From a virus: DNA of 45,791 bases. Below the pieces are notes generated by a model. That model was not told the origin of the DNA and ran no database searches. It saw nothing but the letters and a program-made list of their open reading frames with translations. Shown here one piece after another: positions 1 to 45,791 of this stretch (within the stretch, counting starts at the first letter, position 1; the number at the start of each line of letters is the position of its first letter). A program made the translations under genes and the position numbers. The stretch covers positions 1 through 45,791 of the IMG/VR virus record IMGVR_UViG_3300042691_017408; one strand, written 5' to 3'.

Positions 1-70
1 CAGGCGGCACGCGGGCAGGGCCTGATCAGTGCAGGACTGGTGGAGGCGCTGCAGATCATGGCAACCGCGC
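1..70. repeat. Terminal direct repeat, left copy
   Basis: These 70 bases are identical to 45722-45791, and a reading frame continues across the joint. This is what a circular or circularly permuted genome looks like when an assembler closes it. It implies a unit length of 45,721 bp. It is probably an assembly overlap, not a physical phage end. Confidence 0.95.
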
Positions 71-279
71 ACGACCTGCCGGCCGAGTTCGTCGCGGGCC
101 TGGGCGATCACCCTTGGCAGTGGCCGGTGAACCCTGAGCGCGGCGACGAGTGGGCCGCTCCAGATGGCAGCCGCTGGCGGTGGGATCAGCCGCGTGATGG
201 ACAGGGCCAGTATGTGCCCGACGACCCGGCCACCGAGGCGGTGGAGTCGGCGCTGCAGTGGCTGGAGGTGACGGCGTGA
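1..279 (+). CDS. Tail fibre assembly-like protein, C-terminal part (continues from 45275)
   Basis: Window position 1 equals 45722 on the circle, and the frame is open from base 1. This piece supplies the last 92 residues of a 241-residue protein whose start lies at 45275. It is polar and Trp/Pro-rich near its end (PWQWP, WRWDQP). The stop TGA at 277-279 overlaps the GTG start of the next gene. The role is inferred from the N-terminal half (see 45275-45791) and from its place directly after a collagen-like fibre gene. Confidence 0.8.
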   Translation, partial: QAARGQGLISAGLVEALQIMATAHDLPAEFVAGLGDHPWQWPVNPERGDEWAAPDGSRWRWDQPRDGQGQYVPDDPATEAVESALQWLEVTA

Positions 280-1091
280 GGAATCTGGGGCTGGGGGATC
301 TGGGGTTTCTGGTGGCGGCAGGTAGACCTGCTGCGCCGTGGACCCCTGCCTACATCGCGACCGCACTGTGGCTGGATGCGGCGGATGCGAGCACGGTTAT
401 AGGCGGCAGCCAAGTAGGCCAATGGAATGACAAAAGCGGCAATAACCGTCACGCAACTCAATCGGCTCCAGGCAGTCGACCGTCAAGCACGACTAACACA
501 ATAAACGGGCTAACCGTGATTACGTTTGATGGAAGCAATGATTTCATGGACGTATCAACAACGGTTTTGCAAGGGCAAAGCGAACCAAACCTTTTTTATG
601 TTTTTTCTCGCTACGGCGCCGGCAGCGGTGACGTGTATAGATGCGAAGTTTCAATACTGGCGGGTGACGCAAACGATGCTGGCGCGTTCCACTACGTAAA
701 AAACTCTAATAACTTGGGAGCATCGTATCCCTTTTTTGGGACTTGGGGCAATTACGACCTAAGCTCTGGCACCGCTTACGCTAACAACACGCCAGAAATA
801 ATCGGCTTTAACGCATTTAGCAATGCTTGGCGCGTTCATAGAAACGGCACACAAGAAGGCCCAACTGGACTGGTTGGCGTAGCGCCGTCATCTAACTTCG
901 TCGGCATCCGTTTGGCGCAACAACTCAACCCACTTCGCACCGCGAACATCGGCATTGGCGAACTTATTTTAGCATTCGGAACTTCCGTTAATGATCGGCA
1001 ACGCATCGAAGGCTACCTCGCCCATAAATGGGGCCTCGCCGCCAAGCTCCCCAGCGACCACCCCTACAAGTCAGCAGCGCCCACCCTGTAA
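276..1091 (+). CDS. LamG/lectin-like tail or receptor-binding protein
   Basis: This 271-residue protein has the recurrent lectin-like pattern WLDAADAST, QWNDKSGN.RHATQ, ITFDGSNDFM, and ends RQRIEGYLAHKWGL with HPYKSAAP, seen in concanavalin-fold domains of phage tails and planctomycete or verrucomicrobial proteins. GTG at 276 is chosen because GGAGGTG lies just upstream and because it makes a GTGA overlap with the previous stop. Bases about 480-990 are clearly richer in A+T than the flanks, which suggests recent exchange of the binding domain. It probably binds surface glycans at the tail tip. Receptor binding is inference. Confidence 0.75.
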   Translation: MRNLGLGDLGFLVAAGRPAAPWTPAYIATALWLDAADASTVIGGSQVGQWNDKSGNNRHATQSAPGSRPSSTTNTINGLTVITFDGSNDFMDVSTTVLQGQSEPNLFYVFSRYGAGSGDVYRCEVSILAGDANDAGAFHYVKNSNNLGASYPFFGTWGNYDLSSGTAYANNTPEIIGFNAFSNAWRVHRNGTQEGPTGLVGVAPSSNFVGIRLAQQLNPLRTANIGIGELILAFGTSVNDRQRIEGYLAHKWGLAAKLPSDHPYKSAAPTL

Positions 1092-1094
1092 CCC

Positions 1095-1103
1095 GGCAAC
1101 CTA
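1095..1103 (+). promoter_or_regulatory. Late motif GGCAACCTA, candidate late promoter
   Basis: Exact copy of the repeated 9-mer. Its CTA begins 23 nt before the ATG at 1124, and it sits in the short gap after the LamG-like gene. Confidence 0.6.
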
Positions 1104-1123
1104 GCCCAACAAGCGCCCCAGCA

Positions 1124-1357
1124 ATGGCCCCAACCCCCGGATTCTGGCGCGAGGTGCGGGCGCAAGCCACCGCCGGGACGCTGGTGGTGGTCACGGGTGC
1201 CATCCTTGGCGGCATCGTGTTTCTGGTGCATACCGTCCCGACACAGCTCAGCCGCATCCTTGAGAATCAGGCCGAGCTGGCCGATCGCGTCGCGCCACTG
1301 GAGCGCAACGACCGGGTCCAGGACAACCGCCTCACCAGATTGGAGGCCAGGCCCTAG
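1124..1357 (+). CDS. Small membrane protein with coiled-coil tail (holin/spanin-like)
   Basis: A 77-residue protein. A short basic N-terminus is followed by one hydrophobic segment (about residues 16-37, around LVVVTGAILGGIVFLVHTV) and a charged heptad-like tail rich in Leu, Glu and Arg. One transmembrane helix plus coiled coil, close to the peptidase gene at 1905, fits a lysis accessory such as a single-span holin. No family-specific motif was recognised. ATG 1124 is preferred over an upstream in-frame start at 1028 because it follows a GGCAACCTA motif at the usual distance. Confidence 0.65.
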   Translation: MAPTPGFWREVRAQATAGTLVVVTGAILGGIVFLVHTVPTQLSRILENQAELADRVAPLERNDRVQDNRLTRLEARP

Positions 1358-1656
1358 CCCTGCGCATCCTGCAGCTCGCGGATCCAGTACTGCTCAGTGA
1401 TGTCCGACTCGTATAGCTCCAGCTCTGCTGAGTCCGTCTGCCTGGTGGGGTAGATCCACAGCGTCCCGCCTGCCTCAACCCTGGCCACGTTGTCATCATC
1501 GACCGTGGCAGTAGCGCCGATGATGCCGTGCAACACCACCGCAGCGTCAAACATCGTGCCGGCTGGCAATAGCTCAAACTCCCTGCCGTAGAGGTGGCTG
1601 CCATCTGGCATCTGGAACAGATGCAGCTTGCCCCAGGCCATTGATGGTGCCGCCAT
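1354..1656 (-). CDS. Conserved-looking hypothetical protein on the minus strand of the lysis region
   Basis: A 100-residue protein starting MAAPSMAWGKLHLFQMPDGS. It has alternating hydrophobic and charged strands (AVVLHGIIGATATVDDDN, GGTLWIYPTR), suggesting a small beta-rich fold. Its stop overlaps the stop of 1124-1357, so the two genes converge. ATG 1656 is chosen because a minus-strand GGCAAGCTA lies 22 nt upstream, as for other late genes. An internal ATG at 1641 is the alternative. Function unknown. Confidence 0.6.
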   Translation of the reverse strand: MAAPSMAWGKLHLFQMPDGSHLYGREFELLPAGTMFDAAVVLHGIIGATATVDDDNVARVEAGGTLWIYPTRQTDSAELELYESDITEQYWIRELQDAQG

Positions 1657-1672
1657 GGCCGCTAGCCGCCTG

Positions 1673-1697
1673 CCATAGCTTGCCGGGAAAGCTATGG
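1673..1697. promoter_or_regulatory. Perfect 9-bp inverted repeat carrying a minus-strand late motif (1676-1684)
   Basis: CCATAGCTT (1673-1681) and AAGCTATGG (1689-1697) are exact reverse complements around a 7-base spacer. The left arm and spacer read on the minus strand as GGCAAGCTATGG, a late-motif copy serving the gene starting at 1656. The right arm covers an ATG at 1694 of the divergent plus-strand gene. It could be a shared control element for the two divergent genes or an RNA hairpin hiding the 1694 ATG. Confidence 0.55.
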
Positions 1698-1714
1698 CAG
1701 TCACCCCGCCACAC

Positions 1715-1912
1715 ATGGAGCTGCTGCACGATCCGGTCTTCTGGTGGGCGTTGACGGCCAGCGTGTGGGCCACCCTCAGCGATTACATCGGCTCGCGGCC
1801 TGAGGTGCGGCAGAACGCTGTGTATCAGCTGATCCTCTCGGCGATCGGCAATGCCATCCGGGGCGAGGCTGCCAAGGCCGGCCGTGAGCGTCGCCGGGGC
1901 CGCCGTGGCTGA
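1715..1912 (+). CDS. Small hydrophobic protein of the lysis cassette
   Basis: A 65-residue protein starting MELLHDPVFWWALTASVWAT. It has one moderately hydrophobic helix near the N-terminus, a middle segment NAVYQLILSAIGNAIRG, and a strongly basic Arg/Gly tail. Similar short FWxAL..QLxL proteins sit next to lysis genes in cyanophages, to my knowledge. ATG 1715 is preferred because ATG 1694 lies inside a perfect inverted repeat and 1715 has a C/A-rich leader like other genes here. Its end overlaps the peptidase start by 8 nt. A holin-type role is possible but not shown. Confidence 0.55.
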   Translation: MELLHDPVFWWALTASVWATLSDYIGSRPEVRQNAVYQLILSAIGNAIRGEAAKAGRERRRGRRG

Positions 1913-2612
1913 CATCCAGCTAGTCAACGTCGCCAAGGCCTACCAGGGCCTGAGCCATCAGACGGCAGCGCTGAACTGGCTGCAGGAGCGGATCCCGTCG
2001 CCGGTGCTGGCTGAGTTCGCGGAGCTGTACCGGGCCGACCCACCAGCCAAGCCGGAGGCCAGCCCGACGCCAAGCAAGCCGCCCGGCGGCGTGCTGCTGC
2101 AGGTGCCGTACGAGGCGCAGAACGACAACGGCCCCACCGGCTGGCGTGAGTGCTTCTCCAGCTCCTGCGCCATGGTGGCCCGCTTCTACGGCAAGGTCAG
2201 CGGTGACGATGAGTACAACGCCATCCGCTCGCGGTTCGGCGACACCATCGACAGCAGCGCTCAGCTTCGCGCCCTCGGCAGCCTGGGCCTGCAGGCCGCC
2301 TTCCGTCAGAACGGCGACGCTGCCAGACTGGAGCGGCTGATCCGCGACGGTCGGCCGGTGCCCGTGGGCTGGCTGCACAAGGGACCGATCAGCGCCCCCA
2401 GCGGCGGCGGGCATTGGTCGGTGGTGGTGGGCTTCACGCCCGAGGCCTTCATCCACAACGACCCCAACGGCGAGGCCGACATGGTGGGCGGCGGCTACGT
2501 CACCACCAAGGGCACCGCCGGCAAGGGCATCGCCTACAGCCGGCGCAACTGGCTCAGGCGTTGGGAGGCTGATGGCCGGGGCTCCGGCTGGTTCCTGGAC
2601 ATCCGCCCCTGA
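1905..2612 (+). CDS. C39-like papain-fold peptidase, probable endolysin
   Basis: A 235-residue protein in two parts. Residues 1-45 (AKAYQGLSHQTAALNWLQ.RI..LAEFAELYR) match an N-terminal domain I know from cyanophage and cyanobacterial lysis proteins. A Pro-rich linker follows, then a C39-type peptidase: glutamine in VPYEAQNDN, probable nucleophile Cys83 in ECFSSSCAMV, His170 in GGGHWSVVVGF, and an Asp in HNDPNGEADM. It likely cleaves cell-wall peptide bridges at the end of infection. GTG 1905 is chosen from the 8-nt overlap with the preceding gene. The catalytic assignment follows the family pattern, not an alignment. Confidence 0.8.
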   Translation: MADIQLVNVAKAYQGLSHQTAALNWLQERIPSPVLAEFAELYRADPPAKPEASPTPSKPPGGVLLQVPYEAQNDNGPTGWRECFSSSCAMVARFYGKVSGDDEYNAIRSRFGDTIDSSAQLRALGSLGLQAAFRQNGDAARLERLIRDGRPVPVGWLHKGPISAPSGGGHWSVVVGFTPEAFIHNDPNGEADMVGGGYVTTKGTAGKGIAYSRRNWLRRWEADGRGSGWFLDIRP

Positions 2613-2615
2613 TCC

Positions 2616-2921
2616 GTGAGCGATTGCCACCGCATCGAGGGGGCAGAGCTGGTGACCAAACGCGAGGCGAAGACCCGGCTGCGGCGCGGGATCTTCAACG
2701 ACTGGGGCCACGGTTGCGCCTACTGCGGCAGCAATGCCGACACGCTCGACCATGTGCGGCCCCTGGCCCGTGGCGGACTGACCGTCCGGGCCAACCTCGT
2801 CCCTGCCTGCTCACCCTGCAATCTGCGCAAGGGGCACGCCGAAGCCCTCGACTGGTTCCGCGCCCACCACGGCTGGAGCGCCGAGCGCGAGCAGCGCCTG
2901 CTGGACTGGATCGCCGTCTAG
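2616..2921 (+). CDS. HNH endonuclease
   Basis: A 101-residue protein with a compact HNH core: CAYCGSNADTLDHVRPLARG, then NLVPACSPCNLRKGHAEALDW. Two CxxC zinc knuckles flank the Asp-His metal site and the final Asn/Lys segment. Many tailed phages need a small HNH protein with the terminase for packaging, but this gene lies at the far end of the late region, after lysis. GTG 2616 starts 3 nt after the peptidase stop. The stop overlaps the convergent dcd gene. Confidence 0.85.
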   Translation: MSDCHRIEGAELVTKREAKTRLRRGIFNDWGHGCAYCGSNADTLDHVRPLARGGLTVRANLVPACSPCNLRKGHAEALDWFRAHHGWSAEREQRLLDWIAV

Positions 2922-3430
2922 CCCTTGCTGGCCATCACGCAGGCGTCTTGGTTGTAGCGGCCCGTCTCCCGGTAGCTGCGCTCAGGCTGGCTCATCATCG
3001 CGTGGAACACCATCTGGCCAATCCGCATGCCAGGCCACAGCGGCACGCCATGCAGCTGCCGGCTGCAGTGCAGCTCCATCGTCAGCACCGACCCAGACCA
3101 TCCCGGGTCGCAGTAGCCGGCCATCAGGTGCTCCAGCCCCTCGCGGGCTCGGCTGCTCTTGAGCATGAACTGGGCCGCCACGTTGTCAGGCAGGTGGAAC
3201 ACCTCCACCGTCTGGGCCAGCACGAACTGACCGGGCACCAGCCAGTACGGAGCATCCTCGCTGTGGATCTCCAGCGGATACGGCACCAGCGCCGGGCTTT
3301 CCACGCTTTCGATCAGCAGCGTGCTGCCGAGCCTCACATCAAGGCTGGCCGGGTTGACCAGCGCAGGGTCAAACGGGCTGACCATGCCGCCTTCGCAGAG
3401 GGCATGGATCTGGGAGTCGCACAGGATCAC
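2918..3430 (-). CDS. dcd: dCTP deaminase / dUTPase-family enzyme
   Basis: A 170-residue protein with the Dcd fold signature: N-terminal ILCDSQIH, ASLDVRLGS, then FMLKSSRAREGLEHLM with CDPGWSG and LTMEL, which form the active site around the conserved Glu, and GMRIGQMVF. It converts dCTP to dUTP (or on to dUMP in bifunctional members), feeding dTTP synthesis during phage replication. It starts at GTG 3430, 6 nt after the upstream small gene. The length is slightly shorter than typical bacterial Dcd. Mono- versus bifunctional activity cannot be decided from the sequence. Confidence 0.88.
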   Translation of the reverse strand: MILCDSQIHALCEGGMVSPFDPALVNPASLDVRLGSTLLIESVESPALVPYPLEIHSEDAPYWLVPGQFVLAQTVEVFHLPDNVAAQFMLKSSRAREGLEHLMAGYCDPGWSGSVLTMELHCSRQLHGVPLWPGMRIGQMVFHAMMSQPERSYRETGRYNQDACVMASKG

Positions 3431-3436
3431 GGTGGG

Positions 3437-3649
3437 TTACACGCCGGGTTCATCCACCTCGCATGGTCCGCGCTCAGGAAGCACCGGCCCACCGCGAGGC
3501 AGCGGGATCCCCATCGACACGCACAGCGCCTCAAACTCCGCCTTCGCCCTCGCACCACAGGCATCCTCCACGCAGATCCCCGCTCCACACACCCGCCAGA
3601 CCACTCGGCCGCCACGGGCCACCACTTCCCAGGTCGGCAGGTCGCTCAT
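3437..3649 (-). CDS. Small hypothetical protein upstream of dcd
   Basis: A 70-residue protein starting MSDLPTWEVVARGGRVVWRV, with four cysteines and an acidic, Pro-rich end. The spacing to dcd is only 6 nt, so they are probably co-transcribed. A minus-strand GGCAACCTA ends five bases before its ATG, so an mRNA made from it would have almost no leader. No family recognised. Confidence 0.55.
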   Translation of the reverse strand: MSDLPTWEVVARGGRVVWRVCGAGICVEDACGARAKAEFEALCVSMGIPLPRGGPVLPERGPCEVDEPGV

Positions 3650-3653
3650 GGGA

Positions 3654-3662
3654 TAGGTTGCC
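3654..3662 (-). promoter_or_regulatory. Late motif GGCAACCTA, close-spaced version
   Basis: Exact motif copy reading toward 3649. The CTA starts 7 nt before the ATG, unlike the 21-28 nt seen elsewhere. If the motif is a -10-type element, this would give a leaderless message. Confidence 0.5.
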
Positions 3663-3792
3663 GTCCCAGCCCTGAGACCCGCTGCGCCGCAGCCGTTCTG
3701 CCCTACTGCCTCAGATGTGCGCTTTGTTGCCGGCATCTAAGGAAAACGTGCTCATAGCGCAGGCTAGTGTCCGCAGGCGTTCTCGGCACTCT

Positions 3793-5118
3793 ATGGCGCC
3801 CCTGGTCGTCGGCTACGCCCGCGTCTCCAAAGAAGAGCAGGCAGATGCACTGCCGGCCCAGGTCTCGCGCCTTGAGGCAGCCGGCTGCGATCGGGTGATC
3901 AGCGACCTTGAATCCGGCCGCAGCAACGACCGCGACGGACTGCTGGAGGTGATGGCCCTCGTCCGTGCCGGCGAGGTGCGCGAGGTGGTGGTGGACCGCC
4001 TGGACCGCCTCGGCCGTGATGCCACCTTTGCCGATGCGCTGCTGGCCGAGTGCAGCGCCCATGGCGTCACCGTTCGCGCCCTGGTGGGCGGCACCGTTGA
4101 GACCGCCACGCCGCAGGGCTTCCTGATGGCGCGCCTGCAGACCAGCCTGGCGGAGATGGAATCCCGCATGCTGTCGCTGCGGATCCGCCGCCAGTTCACC
4201 GTCTACCGGGCTGAAGGCCGCCACCTGCGCCGGCGCAAGCCGTTCGGCTACCGCAGCGGCCCTGATCATCGGCTGGCGCCAGACCCCGAGCAATGGCCGC
4301 AGGCGCTGCGGATCATCGACGAGCTGCGCAAGGTCGGCAGCTTCTCCGGCGTGTCCACCAAGATGCCGGAATGGTGCAGCTGGACCCCGGCAGCGACCAA
4401 CCTCCAGGGCTGGTTCTGCAACCCGGTCATCCGCGGGCACATCGGCCACCACTACGACAAGCGCAGCGGCAAGGGCTGGGGTCAGCGCTGGGGTGAGATC
4501 CGCTACGACCAGCATCCGGCCCTGATCAGTGAGGCCGACTGGCGAGACCTGGCGGACATGCTGCGCCGGCCCCGCAACCGCTTCGCGCATGGCGCCAGCA
4601 CCGAGACGCGCCACGGGCTGACCGGGCTGCTGCGTTGCGCATCATGCGGCTACCTGCTCAGGCGCAACAGCTCGGCCGGTGTCATCTGGTGGCGCTGCCG
4701 CCATCGGCTGTGCAACGAGCGCGGTGCCATCAAGGAGGCCGAGGTGCTGCCGGTGGTGGTGCGGGCCTGCATCGCCGAGGCTTACCGGCTGGCGCAGGCG
4801 GCCACCGCACCCGAGGGGCCAGACCCGGCGATCGCCGGCATGGTGGATGAGCTGGAGCTGATGGAGCGCATGGCCGCACGCAACCCGGACAACCGAGCGA
4901 TGGCTGCAGCGGTGCAGGAACAACGGCAGAAGATCGAAACCCTCAAACGAAAAGACCGCCAGTCGGTGGACGTGGCGGCCTTCGAGGTGATGCAGCATCC
5001 GATGTTCTTTACGGATGCGACACCGGAGGAGCAACGGGCATTGTTTGGGGCAGTGTTGCGGTCGGTGTCCATTGCCCGTCGCGGACTTGTCGCCGGTATT
5101 CAGGTTCGAACGACTTGA
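3793..5118 (+). CDS. int: Large serine recombinase (integrase)
   Basis: A 441-residue protein. The N-terminal resolvase domain (about 1-140) has the nucleophile Ser12 in VGYARVSKEEQ and the arginine cluster DRLDRLGR. A recombinase domain follows (KPFGYR, then LQGWFCNPVIRGHIGHH), then a zinc ribbon CASCGYLL..CRHRLC and a coiled-coil segment. It should integrate and excise the phage genome at attP/attB, so the phage is probably temperate. ATG 3793 begins directly with the resolvase strand. It is plus-strand between minus-strand early genes. No attP core could be identified in either flank. Confidence 0.9.
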   Translation: MAPLVVGYARVSKEEQADALPAQVSRLEAAGCDRVISDLESGRSNDRDGLLEVMALVRAGEVREVVVDRLDRLGRDATFADALLAECSAHGVTVRALVGGTVETATPQGFLMARLQTSLAEMESRMLSLRIRRQFTVYRAEGRHLRRRKPFGYRSGPDHRLAPDPEQWPQALRIIDELRKVGSFSGVSTKMPEWCSWTPAATNLQGWFCNPVIRGHIGHHYDKRSGKGWGQRWGEIRYDQHPALISEADWRDLADMLRRPRNRFAHGASTETRHGLTGLLRCASCGYLLRRNSSAGVIWWRCRHRLCNERGAIKEAEVLPVVVRACIAEAYRLAQAATAPEGPDPAIAGMVDELELMERMAARNPDNRAMAAAVQEQRQKIETLKRKDRQSVDVAAFEVMQHPMFFTDATPEEQRALFGAVLRSVSIARRGLVAGIQVRTT

Positions 5119-5157
5119 GGCGGCTCAGCAGCGCTTCGCGCAGGGTGAGTGGCTTGC

Positions 5158-5601
5158 TCATGCCGCCCCCTTGAAGCTGGCGCACCAGCGGGCGAACTCG
5201 ATGCCCTCGTCCTTGGGATCCGGGAAGCCCAGGCCGCAGCGCTCAGAGCTCCAGTGGATGCACTGCTCGCAGGTGGTGGTGGACTCCAGGTCCGGCAGCC
5301 CGACCGCCAGGCCGGGCTCTGGGTCCGACTCAATCTCCGCCTCCAGCAGCTCGCGCAGGGCGGTCATCGACTGCTCAAGGCCTTGGAAGCGATCGAGCAG
5401 TCGGGTGGCCCTGCTGGCAGCCAGTGCATTGACCGAAGCGCTGATGCGATCAGCCCGCAGCTCCCAGGTCGTGAAGCGATGGCCGCAGTCCGAGCAGGCG
5501 CAACGCCGCCGGATCCGGTCAGGATGCCGGCGGGACTCCAGGACGCTGCGGCTCGTCTGGCCGCACTCTGGGCAGGTGATGCCGTCAAGGGTTGCGGTCA
5601 T
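5158..5601 (-). CDS. NrdR-like zinc-ribbon protein with a second Cys cluster
   Basis: A 147-residue protein. Residues 8-45 read ITCPECGQ..SVLESR..RIRRRCACSDCGHRFTTWE, matching the NrdR-type zinc ribbon. The ATP-cone that follows in true NrdR is absent; a helical linker comes instead. The C-terminus holds another cysteine cluster (CEQCIHW..RCGLGF..RWCASF). It is likely a nucleic-acid or protein-binding regulator. P2 Ogr-type activators have a comparable ribbon, so a transcription role is possible but unproven. The start overlaps the previous stop (ATGA). Confidence 0.65.
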   Translation of the reverse strand: MTATLDGITCPECGQTSRSVLESRRHPDRIRRRCACSDCGHRFTTWELRADRISASVNALAASRATRLLDRFQGLEQSMTALRELLEAEIESDPEPGLAVGLPDLESTTTCEQCIHWSSERCGLGFPDPKDEGIEFARWCASFKGAA

Positions 5602-5771
5602 GGCTCCGGCATTGCCTCGCCGTTGCCGGCCGGGTGGCCCTGCCGGGCTGCCTCCTGCAGCAGGAAGCGTGCCCAGCCGATGTGAGTCATCAGCGCATGC
5701 GGGCCTGGTGGGGTCGGGTAGCTCTGCTGCCACCAGGTACGGAACAGGACTTCGAGTTGCGAGTCGGTCAT
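5598..5771 (-). CDS. Small hypothetical protein, translationally coupled
   Basis: A 57-residue protein MTDSQLEVLFRTWWQQSYPT followed by PPGPHALMTHIGWARFLLQEA. It is mainly helical and amphipathic. The start overlaps the stop of the GIY-YIG gene (TGATG) and its own stop overlaps the next start. The arrangement implies coupled translation. Function unknown. Confidence 0.65.
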   Translation of the reverse strand: MTDSQLEVLFRTWWQQSYPTPPGPHALMTHIGWARFLLQEAARQGHPAGNGEAMPEP

Positions 5772-6187
5772 CAGGGGCAAATGGCTTTAAGGAGTTGAGC
5801 TTCTTCCTGTTCAGTGAGAATGCCAGTGCAGCAATGAGCACGTGCGGGCAAGAATTGACCGCAAAAGCAGGTTGAACCGTTCCACTCGGGATCGTGCTTT
5901 GCGATCAGGTGCAGCTCTGTTCTTGGAAGCATTGATCTTTCAACCGGATGCCACCAATACGACAGATTGAGGGACTTGAGTCCTTGGGTTACGCGGATTG
6001 GATGATTGCGCATTTTGATCCGCGTTCTGATGTGAACTGATCGGCCTATGTAAAGCCATTTATCCGCGCTTTTGACTGCATACACACCGCAGTCGTCTGG
6101 CGCGTTGTCAACGTCAAGTGGCCGCCATTTCCTGATGACAGCCATTGGCTTGCCCGAGCGAGGATGAGGCGCAATGGCGCTGCTCAC
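5771..6187 (-). CDS. GIY-YIG nuclease-like protein
   Basis: A 138-residue protein with the GIY-YIG motif as GVYAVKSADKWLYIGRSVHIRTRI near residues 34-57. The Arg in RIKMRNHP and a Glu in RTELHLI follow, and a Cys-rich tail (STCFCGQ, AHCCTG) ends it. It probably nicks or cuts DNA like phage homing or repair GIY-YIG enzymes. GTG 6187 gives a GTGA overlap with the upstream stop; ATG 6145 is an alternative start. Bases about 5780-6120 are richer in A+T than neighbours, hinting at lateral acquisition. Confidence 0.75.
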   Translation of the reverse strand: MSSAIAPHPRSGKPMAVIRKWRPLDVDNAPDDCGVYAVKSADKWLYIGRSVHIRTRIKMRNHPIRVTQGLKSLNLSYWWHPVERSMLPRTELHLIAKHDPEWNGSTCFCGQFLPARAHCCTGILTEQEEAQLLKAICP

Positions 6188-6432
6188 AGCAACCCCCCGG
6201 CCTCGACCTTGCTAAGCACCCGGATCCGCTCCGGGTTGGCGGCGGGATGACGAGCGGCGGCGAACTGCAGCGCCTGCCGCTGACTCTTGGCACGGATCGT
6301 GCAACGCATGGGCCGGAGCCCAGGGATCGGCACCTCCACTGCCCACAGGCGCGCGCCGGGCTCGGTGGTGTAGGTGATGCCTTCACCGACGCATTGCGGC
6401 TCGTCGGTGGGTGCGTAGTAGGGAAAGGCCAT
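6184..6432 (-). CDS. Small hypothetical protein between RTX and GIY-YIG genes
   Basis: An 82-residue protein starting MAFPYYAPTDEPQCVGEGIT. It has a beta-rich middle (ARLWAVEVPIPGL) and a basic helix (AKSQRQALQFAAARHPA). It starts 1 nt after the RTX stop and overlaps the next gene, so it belongs to the same operon. Function not recognised. Confidence 0.65.
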   Translation of the reverse strand: MAFPYYAPTDEPQCVGEGITYTTEPGARLWAVEVPIPGLRPMRCTIRAKSQRQALQFAAARHPAANPERIRVLSKVEAGGLL

Positions 6433-6433
6433 G

Positions 6434-7084
6434 TCAGATGAAGGTCGCCCATTGCTGGGTCGTGATGACGCCCGTGCCGAGGCCAACGCCGTTCAAGAAG
6501 GCCACCAGGTCGGCCCCGGCGTAGATGCCGGTGCTGGCGCCGCTCTGGCGGAAGCTGTAGGCCGTGCCCCGCGTCAGCTGCAGACGGTCACCATCGGCGA
6601 TGCAGAAGTCACCGATGAAGGCGTAATCGTTGCCGCCGCCCTTGGCCCAGCCGTTGGTGATGACGAACGTGTCGACTCCGGTGCCGCCCCAGAGGCGATC
6701 AACCTCGCGGCCATCACTGGAGCCGTGGTGGGCCAGCAGTGTGTCGTTGCCGGCGTCACCCTGCAGTAGGTCGTTGCCGACGCCGCTCTGCAGGCGATCG
6801 TTGCCATCGCCGCCTATGAGGGTGTCATTGCCGGCACCGCCGAAGAAGGCATCGTCACCAGCGCCACCGCAGAGCATGTCGGCACCTTGGCCGCCGATCA
6901 GGGTGTCATTGCCGAGGCCGCCCCACAGGATGTCGTTGCCGTCGCCGCCGTCGATGCTGTCGTTACCGGCTGCACCGTCGATGCTGTCGTTGCCGCCCAG
7001 GCCGGCGATGGTGTCGGCCAGGGTTGTGCCGAGGATGGAGTCAGCGCCGGTCGTGGCGGTGGGGGGACGGGGGATAGATGTCAT
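6434..7084 (-). CDS. RTX (hemolysin-type Ca-binding repeat) mini-protein
   Basis: A 216-residue protein. Residues about 12-130 are nine-residue glycine/aspartate repeats of the GGxGNDxLx type, roughly 11 units, which form a parallel beta-roll that folds on calcium. The remaining segment ([19 protein letters not shown], then [10 protein letters not shown]) resembles C-terminal ends of cyanobacterial RTX proteins exported by type I secretion. No enzymatic domain and no signal peptide. It is an odd cargo for a phage early operon, next to a one-helix membrane peptide. Possible roles: surface change of the lysogen, superinfection exclusion, or adhesion; none is shown. Confidence 0.85.
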
Positions 7085-7105
7085 GGATGGATTGCGTAGG
7101 TGGGT

Positions 7106-7225
7106 TCAGCGTTGCTGCAGCAGTTGCCGCTCTTGCGGGGCCATGCGTTCCTCCTGGTGGATGGCGACCGCTGCCATGCCAACCGCCAGGACAATGAAGA
7201 CAACCATCATCAGATTGCCGAGCAT
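7106..7225 (-). CDS. 39-residue single-span membrane peptide
   Basis: MLGNLMMVVFIVLAVGMAAV is one strong hydrophobic helix, followed by a polar tail HQEERMAPQERQLLQQR. It lies 10 nt after the previous gene and 21 nt before the RTX gene, in the same direction. It may be a phage membrane peptide such as an exclusion protein. Too short for family assignment. Confidence 0.55.
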   Translation of the reverse strand: MLGNLMMVVFIVLAVGMAAVAIHQEERMAPQERQLLQQR

Positions 7226-7235
7226 TCCGACACCT

Positions 7236-7412
7236 TCAGGGTCGGCATGAGTCCACTTCTTCGATGTGCAGGACGGATGCGTCCGGGTGACGAGCTTCAA
7301 AGCACTGGCGCGTGCGTTGCGCATCCCAGTTGCCTTCCGTGACCCATTCGACGGAGTCGGAGACTGCATGATCTGTCCGTGTGGTGGTGTACTGGATGTA
7401 GAAAACAGGCAT
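7236..7412 (-). CDS. Small hypothetical protein
   Basis: A 58-residue protein starting MPVFYIQYTTTRTDHAVSDS. It is beta-strand-like at the start, then helical and acidic. The start overlaps the previous stop as TGATG, supporting coupled translation. No family recognised. Confidence 0.65.
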   Translation of the reverse strand: MPVFYIQYTTTRTDHAVSDSVEWVTEGNWDAQRTRQCFEARHPDASVLHIEEVDSCRP

Positions 7413-7771
7413 CAGACCAACTCCTTTCCGCTCATTGATGGGAGGCTCCAGGCCGAGGCATCCGGCGCATAGCTGGCGTTGGTGATGTCGGCGCCAAGGC
7501 GATAGCAGTGATTGGCCAGCGTCTCGGCAACGCGGCGATCCAGCGGGCAGCTGTCGTCCCAGGCGTTGTCTGCGACGGCTTTGGCCACGGCCTCGGTGCT
7601 GTCGAGCAGGGCCACCAGCAGCGGCACCAGCGGGCGCTGCTTCTCGGGCAGGCGGTTGATCCACTGCCGGTCTGCAAACCAGATGGCGGGATCAACGGGC
7701 ATCGCCGCCCGGGCGGCCTGCAGCACCGCGTCGGACATCGCGGCTTCGCATTCGATGGTGGGAATAGACAT
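7412..7771 (-). CDS. Hypothetical early protein, 119 aa
   Basis: A mostly helical protein (LVPLLVALLDSTEAVAKAVA, then VAETLANHCYRLGADI). It starts at ATG 7771 behind an A/C-rich leader (CACACCACACCCGAAGCC) with no Shine-Dalgarno. A degenerate dyad operator lies 15 nt upstream. First gene of a coupled run toward the RTX gene. Function unknown. Confidence 0.7.
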   Translation of the reverse strand: MSIPTIECEAAMSDAVLQAARAAMPVDPAIWFADRQWINRLPEKQRPLVPLLVALLDSTEAVAKAVADNAWDDSCPLDRRVAETLANHCYRLGADITNASYAPDASAWSLPSMSGKELV

Positions 7772-7786
7772 GGCTTCGGGTGTGGT

Positions 7787-7802
7787 GTGGTTTGGAATCT
7801 GA
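7787..7802. promoter_or_regulatory. Dyad operator copy (degenerate)
   Basis: GTGGTTTGGAATCTGA fits the repeated 16-bp dyad GCNGTTTSSAAACNGC at the core but not at both outer GC pairs. It lies between the gp157-like gene and the start at 7771. No TAnnnT box at the usual spacing. Confidence 0.4.
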
Positions 7803-7813
7803 ATCAGCTAGGG

Positions 7814-8365
7814 CTACTTGATGGTCCAGCTGCGGCGCTCCACTAGGGAGGCGCCTTCAACGGCAGTGCCGGCCTGCAAGGCAGCCTTGATGGCGGTCTT
7901 GTCGGCGCTGTAAGTGGTCTTGACCCGGTAGAGACCCTCAGGCAGATCAGCCGGCATCAGGTCAGGGTCCAGGTCCACCGCCACGCTGCGGCGACTGGTG
8001 AGCTTGTGCTCAGGCAGTGCCCAGCTAGTCGTTTCCGGGCTGATCCGCTCCAGAGCATCGGTGAGCTGATCCTGCAACGCCTCAGCGCGGCGAGCGCCCT
8101 CGTCAGCCAGTGCCTTGAGGCGTTCGGCGTGCTCGCGTTGCGCTGCAGCCTTGGCCCGCAGGTTGTCGATCGCCCAGCACCAGGCATCCGCCTTGGCTTC
8201 CAGTGCCTTGCGGTTGTCGGCCTCGTTGGTGATCAGTTCTTCAAGTGCTTGGGTGGCGCTTGCCACTTCGGCGGGATCATCTGAGAACAGGAGCTCAGCC
8301 GTGTCATTGATGCGGGCCTGCAGCAGCAGGGCATCACCAGTGAGAGAGAAGAGAGAGGCGGTCAT
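7814..8365 (-). CDS. Siphovirus Gp157-family protein
   Basis: A 183-residue protein with the Gp157 layout: N-terminal MTASLFSLTGDALLLQ, a long acidic and basic coiled coil (about 30-105), then the C-terminal beta module with RRSVAVDLDPDLMPADLPEG, YRVKTTYSADKTAIKAALQA and GTAVEGASLVERRSWTIK. Gp157 proteins are common in early or recombination modules of siphophages. One member was linked to phage resistance, but the mechanism is unknown. The start overlaps the previous stop (ATGA). Confidence 0.8.
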   Translation of the reverse strand: MTASLFSLTGDALLLQARINDTAELLFSDDPAEVASATQALEELITNEADNRKALEAKADAWCWAIDNLRAKAAAQREHAERLKALADEGARRAEALQDQLTDALERISPETTSWALPEHKLTSRRSVAVDLDPDLMPADLPEGLYRVKTTYSADKTAIKAALQAGTAVEGASLVERRSWTIK

Positions 8366-8505
8366 CGGGTCAGCAGCGATGGGTTGCGTTCGGCAGCGGT
8401 CAGGGCCTCGCGGCCGGTGTCGTCATCAGCGGCGAGGGCATACCAGCGGGGATCGTCCGGGTCGGGCTCGTCGTGCGCCCAGTCGTCCCAGTCGTCGGGG
8501 TGCAT
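8362..8505 (-). CDS. 47-residue acidic protein, first gene of the early-left operon
   Basis: MHPDDWDDWAHDEPDPDDPR is very acidic with Trp residues, followed by WYALAADDDTGREALTAAER. Its stop overlaps the gp157-like start (ATGA), so the two are coupled. The leader is A/C-rich (CACCACACCACCACCTCAACCC). It follows a candidate promoter with -10 TACGAT at 8555-8550 under the dyad operator at 8561. An acidic mini-protein could be a DNA mimic; that is speculation. Confidence 0.6.
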   Translation of the reverse strand: MHPDDWDDWAHDEPDPDDPRWYALAADDDTGREALTAAERNPSLLTR

Positions 8506-8560
8506 GGGTTGAGGTGGTGGTGTGGTGTCCGGGCTGCCCCGGTGTCCGTATCGTACTGGT

Positions 8561-8576
8561 GCGGTTTGGAAACAGC
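8561..8576. promoter_or_regulatory. Dyad operator between divergent genes (best copy)
   Basis: GCGGTTTGGAAACAGC has half-sites GC-GTTT / AAAC-GC around a central GG. On the minus strand, TACGAT (8555-8550) follows 5 bp after it and heads toward 8505. On the plus strand, TATCGT (8549-8554) precedes it, and the ATG at 8577 directly abuts it. A protein bound here would control both the early-left operon and the regulator at 8577. Confidence 0.65.
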
Positions 8577-9197
8577 ATGTCCAGCAGTAACAGAACGCAA
8601 TACAGGCGCTGGACGGAGGCGGAGACCCTGTGGTTGCAGGAGCTGGCTGGTGACATGCCCTTCCATCTGGTGATGTCGCAGTTCAACCACTGGGCCGGTA
8701 AGCAGGGCCTGCCGCACCGCAGCCCCGACAGCGTGCGGAAGAAGCTGCGGTACCTCGGCACCAGCCGTGTCCCGGTCGGCGCCTGGATCCGCCTGGGTGA
8801 CGTGGCTCAGATGCTCGGCAAGGACCGCAGCACCATCCGGCTGTGGTCCGCCAGTGGCCTGCTGCGCTACCACAAGGCCGGCCGCTACTCCAGCGTCAAC
8901 CGCGACGACCTGATCCGGCTGGCCCGCAACCGGCCCCGGCTGTTCGCCGGCTGCGATCGCTCGGGCCTGCTGCTGCTGCTGGAGGATGAGGCGCTGGTGA
9001 CTGGCATCCTCCAGCGCTTCCCGCGTCGCCACTCAGGCACAGGCCGTGGCCGCCGCGTGCGCTGGGTGGATACCGGCCAGGTGTTCGCCACCTACCAGGA
9101 AGCCAGCGCTGCGGCGCACGTCTGCAGACAGGCCATCAGCGCGGCCTTGCGTGATGGCCGCACCGTGGCTGGCCTGCGGTTCGAGCGTGCCGACTGA
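8577..9197 (+). CDS. DNA-binding regulator (SANT-like, MerR/excisionase-like HTH, NUMOD1-like end)
   Basis: A 206-residue protein. Residues about 10-60 (RRWTEAETLWLQELA, then SPDSVRKKLRYLG) look SANT/Myb-like. About 68-105 (IRLGDVAQMLGKDRSTIRLW, GRYSSVNRDDLIRLAR) look like a MerR/excisionase winged helix. The end (FATYQEASAAAHVCRQAISA, LRDGRTVAGLRF) resembles a NUMOD1 DNA-binding module. It is divergent from the early operon, its start codon touches the best operator, and it ends in a strong terminator. That is the layout of a phage repressor or switch protein. An HNH catalytic core is absent. The repressor role is inference. Confidence 0.75.
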   Translation: MSSSNRTQYRRWTEAETLWLQELAGDMPFHLVMSQFNHWAGKQGLPHRSPDSVRKKLRYLGTSRVPVGAWIRLGDVAQMLGKDRSTIRLWSASGLLRYHKAGRYSSVNRDDLIRLARNRPRLFAGCDRSGLLLLLEDEALVTGILQRFPRRHSGTGRGRRVRWVDTGQVFATYQEASAAAHVCRQAISAALRDGRTVAGLRFERAD

Positions 9198-9222
9198 CCG
9201 GCAACCTCAGATGGTGGGTGCT

Positions 9223-9252
9223 GACCCCGAGGGCAGCGCCTCGGGGTCTTTT
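9223..9252 (+). terminator. Rho-independent terminator
   Basis: GACCCCGAGG (9223-9232) pairs perfectly with CCTCGGGGTC (9239-9248) around a 6-base loop, followed by TTTT. It ends the regulator transcript from 8577 and separates it from the convergent gene at 9256. Confidence 0.9.
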
Positions 9253-9255
9253 CTG

Positions 9256-9444
9256 TCACGCCAGCAGCTTGCGGACCCGGTAGCGGCTGACGCCGAGGCG
9301 GTCAGCGATGCGGGCCTGGGACATGCCGGCGGCGTGCCAGCGGGTGGCGCGGTCGCGGTCGGTCTCAAGCAGCCAGGCAATGAACAGGACAGGGAGCAGG
9401 ACGAGTGCCAGCGCCCATGCCAGCAGGCATGCGGTAGTGGTCAT
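9256..9444 (-). CDS. Membrane-anchored small HTH protein
   Basis: A 62-residue protein. The first 26 residues are a strong transmembrane helix (CLLAWALALVLLPVLFIAWL). The rest is a helix-turn-helix (RWHAAGMSQARIADRLGVSR, then YRVRKLLA) of the recombinase/sigma region 4-like type. An HTH tethered to the membrane by so short a linker is unusual. It could hold DNA at the membrane or sense envelope state. Leader A/C-rich (TTTCACCACC) with no Shine-Dalgarno; a good promoter lies at 9505-9533. Confidence 0.65.
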   Translation of the reverse strand: MTTTACLLAWALALVLLPVLFIAWLLETDRDRATRWHAAGMSQARIADRLGVSRYRVRKLLA

Positions 9445-9504
9445 GGTGGTGAAATGCTGTGGTGATCGCCGGGGCCAACTCAGGGCCTCGCCGGTGATGC
9501 CACC

Positions 9505-9533
9505 AGTATAGCCATTGGCTGTAGCCTGTGCCA
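9505..9533 (-). promoter_or_regulatory. Sigma-70-type promoter for 9444
   Basis: Minus strand: TGGCAC (9533-9528), 17-bp spacer, TATACT (9510-9505). The spacing is ideal and the -10 box is near consensus. This is the best conventional host-type promoter I saw in the window. It would give a leader of about 55 nt to the ATG at 9444. Confidence 0.6.
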
Positions 9534-9591
9534 GTCCGTCGGCTGTGGTGGCCCACGGACGGCACAGCAGCTTCGTGCCTGCGTGTGGTGT

Positions 9592-9611
9592 GGGGAGGCT
9601 CCGGCCTCCCC
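9592..9611 (-). terminator. Terminator-like hairpin ending the long early operon
   Basis: GGGGAGGC (9592-9599) and GCCTCCCC (9604-9611) form a perfect 8-bp stem with a 4-base loop, 8 nt beyond the stop at 9620. There is no T-run on either strand, so it may stabilise or process mRNA and not terminate it. Confidence 0.5.
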
Positions 9612-9619
9612 TTCACCGC

Positions 9620-9892
9620 TCACCCCTCCAGCTCGGCGGCGATGGCGAGGATCTTGCGCCGCGTGGCGGCTCGTTGAAACTGCTGCGCTTCATCCAATGT
9701 CAGCGCTCCGGTGCCGCCTGGCCTCATGCCGCCGCGTGGAGGTTCCTCCTCCGGCACCACATGATCCGCCAGCACCCGCAACGCAGCGGCCATGCAGGCC
9801 TCATGCCAGTTGTCTTCCAGCGGCCCGCATAGCTCGTAGCGGGCGTCGAAGGCGGCGACCATGGCGCGGGTGACGGGGGATGGGTCAGTCAT
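9620..9892 (-). CDS. Hypothetical early protein, 90 aa
   Basis: It starts MTDPSPVTRAMVAAFDARYE and continues with WHEACMAAALRVLADHVVPE, mainly helical, then ends in a basic helix. The pattern of an acidic N-terminus and an ALRVLADHV helix recurs in small phage proteins of unknown function. It overlaps the upstream gene by 8 nt and is the last gene of the operon that begins at RecT. Confidence 0.65.
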   Translation of the reverse strand: MTDPSPVTRAMVAAFDARYELCGPLEDNWHEACMAAALRVLADHVVPEEEPPRGGMRPGGTGALTLDEAQQFQRAATRRKILAIAAELEG

Positions 9893-10139
9893 CACCCCTC
9901 TCCGCACGGTCGGCCTCGGCGGTGAGCAGGTCGCGGAGGCGTTGGCGATCGTCCCATTGCGCTCCGGCATGGGACAGGTCTGGCCGCGGGCCTTCGTCCG
10001 GCAACAGCCAGTCACGCAGAGCGCCAATCTCGGCGGCAAGAAGTTGCTCGTCTGTTGCGCATGGGTGGTAGGTGGCCATGGCGGCGTCAGCAGCACGCTG
10101 CATCTGCCGCCACAGCGGCGGGCGGTTGGTGTCGCTCAT
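9885..10139 (-). CDS. Hypothetical early protein, 84 aa
   Basis: It starts MSDTNRPPLWRQMQRAADAA. It is helical and charged, with TDEQLLAAEIGALRDWLLP in the middle. The start overlaps the previous stop (ATGA) and the end overlaps the next start, so it sits within a continuous coupled operon. No family recognised. Confidence 0.65.
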   Translation of the reverse strand: MSDTNRPPLWRQMQRAADAAMATYHPCATDEQLLAAEIGALRDWLLPDEGPRPDLSHAGAQWDDRQRLRDLLTAEADRAERGDD

Positions 10140-10756
10140 GGCTGCACCTCCCCCTGGGGTAGGGGCAGGGCGTGGGCGGGGAGCAGTCGATCCGCCTTCT
10201 CATAGACGCGAGCCCAGCCAACCCCATAGAGGCGACCATGGCTCTGCTCGATGTAGCGGAGAGCGCCAACGGCATCAGCGGCCAGGTCTTCGACTTGCTC
10301 CAGGCGCTCAGTCACCGGCACGGGCGCGGGGTGGCGCTGCTCCAGCAGGTCGGCGGCGCGGGTGAGGCGTGCATAGCCCTCGTCTGACAAGCGGGGCTGC
10401 CCATTTCCTGTCAACCGCAACCACGCCACCAACTCCCCCACCTCCCCCTCATCCAGTGGCGCGGGCTGGTGGCCGTAGCGGGCGAGGACGGCGCGGGCAT
10501 AGGCTCGGAAGGCTTCAATTTGGTACCAAGTTGAGCCCGTTTTGCTGTACCAAGTCCACGCCAATTCATCCAGCTCCGCATCGCTAGGCTGCGTGGCGAC
10601 GGAGGCCGGTTCCCTGCTCTGCACAGCCGGTCCATCCGCCGCAGCGGCCAGGGCGGCGCGGGCGCGGCGAGCAATGTCGAGGATGTCAAGGCGAGAGTCA
10701 TCGGCAAGGACTGCCTCTATCAATTCAACACACAGTGCGCGGTCGTCAGTGCTCAT
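10136..10756 (-). CDS. Hypothetical early protein, 206 aa
   Basis: It begins MSTDDRALCVELIEAVLADD and contains several short helices, including LDELAWTWYSKTGSTWYQIE and LTRAADLLEQRHPAPVPVTE. It looks like a mosaic of small helical modules common in phage accessory genes. ATG 10756 lies within the 3' end of the upstream gene, whose last codons supply the A/C-rich leader. No enzymatic motif. Confidence 0.65.
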   Translation of the reverse strand: MSTDDRALCVELIEAVLADDSRLDILDIARRARAALAAAADGPAVQSREPASVATQPSDAELDELAWTWYSKTGSTWYQIEAFRAYARAVLARYGHQPAPLDEGEVGELVAWLRLTGNGQPRLSDEGYARLTRAADLLEQRHPAPVPVTERLEQVEDLAADAVGALRYIEQSHGRLYGVGWARVYEKADRLLPAHALPLPQGEVQP

Positions 10757-10922
10757 CGTGGTGGTGTGGTGTAGTGGGTCTGATGCAGATGATCTCCGCC
10801 CCAGGCTGCAGCTGTCGCCATAGCCAGCCGGCGGCGTACTCGTTCCGAGCGGGCACCCGGTAGTCCTGGGTCCTGGAGGGATCCAGTCTGACCGTGACCC
10901 ACCAGTCGCGCTGCGGCTTCAT
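10746..10922 (-). CDS. 58-residue hypothetical protein
   Basis: MKPQRDWWVTVRLDPSRTQD leads into YRVPARNEYAAGWLWRQLQP and a His-rich end (PHHHDEH). It is a compact beta-like protein with many Trp. The start overlaps the previous stop (ATGA) and the end overlaps the next start by 11 nt. Tight overlap on both sides argues it is real. Function unknown. Confidence 0.6.
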   Translation of the reverse strand: MKPQRDWWVTVRLDPSRTQDYRVPARNEYAAGWLWRQLQPGAEIICIRPTTPHHHDEH

Positions 10923-11176
10923 GTGACCATCCGGGTGTCAGTGGTCGGGTCCGCCTCTGGGCCTGCAGCTGCCGGGGCCTGCAGCTCTGCCAGCCAGGCG
11001 TCGAACCGCTCGCGGCTGGTGGTCTTGAGCGGCAAGCCCAGCCACTTGCGCAGGGCCACCGGGTCGCGGAACCACTGAGCCGAGCCGCGGCGCAGCGCCG
11101 TGAAGCTCCAGCCGGCATCGTCCCGCTGAGCTTCGAGCAGCATCCCGTCGCCCAGGTCCAGGCAGCGGCGCTTCAC
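10919..11176 (-). CDS. Hypothetical early protein, 85 aa
   Basis: MKRRCLDLGDGMLLEAQRDD then AGWSFTALRRGSAQWFRDPV and ALRKWLGLPLKTTSRERFDA. It looks like a small beta-sheet followed by a helix. The start overlaps the previous stop. Many phages carry such mini-proteins between SSB and replication genes. No family recognised. Confidence 0.65.
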   Translation of the reverse strand: MKRRCLDLGDGMLLEAQRDDAGWSFTALRRGSAQWFRDPVALRKWLGLPLKTTSRERFDAWLAELQAPAAAGPEADPTTDTRMVT

Positions 11177-11427
11177 GGCTGCACTTCCCGGCTCCGCATA
11201 GCAGCCTGGGCATAGCCGGCGACATCCTCCCAGTGCTCGGGGTCGTGGGGATCAGCGCCGGACAGGATGCGGCTCAGCTTGTGGGCGATCATGTCGAGGG
11301 CCTCGCGGTGGCCAGCGCTCAGCCGGTCCCAGTTGCGGCCGATGCGCAGGGTGTCCTTGAGGTCTTGCGACAGCTCGCCTACGGCATCCATGCCGCCGTG
11401 CTGCTCGTCGCGGTCTGGGAGGGTCAT
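11173..11427 (-). CDS. DUF6378-like phage protein
   Basis: An 84-residue protein. The core REALDMIAHKLSRILSGADP and PEHWEDVAGYA matches a phage domain of unknown function (DUF6378 type), in which a conserved Lys/Arg helix and the D.W.DIAGYA segment recur. It usually sits among nucleotide and recombination genes. ATG 11427 gives the ATGA overlap with the upstream gene. Confidence 0.7.
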   Translation of the reverse strand: MTLPDRDEQHGGMDAVGELSQDLKDTLRIGRNWDRLSAGHREALDMIAHKLSRILSGADPHDPEHWEDVAGYAQAAMRSREVQP

Positions 11428-11729
11428 GACGACACCTCCCCCGCATCCCGCAGGGCCTTGAGCACGGTGTAGGAGATGGAGGCCTTGCGCAGCATCTCCA
11501 TCCGCTCGTCGATCAACGCCAGCCACCGGCCGCGCTCCTCGGCAATGCCGTCGCGGAAGGCCGCACGCACTGCCGGGTCCACGCTGGCCAGCTCCATCGC
11601 GGCTGCCAAGGCAGCCTCGCGGTCCTCGAGCTCCATCTGCTGCTGACGCATCTTGGCCCTGGCCTGCACCTCAACCTCAGCAGCGACGAGCTGATACACG
11701 CGCTCCAGTTCGGCTCGGATGGCGTCCAT
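11424..11729 (-). CDS. Coiled-coil hypothetical protein
   Basis: A 101-residue protein, almost entirely helical with heptad-like repeats (ELERVYQLVAAEVEVQARAK, MRQQQMELEDREAALAAAME). Glu and Ala are abundant. The start overlaps the SSB stop as TGATG. It may be a structural partner for a recombination protein, but nothing specific is visible. Confidence 0.65.
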   Translation of the reverse strand: MDAIRAELERVYQLVAAEVEVQARAKMRQQQMELEDREAALAAAMELASVDPAVRAAFRDGIAEERGRWLALIDERMEMLRKASISYTVLKALRDAGEVSS

Positions 11730-12166
11730 CAGAACGGCACCTCGTCAGCCACGGCGTCGTCGCTCTGCCAGGTGGTGGCAGCCGGTGCAGCGGCAGCGGG
11801 CCGGGCGGTGGCAGGGGCCGGCGCCTCGTCCGGCGTGCGCCACTCGTCAGCGCGGATGACGGTGGTGGTGCGAGCCTGGCCGTCCTTGCCGGTCCAGGTC
11901 TCGGTACGGACCCGGCCGGTGACGATGCAGCGGCTGCCCTTGCGCAGGGTGTCGGCGGCTCGCTGGGCGTCGTCGCCCCACACCTCGACTTTGAACCAGT
12001 CGGGCTGCTGCCCGTCGCCTTTCTTGGCGCCGGGCTTGTTGACGGCAAGGTTGAAGTTGGCGACAGCAGTGCCGCTGCTCAGGTAGCGCACCTCAGGGTC
12101 GCTGCCGAGGTTGCCGGGGATGGTCCAGGCAGCGGAGCGAAGCAATGCGGCGACGGTCTCGTTCAT
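11729..12166 (-). CDS. ssb: Single-stranded DNA-binding protein
   Basis: A 145-residue protein. The OB-fold runs from GNLGSDPEVRYLSSGTAVAN through DWFKVEVWGDDAQRAADTL, SRCIVTGRVRTETWTGKDGQ to TTVIRADEWR. A Pro/Ala-rich linker follows and the classic acidic tip ends DEVPF. It coats ssDNA and recruits replication and recombination partners. It directly follows the RecT-like gene, as in many phage recombination modules. ATG 12166 follows an A/C-rich leader; ATG 12196 overlaps the RecT stop and would add 10 residues. Confidence 0.9.
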   Translation of the reverse strand: MNETVAALLRSAAWTIPGNLGSDPEVRYLSSGTAVANFNLAVNKPGAKKGDGQQPDWFKVEVWGDDAQRAADTLRKGSRCIVTGRVRTETWTGKDGQARTTTVIRADEWRTPDEAPAPATARPAAAAPAATTWQSDDAVADEVPF

Positions 12167-12178
12167 GGCGTTTGTGGT

Positions 12179-12194
12179 TGCGTTTGGAAAGTGC
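12179..12194. promoter_or_regulatory. Dyad operator copy at the ssb start
   Basis: TGCGTTTGGAAAGTGC keeps the GTTTGGAAA core of the repeated dyad and lies between the RecT stop and the ssb ATG. No -10 box follows, so it may act inside the operon, like a stoperator, or be degenerate. Confidence 0.45.
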
Positions 12195-12195
12195 A

Positions 12196-13086
12196 TCAAG
12201 CGGCAGCAGCCGTCGCCGGCTCTGCCCAGGTTGCCGGCAGGTCGTCGGCATCGTCAGCAGGAGAGACGAGGGCCTCGGCGGCAGCGTTGCAGCGGGCGAC
12301 GGTCTCGGGGCTCAGGCCGCTCTTGGCCAGCCGGGCCAGCTGGTGGCGCTCCAGCTCCTGAAGGCAGGTGGCGCCCAGCTCGTCAAGGAAGCAAGCCAGC
12401 CCGCCAGCAGTCAGGCCCCGGGCATCGCAGGCACGCTGCGCACCGGCCACCAGGTCGTCGATGCTGGTGAGCATCGGCCGATCGGCCTGCACCTCAGCCA
12501 CGGTGACGGCGCCATTCTCATCAATGGCACCCGTGGCGCCCAGCTCTTCGGGCGTGTAGGCCGCGACGCCGCCGAGAGCGTCCGGGCAGTGGGTGCGCAT
12601 GCCGGCCGTGAGGCAGCGGGCAAACAGCATCGCCTCGGGGTACTTGGAGTACATGCCGCCGTCCTTGGTCAGGCCGGCACGCTTGGCCATGTCCGCCGTG
12701 AAGGTCTCCACGCCTAACTCCTCCTTGCCGGCGAGGAACTTGATGCGGCAGATGGTGTCGGTCTTCTCCAGCACCCGGTAGTCGTAGATGGGGTGCCGCT
12801 TGATGGCTTGGGCCAGCAGGTTGGCGCCGAAGCCCGGCTTGCCGTTGATGACGGACACGCCCGCAGCAGAAGCGAACGGCCCGAAGCCGGCCTCCATGCC
12901 AGCGAGAATCTTGATGGCGCACTCGGCCATCAGTGCGTCAGGGTTGGCGCCACGGCCAAACAGGCCAGAGGCGGCGAACAGTCGCGCCAGGCGCTGCAGG
13001 TCGTCGGGCGACTGGACGCGCAAGCTGAGAGATGTGCCCTGTTGAGAGAGGGCCAGGGCACTGCCCGGGCTGGTGGTGGTGCTCAC
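12196..13086 (-). CDS. recT: RecT-family single-strand annealing protein
   Basis: A 296-residue protein. The segment ALMAECAIKILAGMEAGFGP, SVINGKPGFGANLLAQAIKR and a later YPEAMLFARCLTAGMRTHCP with GGVAAYTPEEL match RecT-like phage annealases. It would anneal ssDNA and initiate recombination-dependent replication together with SSB and the VRR-NUC nuclease. Start GTG 13086 follows CACCACCACCACACC, an A/C-rich leader. It is the first gene of a long coupled operon down to 9620, under a dyad operator at 13122. Confidence 0.8.
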   Translation of the reverse strand: MSTTTSPGSALALSQQGTSLSLRVQSPDDLQRLARLFAASGLFGRGANPDALMAECAIKILAGMEAGFGPFASAAGVSVINGKPGFGANLLAQAIKRHPIYDYRVLEKTDTICRIKFLAGKEELGVETFTADMAKRAGLTKDGGMYSKYPEAMLFARCLTAGMRTHCPDALGGVAAYTPEELGATGAIDENGAVTVAEVQADRPMLTSIDDLVAGAQRACDARGLTAGGLACFLDELGATCLQELERHQLARLAKSGLSPETVARCNAAAEALVSPADDADDLPATWAEPATAAAA

Positions 13087-13110
13087 GGTGTGGTGGTGGT
13101 GGGCGTCTGT

Positions 13111-13137
13111 ATCCTACCCGTGCCGATGCCAAACCGC
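13111..13137 (-). promoter_or_regulatory. Early promoter with dyad operator for the RecT operon
   Basis: Operator GCCGATGCCAAACCGC at 13122-13137. On the minus strand TAGGAT (13116-13111) follows 5 bp later as a -10 box, then ACAGACGCCC and the A/C-rich leader. No good -35 box is seen, because the dyad occupies that space. Confidence 0.6.
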
Positions 13138-13217
13138 ACCGATGCAGTATGGGAACGGTCGCAGATCCGCCCATCTGTAGTAAATCCGTACTAGACCGTC
13201 ACCGCTAAGCCCAGCCC

Positions 13218-13403
13218 ATGATCCGCATTTCCTGCGACACCCATGACGAAGCCGACGCCATCTGGCAGCAGCTGCATACAGCGCAACCGGCTGCAGCCGT
13301 CAGCGTTCAGCTATGGGTCGCGGATGCCCTGGTGGCCCAGTTCAGGTGCGGCGGCGATGGCTGCTCAGTTCTGCATGCAGATCAGCCGGCCCGTAGCTGC
13401 TGA
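13218..13403 (+). CDS. Small plus-strand hypothetical protein
   Basis: A 61-residue protein starting MIRISCDTHDEADAIWQQLH, with a short beta-alpha pattern. Its last 62 nt overlap the convergent regulator gene ending at 13342. The upstream region 13087-13217 is non-coding and holds the RecT promoter. It might be a small regulator, but the tail-to-tail overlap lowers confidence. Confidence 0.4.
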   Translation: MIRISCDTHDEADAIWQQLHTAQPAAAVSVQLWVADALVAQFRCGGDGCSVLHADQPARSC

Positions 13404-14115
13404 CCGGCAGCCCTCGCAGCGTGGCGACCGTCACGGCCAGCGCATACAGCTCGGCCTCCAGCTCCTGCCGGCTCCAGATCGCGCCCAGCAGCAAGTCCCG
13501 CAGGCGGTCCCGGCGGGCCTGATCCTCCAGGGGGTAGGCGGCAAGGATGCGGGCGAAGCCCTCGGCAGGCGTGCCACCAGCGGCGAGGCTGTTGAGCAGA
13601 TCGCTCAGGCGCTGGCTCAGGTCGTCTGACTCGGTGTCACTCAGGCTCTGGCCGTCCAGGTAGCTCAGCTGCAGCCGGCCGGCGTTGATCTCGGCGAAGT
13701 CCGCGTAGCCCAGCGGCTCGATGCCGTCGCTCACCGGCAGCCAGATGGCATCGTCCAACCAGCGATCCTGCACCTGCCACGCCGAGAACGGCCCCAGCGC
13801 CTTGACGGCATGCTCGGGCCCTTTGGTCTGCCACAGCCAGATGGCCTGGTTCGCGCCGGCCAGACCCTCCAGGTTCCCCGCGGTGGCGCCCCGGGCCATG
13901 TTGCGATTGCGCAGATGGCTGATCTGCGTGCTGGTCAGCCAGCCGCCTTCACCGAGCCCCCAGTCCGCGATTTGCGCCAGCTGCCGATGGGACAGGTGGC
14001 CGCGCCGAAGCCAGTAATTGATGAGCCCCGCCAGGTGGCTGCGGCCTTGCTCATGGCGAAGCGTGACCGGACGCGGACGTGGCGAGGAGGTTGGCACGGT
14101 GGTAGGAGGTGACAC
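13342..14115 (-). CDS. XRE-like transcriptional regulator of a picocyanobacterial type
   Basis: A 257-residue protein. Residues about 20-95 (HLAGLINYWLRRGHLSHRQL, then WLTSTQISHLRNRNMARG and GLAGANQAIWLW) look like a helix-turn-helix domain of XRE type. The rest is a helical effector part with no peptidase or enzyme motif. I recall similar long proteins from Synechococcus/Cyanobium genomes. It is a candidate lysogeny repressor that could bind the dyad operators. The start is uncertain between GTG 14115 and GTG 14097, the latter after a C/A-rich leader. Confidence 0.65.
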   Translation of the reverse strand: MSPPTTVPTSSPRPRPVTLRHEQGRSHLAGLINYWLRRGHLSHRQLAQIADWGLGEGGWLTSTQISHLRNRNMARGATAGNLEGLAGANQAIWLWQTKGPEHAVKALGPFSAWQVQDRWLDDAIWLPVSDGIEPLGYADFAEINAGRLQLSYLDGQSLSDTESDDLSQRLSDLLNSLAAGGTPAEGFARILAAYPLEDQARRDRLRDLLLGAIWSRQELEAELYALAVTVATLRGLPVSSYGPADLHAELSSHRRRT

Positions 14116-14124
14116 CCACAGGCT

Positions 14125-14140
14125 GCCACATCCAAACGCT
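14125..14140. promoter_or_regulatory. Weak dyad operator half-site upstream of the XRE-like gene
   Basis: GCCACATCCAAACGCT keeps one good half (CCAAACGC) of the dyad. It lies 9 nt before the GTG at 14115, between this gene and the VRR-NUC stop. Possible autoregulation site; weak. Confidence 0.3.
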
Positions 14141-14510
14141 ACCGCTGCAGTTCGGATTCCGCACTGGGCCGCTGCAGAAGCGCAGCAGCTTCCTCGACGC
14201 TGCGGGCTACGCCGGCGATGCCGCCGAAGTGCTTGACCATGGTGATGAACGCCTCCTGATCCGCCGTTGGCTTGCCGGTGGAGGACTTCACCTCCACGGC
14301 GGCGAACACCGCCAGCCGCTGGCCCACCATGTCGGGGGTGATCTCCACCTGGCGGAAGCCGATGAGGTCGGCGCTGCCGGTGCAGAGGCCATAGCGCACC
14401 AGCTGGCCCCGCTCGTCGCGCAGGGCGCCGGTGTTGTTGCGGAACAGGCGTACCGGGCCTTTGCTCAGCGCCAGGCGGATGCGCTGCTGGATCGTCTGCT
14501 CTGATGCCAT
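14139..14510 (-). CDS. VRR-NUC domain nuclease
   Basis: A 123-residue protein. The pattern RLFRNNTGALRDERGQLVRY, GLCTGSADLIGF, then FAAVEVKSSTGKPTADQEAF and VKHFGGIAGVARSVEEA matches VRR-NUC nucleases: the SADLIG aspartate, EVK catalytic pair and QxxF helix are all present. Stand-alone phage VRR-NUC enzymes act on branched DNA in replication and recombination. ATG 14510 lies inside an operator copy, so the message may be leaderless or the site may block the start. Confidence 0.85.
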   Translation of the reverse strand: MASEQTIQQRIRLALSKGPVRLFRNNTGALRDERGQLVRYGLCTGSADLIGFRQVEITPDMVGQRLAVFAAVEVKSSTGKPTADQEAFITMVKHFGGIAGVARSVEEAAALLQRPSAESELQR

Positions 14511-14521
14511 TTGGAAACAGT
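14506..14521. promoter_or_regulatory. Dyad operator over the VRR-NUC start codon
   Basis: GCCATTTGGAAACAGT; on the minus strand it reads ACTGTTTCCAAATGGC and contains the ATG of the nuclease gene. The same geometry occurs at 31984-31999 over the sigma-like gene. Confidence 0.55.
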
Positions 14522-14529
14522 GGTGGCTG

Positions 14530-14742
14530 TCAGTCTCGCAGCGCTTCCCGGCACTCCAGCTCAGCAATGCGGCGAGTCGCAGCCCGGAGGATGAGCTCCT
14601 GGCGCTGGCACAGCTGAGCCAGCCGCCACAGCATGTCCTGCGCGTGCTGGAGGTCATAGCTGGCAATGCTGCGGCGTTGCCGTTCCAGCTCCAGCTCATG
14701 CTCAGGCCCCGGGATCGGGCACATCCAGTCACCCCAGGCCAT
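14530..14742 (-). CDS. Small helical hypothetical protein
   Basis: A 70-residue protein starting MAWGDWMCPIPGPEHELELE, then a long Leu/Gln/Arg helix to the end. It starts 5 nt after the helicase stop and precedes the nuclease. Likely a small accessory of the helicase-nuclease pair, but no family was recognised. Confidence 0.6.
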   Translation of the reverse strand: MAWGDWMCPIPGPEHELELERQRRSIASYDLQHAQDMLWRLAQLCQRQELILRAATRRIAELECREALRD

Positions 14743-14747
14743 GAGCG

Positions 14748-16121
14748 TTACGCCGGCACTCGCTTAGCTTCCCGGGCCTGCATGACGTGATGCGCCCAGG
14801 CATAGGGGCTCTTCATCCCGCGCCGCTTGCCGATGGCCACCAGCTCCTGCATGGTCCGGGCCTGGGCTTGCTCGCGGCGGTGCTCTTGCTGCTGGGCCTG
14901 GCGCTCAAGCTCGCGCAGCTCACCCGGCACGCTTTCAAGCTCCCTGCGCTCTGGGGCGAAGCGGTGGCCGCACTCGGGGCAGGCTTGCGCCTTGGAGGCG
15001 ACAGCAGAGAAACAAGCAGGGCACACCTTGATGCTCAGCGCACGCTCTCCCTCGCGCTTCTTCTTGCCGTCCAGCGTCCACTCTCTCGGGTCCAGCGGGT
15101 GGCCCAGCCGGCCCACGTTGCCGACGTGATCCAAGATCAGCAGGTCGGACTTTCCCGGCGCAATCCGCAGGCCCCGGCCGATTCCCTGCAGCCACACGGT
15201 CAGGCTCTGGGTCGGTCGCAGCCAGATCACCGCGTCGATCTGCGGCACGTCAACGCCGGCAATCCACAGGGCAGCGCAGGCCACCAGGTCAAGGCGGCCG
15301 GCTCGCAGGCCCTCGATCGCTTCGCGGCGCTCCCTGTCGTCGCAGTCGCCATGCACGGCCATCGCCCGGTAGCCCGCCTTTCTCCATTGCTCGGCAACGG
15401 CTTGCGCGTGCGCGATGGAGCAGCAGAACGCGACGCCGCGCCGGCCCTGGCACAGCTTCTGCCAGTGGCTGAGTGCATCACCGACAACGGCCGGCCGGTT
15501 CATCGTTGCGCTGGCCTGTCCCTGGTCAAAGTCGCCGCCTCGCTTGCGCAGCCCGGTCAGGTCCACCCCTGGTGGGGCGAACACCCGCACAGGGGCCAGC
15601 AGGCCCTCATCCACCAGGTCGGCAGTGTCGCAGGTGGGCACCAGCCGATCAAACACCTCGCCCAGCCCGCGCCCGTCAAGACGCAGCGGAGTCCCGGTCA
15701 GGCCCAACAGGCGGGGATTGCCGGCGGCTTGGATCACCTGGCGGTAGGAGCGAGCCACGGCTAGGTGGCACTCATCAACGATGATCAGATCAGGCCTGGG
15801 CAGACGCTCACGCCGAGCCGCTGTGGCGACAGCCACGATTTGCACCGGCAGCGTGTAGTCCGACGATCGGCCGGACTGAATGAACCCATGACGAATGCCG
15901 GCAGTGGTGAGGCGTGTACTGGTGTCGTGGAGGATCTCCTTCAGGTGAGCCAGGAACCAGACCCGCTTGCCCTTGGCCACGGACTGCCGCACAATCTCGG
16001 TGGCAGTGGCTGTCTTGCCAAACCCAGTCGCTGCCACCAAGACCGGCGCACGTGCTCCGGTGGCGTAGGCATGGCGAAGATCGGCAAGCGCCTGCTGTTG
16101 TCGGGGGCGAAGTTGTATCAC
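14748..16121 (-). CDS. SF2 DEAD/DEAH-type helicase with C-terminal zinc finger
   Basis: A 457-residue protein from GTG 16121. Q-like start LRPRQQQALADLR, Walker A AATGFGKTATA (Lys36), DECH box VDECHLA, motif III GLTGTPLR, motif VI QGIGRGLRIAPGKS, and a CPACF..CPECGHRFAP zinc ribbon near residue 390. The typical role is ATP-driven remodelling of branched DNA in phage replication or recombination. An ATG at 16178 would add 19 poorly fitting residues. It is transcribed together with the nuclease at 14510. Confidence 0.85.
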   Translation of the reverse strand: MIQLRPRQQQALADLRHAYATGARAPVLVAATGFGKTATATEIVRQSVAKGKRVWFLAHLKEILHDTSTRLTTAGIRHGFIQSGRSSDYTLPVQIVAVATAARRERLPRPDLIIVDECHLAVARSYRQVIQAAGNPRLLGLTGTPLRLDGRGLGEVFDRLVPTCDTADLVDEGLLAPVRVFAPPGVDLTGLRKRGGDFDQGQASATMNRPAVVGDALSHWQKLCQGRRGVAFCCSIAHAQAVAEQWRKAGYRAMAVHGDCDDRERREAIEGLRAGRLDLVACAALWIAGVDVPQIDAVIWLRPTQSLTVWLQGIGRGLRIAPGKSDLLILDHVGNVGRLGHPLDPREWTLDGKKKREGERALSIKVCPACFSAVASKAQACPECGHRFAPERRELESVPGELRELERQAQQQEHRREQAQARTMQELVAIGKRRGMKSPYAWAHHVMQAREAKRVPA

Positions 16122-16264
16122 TGCATAGATTGCGCACGAATGAGAATCCAGCGCCGGAAGTAACCAGCGCCGGATCAACAGGCAGGCCAGGCATCGCCTA
16201 ACCAGGCATCAACCCGCCTCAACACGCCTGACATCAGCAGGCCTCGCCCGTCCCGATCTCGCCC

Positions 16265-16472
16265 TGTCTGCCCTCAATGAGGACAGCAGGGAGGGTTGCC
16301 CCTCCGTGCTGTCGTCTGCAGCCCTTGCCGCACCGGAACCAGCCGCAACATGCCGGACCGAGCCTGAACCTATAAGGCCCAACCTAAGCCGACCTTGCCG
16401 TGCCATGTCTGAGCTCAATGAACCCAGCAGGGAAGGCCCGCAGGCCCTCCGTGCTGAGATCAGCCCTTGCCG
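16265..16472 (-). ncRNA. Candidate structured RNA with two covarying repeat hairpins
   Basis: The non-coding stretch 16122-16562 contains two about 70-bp imperfect direct repeats (16265-16330 and 16406-16472). Both share CTCAATGA and CAGCCCTTGCCG exactly. Hairpin A is 16282-16313 (7+6 bp, GCAA loop on the minus strand). Hairpin B is 16423-16458 (7+8 bp). The outermost stem pair is G-C in one and C-G in the other. Both non-canonical pairs in B are G-U if read on the minus strand but A-C mismatches on the plus strand. This points to a minus-strand RNA in the helicase leader. No Rfam family recognised. Confidence 0.55.
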
Positions 16473-16562
16473 GTCCGATCCACGCCACGCCCTGCCCTGC
16501 CACCCTGATGCAACCGAAGCATGCCACGCTGGGGCTTACACCGTCACCGGCCGCCCAGCGCA

Positions 16563-17198
16563 TCAGGCCGCAACCTCAGCCAGTTGGCGGTTCAACTTCT
16601 CAACAACAGGCACAACATCGGCCTCAAACCGGCCGTGCTTCGGGCGCCAGTCACCCAGGCCCACCAGCTTCCCGGCATCGGATGCAATTTCCTCAATGTC
16701 GCGGAGGTTCAGCACGTCCGGGTCGTACTGGCACAGCGCAGCCACGCTCCAGTTGCGGAAGATGGGGCGGGTGCGCATGACCTTGGACATGCCTACCTTG
16801 ACGCCGATAGTGTGCGTGAAGTCGCCAGAGGCGAACATCTCCGCCAGCGTCTCGTCATTGATGGCGTCGGGCTTGCCATCAAACTGCAGTGAAGCGTGCT
16901 CAGTGAAGAAGAGTCCGCACTTCGCTTGGGGGCCACGCTTGGACTTTTTGGCGCCACCGATAATGGTGCTCTCGATCACGTAGTCAGGGATCACGATGTC
17001 GCCGTCAATGCGATACAGCCCCGCCAGCCACTCCAGCCGGGCCATTTCGTCATAGTCAGCATCAGTCTTTTTGCGCTTGCTGCTCACAGCTTTCATCGCC
17101 TTCGCGTAGGTATTTCGCGGATCGGCGGTTTGACCGTTGTGGCACAGCAATGGGCTCACGCCCTGAAAGCGAATCTGAACAGTGGGAAGGTTGGACAC
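16563..17198 (-). CDS. Conserved phage protein with RAMP-like features
   Basis: A 211-residue protein. It begins VQIRFQGVSPLLCHNGQTAD, then KRKKTDADYDEMARLEWLAG, IPDYVIESTIIGGAKKSKRG, VMRTRPIFRNW, and ends with the glycine-rich GLGDWRPKHGRFE. I know this family from many siphophages of Gram-negative bacteria as a protein of unknown function among early genes. The PLLxHNG start and late Gly-rich loop are reminiscent of Cas7/RAMP proteins, but that link is speculative. The start overlaps the HNH gene by 137 nt in another frame. Confidence 0.75.
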   Translation of the reverse strand: MSNLPTVQIRFQGVSPLLCHNGQTADPRNTYAKAMKAVSSKRKKTDADYDEMARLEWLAGLYRIDGDIVIPDYVIESTIIGGAKKSKRGPQAKCGLFFTEHASLQFDGKPDAINDETLAEMFASGDFTHTIGVKVGMSKVMRTRPIFRNWSVAALCQYDPDVLNLRDIEEIASDAGKLVGLGDWRPKHGRFEADVVPVVEKLNRQLAEVAA

Positions 17199-17568
17199 GG
17201 GCTTTCCGTTGTGTTGGTGGAACAGTCAGAGATGGAGCGGGAACATGCACAGCCGCAACTTGCTTGCGCGGGTCCAACTTGAATCGCTGGCGCCGGACTG
17301 AATCGGTAATGCCGTCGTGGCACTCGGAGCACAGCGTCAGAAGGTCTGACATCTGCTCGTTGCCGAACGATGGGTACGTGTAGGCCGGCGGGCCTGCGTT
17401 CTTGTGATGGACCTGCAGGACGGGCCAGCCCAGATCTGTTAACTGCTGCGCACTGATGCCGCAGCCTTGGCACTGGTGGCCGTCAATCTCAAGGCGTTGC
17501 TGTCGGCGTCGCTGCCACGCTCTCGACAGGTAGTAGCCGCTAGGGGTGTTCAAGCATGATGGTTCCAA
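17062..17568 (-). CDS. HNH endonuclease, probable mobile insertion
   Basis: A 168-residue protein. The HNH core is CQGCGISAQQLTDLGWPVLQ, VHHKNAGPP, then SDLLTLCSECHDGIT. Two CxxC pairs and the HH..N motif are present. The C-terminal about 45 residues are low-complexity and overlap the next gene in a different frame, suggesting an out-of-frame run-on after insertion. Upstream lies a truncated helicase start (17540-17734), as expected if a homing-type HNH gene broke a helicase gene. Confidence 0.75.
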   Translation of the reverse strand: MEPSCLNTPSGYYLSRAWQRRRQQRLEIDGHQCQGCGISAQQLTDLGWPVLQVHHKNAGPPAYTYPSFGNEQMSDLLTLCSECHDGITDSVRRQRFKLDPRKQVAAVHVPAPSLTVPPTQRKARVQPSHCSDSLSGREPIAVPQRSNRRSAKYLREGDESCEQQAQKD

Positions 17569-17734
17569 CCTTTCGGCTGGGCGATCGTGGCTGGCCGAGG
17601 CCAGGGGCGGGCCGGGGGTCGGATCCCGGCTTGTTCCGCATGACTAAACGGTAGTGCATCTGATGCCGTTTGGCAACAGCATCACGGATGGCCGCGATGG
17701 CGTCGGCCTGGTAGGGGCGGAGGGTGATGGTCAT
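17540..17734 (-). pseudogene. Truncated SF2 helicase N-terminus
   Basis: The first 25 codons read MTITLRPYQADAIAAIRDAV, the typical start of a phage SF2 helicase. The frame then runs into unrelated residues and stops after 64. The ATG overlaps the upstream stop (ATGA), so the translation start is still intact. The rest of the helicase is missing and an HNH gene follows directly. A complete helicase lies at 14748-16121. Confidence 0.6.
17665..17680. promoter_or_regulatory. Dyad operator copy inside the helicase stub
   Basis: GCCGTTTGGCAACAGC matches GCNGTTTSSAAACNGC at all but one defined position. It lies in the coding start of the broken helicase, facing the HNH gene. No -10 box at 5-7 bp. 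It may serve as an internal stop-type operator. Confidence 0.5.
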
Positions 17735-18093
17735 TTGGCCGCCTCAACCACCTGCATCCGCCGCTCCAGTTCAGCCACTCGATCGGCAATCTCTGAATCC
17801 GAAGGAGAGAGGATGCGGTCGCCTTCGATGTAAGCCTCAATGGCCTCCACCACAACAGCTGTGACGGTCTGCCTGCGCCGCTCGCTCAGCTCCCGCACTT
17901 TGGCCAGCAGGTCGGGGCTGGCCTGAATTGTGAGCTGAGTCCTTTCGCGCTTGGCCTTTTGCGTCCGTGACGGAGTTGGCAGCTCGGCCAGCATCCATTC
18001 CCGCACTGAGTCGTAACCGGCCTTTGTTGCAAGCTCGCGCCAGTCTTCCGCAACATCTGGCGGGACTTTGAGGTTGATCTGGGATTGCGTCAC
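17731..18093 (-). CDS. Tandem ribbon-helix-helix-like DNA-binding protein
   Basis: A 120-residue protein. Two segments look like ribbon-helix-helix units: QINLKVPPDVAEDWRELATK near the N-terminus and QLTIQASPDLLAKVRELSER followed by QTVTAVVVEAIEAYIEG after residue 50. A short coiled coil ends it. A single chain with both halves could bind DNA as a pseudo-dimer. It overlaps neighbours on both sides (ATGA). Targets unknown. Confidence 0.65.
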   Translation of the reverse strand: MTQSQINLKVPPDVAEDWRELATKAGYDSVREWMLAELPTPSRTQKAKRERTQLTIQASPDLLAKVRELSERRRQTVTAVVVEAIEAYIEGDRILSPSDSEIADRVAELERRMQVVEAAK

Positions 18094-18422
18094 CCCACCA
18101 CCTCCTGCAGCTGCTTGCGGGCAGCTTCCCAGCGCTCGCGTGGGCTCAGTTGCTGCGGCTTCGGCTCCGGCCTGGTGGGCCTGGGCTGGATCAGCGTGTA
18201 GCGGCCATGGCCAGGGCGGACCTGGTAGATGCCGAGCTCAGCGATGGCGTTGATCCGCCTGCTCACCTGCGACTGCGACAGGTTCCACAGGGCCTTGAGC
18301 AAGGCCACCGGCGCGACGCCGGGTGCGACGCCGAGCTGCTCCAGCTCCAGCAGGTCGAGCAGGGCGCGATCCCTGTTGACGCTGCCGTCGCGGTGGGTGT
18401 TGATGGTGATGGGGGACTTCAT
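18090..18422 (-). CDS. Winged-helix DNA-binding protein
   Basis: A 110-residue protein. Residues about 38-78 (PVALLKALWNLSQSQVSRRI, NAIAELGIYQVRPGHGRYTL) form a winged helix-turn-helix pattern, followed by a Pro-rich and basic tail. It probably regulates early transcription. Overlaps with both neighbours show a coupled operon. Confidence 0.65.
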   Translation of the reverse strand: MKSPITINTHRDGSVNRDRALLDLLELEQLGVAPGVAPVALLKALWNLSQSQVSRRINAIAELGIYQVRPGHGRYTLIQPRPTRPEPKPQQLSPRERWEAARKQLQEVVG

Positions 18423-18634
18423 GCCTGCACCTCATCACGCAACAGCTGCACCACGTCGCTAACGGCCAGATCCGGCCGCTGCTGAAGCAGGGCCTCCAGC
18501 TCATCAGCCAGGTGAATGAACAGGCCGCTGGCGCCACGCAGGGCGCCCTTTCTCTGGTCGGTGGTCAACGGCGCGCCGCGCAACATGGCGTCGCCAAGGG
18601 CAACGGCGCAGCGGTCTAGGAGGGTGCCGCTCAT
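18419..18634 (-). CDS. Small helical hypothetical protein, first gene of the early minus operon
   Basis: A 71-residue protein starting MSGTLLDRCAVALGDAMLRG. Helical, acidic at the C-terminus. ATG 18634 has a clear GGAGGTG Shine-Dalgarno, rare in this genome. A longer frame from ATG 18739 has the A/C-rich leader CACCACCACACACCGC and would add a Pro-rich N-terminus. Divergent from the replication operon. Confidence 0.6.
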   Translation of the reverse strand: MSGTLLDRCAVALGDAMLRGAPLTTDQRKGALRGASGLFIHLADELEALLQQRPDLAVSDVVQLLRDEVQA

Positions 18635-18822
18635 TCCCCCACCTCCAGCCCACGGTGGGTTTTGCAGCAGGACGCCGCCGGTGCCGGCGCTGGGCTGATG
18701 GGCCTCAGGCTCGGCCGGGGGATACCAGGTGCCGGTCATGCGGTGTGTGGTGGTGAATAGGTGCCACCCCACCCGGGCAGTCTCCAGCCAGCCGGGGGGA
18801 GTGGCTCCCCAACCTTACTGGT

Positions 18823-18850
18823 TACGTTTCCAATCCGCAACGGCTATGGT
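18823..18850 (+). promoter_or_regulatory. Early promoter with dyad operator for the replication operon
   Basis: Operator TACGTTTCCAATCCGC at 18823-18838, then 6 bp and TATGGT (18845-18850) as -10 box, then an A/C-rich leader to ATG 18880. It aligns base for base with the site at 22667. The divergent gap also separates the minus operon. Confidence 0.6.
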
Positions 18851-18879
18851 GCAAAGGCGCATCACCCACGCCCGACCAC

Positions 18880-19059
18880 ATGCCGACTGAGACCAGTCCC
18901 GCCGAGGCCTCCCGCGCCTGGAACATCACCGTCCCTGACTACCTGCTGCAACACCTCGACGCACAGGCCCGCCGCCGCTGCTGCAGCCGCTCGGCCTATG
19001 TGCGCTGGCTGGTGCGGCAAGACTTTGAGCGCATCAACCCCGAGGCCGCCAAGGGTTGA
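18880..19059 (+). CDS. 59-residue ribbon-helix-helix-like protein
   Basis: MPTETSPAEASRAWNITVPD then YLLQHLDAQARRRCCSRSAY and VRWLVRQDFERI: one beta strand and two helices, as in CopG/Arc regulators. First gene of the replication operon; its stop overlaps the primase start (TGATG). It may autoregulate or control replication onset. The small size leaves no room for other domains. Confidence 0.65.
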   Translation: MPTETSPAEASRAWNITVPDYLLQHLDAQARRRCCSRSAYVRWLVRQDFERINPEAAKG

Positions 19060-21596
19060 TGCCAGACGCACTCGCTGCAGCCTCTGGCCGGTGGCCGGAG
19101 CTGCTGACCGCGCTCGCCGGTCTGTCCGCCGAGCAGCTGACCGACAAGCACCAGCCCTGCCCCGCCTGTGGTGGCACCGACCGCTACCGCTGGGACCGCA
19201 ACGACGGCCCCGGCGGTTGGTTTTGCAACCAGTGCGGCGGCAAGGACCAGCGCGGCGGCGCCGGCTCTGGCATTGACCTGCTGATGCGGGTCAAGGGCTG
19301 GAGTCTGCCCGATGCCTGCCGCGTCGTTGAGCAGCACCTGGGCCTCGCCGCTCCCAGGCCCGAGCCGCCCACCGCTGGCGCCGAGCACGTCTGGCGCTAC
19401 AGCCTGGACTTCTACGTCTGCCGCTTTCCCGCCAAGCGCATCCGCCCCCTCTGGTGGGATGGCAGCCGCTGGGCATGGAAGGCCCCACCAGCCCCGCGCC
19501 CGCTTTACTGGGCCTCACCGCTGCGGCCTGGTCCCGTGCTGGTGGCCGAGGGGGAGAAGGCCGCTGATGCCGCGGTGCGGCTGTTCCCCACCCATGCCTG
19601 CTGCACCTGGGCCAGCGGTTGCAAGGCGCTCGATAAGTCCAGCTGGCAGCCGCTCGCCGGCCGCGAGGTGCTGCTGTGGCCTGATGCCGACGAGGTGGGC
19701 CGCGAGGCGATGGCCAAGCTCGCCGGCCGCCTGCTCACGCTCGGCTGCAGCGTCACGGTGGTGGACCCGCCCGCCCACCTGCCGGCCGGCTGGGATCTCG
19801 CAGATGCCGGCGACTGGACGCCCTCGCAGGCCGCAGCGGTCGTCCGGCAGTCGGGCCGGAGGCTGGAGCCGCCGGCGGCAGCGGCGGTGGCTGAGCCGGC
19901 GCCTGAGCCGGCGGACGACGAGCCACGCAAGGCGCTGCCCAGTCGTGTGCAGCCAGGGGCGCCGTTCACCTGCCTTGGCTTTGACGGGCCCTCCTACTAC
20001 TACATGCCCCATCGGACCGGGCAGGTCATCTGCATCTCTGGTGCATCGCACAAGGCGGCCACGCTGCTGATGCTCACAGATCTGCCGTACTGGGAGACGC
20101 TCTATCCAGGCTCCCGTGAGTCGGTCAACTGGACATCAGCCATCAGCTCGCTGCTGGCCACGCAGGCCGATGTGGGCGTCTACGACCCCGACCGCGTGAG
20201 AGGCCGTGGCGCATGGATCGACGGGGAAAGCGTCGTCTTCCACCTCGGGGATCGCCTCATCATTGACGGCGCACCTCATCCTGTGCTCAGCGCTCCATCG
20301 ACTGGGTATTTCTACGAGCAGGCCCGCCACCTGGACGGCCCCGGGCCGGAGCCCCTGGGCGATGACGACGCCATGCGGCTCTGCCTCATTGCCGAGCGCT
20401 TCCGCTGGGAGGTGCCGGCATCGGCCAACTTCCTCCTTGGCTGGACTGTCCTGGCGCCCGTCTGCGGAGCCCTGAACTGGCGACCGCACATTTGGGTCAC
20501 TGGTGGCGCCGGCACCGGCAAGACGACCATTCTCAAGACCTTCATGCGGCCCCTGATGGGCGGCGTCCTGCAGACGGCCACCGGCGGCACCACCGAGCCG
20601 GGTCTGCGCGGGATTCTCAAGTCCGACGCCATTCCGGTGGTGTTTGACGAGTTTGAGCAGAACGAAGCCAAGGACAAGCTCATCGTTCAGAACATCCTTG
20701 CGCTGGCGCGGATTGCCTCATCGGAAGGCGGCAAGATTTACAAGGGCACCACCACCGGCGGATCCAACAGCTACGAAATCCGCTCCATGTTTTGCGTGTC
20801 GTCCATTAACGTTTCGCTCATCCAGAAGGCCGACATTGACCGTTTCTGCGTGCTGGGTCTGCGCAAGGACGAGATGGACAAGAACGAATGGCTCGACTTT
20901 GAACAAGAGATCCTGTCCGTCGCCACTGTGTCGAACGGCCGCGCCCTGATCGCTCGCACGCTCACCTACCTGCCCACCATCACCCAGAACGCCCGCGTCC
21001 TGGCGCAGTCGTTGGGTCGCCGCTTTGGCCAGCGCTTTGGCGATCAGCACGGCACCCTGCTGGCTGGCGCCTGGAGCCTGCGTCCAGGTGGGGGCGGCCT
21101 GCTGACGCTGGAGCAGGCCGATCAGTGGATCACCGAAATGGACTGGGACCATCAGCAGCCGGACCCCAGCGAGTCGGACGAGATCAAGTGCCGCGACGTG
21201 ATCCTGCAGCAGATCGTGCGGCAGGGCGCTGCCATTGACGCCAGCTTTGGCGAGATGGTCCGCTGCGTCGCCATGCAGCAGTCGCTGCGGCAGACCGTGT
21301 GGAATGACTTGGTGCCGGTCCTAGGCCGCTACGGGCTGCGGGTGTTCCGCGAGAGCCAGCGCTTGCCGGGCGATGACGCCCCGGTCGCGGCGGTCCACTA
21401 CCTGGCGGTGGCGAACAGCAACGCGCAACTTGATGCCGCCTTGCGCAGCACCCCATGGAGCGGCGGAGCTCATCGAGCGGCCTTACGCCGCATCACCGGG
21501 GCCCTGGTGCCGAACGTCGCGGTTCACTTCGCCGGTGTTGGCACCAAGCGGTGCGTTTTGGTGCCACTGACCGACGCGGACCTGACGGAAACGTAA
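19059..21596 (+). CDS. Primase-helicase (zinc-finger primase, TOPRIM, P-loop ATPase)
   Basis: An 845-residue protein. Residues 34-59 form a CHC2-type zinc finger (CPACGGTDRYRW and CNQCGG). About 165-240 is a TOPRIM part (VLVAEGEKAADAAV, then LLWPDADEVG). The C-terminal half has Walker A GGAGTGKTTILKTF near residue 480 and Walker B PVVFDEFEQNE near 528, resembling SF3/DUF927-type ATPases. It should prime and unwind DNA as the main replication protein. It ends 15 nt before a CTAACG-repeat region that could be its origin. Confidence 0.88.
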   Translation: MPDALAAASGRWPELLTALAGLSAEQLTDKHQPCPACGGTDRYRWDRNDGPGGWFCNQCGGKDQRGGAGSGIDLLMRVKGWSLPDACRVVEQHLGLAAPRPEPPTAGAEHVWRYSLDFYVCRFPAKRIRPLWWDGSRWAWKAPPAPRPLYWASPLRPGPVLVAEGEKAADAAVRLFPTHACCTWASGCKALDKSSWQPLAGREVLLWPDADEVGREAMAKLAGRLLTLGCSVTVVDPPAHLPAGWDLADAGDWTPSQAAAVVRQSGRRLEPPAAAAVAEPAPEPADDEPRKALPSRVQPGAPFTCLGFDGPSYYYMPHRTGQVICISGASHKAATLLMLTDLPYWETLYPGSRESVNWTSAISSLLATQADVGVYDPDRVRGRGAWIDGESVVFHLGDRLIIDGAPHPVLSAPSTGYFYEQARHLDGPGPEPLGDDDAMRLCLIAERFRWEVPASANFLLGWTVLAPVCGALNWRPHIWVTGGAGTGKTTILKTFMRPLMGGVLQTATGGTTEPGLRGILKSDAIPVVFDEFEQNEAKDKLIVQNILALARIASSEGGKIYKGTTTGGSNSYEIRSMFCVSSINVSLIQKADIDRFCVLGLRKDEMDKNEWLDFEQEILSVATVSNGRALIARTLTYLPTITQNARVLAQSLGRRFGQRFGDQHGTLLAGAWSLRPGGGGLLTLEQADQWITEMDWDHQQPDPSESDEIKCRDVILQQIVRQGAAIDASFGEMVRCVAMQQSLRQTVWNDLVPVLGRYGLRVFRESQRLPGDDAPVAAVHYLAVANSNAQLDAALRSTPWSGGAHRAALRRITGALVPNVAVHFAGVGTKRCVLVPLTDADLTET

Positions 21597-21610
21597 GATC
21601 TGACGCCCGC

Positions 21611-21845
21611 CTAACGGTGCCTGTTAGCCCGAGATCCCTTGCGCTGCAGCGGGTCTCGGGCTTTCTAACGTTCTAACGCCATTTCGCTGCGGAACACACC
21701 CACACATAGGCAGACCCCAAGGGAGAGCCTTACGGTTTTACGGAGCCCCTACTACTAACTATCTTATCTCTGTTAGAAGTGTAATAACGTAAGAAGGCAG
21801 CCATGCCAAGGGGTTTCGGCCTAACGCCGTCTAACGCTTCTAACG
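21611..21845. other. CTAACG repeat region, candidate replication origin
   Basis: Exact CTAACG occurs at 21611, 21665, 21673, 21821, 21831 and 21840, with TAACG at 21785 and inverse GTTAG at 21623 and 21772. The inner copies are 8-10 bp apart. Between the clusters is an A+T-rich stretch (about 21730-21790). The 307-nt gap after the primase-helicase has no gene. Iterons beside an easily melted segment next to the replication protein are typical of phage and plasmid origins. Origin activity is inferred. Confidence 0.5.
21626..21664 (+). terminator. Terminator after the primase-helicase
   Basis: AGCCCGAGA (21626-21634) pairs with TCTCGGGCT (21654-21662), extended by three more pairs, followed by TTT. 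It sits 30 nt past the stop at 21596 and within the CTAACG repeat field. Confidence 0.75.
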
Positions 21846-21852
21846 CTCCGGT

Positions 21853-21881
21853 GCCGATTGGAAACAGTCTCCGGCTAGCCT
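21853..21881 (+). promoter_or_regulatory. Early promoter with dyad operator
   Basis: Operator GCCGATTGGAAACAGT at 21853-21868, then 7 bp and TAGCCT (21876-21881) as -10 box. The leader to ATG 21904 is C/A-rich (CACCGCACCCAGCCC). It restarts transcription after the terminator. Confidence 0.55.
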
Positions 21882-21903
21882 TGGCGAGCACCGCACCCAG
21901 CCC

Positions 21904-22137
21904 ATGGAACTCAGCGAGATCAAGCACACGCCAGCCTTTGACGCCTTCTGCGAGCACCTGCACGCCAGCCCTGACTGGAACGAGCACTGGCTGGTGCCGG
22001 TCAGCGAGGTTGAGCTGGCCTTCAAGGCAGCCCAGGCCATCTGCGCCGATGGTGGCCACGAAGGCGACCCTGCGCTGACCATGGCCCTGACGGGGCTCAT
22101 CCTTGAGCGGCAGCCCAAGCCCACCCAGCTCTCCTGA
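21904..22137 (+). CDS. Hypothetical early protein, 77 aa
   Basis: It starts MELSEIKHTPAFDAFCEHLH and is helical and acidic with several His and Trp. It has its own operator-promoter just upstream. Function not recognised. It lies between the candidate origin and the cyAbrB gene. Confidence 0.65.
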   Translation: MELSEIKHTPAFDAFCEHLHASPDWNEHWLVPVSEVELAFKAAQAICADGGHEGDPALTMALTGLILERQPKPTQLS

Positions 22138-22156
22138 GCGGCGCTGCCTACCCTGT

Positions 22157-22172
22157 GCCGATTGGCATCTGC
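22157..22172. promoter_or_regulatory. Dyad operator copy before 22180
   Basis: GCCGATTGGCATCTGC matches the dyad, seven bases before the ATG at 22180, with CACCACCC between. No -10 box follows. It could block read-through from the upstream gene. Confidence 0.5.
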
Positions 22173-22179
22173 ACCACCC

Positions 22180-22392
22180 ATGAACCACCGCCTCGCCGCT
22201 GCCCAGCACGCCCGGACCGCTGCCCTGCACCTGGGCGCCACGGATGACCGCTGCGGCTATTGGCGCCTGCTGGGGGAGGCGGAGCTGTGCGTGGGCCGGC
22301 CGGCTGAGCTGTACCTGCAGCTGGCGACCCGCTACAGCCTCGGCCTGGTGGATGGGCAGCAGCAGCCGGAGGCGTGCCCGGTTGGGGTGTGA
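22180..22392 (+). CDS. Hypothetical early protein, 70 aa
   Basis: MNHRLAAAQHARTAALHLGA then CGYWRLLGEAELCVGRPAEL: a short helical protein. It starts after an operator copy and a CACCACCC leader. Followed by a hairpin shared with the convergent gene. Function unknown. Confidence 0.6.
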   Translation: MNHRLAAAQHARTAALHLGATDDRCGYWRLLGEAELCVGRPAELYLQLATRYSLGLVDGQQQPEACPVGV

Positions 22393-22402
22393 TGCGAATA
22401 CC

Positions 22403-22434
22403 AAAAGGCCCCCAGCGCTTGCGCACCAGGGGCC
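22403..22434 (-). terminator. Terminator for the minus-strand gene 22478-22639
   Basis: On the minus strand GGCCCC (22434-22429) pairs with GGGGCC (22412-22407) around an inner GCGC/GCGC stem, followed by TTTT (22406-22403). It also forms a hairpin after the convergent plus-strand gene ending at 22392. Confidence 0.75.
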
Positions 22435-22477
22435 CGGTTGCCAATCGTTCCAGCTTTCCAGCCAGGACTCGTTCAGC

Positions 22478-22639
22478 CTACGCCGCTTCTTCCTCGCCGG
22501 CTTCCATCGCGGCCAGTTCCAGCTCGGCGGTGATCATGCGCAGGACGCCGATCAGCTCGAAGGTGGAGAGGTCGTCGTCTTCCTCCAGGTGCTCGTCGAT
22601 CGTGGCGCGGAGCGTGTCGTACAGGACTTGGGCCGCCAT
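22478..22639 (-). CDS. 53-residue acidic helical protein
   Basis: MAAQVLYDTLRATIDEHLEE then DDDLSTFELIGVLRMITAEL and an Ala/Glu tail: two acidic amphipathic helices. Leader CCCCACC with no Shine-Dalgarno. Divergent from cyAbrB across the operator at 22667; on the minus strand TAGCTT lies 4 bp after that operator. Followed by a good terminator, so a self-contained unit. Function unknown. Confidence 0.6.
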   Translation of the reverse strand: MAAQVLYDTLRATIDEHLEEDDDLSTFELIGVLRMITAELELAAMEAGEEEAA

Positions 22640-22653
22640 GGTGGGGATTGCGT

Positions 22654-22662
22654 GGCAAGCTA
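22654..22662 (+). promoter_or_regulatory. Late motif GGCAAGCTA next to the cyAbrB operator
   Basis: Exact motif copy, but 58 nt before the cyAbrB ATG and overlapping the control region of the divergent gene. It may give late transcription of cyAbrB. Spacing is unlike the other copies. Confidence 0.35.
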
Positions 22663-22666
22663 TGTT

Positions 22667-22694
22667 GCCGTTTCCAATCTGCATCGCATACACT
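22667..22694 (+). promoter_or_regulatory. Early promoter with dyad operator for cyAbrB
   Basis: Operator GCCGTTTCCAATCTGC at 22667-22682, then 6 bp and TACACT (22689-22694) as -10 box; a weak TTGCCG could serve as -35. The leader GCGACGCAACCCACCACG is A/C-rich. The operator is close to the consensus and lies between two divergent genes. Confidence 0.6.
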
Positions 22695-22717
22695 GCGACG
22701 CAACCCACCACGTCCTC

Positions 22718-23155
22718 ATGCTGCTGACCGGCGCCGCATTGCTCCAGAAGATCCAAGAGATGGGCGACGCGCCCCGTGATCAGCTGGCCATCACCTGCGG
22801 CTATGTCAACAAGGCCGGCAAGCCCGCCTACTCGATGTTCCAAGAGGCCATCCTGCAGGCCAAGGGCGTGTCCCTCGCACCGCCCAGCACCGCCCGCAAG
22901 GCCGGCCGTGGCAAGCAGCCCAGCTACGAGGTGACCATCAACAAGCAGGGCGTGGCCCCTGTTGGTGGCGCCTACACCAGCCTGCTCGGCTGGACCACTG
23001 GCGACAAGCTGCGCATCGCGGTCGATGGTGGTCGCATCAGCCTGGAGCGCATCGCCGCCGCTGAGGCCGCTGTGAGCCCCGCTGAGGCTCCTGCAGCCTG
23101 TCCCGCGCCCTCGCCTGCTGCTGGGGCTCCGGCGGCGGCTGTGGTGCCGTTCTGA
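22718..23155 (+). CDS. cyAbrB-like (cyanobacterial AbrB) transcriptional regulator
   Basis: A 145-residue protein beginning MLLTGAALLQKIQEMGDAPR, the typical cyAbrB start, then QLAITCGYVNKAGKPAYSMF, EAILQAKGV and the C-terminal swapped-hairpin-like part AYTSLLGWTTGDKLRIAVDG. The last 40 residues are a Pro/Ala-rich tail absent in most host copies. cyAbrB proteins are global regulators nearly confined to cyanobacteria, so this gene ties the phage to such a host. It could reprogram host carbon and nitrogen genes or control the phage. Confidence 0.85.
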   Translation: MLLTGAALLQKIQEMGDAPRDQLAITCGYVNKAGKPAYSMFQEAILQAKGVSLAPPSTARKAGRGKQPSYEVTINKQGVAPVGGAYTSLLGWTTGDKLRIAVDGGRISLERIAAAEAAVSPAEAPAACPAPSPAAGAPAAAVVPF

Positions 23156-23171
23156 TCACGCACACGTCAGT

Positions 23172-23190
23172 GGGCCGGCCTGACCGGCCC
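23172..23190. other. Strong hairpin before the terminase genes
   Basis: GGGCCGG (23172-23178) and CCGGCCC (23184-23190) form a perfect 7-bp stem with a CCTGA loop, 8 nt before the TerS ATG. No T-run follows. It may be an attenuator or an RNA-processing point between the early and late regions. Confidence 0.5.
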
Positions 23191-23198
23191 TAGTAGCG

Positions 23199-23525
23199 AT
23201 GGCGACACCTCGAAGCACCGTCGCAGAGTCAGAGATCAGGACTCAGGCCATTGCCGATTTACTTGCAAAGGGAGCGACACGTTCTGACTGTGTTCGCTTT
23301 GCTTCGGAGCAGTGGGGGATCGGTGAGCGCCAGACGGAGACATACATCGCCCGCGCGCGCGATGTGCTCAAGGCGAATTGGTCCAATGTGCAGCGCGAGC
23401 AGATGGTTGCTGACCTGCTGACTCAATACGCAACCCTGCAGCAACAGGCCCGTGATCAGAACCACTTAGCCGTCGCGCTGGGCTGCATCAACGGCGCCGC
23501 TCGACTGGCTCAACTGGTGTCGTGA
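23199..23525 (+). CDS. terS: Terminase small subunit-like protein
   Basis: A 108-residue protein. An N-terminal HTH-like part (QAIADLLAKGATRSDCVRFA, GERQTETYIARARDVLK) precedes a helical oligomerisation part (LLTQYATLQQQARDQNHLAV) and ends GAARLAQLVS. It should recognise the packaging site and regulate TerL. The four-base overlap with terL (GTGTCGTGA region) supports the assignment. Confidence 0.75.
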   Translation: MATPRSTVAESEIRTQAIADLLAKGATRSDCVRFASEQWGIGERQTETYIARARDVLKANWSNVQREQMVADLLTQYATLQQQARDQNHLAVALGCINGAARLAQLVS

Positions 23526-24877
23526 CCCTGCAGTGGCTGGATCATGCCGGCTGCGTGCTGGTGGCCTCCAGCGGCCCGCAGACCGACATCGACCCCGCCG
23601 AGCTGCTCCAGCGCCTGCTGGCCGACCTGCACCCCGGGCAAGCGGCCTTTGTCACCGACCAGCAGACCGAGATCCTCGGCGTGAGCGCTGGCTATGGCGC
23701 CGGCAAGACCCGGGCACTCTGCGCCAAGGCCGTCAGCCTGGCGCTGGCCAATCAGGGCTTCATCGGCTGCGTCATGGAGCCGACCGGGCCGCTGATCCGC
23801 GACATCTGGCAGAACGACTTTGAGGACTTCCTGGAGGCCTACAGCGTCCCGTACAGCTTCCGCGCCTCACCACTGCCTGAGTACGTCCTGCACCTACCTG
23901 GTGGCGACACGAAGATCCTCTGCCGGTCGTTTGAGAACTGGACCCGGATCATCGGCCTGAACCTGGCCTGGGTGTTGGCCGACGAGATCGACACCGTGGC
24001 TCCGAGCATTGCCGCCAAGGCCTTCCCGAAGATCCTCGGCCGCTTGCGCTCCGGCAACGTGCGCCAGTTCGGTGCGGCATCCACACCCGAGGGCTTCCGG
24101 TGGATGCACGCCACCTTTGCGTCGGATGATGCCCGCAGCAGGACCGACCGCCGCCTCATCAAGATGCGGACGGTGGACAATCCCCACCTGCCGCCGGACT
24201 TCATCGAGCGGCTGCAGGCCAACTACGACCCCAGCCTGCTGCGGGCCTATCTGGATGGGGAGTTCGTCAACCTCACCACCGGCCAGGTCTACGACCGCTT
24301 CAACCGCGAGCATCACGTCATCCCCTGCGACTGGGATGAGCTGGAGGCTGAGACGATCCTGCTCGGCGTGGACTTCAACGTCACCAACATGAGCGGCGTC
24401 CTGGCGGTCCGCCGTGGCCGGGAGCTGCACGTCTTCGACGAGGTGGCCGGCGCACATGACACCGACGCGCTCGCGCAGGAGGTCCGCCGCCGCTACCCGA
24501 AGGCCCGCATCCTCGGCTACCCCGACGCCTCCGGCACTGCTCGCAGCACCAACAGCAGCCGCAGTGATGTGGCCATCCTGCAGAGCTACGACATCAGCAA
24601 CATGGCACCCAAGGCCAACCCGCCGGTGCGCGACCGGGTGGCATCGGTGCAGGCCCTGCTGGAGAACGGCAAGGGTGAGCGCCGGCTGTTCATCGACCCG
24701 CGTTGCCGCCGGCTGATCGAATGCCTGGAGCTGCAGAGCTATGACGAAAAGGGCGAGCCCGACAAGGCCACCGGGCATGACCACATGAACGACGCCCTTG
24801 GCTACATCGTTCACCGCTGCTTCGAGGTGGGCCGCGCCAGTGCTGGGAAGCCTGTGCGCGGCCTCAGGTTGTACTAG
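23522..24877 (+). CDS. terL: Terminase large subunit
   Basis: A 451-residue protein. Walker A GYGAGKTRAL (Lys62), Walker B WVLADEID (Asp154-Glu155), then the RNase H-like nuclease with GVDFNVTNMSG near residue 282, YPDASGTARS and the last acidic site HDHMNDALGY. It translocates and cuts DNA into procapsids at the portal. GTG 23522 overlaps terS. The stop overlaps the convergent basic-protein gene. Confidence 0.9.
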   Translation: MTLQWLDHAGCVLVASSGPQTDIDPAELLQRLLADLHPGQAAFVTDQQTEILGVSAGYGAGKTRALCAKAVSLALANQGFIGCVMEPTGPLIRDIWQNDFEDFLEAYSVPYSFRASPLPEYVLHLPGGDTKILCRSFENWTRIIGLNLAWVLADEIDTVAPSIAAKAFPKILGRLRSGNVRQFGAASTPEGFRWMHATFASDDARSRTDRRLIKMRTVDNPHLPPDFIERLQANYDPSLLRAYLDGEFVNLTTGQVYDRFNREHHVIPCDWDELEAETILLGVDFNVTNMSGVLAVRRGRELHVFDEVAGAHDTDALAQEVRRRYPKARILGYPDASGTARSTNSSRSDVAILQSYDISNMAPKANPPVRDRVASVQALLENGKGERRLFIDPRCRRLIECLELQSYDEKGEPDKATGHDHMNDALGYIVHRCFEVGRASAGKPVRGLRLY

Positions 24878-25371
24878 CGCGACCTGGAGGCCCTGCGGCT
24901 GCTCTCCATCCGCCGCACCTTGGCCTCGGCCTTCTTCACCGTGGCATCCGTCTTGCCGCCGCGATACATCCGCAGCTCACGCGCCTGGCTCTTGGCGGCC
25001 TTGTACTTGCTCTTGGCCGCATTGGCCGGGGCCTTGCTCATCTTCGCCGGCCGTGCTGCAGCCGTGGTCTTTGCGGGCTTGCTGCCGCCGCTGCCGCCGC
25101 TACGGCTGCGCTTGGTGCCGGTGCCGGTCGCTGCATAGAAGTCTCTCGCACGCTGCGCCGTCAGCAGGCTCCTGGTGGCCTTGGTGCCGCCGCCACCCTT
25201 CACCGCAGCCCGCGCCTTGGTCTCGGCCGCTCGCGCCCGGCCCCTGGCAGTCGTGGTCTTCGGTGTGGCCTTGCTGGCGCTCTTCTTCCCGCCACCACCA
25301 CGTCGCCGCGTCTCCCATCCCTTCTTTGCTGCGGCACTCCTGTTGCCACCACCACCCTTACGCCTGGCCAT
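24874..25371 (-). CDS. Lys/Arg-rich histone-like protein A (antisense in the head module)
   Basis: A 165-residue protein, extremely basic and low-complexity (Lys, Arg, Ala, Gly, Ser, Thr). N-terminal RSAAAKKGWETRRRGGGGKK, then KTTTARGRARAAETKARAAV and a Lys/Ala tail resembling histone H1 or HctB-like tails. It is a paralogue of 26910-27713. Transcribed against terL and portal from a GGCAAGCTA motif 24 nt upstream. It may condense DNA or bind RNA during packaging. A structural role in the head is the alternative. Confidence 0.7.
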   Translation of the reverse strand: MARRKGGGGNRSAAAKKGWETRRRGGGGKKSASKATPKTTTARGRARAAETKARAAVKGGGGTKATRSLLTAQRARDFYAATGTGTKRSRSGGSGGSKPAKTTAAARPAKMSKAPANAAKSKYKAAKSQARELRMYRGGKTDATVKKAEAKVRRMESSRRASRSR

Positions 25372-25392
25372 TGGAATCCTGCGCTGTGGCTA

Positions 25393-25401
25393 TAGCTTGC
25401 C
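25393..25401 (-). promoter_or_regulatory. Late motif GGCAAGCTA toward histone-like protein A
   Basis: CTA begins 24 nt before the ATG at 25371. It is back to back with the plus-strand copy at 25405; the two copies are separated by 3 bp. Confidence 0.65.
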
Positions 25402-25404
25402 CGC

Positions 25405-25413
25405 GGCAACCTA
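25405..25413 (+). promoter_or_regulatory. Late motif GGCAACCTA toward the portal gene
   Basis: CTA begins 24 nt before the GTG at 25435. CTATGGC (25411-25417) and GCCATAG (25422-25428) form a perfect 7-bp inverted repeat right after the motif, so the message would start with a hairpin. Confidence 0.65.
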
Positions 25414-25434
25414 TGGCCTAAGCCATAGCCGCCA

Positions 25435-26898
25435 GTGTTCACCCCGCACGCTCCGCTCCAGACCAATCCGACCCGTGAGCTGAAGGTCTATGAGCCCGGC
25501 ATTGCGTGGCATCGGCAGGAAACCCGCTGGCGGCTGATTGAGCAGCTGACGAAGGGCACGCTGGGGATGCAGGAGGCGGGCCGGCGCTACCTGCCGCAGG
25601 AGCCCCGGGAGGATGACGACTCCTACGCAGTGCGGCTGGCCGCCAGCATCTGCCCGCCGTACTACCTGCGCTTGGAGCAGATGCTTGCCGGCATGCTGAC
25701 GCGCAAGCCGGTGCGGCTGGACAACGTGCCGGACGTCATCCAAGAGCACCTCTATGACGTCGACCTGATGGGCTCCGGCCTGGATCCCTTCCTGCAGCAC
25801 TTCGCCCGGCTGGTGATCCGCTACGGCCACGCTGGCGTCCTGGTGGACTACCCCCGCGGGGATGAGGGCGACGAGAGCCCGGTCACGGACTTCAGCAGGC
25901 CTTACTGGGTGCCCTACAGCCCCCGCGACATCCTCGGCTGGCGGACCGACGTGGTGAACGGCGCCCAGACCCTGACCCAGCTGCGGCTGCGGGAGGAGGT
26001 GGTGGTGCCCTATGGCCTCTACGGCGAGGAACTGGTGCAGCAGATTCGCGTCCTGACGCCCGGCGCCTACCAGCTGTTCCGCTACCAGCCCAGCCGCTCA
26101 CGGGACTGGGAGCTCATCGCCGACGGCGATACCACGCAAGACGTGATCCCGTTCGCCATCGCCTACGCCAACCGCCTCGGGCAGTTGGAGTCCACCCCGC
26201 CGCTGGAGGAGGTGGCCTGGCTCAACCTGGAGGCCTACCGCTGCCGCAGCGATCAGAGCAACCTGCTGCACGTCGCAGCGACGCCTCGTTACAACCTCTT
26301 CGGCGTGCCGGCCGAGATGGAGGAGATTGAGGCTGGGCCTGGCACCGCCACTGCCTTCCCGTCAGATGCCCGGGCGGAGTTCGCCGAACCCACCGGCACC
26401 AGCTACGAGGCCCGGTTCAAGCAGCTGGACCGGATCCGTGAGGAGATCGCAGAGCTCGGCCTGGCAGCGGTGCTGGGGCAGAACATGACCAACCAGGCCG
26501 CCGAGGCGAAGGCCATCGACCGATCGCAGGGTGATGCCGCGCTGATGGCCGTGGCGATGGGCGTGCAGGATCTGATTGACCAATGCCTGCGCTTCCACGC
26601 CGACTACCTCGGCCTGCCGGAGTCGGGCAGCTGCATGGTGAACAACGACTTCGTGAGCCGCACGCTGGACCCCGCCCATGTGGCGCAGTTGGTGCAGCTG
26701 CGGATCAACGGCGACATCACCCAGGAGACGCTGCTGATCCAGCTGGCGGATGGCGAATGGCTCTACGACGACTTCGACGTTGACGCCGAGATCGAAGCCA
26801 CCGCGCAGCAGCAAGCCCAGGCGCTGGAGGCGCAGCAGCAGCAGCTGGAGGGCAGCCTGGAGGGCCTGCCGGGTGAGCCGGGGCAACCTACGGCCTAA
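25435..26898 (+). CDS. Portal protein (DUF4055 type)
   Basis: A 487-residue protein. The N-terminal half has RYLPQEPREDDDSYAVRLAA and MLAGMLTRKPVRL, then LVIRYGHAGVLVDYPRG and WVPYSPRDILGW. The C-terminal half contains the long helix SYEARFKQLDRIREEIAELG and a Gln-rich end. These match DUF4055 portal proteins. It forms the dodecameric DNA entry ring at one capsid vertex. It follows terL, separated by the antisense basic-protein gene. GTG start with late motif upstream. Confidence 0.85.
   Translation: MFTPHAPLQTNPTRELKVYEPGIAWHRQETRWRLIEQLTKGTLGMQEAGRRYLPQEPREDDDSYAVRLAASICPPYYLRLEQMLAGMLTRKPVRLDNVPDVIQEHLYDVDLMGSGLDPFLQHFARLVIRYGHAGVLVDYPRGDEGDESPVTDFSRPYWVPYSPRDILGWRTDVVNGAQTLTQLRLREEVVVPYGLYGEELVQQIRVLTPGAYQLFRYQPSRSRDWELIADGDTTQDVIPFAIAYANRLGQLESTPPLEEVAWLNLEAYRCRSDQSNLLHVAATPRYNLFGVPAEMEEIEAGPGTATAFPSDARAEFAEPTGTSYEARFKQLDRIREEIAELGLAAVLGQNMTNQAAEAKAIDRSQGDAALMAVAMGVQDLIDQCLRFHADYLGLPESGSCMVNNDFVSRTLDPAHVAQLVQLRINGDITQETLLIQLADGEWLYDDFDVDAEIEATAQQQAQALEAQQQQLEGSLEGLPGEPGQPTA
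26882..26890 (+). promoter_or_regulatory. Late motif GGCAACCTA toward histone-like protein B
   Basis: Inside the last codons of the portal gene. CTA begins 22 nt before the ATG at 26910. Confidence 0.6.
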
Positions 26899-26909
26899 GC
26901 GGTAGGGGT

Positions 26910-27713
26910 ATGGCGCGGAAGGGCGGGCGCAAGGGTGGCAGCAGCGCGGCAAGAAGCGCAGCTGCCAAGAAGGGCTGGGAGACGCGTCGCCGCGGTGGCG
27001 CCAAGAGCAAGCCACCGGCCAAGGGCCTGCCCAAGACCACCACGGCACGGGGCCGCGCGCGCACTGCTGAGACCCGCGCACGCTCTGCCCTCAAGGCCGG
27101 CGGCGGCACCAGGGCAGCCCGCAGCCTGGCGGTCGCTCAACGTGCCAGGGACTGGTACAAGGCCACCGGCAGTGGCACGCGCCGCAGCGCCACGAAGCCC
27201 CGCAGCGGGATCCGCCGCACTGGTGGGCTGCCCAGACCGGTGGCGGGCAATGCTGTCAGGCGCACTGCGGTAGGTGGGCGCCGACCACTCGGGATGCAAG
27301 GCAACAGCATCAGGCCCATCAAGCGAGGCAGGCCCAAGGATCTGCGCACCCGGCTGGGTGATGTGCGCACGGCAGCCGATGGCATGAAGACCCGCCTCGC
27401 CCGCCAATCCGCCCGCGACATTGCCGGCCGGCTCCGCAAGGGCATTGACGGCGAGCTGTCCAGCATCGTCCTGCAGAATCAGGGCGGTCGGCTCAACCGC
27501 CGCGGCGCCGATGTGATCCGCCGCCGGGCCGCTCGAGCGTCTGCTGCTGCAGCGCGAGGCAGCAAGCCGGCTGCCAGGGCCCGGGAGATCTACGGGCAGC
27601 AGCTGGCCTTCACCGGCTCCGGCAAGCCGAGCCGCAAGGCTAAGAGCGGCATCAGGCCCGGCCCACGCAACACCAAAGGCACCCCGCCCAAGCGCCGCAA
27701 GCGGAAGGGCTGA
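26910..27713 (+). CDS. Lys/Arg-rich histone-like protein B
   Basis: A 267-residue protein, very basic throughout. Its first about 95 residues align with protein A: SAAAKKGWETRRRGG, KTTTARGRARTAETRARSAL, AQRARDWYKATGSGTRRS. A second part (RPKDLRTRLGDVRTAADGMK, RLARQSARDIAGRLRKGIDG) is more ordered and helical, and the C-terminus is again Lys/Arg/Pro-rich. It lies between portal and scaffold, so a head-internal DNA-binding or morphogenesis role is likely. No known head protein family was recognised. Confidence 0.7.
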   Translation: MARKGGRKGGSSAARSAAAKKGWETRRRGGAKSKPPAKGLPKTTTARGRARTAETRARSALKAGGGTRAARSLAVAQRARDWYKATGSGTRRSATKPRSGIRRTGGLPRPVAGNAVRRTAVGGRRPLGMQGNSIRPIKRGRPKDLRTRLGDVRTAADGMKTRLARQSARDIAGRLRKGIDGELSSIVLQNQGGRLNRRGADVIRRRAARASAAAARGSKPAARAREIYGQQLAFTGSGKPSRKAKSGIRPGPRNTKGTPPKRRKRKG

Positions 27714-27717
27714 CGCC

Positions 27718-27726
27718 GGCAACCTA
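27718..27726 (+). promoter_or_regulatory. Late motif GGCAACCTA toward the scaffold gene
   Basis: CTA begins 28 nt before the ATG at 27752. It lies 5 nt past the stop of the basic-protein gene. Confidence 0.6.
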
Positions 27727-27751
27727 CCCCGCACCCTGACCCTGTGGGTCC

Positions 27752-28450
27752 ATGTCTGATGCTCCTGTGGAGCCCATCGCTCCCACCACGCCCGAGACCG
27801 CTGCAACCGATGCCGGCGCCCTGCAGCGCGAGATTGAGGCCCTCCGGCGGAAGAATGCCGAGATCCTCGACGAGAAGAAGAAGCTCGCCGCCAAGCTGAG
27901 CGACCTGCCGGAAGGCGCCGACGTGCGCGAGCTGCTGGCCTTCAAGCAGCAGACCGAACAGCAGCGCCTGGAGGCAGAGGGCAACTACGCCGAGGCCCGC
28001 CGACAGCTGGAGGCCCAGTTCCGCGACCGTGAGGCACAGCTGCAGCAGCGCATTGACGCCCTTGAGGCAGAGGTCAAGGAACTCCGTATCATCGGCCCTG
28101 CTGTCGCCGCGCTCGCTGATGCCGTCCATGACCCGGATGAGGTGATCCGGCTGCGGCTCAAGGCTGATCAGATCGACCGGGAACCCGATGGCACCGTGGT
28201 GGTGGTGGACGGCTACGCACGCACGCCGATCCTCGACTGGGCAAAGTCCAGCCTCCCCCAGTACAGGCTCAAGGCGCCGAAGCCCTCGGGCTCTGGTGCG
28301 CCTGTGGGCCGCTCTGGTGGTGATGTGCCGGCAGGGATGAAGAACCCCTGGCAGCGCGATACGTTCAACCTCACCGAGCAGGCCCGGCTGATGCGCAATG
28401 ACCCGGAACTGGCAGCCAAATTGCGGGAGGCCGCGCGAGGTGCGGCATAA
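27752..28450 (+). CDS. Scaffolding protein
   Basis: A 232-residue protein. A long acidic coiled coil (about 20-115, e.g. LQREIEALRRKNAEILDEKK) is followed by a short beta part and the C-terminal WQRDTFNLTEQARLMRNDPE, then LAAKLREAA, a helix known from phage scaffolds that binds the capsid protein. It lies directly before the major capsid gene. It should guide procapsid assembly and be lost on maturation. Confidence 0.8.
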   Translation: MSDAPVEPIAPTTPETAATDAGALQREIEALRRKNAEILDEKKKLAAKLSDLPEGADVRELLAFKQQTEQQRLEAEGNYAEARRQLEAQFRDREAQLQQRIDALEAEVKELRIIGPAVAALADAVHDPDEVIRLRLKADQIDREPDGTVVVVDGYARTPILDWAKSSLPQYRLKAPKPSGSGAPVGRSGGDVPAGMKNPWQRDTFNLTEQARLMRNDPELAAKLREAARGAA

Positions 28451-28452
28451 TT

Positions 28453-28467
28453 AACCCATCGCGGGTT
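28453..28467. other. Small inverted repeat in the scaffold-capsid gap
   Basis: AACCC (28453-28457) and GGGTT (28463-28467) flank ATCGC, just after the scaffold stop. The 73-nt gap ends in CTAGGAGCATG, a good Shine-Dalgarno for the capsid gene. The hairpin is too short for a terminator and may protect capsid mRNA. Confidence 0.35.
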
Positions 28468-28523
28468 GTGCTGTGCCAGCCCCACGGCTTGTGGCCACAC
28501 CGTCAACCTGACCCCCTAGGAGC

Positions 28524-29588
28524 ATGAGCTTCCTTTACCGGGCGGATACGAAGATTTACGATCCGTTCTCGAATTACATCGACGAGCAGTCCACGCTGCG
28601 GTCGAAGTTCCTCGCCACGGGCATCGTCTCCGACAATCCCGTCATTGCCCAGAACGTCACCAAGGGTGACAAGTTCAAAATCCCCAACTGGGCGCCCAAC
28701 CTCTCCGGCTCCATCCAGGTGCCGGCCGAGGGTGTGCCGCTGTCGGTCAACAAGCTGACCAGCGCCGAGCAGACCGGCGTCATCTTCCACCGTGCCAACG
28801 TGTGGGGCTCCAGCGAGCTGGCCAAACTGGCCGTGGGCTCGGAGAACGACCCGATGCAGGCCATCGGTCGCCGCGTCACTGACTACGTCCTGAACGCTCA
28901 GCAGGCTGACCTGCTGGCCGTCCTGTCTGGCGTGTTCGGTGCCCTCGGCTCCAGCAACTCCGGTGCTGCGTTCGCCTCGATGTGCGTCGATGCCGGCGGC
29001 TCCAACGAGACCGACCTGTCGCCGCGTCACATCGTCCTGGCTGACGCGATCCTCGGGGAAGACGCCGACAGCTTCGGCGCCATGGTGGTTCACCCTGACG
29101 TCTACGCCTACCTGCGGGTGCGCGAGATGATCAACTACGTCTCCGCCTCTGAGCTGCCCGGCATCACGGCCAGCACCAGCATCAGCGGCATCAATGCCTT
29201 CGGCGGCGACTACAGCAACGCCTTCGGCACCAGCGGTCAGGTGCCCATGTTCGGCAGCAAGGCCGTCATCGTCTCCGACGATGCGCCTCGCACCGGATCG
29301 GCCGGCTCCTACAAGTACGGCGTCTACCTGTTCAAGCAGGGCGCCATCGGCCAGGCCTTCCAGGCCCCGGTCCGTACCGAGTCCGACCGCGACATCCTCA
29401 CCTCTGGTGGCGAAGATGTGCTCAAGGTCCAATGGGACCAGTGCTACCACCCGCTGGGCGCCAGCTGGGGCGGTGGCATCAACCCGACTGCTGCCGATCT
29501 GGCGACTGCCGGCAACTGGTCCAAGGTCTTCGATCGGAAGAACCTGGGCGTTGCCCGCATCACCTGCACCTGCCCCTACTACGTCTGA
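28524..29588 (+). CDS. Major capsid protein
   Basis: A 354-residue protein starting MSFLYRADTKIYDPFSNYID. It has the order of an HK97-like coat: early IPNWAPNLSGSIQVPAEG, DYVLNAQQADLLAVLSGVFG, then HPDVYAYLRVREMINYV, and a late DILTSGGEDVLKVQWDQCYH near the C-terminus. Position after the scaffold and the strong AGGAG Shine-Dalgarno fit a highly expressed shell protein. The exact coat subfamily cannot be named without a structure search. Confidence 0.85.
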   Translation: MSFLYRADTKIYDPFSNYIDEQSTLRSKFLATGIVSDNPVIAQNVTKGDKFKIPNWAPNLSGSIQVPAEGVPLSVNKLTSAEQTGVIFHRANVWGSSELAKLAVGSENDPMQAIGRRVTDYVLNAQQADLLAVLSGVFGALGSSNSGAAFASMCVDAGGSNETDLSPRHIVLADAILGEDADSFGAMVVHPDVYAYLRVREMINYVSASELPGITASTSISGINAFGGDYSNAFGTSGQVPMFGSKAVIVSDDAPRTGSAGSYKYGVYLFKQGAIGQAFQAPVRTESDRDILTSGGEDVLKVQWDQCYHPLGASWGGGINPTAADLATAGNWSKVFDRKNLGVARITCTCPYYV

Positions 29589-29596
29589 GGTAACCC

Positions 29597-30001
29597 ATGA
29601 GCGTGTTTCATCTTGACGCGCCCAACCTGGGCGTCACCAGCACCGTCCGGCCGCTGACCGCTGCCGGCAACGAGGCCACCACCCTGACCGGCGCTCAGAC
29701 CGTGGGCGGCGTGGTCACCATGACCCCTTCGGCGGGTCGTGCGCTGACCACTGCCACTGCTGCGCAGATCGTCGCCGCCCTTGGCGATGGCGTCCGCGTC
29801 GGTTCGGCCTTTGAGCTGACCGTAGTCAACGCTGCGGCCGCAACCCATGCCATCACCCTCACTGCCCCCGGCAGTGGCGGCATCACCCTGGGTGGTGACA
29901 GCAGCATGGCGACCGTTGCGGCGGCCACCTCGGCCACCTACCTGGCCCGGGTGACCAATGTCGGCACCCCTGCCGTCACCTTCTACCGGAAGGGCGGCTG
30001 A
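29597..30001 (+). CDS. Head decoration-like protein
   Basis: A 134-residue protein, rich in Thr, Val, Ala and Gly with alternating beta strands (FELTVVNAAAATHAITLTAP, MATVAAATSATYLARVTN). It follows the capsid gene by 8 nt and has GAGGTAACCC upstream. Small beta-rich proteins here often cement or decorate the capsid. No exact family recognised. Confidence 0.65.
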   Translation: MSVFHLDAPNLGVTSTVRPLTAAGNEATTLTGAQTVGGVVTMTPSAGRALTTATAAQIVAALGDGVRVGSAFELTVVNAAAATHAITLTAPGSGGITLGGDSSMATVAAATSATYLARVTNVGTPAVTFYRKGG

Positions 30002-30165
30002 TGAGCCTGTTCGCCAATCGCTGGCGGACACTGCGGGAGGCTGCCTCTTCGGAGGTGGCCTCTTCCGCTATGGAGCCGCAACAGGAGCCGCAGCCGGCGC
30101 CCACACGCAAGGCCGGCAAGCTACCCCAACGCCTACAGCTGCAGCAGGATGAGCTACGCGCCTGA
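30001..30165 (+). CDS. 54-residue head-region protein
   Basis: MSLFANRWRTLREAASSEVA then a Gln/Pro-rich, basic tail (EPQQEPQPAPTRKAGKLPQR). The ATG overlaps the previous stop (TGATG) and the end overlaps the next gene by 17 nt. Disordered-looking. Possibly a small accessory of the head. Function unknown. Confidence 0.55.
   Translation: MSLFANRWRTLREAASSEVASSAMEPQQEPQPAPTRKAGKLPQRLQLQQDELRA
30115..30123 (+). promoter_or_regulatory. Late motif GGCAAGCTA toward 30149
   Basis: Lies within the small gene ending at 30165. CTA begins 28 nt before the ATG at 30149. Confidence 0.5.
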
Positions 30166-30382
30166 GTTCAGCAATTTCCGCTACATCAGCGGCACCGATA
30201 CCATCACCGGCCGCTTTGTCGCCCTGCTGGCGCTGGAGGCCACGGTGCTCAACACCGCGACCGTGTGCAGCAGCAGCCCCGACAGCCTGGCCAGCATGCC
30301 AATCCCGGCCGGCACGATGGTCACGGGCCTGTTCACCACCGTCAAGCTGACCAGCGGCAAGGTGCTGGCCTACGTCTCCTGA
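30149..30382 (+). CDS. Small structural protein, 77 aa
   Basis: MSYAPEFSNFRYISGTDTIT then GRFVALLALEATVLNTATVC and a beta-rich end. The ITGRFVALLALE segment recurs, to my recollection, in small cyanophage head or fibre proteins. Placed between capsid and minor head genes. Role uncertain. Confidence 0.6.
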   Translation: MSYAPEFSNFRYISGTDTITGRFVALLALEATVLNTATVCSSSPDSLASMPIPAGTMVTGLFTTVKLTSGKVLAYVS

Positions 30383-30385
30383 TAG

Positions 30386-31417
30386 GTGGCAGACCTTTCT
30401 GCCCAGGTTGAGGCATTCCTGAGGAATGCGCTGCGGCAGAAGAAGCTGGAAGACCGGCTCGTCGGCCAGGCGCTGCGGGATCTGCGGCGGACGCTGGTGG
30501 CGATCGAGCGGGTCGTGGGGCAGAGCGGCGTGCTCAGCGTCGGCCCGCAGCGTGAGCAGGCCATCGCCCGGGTGACAGCAGCGGTGGCCCGAAGCGTGCA
30601 GGAGTCGTTCGGCGTGCCGCAGCTGGCGGCCATGCAAGAGGCGCTGCGGCCGTTCGTTGAGCAGCAGATGGAGTTCGCCCGCCGGATGGTGGACATGGCC
30701 GGCGGCAGCCTGAGCCAGCCGGCGGCAGTTATGACGCCCATGCAGGCGTCGCGCATGGTCAACCAGGCCGTGGTGGCCGGCAAGACGCTGGAAGCCCAGC
30801 TCGGCGCCAGCCTGCCGGCGCTGGTGGCCGATCGGGTTGAGCGGTTCATCCGGCTGGGGCTGAGTGATGCCGCTGGCGAGACGGTCGCCACCTACCAGGA
30901 CGCCGTGGTCCGGGTGACCGAGCGCAACGTCGAGGCCCTCATCCGCACCGGCGTGCATGAGGTCGGCAGCCAGGCGCAGAGCCTCATCTACGAGTTCGAG
31001 ACAGACCCCGACTGGCTCGGCGCCGATGGGCTGGTGTGGACCGCGGTGCTTGACAGCCGGGCCTGCCCCGTGTGCCTGGGCCTTGACGGCCGCCGCTACC
31101 AGATTGGCACCCCGGCGGCCTACTTCGACGGTCGCAACAAGGTGAGCCCGCACCCCCAGTGCCGCTGCTACCTCGTCCCGTGGAAGTGGCGCAACGAGGA
31201 CATGCAGGGGCCGGATGGTCCTGAGCCCACCAGGCGGGAGGCCAAGGGTGACAACGGAGCCGAGGCATTGAGCTTCCGCAGGGCCGCCAAGCGATGGGTG
31301 AGGGACAACCCGGAGACGGCGCAGCAGATCTTCGGGAAGAAGCTCGGGCAGGACCTGGTGGACGGCAAGGTCAGCTTCGACCAGGCCATCAAGCGCTGGC
31401 GGCAACCTAAGGCCTGA
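30386..31417 (+). CDS. Minor head protein (phage Mu F-like)
   Basis: A 343-residue protein. A long helical N-terminus leads to the Mu F-type C-terminal module: TERNVEALIRTGVHEVGSQA, WTAVLDSRACPVCLGLDG, then SPHPQCRCYLVP. The Cys/His residues may bind metal. Such proteins connect portal and capsid and may enter the cell with the DNA. GTG 30386 starts 3 nt after the previous stop. Confidence 0.85.
   Translation: MADLSAQVEAFLRNALRQKKLEDRLVGQALRDLRRTLVAIERVVGQSGVLSVGPQREQAIARVTAAVARSVQESFGVPQLAAMQEALRPFVEQQMEFARRMVDMAGGSLSQPAAVMTPMQASRMVNQAVVAGKTLEAQLGASLPALVADRVERFIRLGLSDAAGETVATYQDAVVRVTERNVEALIRTGVHEVGSQAQSLIYEFETDPDWLGADGLVWTAVLDSRACPVCLGLDGRRYQIGTPAAYFDGRNKVSPHPQCRCYLVPWKWRNEDMQGPDGPEPTRREAKGDNGAEALSFRRAAKRWVRDNPETAQQIFGKKLGQDLVDGKVSFDQAIKRWRQPKA
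31401..31409 (+). promoter_or_regulatory. Late motif GGCAACCTA toward 31428
   Basis: In the last codons of the minor head gene. CTA begins 21 nt before the ATG at 31428. A bulged inverted repeat (AAGGCC..GGCTT) follows. It is the nearest late motif upstream of the sigma-like gene. Confidence 0.6.
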
Positions 31418-31427
31418 GGCTTGAGCC

Positions 31428-31985
31428 ATGCCTGTAACCGTCACCGCCACTGTCGGGGCCACCAACGCCAACAGCTACATCACCGTGGCGACCGGCAATG
31501 ACCTGGCCGATGTCTACCTCGGCACGCTGGCATGGAGCTCTGCCAGCACCGACAACCGAGGCCGGGCGCTGATCATGGCGACCCGCTACCTCGATGAGCT
31601 GGACTGGATCGGCAGCCGCGCAAGCGCCGCCCAGGCGCTGGCCTGGCCGCGCACCGAGGCCAAGTGCGGTGAATGGGACTTCGCCAGCAATGCGATCCCG
31701 CAACCGATCAAACAGGCCACGTTCGATCTGGCCGAGGCCCTGCTGGCATCGCCTGCCCTGCTGGGTGGCACCGGGGCCGGCAATGCAGAGCTGATCCCCG
31801 GCATTCCGAACGCCAGCCTGCGCAGCGCCAGCGTGGATGTGATCAGCGTTCAGTTCAAGGATGGCGCGGTGCCGAACAGCAGGAACGCCCTGAACGTGCT
31901 GCCGCATCTTCGGCAGGTGCTCGGCTGCTTGTGCCTGAGCGCTCCGGTCGGCGCTGGTGGGTCGGTTCGCATCCTCAGGCGGTAA
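31428..31985 (+). CDS. Head-tail connector (DnaT-like/head completion) protein
   Basis: A 185-residue protein. The pattern ANSYITVATGNDLADVYLG, RALIMATRYLDELDWIGSRA, AQALAWPRTEAKCGEW, then IPQPIKQATFDLAEALL matches phage proteins often labelled DnaT-like, which act as head completion or adaptor proteins. It lies between the minor head protein and tail tube genes, as expected. Confidence 0.75.
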   Translation: MPVTVTATVGATNANSYITVATGNDLADVYLGTLAWSSASTDNRGRALIMATRYLDELDWIGSRASAAQALAWPRTEAKCGEWDFASNAIPQPIKQATFDLAEALLASPALLGGTGAGNAELIPGIPNASLRSASVDVISVQFKDGAVPNSRNALNVLPHLRQVLGCLCLSAPVGAGGSVRILRR

Positions 31986-31999
31986 CGTTTGGAAATGGC
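31984..31999. promoter_or_regulatory. Dyad operator over the sigma-like gene start
   Basis: AACGTTTGGAAATGGC contains the ATG at 31995 in the same register as the VRR-NUC site (14506-14521). It is the only clear operator copy inside the late region. Confidence 0.5.
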
Positions 32000-32558
32000 A
32001 CCGCTCACGCTGCAGCTTGCACTCTTTGCGGAGCCGGAACGGCCCGAGGCGCGCTGCACGTCGCATCTGGCGGAGCCCTTCACCCGCGAAGAGCGACGCC
32101 GCTACGGGCGGATGTATGCCGACAATGTGCGACTGGTGCGCAAGTTCGCCGCACGCCTCCGGCAGCAATACGGCCACTGCCTGACGCCGGAAGACATCAA
32201 CAGCTGCGCTGATCTGGCCTTCCTCAAGGCGTGCCGGGCCTGGAAGCCGGAGAAAGGCGCCCTGTCCACCATCTACTGGCAGTTCGCCCGCGGGGAGGTG
32301 CTGCACTACCTGCGCAGCAACAACTGGGGCATCAGCGCCACACACAAGGCCCGCTCACTCGGCACCGCTGCTCGGCGGCTCCTGGATGCCGGCATGGATC
32401 CGGTAGAGGTGTGCCGGGAGCTGAGCATCAGCGCTGACGACCTGCGCGATGCGCTGGTGGCCACTGCAGGCATCTCGCATGACGTGATGGGCTTCGATCT
32501 ACACGTCTGCCAGCGGCCGACACCGTGGGAGGTGCTGGAGGCAGCAGAGGCAACCTAA
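31995..32558 (+). CDS. Phage sigma factor-like protein (region 2 present, region 4 not seen)
   Basis: A 187-residue protein. Residues about 42-115 read like sigma-70 region 2: NVRLVRKFAARLRQQ, TPEDINSCADLAFLKACRAW, PEKGALSTIYWQFARGEVLH, YLRSNN. A second helical part (GTAARRLLDAGMDPVEVCRE, SISADDLRDALVAT) may correspond to region 3. No -35-binding region 4 follows. It should direct host RNA polymerase to phage promoters, and GGCAASCTA is the obvious candidate target. It lies unexpectedly inside the head-tail operon, with an operator across its start codon. Start ATG 31995; TTG 31989 is the alternative. Confidence 0.7.
   Translation: MAPLTLQLALFAEPERPEARCTSHLAEPFTREERRRYGRMYADNVRLVRKFAARLRQQYGHCLTPEDINSCADLAFLKACRAWKPEKGALSTIYWQFARGEVLHYLRSNNWGISATHKARSLGTAARRLLDAGMDPVEVCRELSISADDLRDALVATAGISHDVMGFDLHVCQRPTPWEVLEAAEAT
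32549..32557 (+). promoter_or_regulatory. Late motif GGCAACCTA toward the tail tube gene
   Basis: Overlaps the end of the sigma-like gene. CTA begins 25 nt before the ATG at 32580. Confidence 0.6.
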
Positions 32559-32579
32559 GCCACATCGCAACAGCAGGAC

Positions 32580-33044
32580 ATGGGCTACTTCAACGCCCTC
32601 GGCTACAGGTTCTGGGTCAAGAAAGGCACCACTGCCAGCGCTGTGCCGACCACCAGCACCGGCCTGGTGGAAGTGCTCAGCCTCACCAATGCCGGCATCC
32701 AGGCGCAGTCCGACACGCAGGACGTGCTGGACTACAGCAGCACCCTCGGCTACAAGACCAGCCTCGTTACCGGGCAGAGCTACACCATCCCGATGGCCAT
32801 GAACCTGGACCTGAAGGACTCGGGCTACAAGGAACTCCGCGACGCTGCCGACAAGGCAGCCACTGGCGTCACCGTGCAGTGGTACCGCGAGAGCCCCGAG
32901 ATGGACGCCTCCGGCAACCCCGAGACCGTGGCCGGCGTGGCCTTCGTGACCAACTTCCAGGAGGACATCCAGGCCGGCAACGTGGCCACTGTCAGCTTCA
33001 CCCTGACCGGCTACGGCGCCCCGACCTGGACGGCTGAGACCTGA
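32580..33044 (+). CDS. Major tail tube protein
   Basis: A 154-residue protein starting MGYFNALGYRFWVKKGTTAS. Beta-rich, with NLDLKDSGYKELRDAADKAA, VQWYRESPEMDASGN and an end TVSFTLTGYGAPTW, the pattern of tail tube subunits (lambda V/HK97 type). It has its own late motif and a terminator directly after it, which fits high-level production. Hexameric rings of it would build the tail tube. Confidence 0.8.
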   Translation: MGYFNALGYRFWVKKGTTASAVPTTSTGLVEVLSLTNAGIQAQSDTQDVLDYSSTLGYKTSLVTGQSYTIPMAMNLDLKDSGYKELRDAADKAATGVTVQWYRESPEMDASGNPETVAGVAFVTNFQEDIQAGNVATVSFTLTGYGAPTWTAET

Positions 33045-33063
33045 TCGGCAGCCAACCACCACG

Positions 33064-33093
33064 GCCCCTGGCGTCACCGGCGCTGGGGGCTTT
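33064..33093 (+). terminator. Terminator after the tail tube gene
   Basis: GCCCCTGGCG (33064-33073) pairs with CGCTGGGGGC (33081-33090), with two wobble pairs, 7-base loop, then TTT. It separates the tail tube gene from the convergent minus-strand pair. Confidence 0.75.
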
Positions 33094-33104
33094 GTGCTGC
33101 GGCC

Positions 33105-33548
33105 TCACAGCCGGTTCTGCCCCAGCCGGCGCCATTCGCGGATGAAGAACTCGTTCAGCGGGTGCTTGTCCAAGGCGGGCTTGATCCAGTTGCGGGCCGG
33201 CATCGCCTTGCCGGTGCTGGTGGTGTAGCCGGTGAGGATGATCCCGGCATACATGAAGCCCCGATCGCTCTTGGCGTCCCAGGTGAATCGCAGCGTCGTG
33301 GCGTCGGGGTAGTCGCGGCGTTGCGAGCGCAGGAAGTTGCCGGTATCCACGATGTCGCGGGGGCTGCCCACGGTGCTGCCATTGCGCCGGCGCGTCTGCC
33401 CAGGCCAGCTGAACTGCACGGCCTGGATCTCCTGTTTGAGCTGCTCGCCCAACACATCCCCATAGGCTCGGATGATGGTGGGGATGCGCAGTTTCAACTG
33501 CGTGGCATTCCAGCCCTTCAGCTCCAGCCGTGCCTGGATCTCAGCCAT
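33105..33548 (-). CDS. Tail completion/gp10-like protein on the minus strand
   Basis: A 147-residue protein. Helical start (IPTIIRAYGDVLGEQLKQEI), then a beta part (FTWDAKSDRGFMYAGIILTG) and a C-terminal helix with WIKPALDKHPLNEFFIREWR, resembling HK97 gp10-type tail completion proteins. Such genes normally lie on the same strand between connector and tail tube; here the gene is inverted together with its upstream partner. Confidence 0.65.
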   Translation of the reverse strand: MAEIQARLELKGWNATQLKLRIPTIIRAYGDVLGEQLKQEIQAVQFSWPGQTRRRNGSTVGSPRDIVDTGNFLRSQRRDYPDATTLRFTWDAKSDRGFMYAGIILTGYTTSTGKAMPARNWIKPALDKHPLNEFFIREWRRLGQNRL

Positions 33549-33936
33549 CGGCGTAGGTGGCGAGGCGGATCCGATCGCCCAGGATGGTCTGCAGCGTGCC
33601 GCCGAGCAGGCCCGTGCTGCCGTAGGGGTAGCGCTCCTGCAGCACCTCGCATCGAATGGCCGGCTGGCCAGCGAATGCGACCGTGCCGGTCACGCCCGGC
33701 CGGATGCGTGCATCAAGGGCCTGGGGGCTGATGGCATAGCCCTCAAAGGTGATGGTGTCGGTGTCCACGCCCGGGAAGCCCTGCCCCGAGCGGCTGCCTT
33801 GCCTCAGGTACAGCGTCACCGTGACCGCTTCAGTCTGCGGCAGGACGTTGCCCGTATCCGGGTCGGTGGTGGTGCCCACGGTGGCCAAGGTGAACGTGGC
33901 CGAGGCATTGGCCAGGGCAGCGAGTGCGCTTGTCAT
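33541..33936 (-). CDS. Head closure-like protein on the minus strand
   Basis: A 131-residue beta-rich protein (ATFTLATVGTTTDPDTGNVL, AVTVTLYLRQGS, DRIRLATYADG) consistent with phage head-closure or stopper proteins. It overlaps the tail completion gene by 8 nt. A degenerate late motif (CCGGAAAACTAGG) lies 7 nt before its ATG, back to back with the tape-measure motif. Confidence 0.6.
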   Translation of the reverse strand: MTSALAALANASATFTLATVGTTTDPDTGNVLPQTEAVTVTLYLRQGSRSGQGFPGVDTDTITFEGYAISPQALDARIRPGVTGTVAFAGQPAIRCEVLQERYPYGSTGLLGGTLQTILGDRIRLATYADG

Positions 33937-33953
33937 GCCCTAGTTTTCCGGCC

Positions 33954-33962
33954 GGCAAGCTA
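33954..33962 (+). promoter_or_regulatory. Late motif GGCAAGCTA toward the tape measure gene
   Basis: CTA begins 21 nt before the GTG at 33981. GCCACT..AGTGGC forms a 6-bp inverted repeat just after the motif. Confidence 0.65.
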
Positions 33963-33980
33963 GGCCACTGAGGTAGAGCA

Positions 33981-36374
33981 GTGGCGGAACAGCTCGGGCA
34001 GGCGGTACTCACAATCTCGGCTGACACCCGGCAGCTCGACGCGGGCCTGCAACGCGCACGGCAGCAGGCGGAAGCCCTGCGCGGCGCCTTTGCGCAGATC
34101 GCCGGGGGTCTGAGCATCGCCGGCTCGCTTGCATTCGTCGGCAGCCAGATCAAAGAGCTGGACGCGGCCTCTGCAGCGGTCCGCACGCTTGGAGTCAACA
34201 GCGACGACCTGGCCACCAAGCTGAAAGCGCTATCGCTTGAACTGGGCAGCAGCGTCAGCCAGATTCAGCTCACCAAGGCCGCGTATGACGTGGCCAGTTC
34301 TGGCTTTGCTGATGCGGCCAGCGCTGCGCAGGTGCTCAAGGCCTCGGCGCTTGGCGCACAGGGCGGCTTTGCGCAGCTCGATGATGTCGTCCGCGCTGTT
34401 ACAGGCGTTCTGAATGCCTACGGGCTGTCGGCTGACAAGGCCACCGGCATCGTCGATCAGTTCCTGCAGACGCAGAACGATGGTGTCATCACGGTGCGGC
34501 AGTATGCGGCTGAGATCGGCAACATCGCCAGCATCGCCGCCGCTGGTGGTGTCGGCCTTGATCAACTCAACGCCGCCGTTGCCACCGCCACGCTGCGGGG
34601 TGTTCCCGTGGCGCAGACGTTCACCGGCCTGCGGCAAGCACTCAGCAGCATCATCAAGCCAAGCCAGCAGGCAGCCGAGCTAGCAGCCAGCCTGGGCCTG
34701 CAGTTCAACGTCTCGGCGCTGCAGTCCAAGGGCCTCGCAGGTGTGCTGGCTGATGTGCAGCGGGCCACCGGCGGATCGGCCGACAAGATCGCCATTCTGC
34801 TGGGCTCGGTCGAAGCCCAGGCCGCTGTGCAGCCGCTGCTGAATGACCGCCTCGCCAAATACAACGAGCTGCTAGCCAAGCAGGCAAACGCCAACGGTGC
34901 TGCAGCTGCTGCTGCTGAGATCAACGCCACCACCATCAGCGGCGGCCTGGCTCGGATCGGCAACGGCTTCTCCAACCTCGCAACCTCTCTTGACAAGACC
35001 CTGAATCCGCTGCTCGGTGGGTTCATCAAGAGCATCAACGAGATCCTGGTCAAGCTCAATCAGGTGGCTGCCGTTGCCCCTGATCGCGTGCTGGCGCGAG
35101 AAAAAGAAGCAACCGACATCGTTCAGCAGGCGATCGGTCCCTTCGGCGGCTCTGGCTTCTTTGGTGGCGTCACCGTCAAGTACAACGGCAAGACGTACAA
35201 GGGCAGCGCCACAGGCGTTCGGAACGACATCATCAATGACTTGCTGCAGCAGGAGCTGGCAGCGGTCAACAAGGCGGCCCCCACCGCCACTGGTGGCCAG
35301 GCAAGGGCCACGCCGCAGCAGCAGGCCGCCGCCGCTGGTCCTGTCATCTCCCCAGCCCAGGCCAACTTCATCCAGCAGACCGCCGCAGTTGAGCTGCGCG
35401 GGCTGCAGGAGAAGCTGGAGATCACGCGCCAGCTGGCCGGGCTGAATGAAGCCGAGCGCACCAGGCTGCAGAACCGGCTGGCGCTCAACGACAAGATCCG
35501 CGCCGTTCAGCAGACGCAGCTGCAGCTGGATCAGGAGCTGGCCAAGCCCAAGGGCTCCACCGGCTCACCGACAGAGCAGGATCCGGCCAAGCTGCTGGAC
35601 CTGCAGAACAAGGTCACGGCTGGCCAGGTGGAGGTCGCCACCCTCCGCCTCCAGAACCAGCAAGCCGACGCCGCTGCCCTGCGCACGCAGCAGGACCGCC
35701 TGCGGGGTCAGTCCCTGGAGGCCGCCAACGCCCGCGCCAAACTGGGCGCCACTCAGCAGCAGACGCAGCTGGAGCGGCAGGCGCTGGCCACCGGCCAGGA
35801 GGTGTCCCGCACGCAGCAGGTGCAGCTGCAGCAATGGCAGGGGTTTGCCGCTGCTGTCCGGCAACGCAACGAAGCTCAGCGAGCGCTGAATGCGGAGCTG
35901 CGCAAGCCCGCTGAGCAGCAGGACCGGGTGGTGCTGGGGGATCTGTTCAGCCGCGTGGCAGAGGCCAATAGGGGCGTCCGGCAGGCCTACGCAGACGCTG
36001 GGCTGGCACTGGTGCAGAACGCCCGCTCGGCAGCTGATGCGCTCCGCAGCGCCCAGCAAAGCTTCAACAGCGCTGCCCGTGGTGGGTTCAACCTGCTGAC
36101 GCCTCAGCTACAGCAGCAGCAAATCCAAGCCGCTCAGGCCAGCGTTCAACGGGCCGTGAACGCCGGGCTGATCCGCATCGGCGTCGACATCAGCACACCC
36201 GAGCGGCTGTTCCAGGTGGCGGGCTTCGCTGAGCAGATCATCCCGGCGCAGAAGCAACTGGAGCAGGCAATCAAGCAGAACGCCGACGCCACCGCAGCCC
36301 TCGCGCAGAAGGACTGGAGCGTCTACGTCTCCGTGCCAGGCCAACCCACATTCGTGCCGCTCTCCAACAAATGA
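33981..36374 (+). CDS. Tail tape measure protein
   Basis: A 797-residue protein. The N-terminal 350 residues carry a TP901-type tape-measure domain (LTKAAYDVASSGFADAASAA, GVITVRQYAAEIGNIASIAA, TATLRGVPVAQTFTGLRQAL). The rest is Gln/Ala-rich coiled coil, with a Pro/Lys linker. At about 0.15 nm per residue it suggests a tail near 120 nm. It sets tail length and passes into the cell with the DNA. GTG start after a late motif. Confidence 0.88.
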   Translation: MAEQLGQAVLTISADTRQLDAGLQRARQQAEALRGAFAQIAGGLSIAGSLAFVGSQIKELDAASAAVRTLGVNSDDLATKLKALSLELGSSVSQIQLTKAAYDVASSGFADAASAAQVLKASALGAQGGFAQLDDVVRAVTGVLNAYGLSADKATGIVDQFLQTQNDGVITVRQYAAEIGNIASIAAAGGVGLDQLNAAVATATLRGVPVAQTFTGLRQALSSIIKPSQQAAELAASLGLQFNVSALQSKGLAGVLADVQRATGGSADKIAILLGSVEAQAAVQPLLNDRLAKYNELLAKQANANGAAAAAAEINATTISGGLARIGNGFSNLATSLDKTLNPLLGGFIKSINEILVKLNQVAAVAPDRVLAREKEATDIVQQAIGPFGGSGFFGGVTVKYNGKTYKGSATGVRNDIINDLLQQELAAVNKAAPTATGGQARATPQQQAAAAGPVISPAQANFIQQTAAVELRGLQEKLEITRQLAGLNEAERTRLQNRLALNDKIRAVQQTQLQLDQELAKPKGSTGSPTEQDPAKLLDLQNKVTAGQVEVATLRLQNQQADAAALRTQQDRLRGQSLEAANARAKLGATQQQTQLERQALATGQEVSRTQQVQLQQWQGFAAAVRQRNEAQRALNAELRKPAEQQDRVVLGDLFSRVAEANRGVRQAYADAGLALVQNARSAADALRSAQQSFNSAARGGFNLLTPQLQQQQIQAAQASVQRAVNAGLIRIGVDISTPERLFQVAGFAEQIIPAQKQLEQAIKQNADATAALAQKDWSVYVSVPGQPTFVPLSNK

Positions 36375-37117
36375 CCGCCATCGTCACTATCGGCACGTTC
36401 ACCACCTCGCGGCTGACGGCGCAACCGTTCGGCTACGAGGGGACCGCACGCTCTGGCCTCACCGCTCGCACCTTCCGCATCGCCGGCCTACTCACCGCTG
36501 CCGAGTGGGCAACGCTCATCGGCGTCTACAACACCTGGCGCGACACCCGCATCACCGACGCCGACACCCTGCAGTCCGGCGTTGTCGGCACCACCGTCAG
36601 CCTCACGCTCGCCAGCATCAACGGCCTCAGCGTCTCGAGCCTCGCCTGCTGGTTTGCAGACCCGCCCAGCGGCGACCAGGTCGGCGCCTATGTGCAGGCC
36701 ACCGTGACGCTGGTGGATGCAGCCCAGGCCCTGGCGGTGGTCCTGCGCGAGCGGGAGAAGACCAAGGACGCCGACAAGCCCAACCTCGGCACCGTGACGC
36801 TGGGCTCGGCGGTGGTGACGCTCACCCGGCCGATGGAGACCCGCCGTGATGGCCCATCCGTGGCGCTCACCGCTGCCGGCACTAGCTACATCACCGGGCC
36901 ACTCAAGGCGCACAAGATCCGGCAGATCGAAGGCTGGATCAGCTCGGGAACCTACGAGAACCTGCTCTCCTGGTGGGACACCACCATCAGCAGCGTGCCG
37001 GCCGTGGGCAGCTGGTTCCCAGTGTCCGAGCCGGATGTCACCGTCGAGATCGATGTCTCCGGTGGCGTCAAGACGACCCGTTACAACGTCAGCCTCACGG
37101 CGCTGCAGATCCTCTGA
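36371..37117 (+). CDS. Distal tail-like protein
   Basis: A 248-residue protein of repeated beta strands (LTARTFRIAGLLTAAEWATL, SYITGPLKAHKIRQIEGWIS, GVKTTRYNVSLTALQIL). It lies between the tape measure and the hub gene and overlaps both (ATGA and TGATG), the usual position of the distal tail protein that joins tube and tip. Assignment rests on position and beta character. Confidence 0.65.
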   Translation: MTAIVTIGTFTTSRLTAQPFGYEGTARSGLTARTFRIAGLLTAAEWATLIGVYNTWRDTRITDADTLQSGVVGTTVSLTLASINGLSVSSLACWFADPPSGDQVGAYVQATVTLVDAAQALAVVLREREKTKDADKPNLGTVTLGSAVVTLTRPMETRRDGPSVALTAAGTSYITGPLKAHKIRQIEGWISSGTYENLLSWWDTTISSVPAVGSWFPVSEPDVTVEIDVSGGVKTTRYNVSLTALQIL

Positions 37118-40100
37118 TGCCTGTTGACATCCGCGCCACTGTTGCCTGCTCGCTTGGCACCGTCATCAGCGGCAACGTAAACGACGAGTACGTGCAGGGC
37201 ACCGGCCTGATCAAGTGCAGCGGCACGGTCGTCATCAACGGCATCATCACGCCCGCCATTGGCACTGCCGTCACCTTCACCTACACCAAGAGCGGCGTCA
37301 CCCGCAGCATCCCGCGCAAGCTGCGGGTGCTCAGCAGCTTTGCTGATCCGTTCCGGCGAACCACCAGTGTTGAGCTGGGCTGCAAGCTGACGTATCTGAG
37401 TGACAAGCGCGACAGCATCGACTGGACGGCCTTCGACGACACCGAGAACACGCTGACCGAAGCCGACGCCAAGATCGTCACCATTTCCATCCGCGCGCAG
37501 GCAGTGGCCAAGAAGTGCATGGATGAGCTGGGTGTTTTCGGCACTTTTACGCTGACAAATAAGTTTTCGGTCGCTCGGTTCGACCTATCGCCTGGCTATG
37601 TGCAGGTGCTGAGCGACCTTCTGGTCAGCGAAAGCCTCTGCGGCTACCTGGACGCCAACGAAGTGCTGCAGGTGTTTTCGCTGGATCAGCCCGGCGGCAC
37701 CGGCCCCGTGCTGGATGCGACCCAGCTGGTGGACATCGGCAAGATTGGCGTTGGCCAGCTGCCGGGTGAGGCTGTGACCGTGAGTTACAGCACTCTAAAG
37801 CTGAAGCGCGATGTTCCGCAAAAAGCCCCCGACGACATTTCTACTGCTCCTGAAACAGGAAACGGCAACGGAGGCACAGAAGGCGGCGGCGATGGAGGCA
37901 CGGAAGGCGGCGGCGATGGAGAAAATCAAGAGCAAGCGTCAAGTGACGCGTTTAACCCAAATTTGCCATGGTACAACCAGCGCACTGTAAACATTTACAG
38001 TGTGAGCATTGAATTTAGATCGCCCACGACCAATCAGCCAGACTCAAAATATGCCAACATTCTTGAAGTAACTACAGTAAGCACGCAATACGCCGAGAAA
38101 AAAACAATAAGAAATGGAGTCGTCACTGTTCCAGTCGAAAGAATCACAGTTTTAGAAACCAGGTCTCCAGCCATTATGGGCAGCATTCTTGCCGAGTACC
38201 TTACGGCGGGCATTCCAGTCGTAGACGTTCCGGTATCAAGGCAAACCGTAGAAACCTTTGAATACGACGCGGAAGGAATCGAATCGTTTTACAGCCGCTA
38301 TGTGGTAGGGGGCTTTGGATTCGTGGCAGGTGCTGTTTCGTTGCCGTTTGTTTTTTCGCGTGCTGACTTTGTAGAGTTTCAGCCAAATGCGCAAATTGCC
38401 ATTGAGTACGAAACTAGAAGTACAATTACAACGGCCCTTTCGAGACAGGTAACCACCACGCTTTATGTCCCGTGGTATAAAACCCAAAACGGTCAGCAAG
38501 CCATTGCTGCGGCCAGGAGCGCAATGGATGCCGCTTACTGGGTTGAACTATACCTGAACAGGCTTGCTGCAATGCCACTAACGATGATCGACCAAAGGGT
38601 CGAGATTGTCAGCGGGCAAACGGGACCAACATCAGCGCCAAGCCCGGCTGATGTCATTAACGCTCGCGCTGCCGTTGTCAAGACAACGCAATCAGAGTCA
38701 AAAGCGCCACGGGACAAGATTAGCTACCGCACCGAGAGCAAAGCAGAGCTGACCCTGGCGCTTGGCAGTGCCACGGCACAGCGCCGCATCGAGCTCAGCC
38801 TGCCCTATGCGCCGGATGACGTGTTCACCAAGTCCGGCAGCACCTACGGCAGCGCGGCCAGTGACGCAGCGGCCAAGGCCCAGCTGTACGGCAGGGTCCA
38901 GAACCGCCTGCTGCTCGGCAACCGCAGCGGGATGAACCTGCAGTGCGCCCCGGAGATCCTGCCCGGCGCACCCTTCGCGCCGTTCGTCGTCAAGTCCGGC
39001 AGCACCTCTGCCCTGTACCGCACCAACGGCACCAACTGGACCTTCGACGCTCAGGGCCTGGTGGCCTCCACTGATGCGCTGTTCTGGGGCGGTGTCGGCG
39101 GCAACGCGGGCGAGTCGTGGTTCCCGGTGGCCCCTGGCATCACCACCCTTCCCACGACGCCTGGGACGACGACCGTCAACATCACCGACGCCTCAGGCAA
39201 TGTCGTCGGCTCCTACCAGCAGATGACCGTCACGGGCACCGTCCCGGTCGCGCAGGAGACCCGACTGCTGCAGGCCACCCTGCGGGTGCGGCCGGTGGTG
39301 ACGAGCCTGCCCTATGCGCTGCAGCAGACCGCCGAGGTGGCGATCACCACCAGGCTGCGGGCTGTGGTGACGAGCATCAAGTCGATCAGCGTCCCGGCAG
39401 CAGCGGTCACGGTCGCCAGCCTGGCGCCCAAGGTGTCCACCGGCGCTCGGGTGCTGGTGCCAGCGGTTGCGGTCCAGGTGGCAGCGCAGGTGCCGGGCGT
39501 CAGCAGCGGGGCCTCGGTGGCAGTCCCGGCAGCGGGGATCACCGTGACTGGCGTCGTGCCGGATGTGGTGGGCCGGCAGAAGACCACGGTTCAGGTGCCG
39601 GTCGCCACGGTGCAGGTGGCAGGGCTGGCGCCGCTGGTGGCCACTGGCGCGAGCGTGTCGGTGGCAGCTGCCGGGGTGACGGTGGCAGGGCTACTGCCTG
39701 AGCAGGTGGGGCTCGCCAAGGATCCGAACTTCTCCAGCGTGTCGCTGCTGCTGCACATGGACGGCAGCAATGGCAGCACGACGTTCACGGATAGCAGCAG
39801 CAACGCCCACGCCATCACGGTGTTTGGCAATGCACGGCTCACGACAGCAGATAAGAGATATGGAACCGCCGCCCTGACCCTAGATGGCACCGTGGGCACC
39901 TATGTGAGGACACCGGCCGATACTGATTTCGCCCTTGGAACCGGTGACTTTGCTGTTGAGTGCTGGTGCAGGCCAACCGTTGTAAGCAGTAATGATGGAC
40001 TATTCACTTTTGGGGATGCCAACTCTGGCCTGTTCCTTGCTGCCTTCTCCTCCGGTTGGTATCTCGGAACTGCCGGGGCTGGTGGCACATATATGGGCAC

Positions 40101-40353
40101 CGCCACTGCCGGCGTTTGGCAGCACATCGCAGTCACTCGCAGTGGAACCAGTCTGCGGTTGTTCATCAATGGCACGCAGTTGGGCAGCACCTTGACCAAC
40201 TCAACTAACCTGACAGGCAATCAGCTCAAGATCGGCTACTACTACGACAGCACGTTCGGATTTGTCGGCCTGATTGACGAGTTCAGGGTCAGCAAGGTGG
40301 CCCGCTACACCGCCAACTTCACCCCACCCACCGCTCCATTCCCTGACGCCTGA
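37117..40353 (+). CDS. Tail hub/tip protein with five-fold repeat and C-terminal LamG domain
   Basis: A 1078-residue protein. Residues 1-245 are a GC-rich hub-like part. Then come a Gly/Glu/Asp linker (GGTEGGGDG twice) and an A+T-rich insert (about 37840-38740). Residues about 755-865 hold five about 22-24-residue repeats (VPAAAVTVASLAPKVSTG type). The last 205 residues are a LamG lectin domain (LLLHMDGSNGSTTFTDSSSN, FAVECWC, WQHIAVTRSGTSLRLFING). It probably forms the baseplate hub and host-binding tip. The A+T-rich middle suggests a swapped module. Confidence 0.8.
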   Translation: MPVDIRATVACSLGTVISGNVNDEYVQGTGLIKCSGTVVINGIITPAIGTAVTFTYTKSGVTRSIPRKLRVLSSFADPFRRTTSVELGCKLTYLSDKRDSIDWTAFDDTENTLTEADAKIVTISIRAQAVAKKCMDELGVFGTFTLTNKFSVARFDLSPGYVQVLSDLLVSESLCGYLDANEVLQVFSLDQPGGTGPVLDATQLVDIGKIGVGQLPGEAVTVSYSTLKLKRDVPQKAPDDISTAPETGNGNGGTEGGGDGGTEGGGDGENQEQASSDAFNPNLPWYNQRTVNIYSVSIEFRSPTTNQPDSKYANILEVTTVSTQYAEKKTIRNGVVTVPVERITVLETRSPAIMGSILAEYLTAGIPVVDVPVSRQTVETFEYDAEGIESFYSRYVVGGFGFVAGAVSLPFVFSRADFVEFQPNAQIAIEYETRSTITTALSRQVTTTLYVPWYKTQNGQQAIAAARSAMDAAYWVELYLNRLAAMPLTMIDQRVEIVSGQTGPTSAPSPADVINARAAVVKTTQSESKAPRDKISYRTESKAELTLALGSATAQRRIELSLPYAPDDVFTKSGSTYGSAASDAAAKAQLYGRVQNRLLLGNRSGMNLQCAPEILPGAPFAPFVVKSGSTSALYRTNGTNWTFDAQGLVASTDALFWGGVGGNAGESWFPVAPGITTLPTTPGTTTVNITDASGNVVGSYQQMTVTGTVPVAQETRLLQATLRVRPVVTSLPYALQQTAEVAITTRLRAVVTSIKSISVPAAAVTVASLAPKVSTGARVLVPAVAVQVAAQVPGVSSGASVAVPAAGITVTGVVPDVVGRQKTTVQVPVATVQVAGLAPLVATGASVSVAAAGVTVAGLLPEQVGLAKDPNFSSVSLLLHMDGSNGSTTFTDSSSNAHAITVFGNARLTTADKRYGTAALTLDGTVGTYVRTPADTDFALGTGDFAVECWCRPTVVSSNDGLFTFGDANSGLFLAAFSSGWYLGTAGAGGTYMGTATAGVWQHIAVTRSGTSLRLFINGTQLGSTLTNSTNLTGNQLKIGYYYDSTFGFVGLIDEFRVSKVARYTANFTPPTAPFPDA
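37870..37917 (+). repeat. Two tandem 24-bp repeats in the hub linker
   Basis: Two near-identical 24-bp units (37870-37893 and 37894-37917, one mismatch) encode GGTEGGGD twice. They mark the border between the GC-rich hub part and the A+T-rich insert, a possible exchange hinge. Confidence 0.85.
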
Positions 40354-40355
40354 CC

Positions 40356-40364
40356 GGCAACCTA
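40356..40364 (+). promoter_or_regulatory. Late motif GGCAACCTA toward 40386
   Basis: CTA begins 24 nt before the GTG at 40386. CTAGG..CCTAG forms a short inverted repeat from the motif onward. Confidence 0.6.
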
Positions 40365-40385
40365 GGCCACCAGACCTAGCCCGCC

Positions 40386-40817
40386 GTGCCTGTTTCGATC
40401 AGCCTCTACAACCACACCGCGAAGCTGTTTGCGGAGGGGAGCAACGCGGTGGCGGACACCTATAAGGTGCGCCTGATGTCGGCCGCCACCTTCAACGCCA
40501 CACACACCACCCTGGCAGCCACCGGCGGCACCGAGGTCGCCAACGGCAACGGCTACACCACCGGCGGCGCCACGCTCTCGGGTGTGACCGTCACCACCAC
40601 GACCACGAACGACGCCACGTTCGACGCCAACGATGTCACCTGGTCCGCCTCTGGTGGCAGCATCACTGCCGTCGCAGCGATCCTCTACAACGACAGCGAC
40701 ACCAACGACCCGCCGCTGGCGTTCATCAACTTCGACGCGACCGAGACAGCCGGCGATGGGACGGACTTCAAGCTGACTTGGAACGCCTCCGGCATCTTCT
40801 CCTTCACGGTGGCCTGA
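40386..40817 (+). CDS. Tail-tip structural protein, 143 aa
   Basis: A beta-rich, Thr-rich protein (MPVSISLYNHTAKLFAEGSN, KVRLMSAATF..THTTLAA, ILYNDSDTNDPPLAFINFDA). I know this arrangement from small phage proteins next to tail-fibre genes whose role is unassigned. GTG start with a late motif. Confidence 0.65.
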   Translation: MPVSISLYNHTAKLFAEGSNAVADTYKVRLMSAATFNATHTTLAATGGTEVANGNGYTTGGATLSGVTVTTTTTNDATFDANDVTWSASGGSITAVAAILYNDSDTNDPPLAFINFDATETAGDGTDFKLTWNASGIFSFTVA

Positions 40818-40819
40818 CG

Positions 40820-41224
40820 ATGGCACGCACCGTAACCGTCAGCCAGCGTGAGCTGAAGCGAGCCGCCGCCGCTGCCTATGAGGGCAAGGCGATCCGGGTG
40901 ATGCTCTGCAACGTGGGCACCAGCGGCAACACCGCCGAGAGCACCGTGGCCGCCTGGCAGGCGGTGGAGGTGTCCGGCAACGGCTATGCCCGCTTCAGCG
41001 GCACCGTGGGCACCGGCGCCTGGGATGGCACCGCAGCGGCCTATGTGCTGCCTGACATTGATGCCGCCTTCACGGCCAGTGGCTCGGGCTTCACCTACGA
41101 CACGGTGGTGGCCTACTTCAACGGTGAGACCTACGTCCACAGCATCACCGTCGAGTCACCCAACGTGGTCCTTGCCGCCGGCCAGACCCAGACCTACCGG
41201 ATCAGCCTGCGCACTGATGACTGA
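40820..41224 (+). CDS. Tail-tip structural protein, 134 aa
   Basis: MARTVTVSQRELKRAAAAAY then KAIRVMLCNVGTSGNTAEST, and an end QTYRISLRTDD. Beta-rich like its upstream neighbour, with which it may be paired. Starts 2 nt after the previous stop and overlaps the next start. Confidence 0.65.
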   Translation: MARTVTVSQRELKRAAAAAYEGKAIRVMLCNVGTSGNTAESTVAAWQAVEVSGNGYARFSGTVGTGAWDGTAAAYVLPDIDAAFTASGSGFTYDTVVAYFNGETYVHSITVESPNVVLAAGQTQTYRISLRTDD

Positions 41225-42732
41225 TGGCCACCTTCATCAAGGTTGAGCAGGGCGGCTCTGAGCTGCTGCGCCGCAACCAGGAGCAAGCCCAGGCCGCTCG
41301 GCTCGACAAGCTGGAGGGCGACGAGCGGGCACGCGTTGAACGGGAAGCCCGCCGTATACGACGCGATGCCTTGGCGCAGCAGGGCCTCGATAGCAACGGC
41401 AACGCCATCGGTGACAGCCGGCGGCGGCAGGTGTTCCGGCGGGATGAGCCGGCGGCGTCGCTACTGCAACGCACCAAGCTGGGCCACCTCTGGATCTGGA
41501 GCAAGACAGAAGGCGACAACCAGAACCTCATCAACACGTTCGCGTCTGGAACTGGCAGCCAGGCGCTGAAGAAAGACAAGGCCACGAACTACCCCTCGGG
41601 GCTGACTAGCCAGTTCGATCTCGTAGAGGCTCGGACCGACTACAGCTATGGGATGACGCTGAATCATCACACGACTCAGTTCGTGAATGGATACTCCATC
41701 CAGGGCTATGAGTCCTGCTACGGCACCGTGCAGGGCATACCCATCACGGGGTCGGTTCCGCTTTACAGCACAGGGTTTATTGAGATTCCCTTGCATAAAA
41801 TCATTACAAAGACGTTCAACGCCAACAACAGTCATTTAGTGCTGCCTGCCGGCGGGGACGCTTGTATCGTCATCCATAGGCTTAAATCGCACTGGAGCTA
41901 TTGGTACAGGGACTCTGTATCTAAGCAGTCTTCATTTCCAGAGACCGCTCTGCGCTACACGACTCCCGTTTCAAGTGAAATCGACGAATTCAGCGCCTTT
42001 ATTGTGTCGGCTAACAGCTGCAGGCAGGTCGCCCTGCCTCAGAGGCTTTTGCAAGTGCTAAGCGTGATCTGGCCGCCTTATGTGACTGAGACGGAATCCA
42101 GGGAGTACCTACCTACAAGCTATTCAAGCTACACGATACAGCCCAGCAGCGGATGCCCACCCTTCGAGAGCCCTTTCCGGTCGCTTATTGCTTATGTTGA
42201 GCTGGGCTACCCTCCAGTGGATCAGTCCATAGGAAATGACCAGTGGTGCCCCTGGAGCCGTCCTAGGTATGACATCGCATACGGCACAAGTCAACAGTTT
42301 ACCTACCCTGTGCGCAGGGCTCCATCTTCGCCTAGTTACGAACCCGCCAAATACAAAGGCCTCAAGGCTTCTGGAGCCGTGACGCCTTCGATCTTTGCAT
42401 CATTGAACCAGGCCGCTCAGTTCGTCAGTCCGTCGTTCATCAAAGACTTTCCCGCCGGGCGGCGTTGGATCACAGAAGCGGGCGACTTCCAGAACGGCAC
42501 ACAGCAGTATGGGTTCTATTCAATGCCCGGCGATCCTGATGAGGTCGCTGGTGGCAGCGTTGTGCCAAATAGCAGGTTGACATTTTCACTTGCAGATCAG
42601 CTTCATCCTGATTTTGTGACTGACCCAGGCTACAGCGTCGGCAAATACACAATTTGGGACTGGGATGATCCCAACTACTGCCGGTCAATGTGCCTAGCGC
42701 TTGGATTCAACACCGCTGACCTCCAACCATGA
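41224..42732 (+). CDS. Large tail protein of unknown family
   Basis: A 502-residue protein. The first about 90 residues are charged and helical (QEQAQAARLDKLEGDERARV), GC-rich in codons. From about base 41770 on the DNA is A+T-richer and the protein becomes aromatic-rich and beta-like (SYWYRDSVSKQSSFPETALR, TIWDWDDPNYCRSM). This fits a constant attachment part joined to a variable host-binding part. No named domain recognised. Confidence 0.6.
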   Translation: MATFIKVEQGGSELLRRNQEQAQAARLDKLEGDERARVEREARRIRRDALAQQGLDSNGNAIGDSRRRQVFRRDEPAASLLQRTKLGHLWIWSKTEGDNQNLINTFASGTGSQALKKDKATNYPSGLTSQFDLVEARTDYSYGMTLNHHTTQFVNGYSIQGYESCYGTVQGIPITGSVPLYSTGFIEIPLHKIITKTFNANNSHLVLPAGGDACIVIHRLKSHWSYWYRDSVSKQSSFPETALRYTTPVSSEIDEFSAFIVSANSCRQVALPQRLLQVLSVIWPPYVTETESREYLPTSYSSYTIQPSSGCPPFESPFRSLIAYVELGYPPVDQSIGNDQWCPWSRPRYDIAYGTSQQFTYPVRRAPSSPSYEPAKYKGLKASGAVTPSIFASLNQAAQFVSPSFIKDFPAGRRWITEAGDFQNGTQQYGFYSMPGDPDEVAGGSVVPNSRLTFSLADQLHPDFVTDPGYSVGKYTIWDWDDPNYCRSMCLALGFNTADLQP

Positions 42733-42857
42733 CCACCCCACCCCCCAACCCTGCCGCGCTGGTGCAGGCCGCCCAGCAGCAGACCATGGTCAACCGCTAC
42801 CTGTTCCTCAAGCAAGTGGCGCTGGGGAAGCTACTCCAGCAGGCCAAGCAGGTCTGA
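42729..42857 (+). CDS. 42-residue tail-region peptide
   Basis: MTTPPPNPAALVQAAQQQTM then VNRYLFLKQVALGKLLQQAK. A Pro-rich start and one amphipathic helix. The ATG overlaps the previous stop region and the gene ends 13 nt before the next. Function unknown. Confidence 0.5.
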   Translation: MTTPPPNPAALVQAAQQQTMVNRYLFLKQVALGKLLQQAKQV

Positions 42858-42870
42858 TCATCCCCACCCC

Positions 42871-43500
42871 ATGCTCGACCTTCCCTATGCCGTGGCACCA
42901 CGGCAGCATCCGCCGCGTCGCGTCGGCACGCTAGACAGCGGCATCCTTGAGATCCCGGTCCTTGGTGGTCTGACCGTTGACGAGTCGACCACCATCACTG
43001 AGCTGTTGGCTGATGATGTGTCCGCCTTCGTGCAAGGCGCCCAGCTGGCCGATGCCATCGCCCAGGCTGAGCAGATCAGCCAACCCGAGGCGTTCGCCAT
43101 CATCGAAGATGTGATGGCCGGCAAGCGGCTGGAGGGGCAGGCTGAGGCGATCCGGCTGCGGTATGCGGAGCGGCTGGAGGGCCTGGCGACGGTGTACGCA
43201 GGCGCCGGTGAGCGCAACATCCGCGCCAGTGTGACGGCCATCGTGCGCCACCGGCTGGCGATGCCCGGCTGGGTGATGCCTGAGGGCTTCCCGCGCGTGC
43301 TGCTGCAGGACATCTGGCAGCTGGTGATGGACGAACAGGCCGCCGAGCGGCTGCCGGCCAACAAGCCCACGGACGACGACCTAAAAAAGCAGCCGCCGGT
43401 CAGTGGAAAGCGCCGCGAGCGGACTGGCAGGCCATCTTCTGGCGGCTTTGCCACGGATACCCCGGAGCCTTCCGCCGCGACACCTTCGGCCGAGAGCTGA
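42871..43500 (+). CDS. Tail assembly chaperone-like protein, zero-frame product
   Basis: A 209-residue protein in the normal frame. Helical: TVDESTTITELLADDVSAFV, AIAQAEQISQPEAFAIIEDV, RASVTAIVRHRLAMPGWV. A -1 slippery site at 43383 lets some ribosomes read on into 43389-44030, making a 386-residue fusion. That pair resembles lambda gpG/gpGT, but here it lies 6.5 kb downstream of the tape measure gene. The zero-frame tail after the slip is Pro/Ser/Arg-rich and looks like filler. Confidence 0.65.
   Translation: MLDLPYAVAPRQHPPRRVGTLDSGILEIPVLGGLTVDESTTITELLADDVSAFVQGAQLADAIAQAEQISQPEAFAIIEDVMAGKRLEGQAEAIRLRYAERLEGLATVYAGAGERNIRASVTAIVRHRLAMPGWVMPEGFPRVLLQDIWQLVMDEQAAERLPANKPTDDDLKKQPPVSGKRRERTGRPSSGGFATDTPEPSAATPSAES
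43383..43428 (+). promoter_or_regulatory. Programmed -1 frameshift signal
   Basis: Slippery heptamer A AAA AAG at 43383-43389 in the proper register (cta aaa aag). After a 5-nt spacer, GCCGGTC (43395-43401) pairs with GACTGGC (43422-43428), with one G-U pair. A -1 slip continues without a stop into the frame of 43506-44030. Confidence 0.75.
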
Positions 43501-44030
43501 GGGCGGTGGTGCTCAAGGCCCACCAGGAGCTGCAGCAGATCCAGCGCGAAGCCGCAGCAGTGGCAGAGCTGCCGATCGCGCAGCTCACGGCACTGATGGC
43601 CAACATCAACCGCGACCCGAAGCAGGGCAAGCCGTTCAGCACCGAGCAGTTCTGCTTCTACCGCGAAGCGCCCGAGCCCGAGGGCCTGTCACCCGAGACC
43701 GCTGCTGTGGCGCTGGCCTTGCGGCATGAGGGCCGGTGCCCGCCGCTGGTGATCGCCGCCTGGCCGCAGGTGCTGGAGGCTGCCACCGAGGCCACCAGGC
43801 TGCCGGAGGTGCGGGCGCTGGTCAGCGATGACGAGGCGGTCTGGGTGCTGGCGCCACGGTGGGAAGCCGGCAACATCCGGGGCGGTCTGGTGGCGGTCCG
43901 AGGCCGCCATGCTGGAGAGATGGAACTCCACGAGCTGGACCGGCCCCTGATCCGCCATCGCCTCAGGCTGCCCGACCGGCCGGGCTTCGGCTGGCTGGAG
44001 GCGGACCTGCTGCTGGTGGCGGCAAGCTAG
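43389..44030 (+). CDS. Frameshift extension of the chaperone-like protein
   Basis: The -1 frame is open from 43389 to the stop at 44030 and begins AAGQWKAPRADWQAIFWRLC then HGYPGAFRRDTFGREL, protein-like from its first residues. An ATG/GTG inside (GTG 43506) could also start a separate 174-residue protein. The C-terminal part (EQFCFYREAPEPEGLSPETA, LVIAAWPQVLEAATEATRLP) has no family I recognise. Fusion by frameshift is the better explanation for the sequence quality before 43506. Confidence 0.65.
   Translation, partial: AAAGQWKAPRADWQAIFWRLCHGYPGAFRRDTFGRELRAVVLKAHQELQQIQREAAAVAELPIAQLTALMANINRDPKQGKPFSTEQFCFYREAPEPEGLSPETAAVALALRHEGRCPPLVIAAWPQVLEAATEATRLPEVRALVSDDEAVWVLAPRWEAGNIRGGLVAVRGRHAGEMELHELDRPLIRHRLRLPDRPGFGWLEADLLLVAAS
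44021..44029 (+). promoter_or_regulatory. Late motif GGCAAGCTA, close-spaced version
   Basis: CTA begins 8 nt before the ATG at 44035, like the copy at 3654-3662. AGGGG may also serve as a Shine-Dalgarno here. Confidence 0.4.
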
Positions 44031-44034
44031 GGGC

Positions 44035-44514
44035 ATGAACCTGCGAGACCTCAGGACAGCACTGGAAGCGACGCTGGTGGACGTGCTCGGCACCTACCGG
44101 CTGCCGAATGGTGCCACCACGCCGTCCATCGCGGTGCGGGCCTGGGGCGAGGGCTTCCCGGCGGGCACGACGGTCGAAGGGCTGGAGTGCATCATCATTC
44201 GCGACCCCGAGCCGGTTGAGCTGGTCCAGTATCAGCAGCAGGTGGCCTTTCACAAGTGGACCCTGTTCCTGGTGGACTGGGGCGGCAATGAGTCGCTGCA
44301 GGACATCGCCGGCCGGTTGCTGTGGGCATGGCCTGGCAGCAATGCGGTCCCGGTGACGGTGCCGCGTGGTGTCGGGCCACGGGCGCAGATGCGGGTGGAG
44401 CTGCAGACCAACCCGGACTTCAACCCGGCGGTGCTGGAGGTCTCCGCCCTGCTGCTTGAGACCGGCGGGCGGCTGCTGCTTGAGGCCGGCGACTATCTAC
44501 TGCTGGAGGTTTGA
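44035..44514 (+). CDS. Tail protein with strand-repeat end, 159 aa
   Basis: [20 protein letters not shown] opens an alpha-beta part with [13 protein letters not shown] and [16 protein letters not shown]. It closes with LLLETGG and LLLEAGD repeats, short strand-turn repeats typical of phage structural ends. It is followed with overlap by the collagen-like fibre. Possibly the fibre attachment protein. Role inferred from position. Confidence 0.6.
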
Positions 44515-45278
44515 TGGCGAATCAGAAGCTCACTGACCTGACAGCAGCGACGACACCGCTGACAGGGACTGAGGTGGTGTATCTGGTGCAGGGCGGCGTC
44601 AGCAAGCGCACGACCGTCTCGGCACTTGGCGCCACCGGCCCGCAGGGCCCGGCAGGACCGACAGGCCCACAGGGTCCGGCAGGGCCAACGGGCGCGACCG
44701 GCCCCGCTGGAGCCACGGGCGCCACTGGCGCAACCGGCCCGGCTGGTCCGCAGGGACCGCAAGGCGACCCAGGCCCGACCGGCCCGACCGGCCCCGAGGG
44801 CCCGCAAGGCCCCGCCGGCAGCAATGCCACCGCCACGCCCCTCAGCGACGCCACACCCCAGGCGCCCGGCACAGCAGCAGCTGGCACGGCCACCAGCGCA
44901 GCGCGTGGGGATCACGTTCACCCGTTGCCAGGGGTGGCGACCACCAGCGCGGCGGGGCTGATGCCGGCGTCCAGCTTCGCGGCGATCACCTACGCAGCAG
45001 ACGTTGAGCTGGACATGGCGGCCTTGGATGGGCAGGTGCGGACGATCAGCCTCACCGGCAATCTGTCGCTCACCAGCATCAACCGGGCGGCAGGGCGATC
45101 GGTGACGCTGCGGCTCATCGCTGACAGCACTCAGCGGACGCTCACATTCCCGAGCGGCTGGGTGTTCGTTGGCACCAAACCGGCGAACATTGCCGCATCG
45201 AAGACCGGCGTTCTGTCGCTGACATTTTTCGGCACGGCCAGCACTGATGCCGTTGCTGCTTGGGGGGTGCAGGCATGA
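44514..45278 (+). CDS. Collagen-like tail fibre protein
   Basis: A 254-residue protein. The N-terminal 40 residues ([20 protein letters not shown]) resemble fibre attachment parts. About residues 40-103 are Gly-X-Y triplets ([10 protein letters not shown] type) that would form a collagen-like triple helix. GDHVHPLPG and a beta-rich C-terminal domain ([20 protein letters not shown]) follow. A trimeric side or tip fibre is likely. ATG 44514 overlaps the previous stop (TGATG). Confidence 0.85.
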
Positions 45279-45791
45279 CCATGATTCGCGTTCTTGAGGG
45301 CAGCACGATCTGGCCCTACAGCCTCAGCCAGCTGCGGGCAGATGAACCCGGCCGGTCATTCTCAGCGGCTCCGGGTGATGCCGAGCTGGCGGAATACGGC
45401 GTGTTCAGTGTGCAGCCACAGCCGCAGCCTGCCTGCGACCCGGCAGAGCAAAAGGTGATCGAGGCAGCGCCTGCCCTGGTGGACGGCAGCTGGCAGCAAC
45501 AGTGGGAACTGGTGGAGCTGACTGACGCTGAGAAGGAGGCCTACTATCGGGCCACCCATCCGCCCCGCTGGCTGGAGTTCGGCGCCGCCGTGCAGGGCAT
45601 GAGCGCGATTAACACCATGCTGGCCGCTGCGCTGGAGGCCGCCCCGGCGCTGGCCATGGCGCTCAGCGTGGGCCTCGGCAAAGCCGCTGATGGCGACAGC
45701 AGGGTTTTCCTGTCGGCCTGGCAGGCGGCACGCGGGCAGGGCCTGATCAGTGCAGGACTGGTGGAGGCGCTGCAGATCATGGCAACCGCGC
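45275..45791 (+). CDS. Tail fibre assembly-like protein, N-terminal part (continues at 1-279)
   Basis: ATG 45275 overlaps the fibre stop (ATGA). The start [19 protein letters not shown] then [20 protein letters not shown] matches the N-terminal domain of tail fibre assembly proteins (YSLxxLRxDxPxxSF). The middle [20 protein letters not shown] is helical. It runs past the window end and finishes at 279, giving 241 residues. It probably helps fold or attach the collagen-like fibre, and is not a virion part itself. Confidence 0.8.
45722..45791. repeat. Terminal direct repeat, right copy
   Basis: Identical to 1-70; shows that the sequence closes into a circle of 45,721 bp. Confidence 0.95.

Follow-up and report, generated by a model that had tools for sequence, protein, structure and literature searches.

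A small sigma factor without region 4 accompanies a probable one-block promoter motif in cyanosiphoviruses

Which promoters could be served by a small sigma-like protein that is encoded among head and tail genes and lacks the -35-reading region 4? The question is raised by a 187-aa ORF in the viral record IMGVR_UViG_3300042691_017408, positions 1 to 45,791 of which were analyzed as a whole and are called the window. The window (45.8 kb, 66% G+C) has a 70-bp terminal direct repeat, and the ORF is preceded by the gene for the head-tail adaptor Ad1 (31428-31985) and followed by that for the major tail protein (32580-33044). The major head protein was closest to those of the Synechococcus phages S-H1 and KBS-S-2A, and the primase/helicase was closest to its S-H1 counterpart; from these resemblances the host is probably a cyanobacterium. 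The window also contains genes for an integrase with a resolvase/invertase-like part (3793-5118), a RecT-like protein (12196-13086) and an SSB (11729-12166), which suggests a temperate phage.

Domain content of the small sigma factor

The initial annotation had recognized sigma region 2, but no region 4, in this ORF. The peptides on which it relied, LVRKFA, PEKGALST and ARGEVLHYLR, were all found in the protein, and the profile and structure comparisons that it proposed bore out both points. Pfam Sigma70_r2 matched residues 40-111 (E 2.2e-5, 24.6 bits; gathering score 24), and PHROGs 351 and 36098, both annotated 'RNA polymerase sigma factor', matched at 1.9e-9 and 5.4e-9. When a profile of seven sigmas was compared with PDB chains, RpoH (E 3.6e-5) and FliA were matched over region 2 plus the next domain, with region 4 outside the match. 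AlphaFold models (pLDDT 67.7, then mean 76.3 with 29 sequences) showed a region-2 bundle followed by three sigma3-like helices (residues 117-131, 136-142 and 147-156). The best 50 Foldseek matches listed per model were all sigma factors or sigma-containing RNAP models and included SigE sigma2 at TM 0.75-0.80; none of the matches listed reached E 0.001, because the sigma model was only moderately confident (mean pLDDT 76).

No region 4 model matched this sigma or the family members tested, and only about 30 aa are left after the sigma3-like helices in the model. A single sigma query found nothing among viral contigs; relatives were retrieved with MCP and alignment queries. The 46 distinct environmental homologues have the same architecture and the same end point before any region 4, two of them (L039 and L089) being cut by the contig end. 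The protein is a sigma factor composed of region 2 and a sigma3-like domain with region 4 absent; region 2 homology places it in the sigma-70 family, although not among full-length members, which have region 4. The sigma3-like domain and the clamp-binding-type tail described below go beyond the initial annotation. That annotation had also placed an early operator over the start codon. The text TTGGAAATGG is indeed present at 31989-31998, but it was kept in only 1 of 84 relatives and was rejected as a conserved element. Coordinates are listed in Table 1.

Table 1. Sigma gene, its domains and the predicted one-block promoters of the window (bits, PWM score; nt, distance to the start codon)
Feature	Position	Strand	Details
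Small phage sigma gene	31995..32558	+	ATG 31995, stop at 32558; Pfam, PHROGs, 46 distinct environmental homologues, Foldseek
QLALF, residues 7-11, QLxLF match	32013..32027	+	Low-confidence N-terminal tail
Sigma region 2 codons, residues 38-111	32106..32327	+	Pfam, PHROGs, model
Three sigma3-like helices, residues 117-158	32343..32468	+	RpoH/FliA profile match, model helices
Promoter	1095..1103	+	21.4 bits, 29 nt from ATG
Divergent promoter	1676..1684	-	15.8 bits, 28 nt
Divergent promoter GGAAAGCTA	1686..1694	+	14.5 bits, 29 nt
Promoter, possibly leaderless	3654..3662	-	18.5 bits, 13 nt from ATG
Divergent promoter, gene 24874-25371 (-)	25393..25401	-	16.7 bits, 30 nt
Promoter, portal	25405..25413	+	21.0 bits, 30 nt from start codon
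Promoter, gene 26910-27713	26882..26890	+	18.9 bits, 28 nt
Promoter, gene 27752-28450 (between portal and major head protein)	27718..27726	+	16.0 bits, 34 nt
Promoter, gene 30149-30382	30115..30123	+	16.8 bits, 34 nt; kept in relatives
Promoter, Ad1 and sigma	31401..31409	+	19.5 bits, 27 nt from ATG 31428
Promoter in sigma 3' end, major tail protein	32549..32557	+	19.5 bits, 31 nt from ATG 32580; diverged form GGAAACCTA in relatives
Divergent promoter GGAAAACTA, gene 33541-33936 (-)	33941..33949	-	14.6 bits, ATG 13 nt
Promoter, tape measure	33954..33962	+	19.0 bits, 27 nt
Candidate promoter GGGAACCTA	36946..36954	+	15.7 bits, 27 nt from GTG
Promoter, gene 40386-40817	40356..40364	+	22.2 bits, 30 nt
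Promoter, gene 44035-44514, probably leaderless	44021..44029	+	17.1 bits, 14 nt

A one-block motif and its association with the sigma

GGCAASCTA occurred 14 times in the window against 0.35 copies expected, a number reached by none of 100 shuffles. GGMAASYTA was present in every locus of more than 9 kb that carries the sigma gene, with 2-9 copies on the sigma strand where about 0-0.6 were expected. Most sites preceded a start codon by 27-35 nt, with a mode of 28-30 nt, and the distance was 20-39 nt for 77% of the sites compared to 16% of random positions. The sigma gene itself is downstream of such a motif, as had been claimed; a copy about 500-600 nt upstream was found in 64 of 74 relatives. 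An alignment of 150 dereplicated sites, gathered with the pattern so that bases inside the motif were fixed by construction and the flanks were free, showed no conserved block or information at -35. In these flanks C was preferred just before the motif and G..CAAAA was enriched downstream.

A second class of sites has an ATG 13-14 nt from the motif start. In seven relatives it is represented by the minus-strand gene next to the tape measure gene, in one relative (L006) by Ad1, and in the window by two further sites. By their spacing these genes look leaderless, in which case the first transcribed base would be roughly the 14th of the site. Three divergent pairs were present in the window (1676-1694, 25393-25413 and 33941-33962), and both the leaderless spacing and these pairs fit a DNA promoter. 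A T7-type RNA polymerase gave no match in the window in a search whose positive control equally gave no match.

The link between motif and sigma was evaluated in cultured cyanophages by an annotation-free test, in which about 3,000 spaced patterns were ranked at 26-34 nt from ORF starts. The general form GG.A..CTA ranked first in the window, S-CRES3, S-CBS2 and P-SS2, although in P-SS2 its rank was 27 with the first 50 kb alone and 1 with the remaining late region added. The small sigmas of these three phages are about 25-32% identical to that of the window (tblastn to P-SS2, 2e-7), and a profile search reached the P-SS2/S-CBS2/S-CRES sigma type at 3.3e-16, 1.3e-10 and 5.9e-9, placing the window protein by homology among the cyanosiphovirus small sigmas of P-SS2 ORF003 type. 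In contrast, 0-1 sites at 26-34 nt were found in S-CBS3, S-CBS4, S-H1, KBS-S-2A and MED4-184, which are without the small sigma. Of these, S-H1, KBS-S-2A and MED4-184 share the major head protein of the window (35-43%), and S-CBS3 and KBS-S-2A have larger sigma genes of RpoD type. The association (4/4 vs 0/5 genomes; Fisher p ~0.008, ignoring relatedness) involves positive genomes that are not fully independent, because the sigmas of S-CBS2 and S-CRES3 share 83% identity. These results support the conclusion that the GG.A..CTA promoter set accompanies the small sigma across genomes, in agreement with the link drawn in the initial annotation. A search of genome contigs gave as its only match a 5.85-kb contig (L097) in a Planctomycetia MAG, which encodes a 34% identical sigma, carries seven GG.A..CTA sites and is possibly a misbinned virus.

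Several other readings of the motif were weighed. Conserved motifs before phage genes can be regulator sites, and that the sigma recognizes this one directly is something we infer; the motif might be an operator or activator box through which another phage regulator recruits host sigma-A, the small sigma having its role elsewhere. We think this improbable, since the motif follows the small sigma from one cultured phage to another, has a strict orientation with enrichment of an initiator-like C-A on its downstream side, and leaves no space for a separate -10 at 13-14 nt from leaderless ATGs. That the host sigma reads the motif as one of its ordinary promoter elements is very improbable: forms such as GG-TATACT-A in S-CBS2 do resemble a -10 hexamer, but GGCAASCTA is a poor -10, and cyanosiphoviruses that lack the small sigma either do not have the pattern or show no enrichment of it, among them S-CBS3 and S-CBS4, whose hosts are Synechococcus CB strains. 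A translation or processing signal acting in the mRNA would account for the fixed distance to start codons; given the leaderless 13-14 nt class and the overlapping divergent copies on opposite strands, however, it is scarcely credible.

Clamp-binding-type motif of the sigma tail

The N-terminal tail of the sigma, of low confidence in the model and otherwise variable in sequence, carries a motif of the type Q[L/M]x[L/F][F/L] (QLALF, QLSLF, QLDLF etc.) in 46 of 47 distinct sigmas. Among the 61 window proteins, the sigma was the only one with a QLxLF-type motif at a terminus, in this case the N-terminus. QLxLF is the bacterial beta-clamp-binding consensus (PMC4549789), making the host clamp a candidate partner. 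A PF00712 search found no sliding-clamp gene in the window, and tethering would therefore need the clamp of the host. The sequence suggests that the sigma is tethered to the host beta sliding clamp through this N-terminal peptide.

The position of the peptide differs between clades, being N-terminal in one and C-terminal in another: QGSLF forms the C-terminus of the sigma in both S-CRES1 and S-CRES3. The annotated 206-aa sigma of S-CBS2 (L091) is apparently frameshifted relative to that of S-CRES3 at ~33450-33565, and the other frame encodes ...LQGSLF after the apparent frameshift. A possible, if rather doubtful, alternative is that the sigma reads the one-block promoter while QLxLF serves something other than clamp binding, such as an RNAP flap contact. 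The motif is N-terminal rather than C-terminal, no recognizable clamp motif was found in the sigmas of P-SS2 and one relative (L088), and the lack of a clamp gene in the window points the same way. Clamp binding is favoured by the near-universal retention of the motif in so variable a tail and by the independent C-terminal QGSLF of the S-CRES sigmas.

Proposed mechanism and comparison with known phage sigmas

Taken as a whole, the reading of this protein as a late sigma with extended -10-type one-block promoters and a probable host-clamp tether appears quite likely. Sigma2 and the sigma3-like domain would direct host core RNA polymerase to GGMAASYTA, a single extended -10-type element ahead of virion genes; no -35 box would be needed because the sigma has no sigma4. 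In known sigmas, sigma3 reads extended -10 elements, just upstream of the -10 block. Here a sigma3-like domain is present, and the GG of the motif stands just upstream of a -10-like block. Transcription would probably start about 5 nt past the element, at a C/A step. As the sigma gene is behind its own promoter type, late expression would be self-amplifying, and QLxLF is probably what anchors the holoenzyme to the beta clamp of the host, which would couple late transcription to phage DNA replication, as with T4 gp55.

The best reading is a functionally T4 gp55-like late sigma that would act as an extended -10 reader. T4 gp55 is a phage sigma without region 4 that uses one-element promoters (PMC7892883) and has a C-terminal clamp-binding motif (PMC2988020, PMC7892883). 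As in the T4 gp55/gp45 system, a small sigma2 protein without sigma4 is found with -10-like one-block late promoters lacking a -35, the functional mark of a T4-type late sigma, and the predicted clamp-binding-type motif is on a flexible tail. The window system differs from that of T4 in its motif GG.A..CTA and in the bacterial QLxLF at the N-terminus, and no gp33-like partner was identified. Homology to the gp55 family was not found as judged by profile and Foldseek rather than by direct alignment: the seven-sigma profile gave no gp55 match against PDB chains, and gp55 was absent among the 50 Foldseek matches listed. phiEco32 gp36 likewise has no region-4 homology and a single-element promoter, tAATGTAtA (PMC8948821). 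By its published description, its middle/late promoters resemble those predicted in the window, starting 6-8 bp downstream of the element, whereas the window element is GG.A..CTA. The late sigma gp47 of phage 7-11 has a -10 ending in CTA but, unlike the window sigma, possesses region 4 and a bipartite promoter (PMC8948821). Also among the closest systems are P-SS2 ORF003, S-CBS2 gp77 and the sigmas of S-CRES1-3 (cyanosiphovirus group 3), with GG.A..CTA ahead of late genes; their genes follow terL, whereas that of the window follows Ad1, their C-terminal tails are longer and the middle bases of their promoters differ.

The initial annotation considered a phage sigma with its own promoter set in a cyanophage to be new, which was too strong. 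Sigma genes of P-SS2, S-CBS2 and other cyanosiphoviruses were already published (PMC2784084, PMC10452541), so a first sigma in a cyanophage cannot be claimed, and T4 gp55 and phiEco32 gp36 are precedents for region-4-less sigmas with one-element promoters. P-SS2 promoters had been predicted only as sigma-70 type (PMC2784084), and a literature search covering few subscription papers found no promoter set or clamp motif reported for cyanosiphovirus sigmas. The small sigmas of P-SS2, S-CBS2 and S-CRES3 had been annotated without a known target; the present analysis proposes a specific promoter code for the late genes of the cyanosiphoviruses, these cultured phages among them. The mechanisms of replication-coupled late transcription in T4 have been called unique to T4 and its relatives, or different from those of other bacterial systems (PMC2988020). 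Should the clamp motif prove functional, the cyanosiphovirus sigmas would be an independent parallel using the host clamp. We are evenly divided on whether a non-T4 lineage did evolve such coupling, with a sigma bearing a bacterial clamp peptide and the host clamp activating one-block promoters.

Some further features were observed. The related phage S-H1 (L098), without the small sigma, has an annotated DNA polymerase III beta subunit at 18187-19236. GGxGND-type repeats and Gly-rich collagen-like repeats are encoded in the window at 6434-7084 (-) and 44628-44821, respectively. TTGGAAAC was present at 8566, 14511, 18833(-), 21858 and 22677(-), at gene starts or in intergenic positions of the early region, where it is possibly a regulator site.
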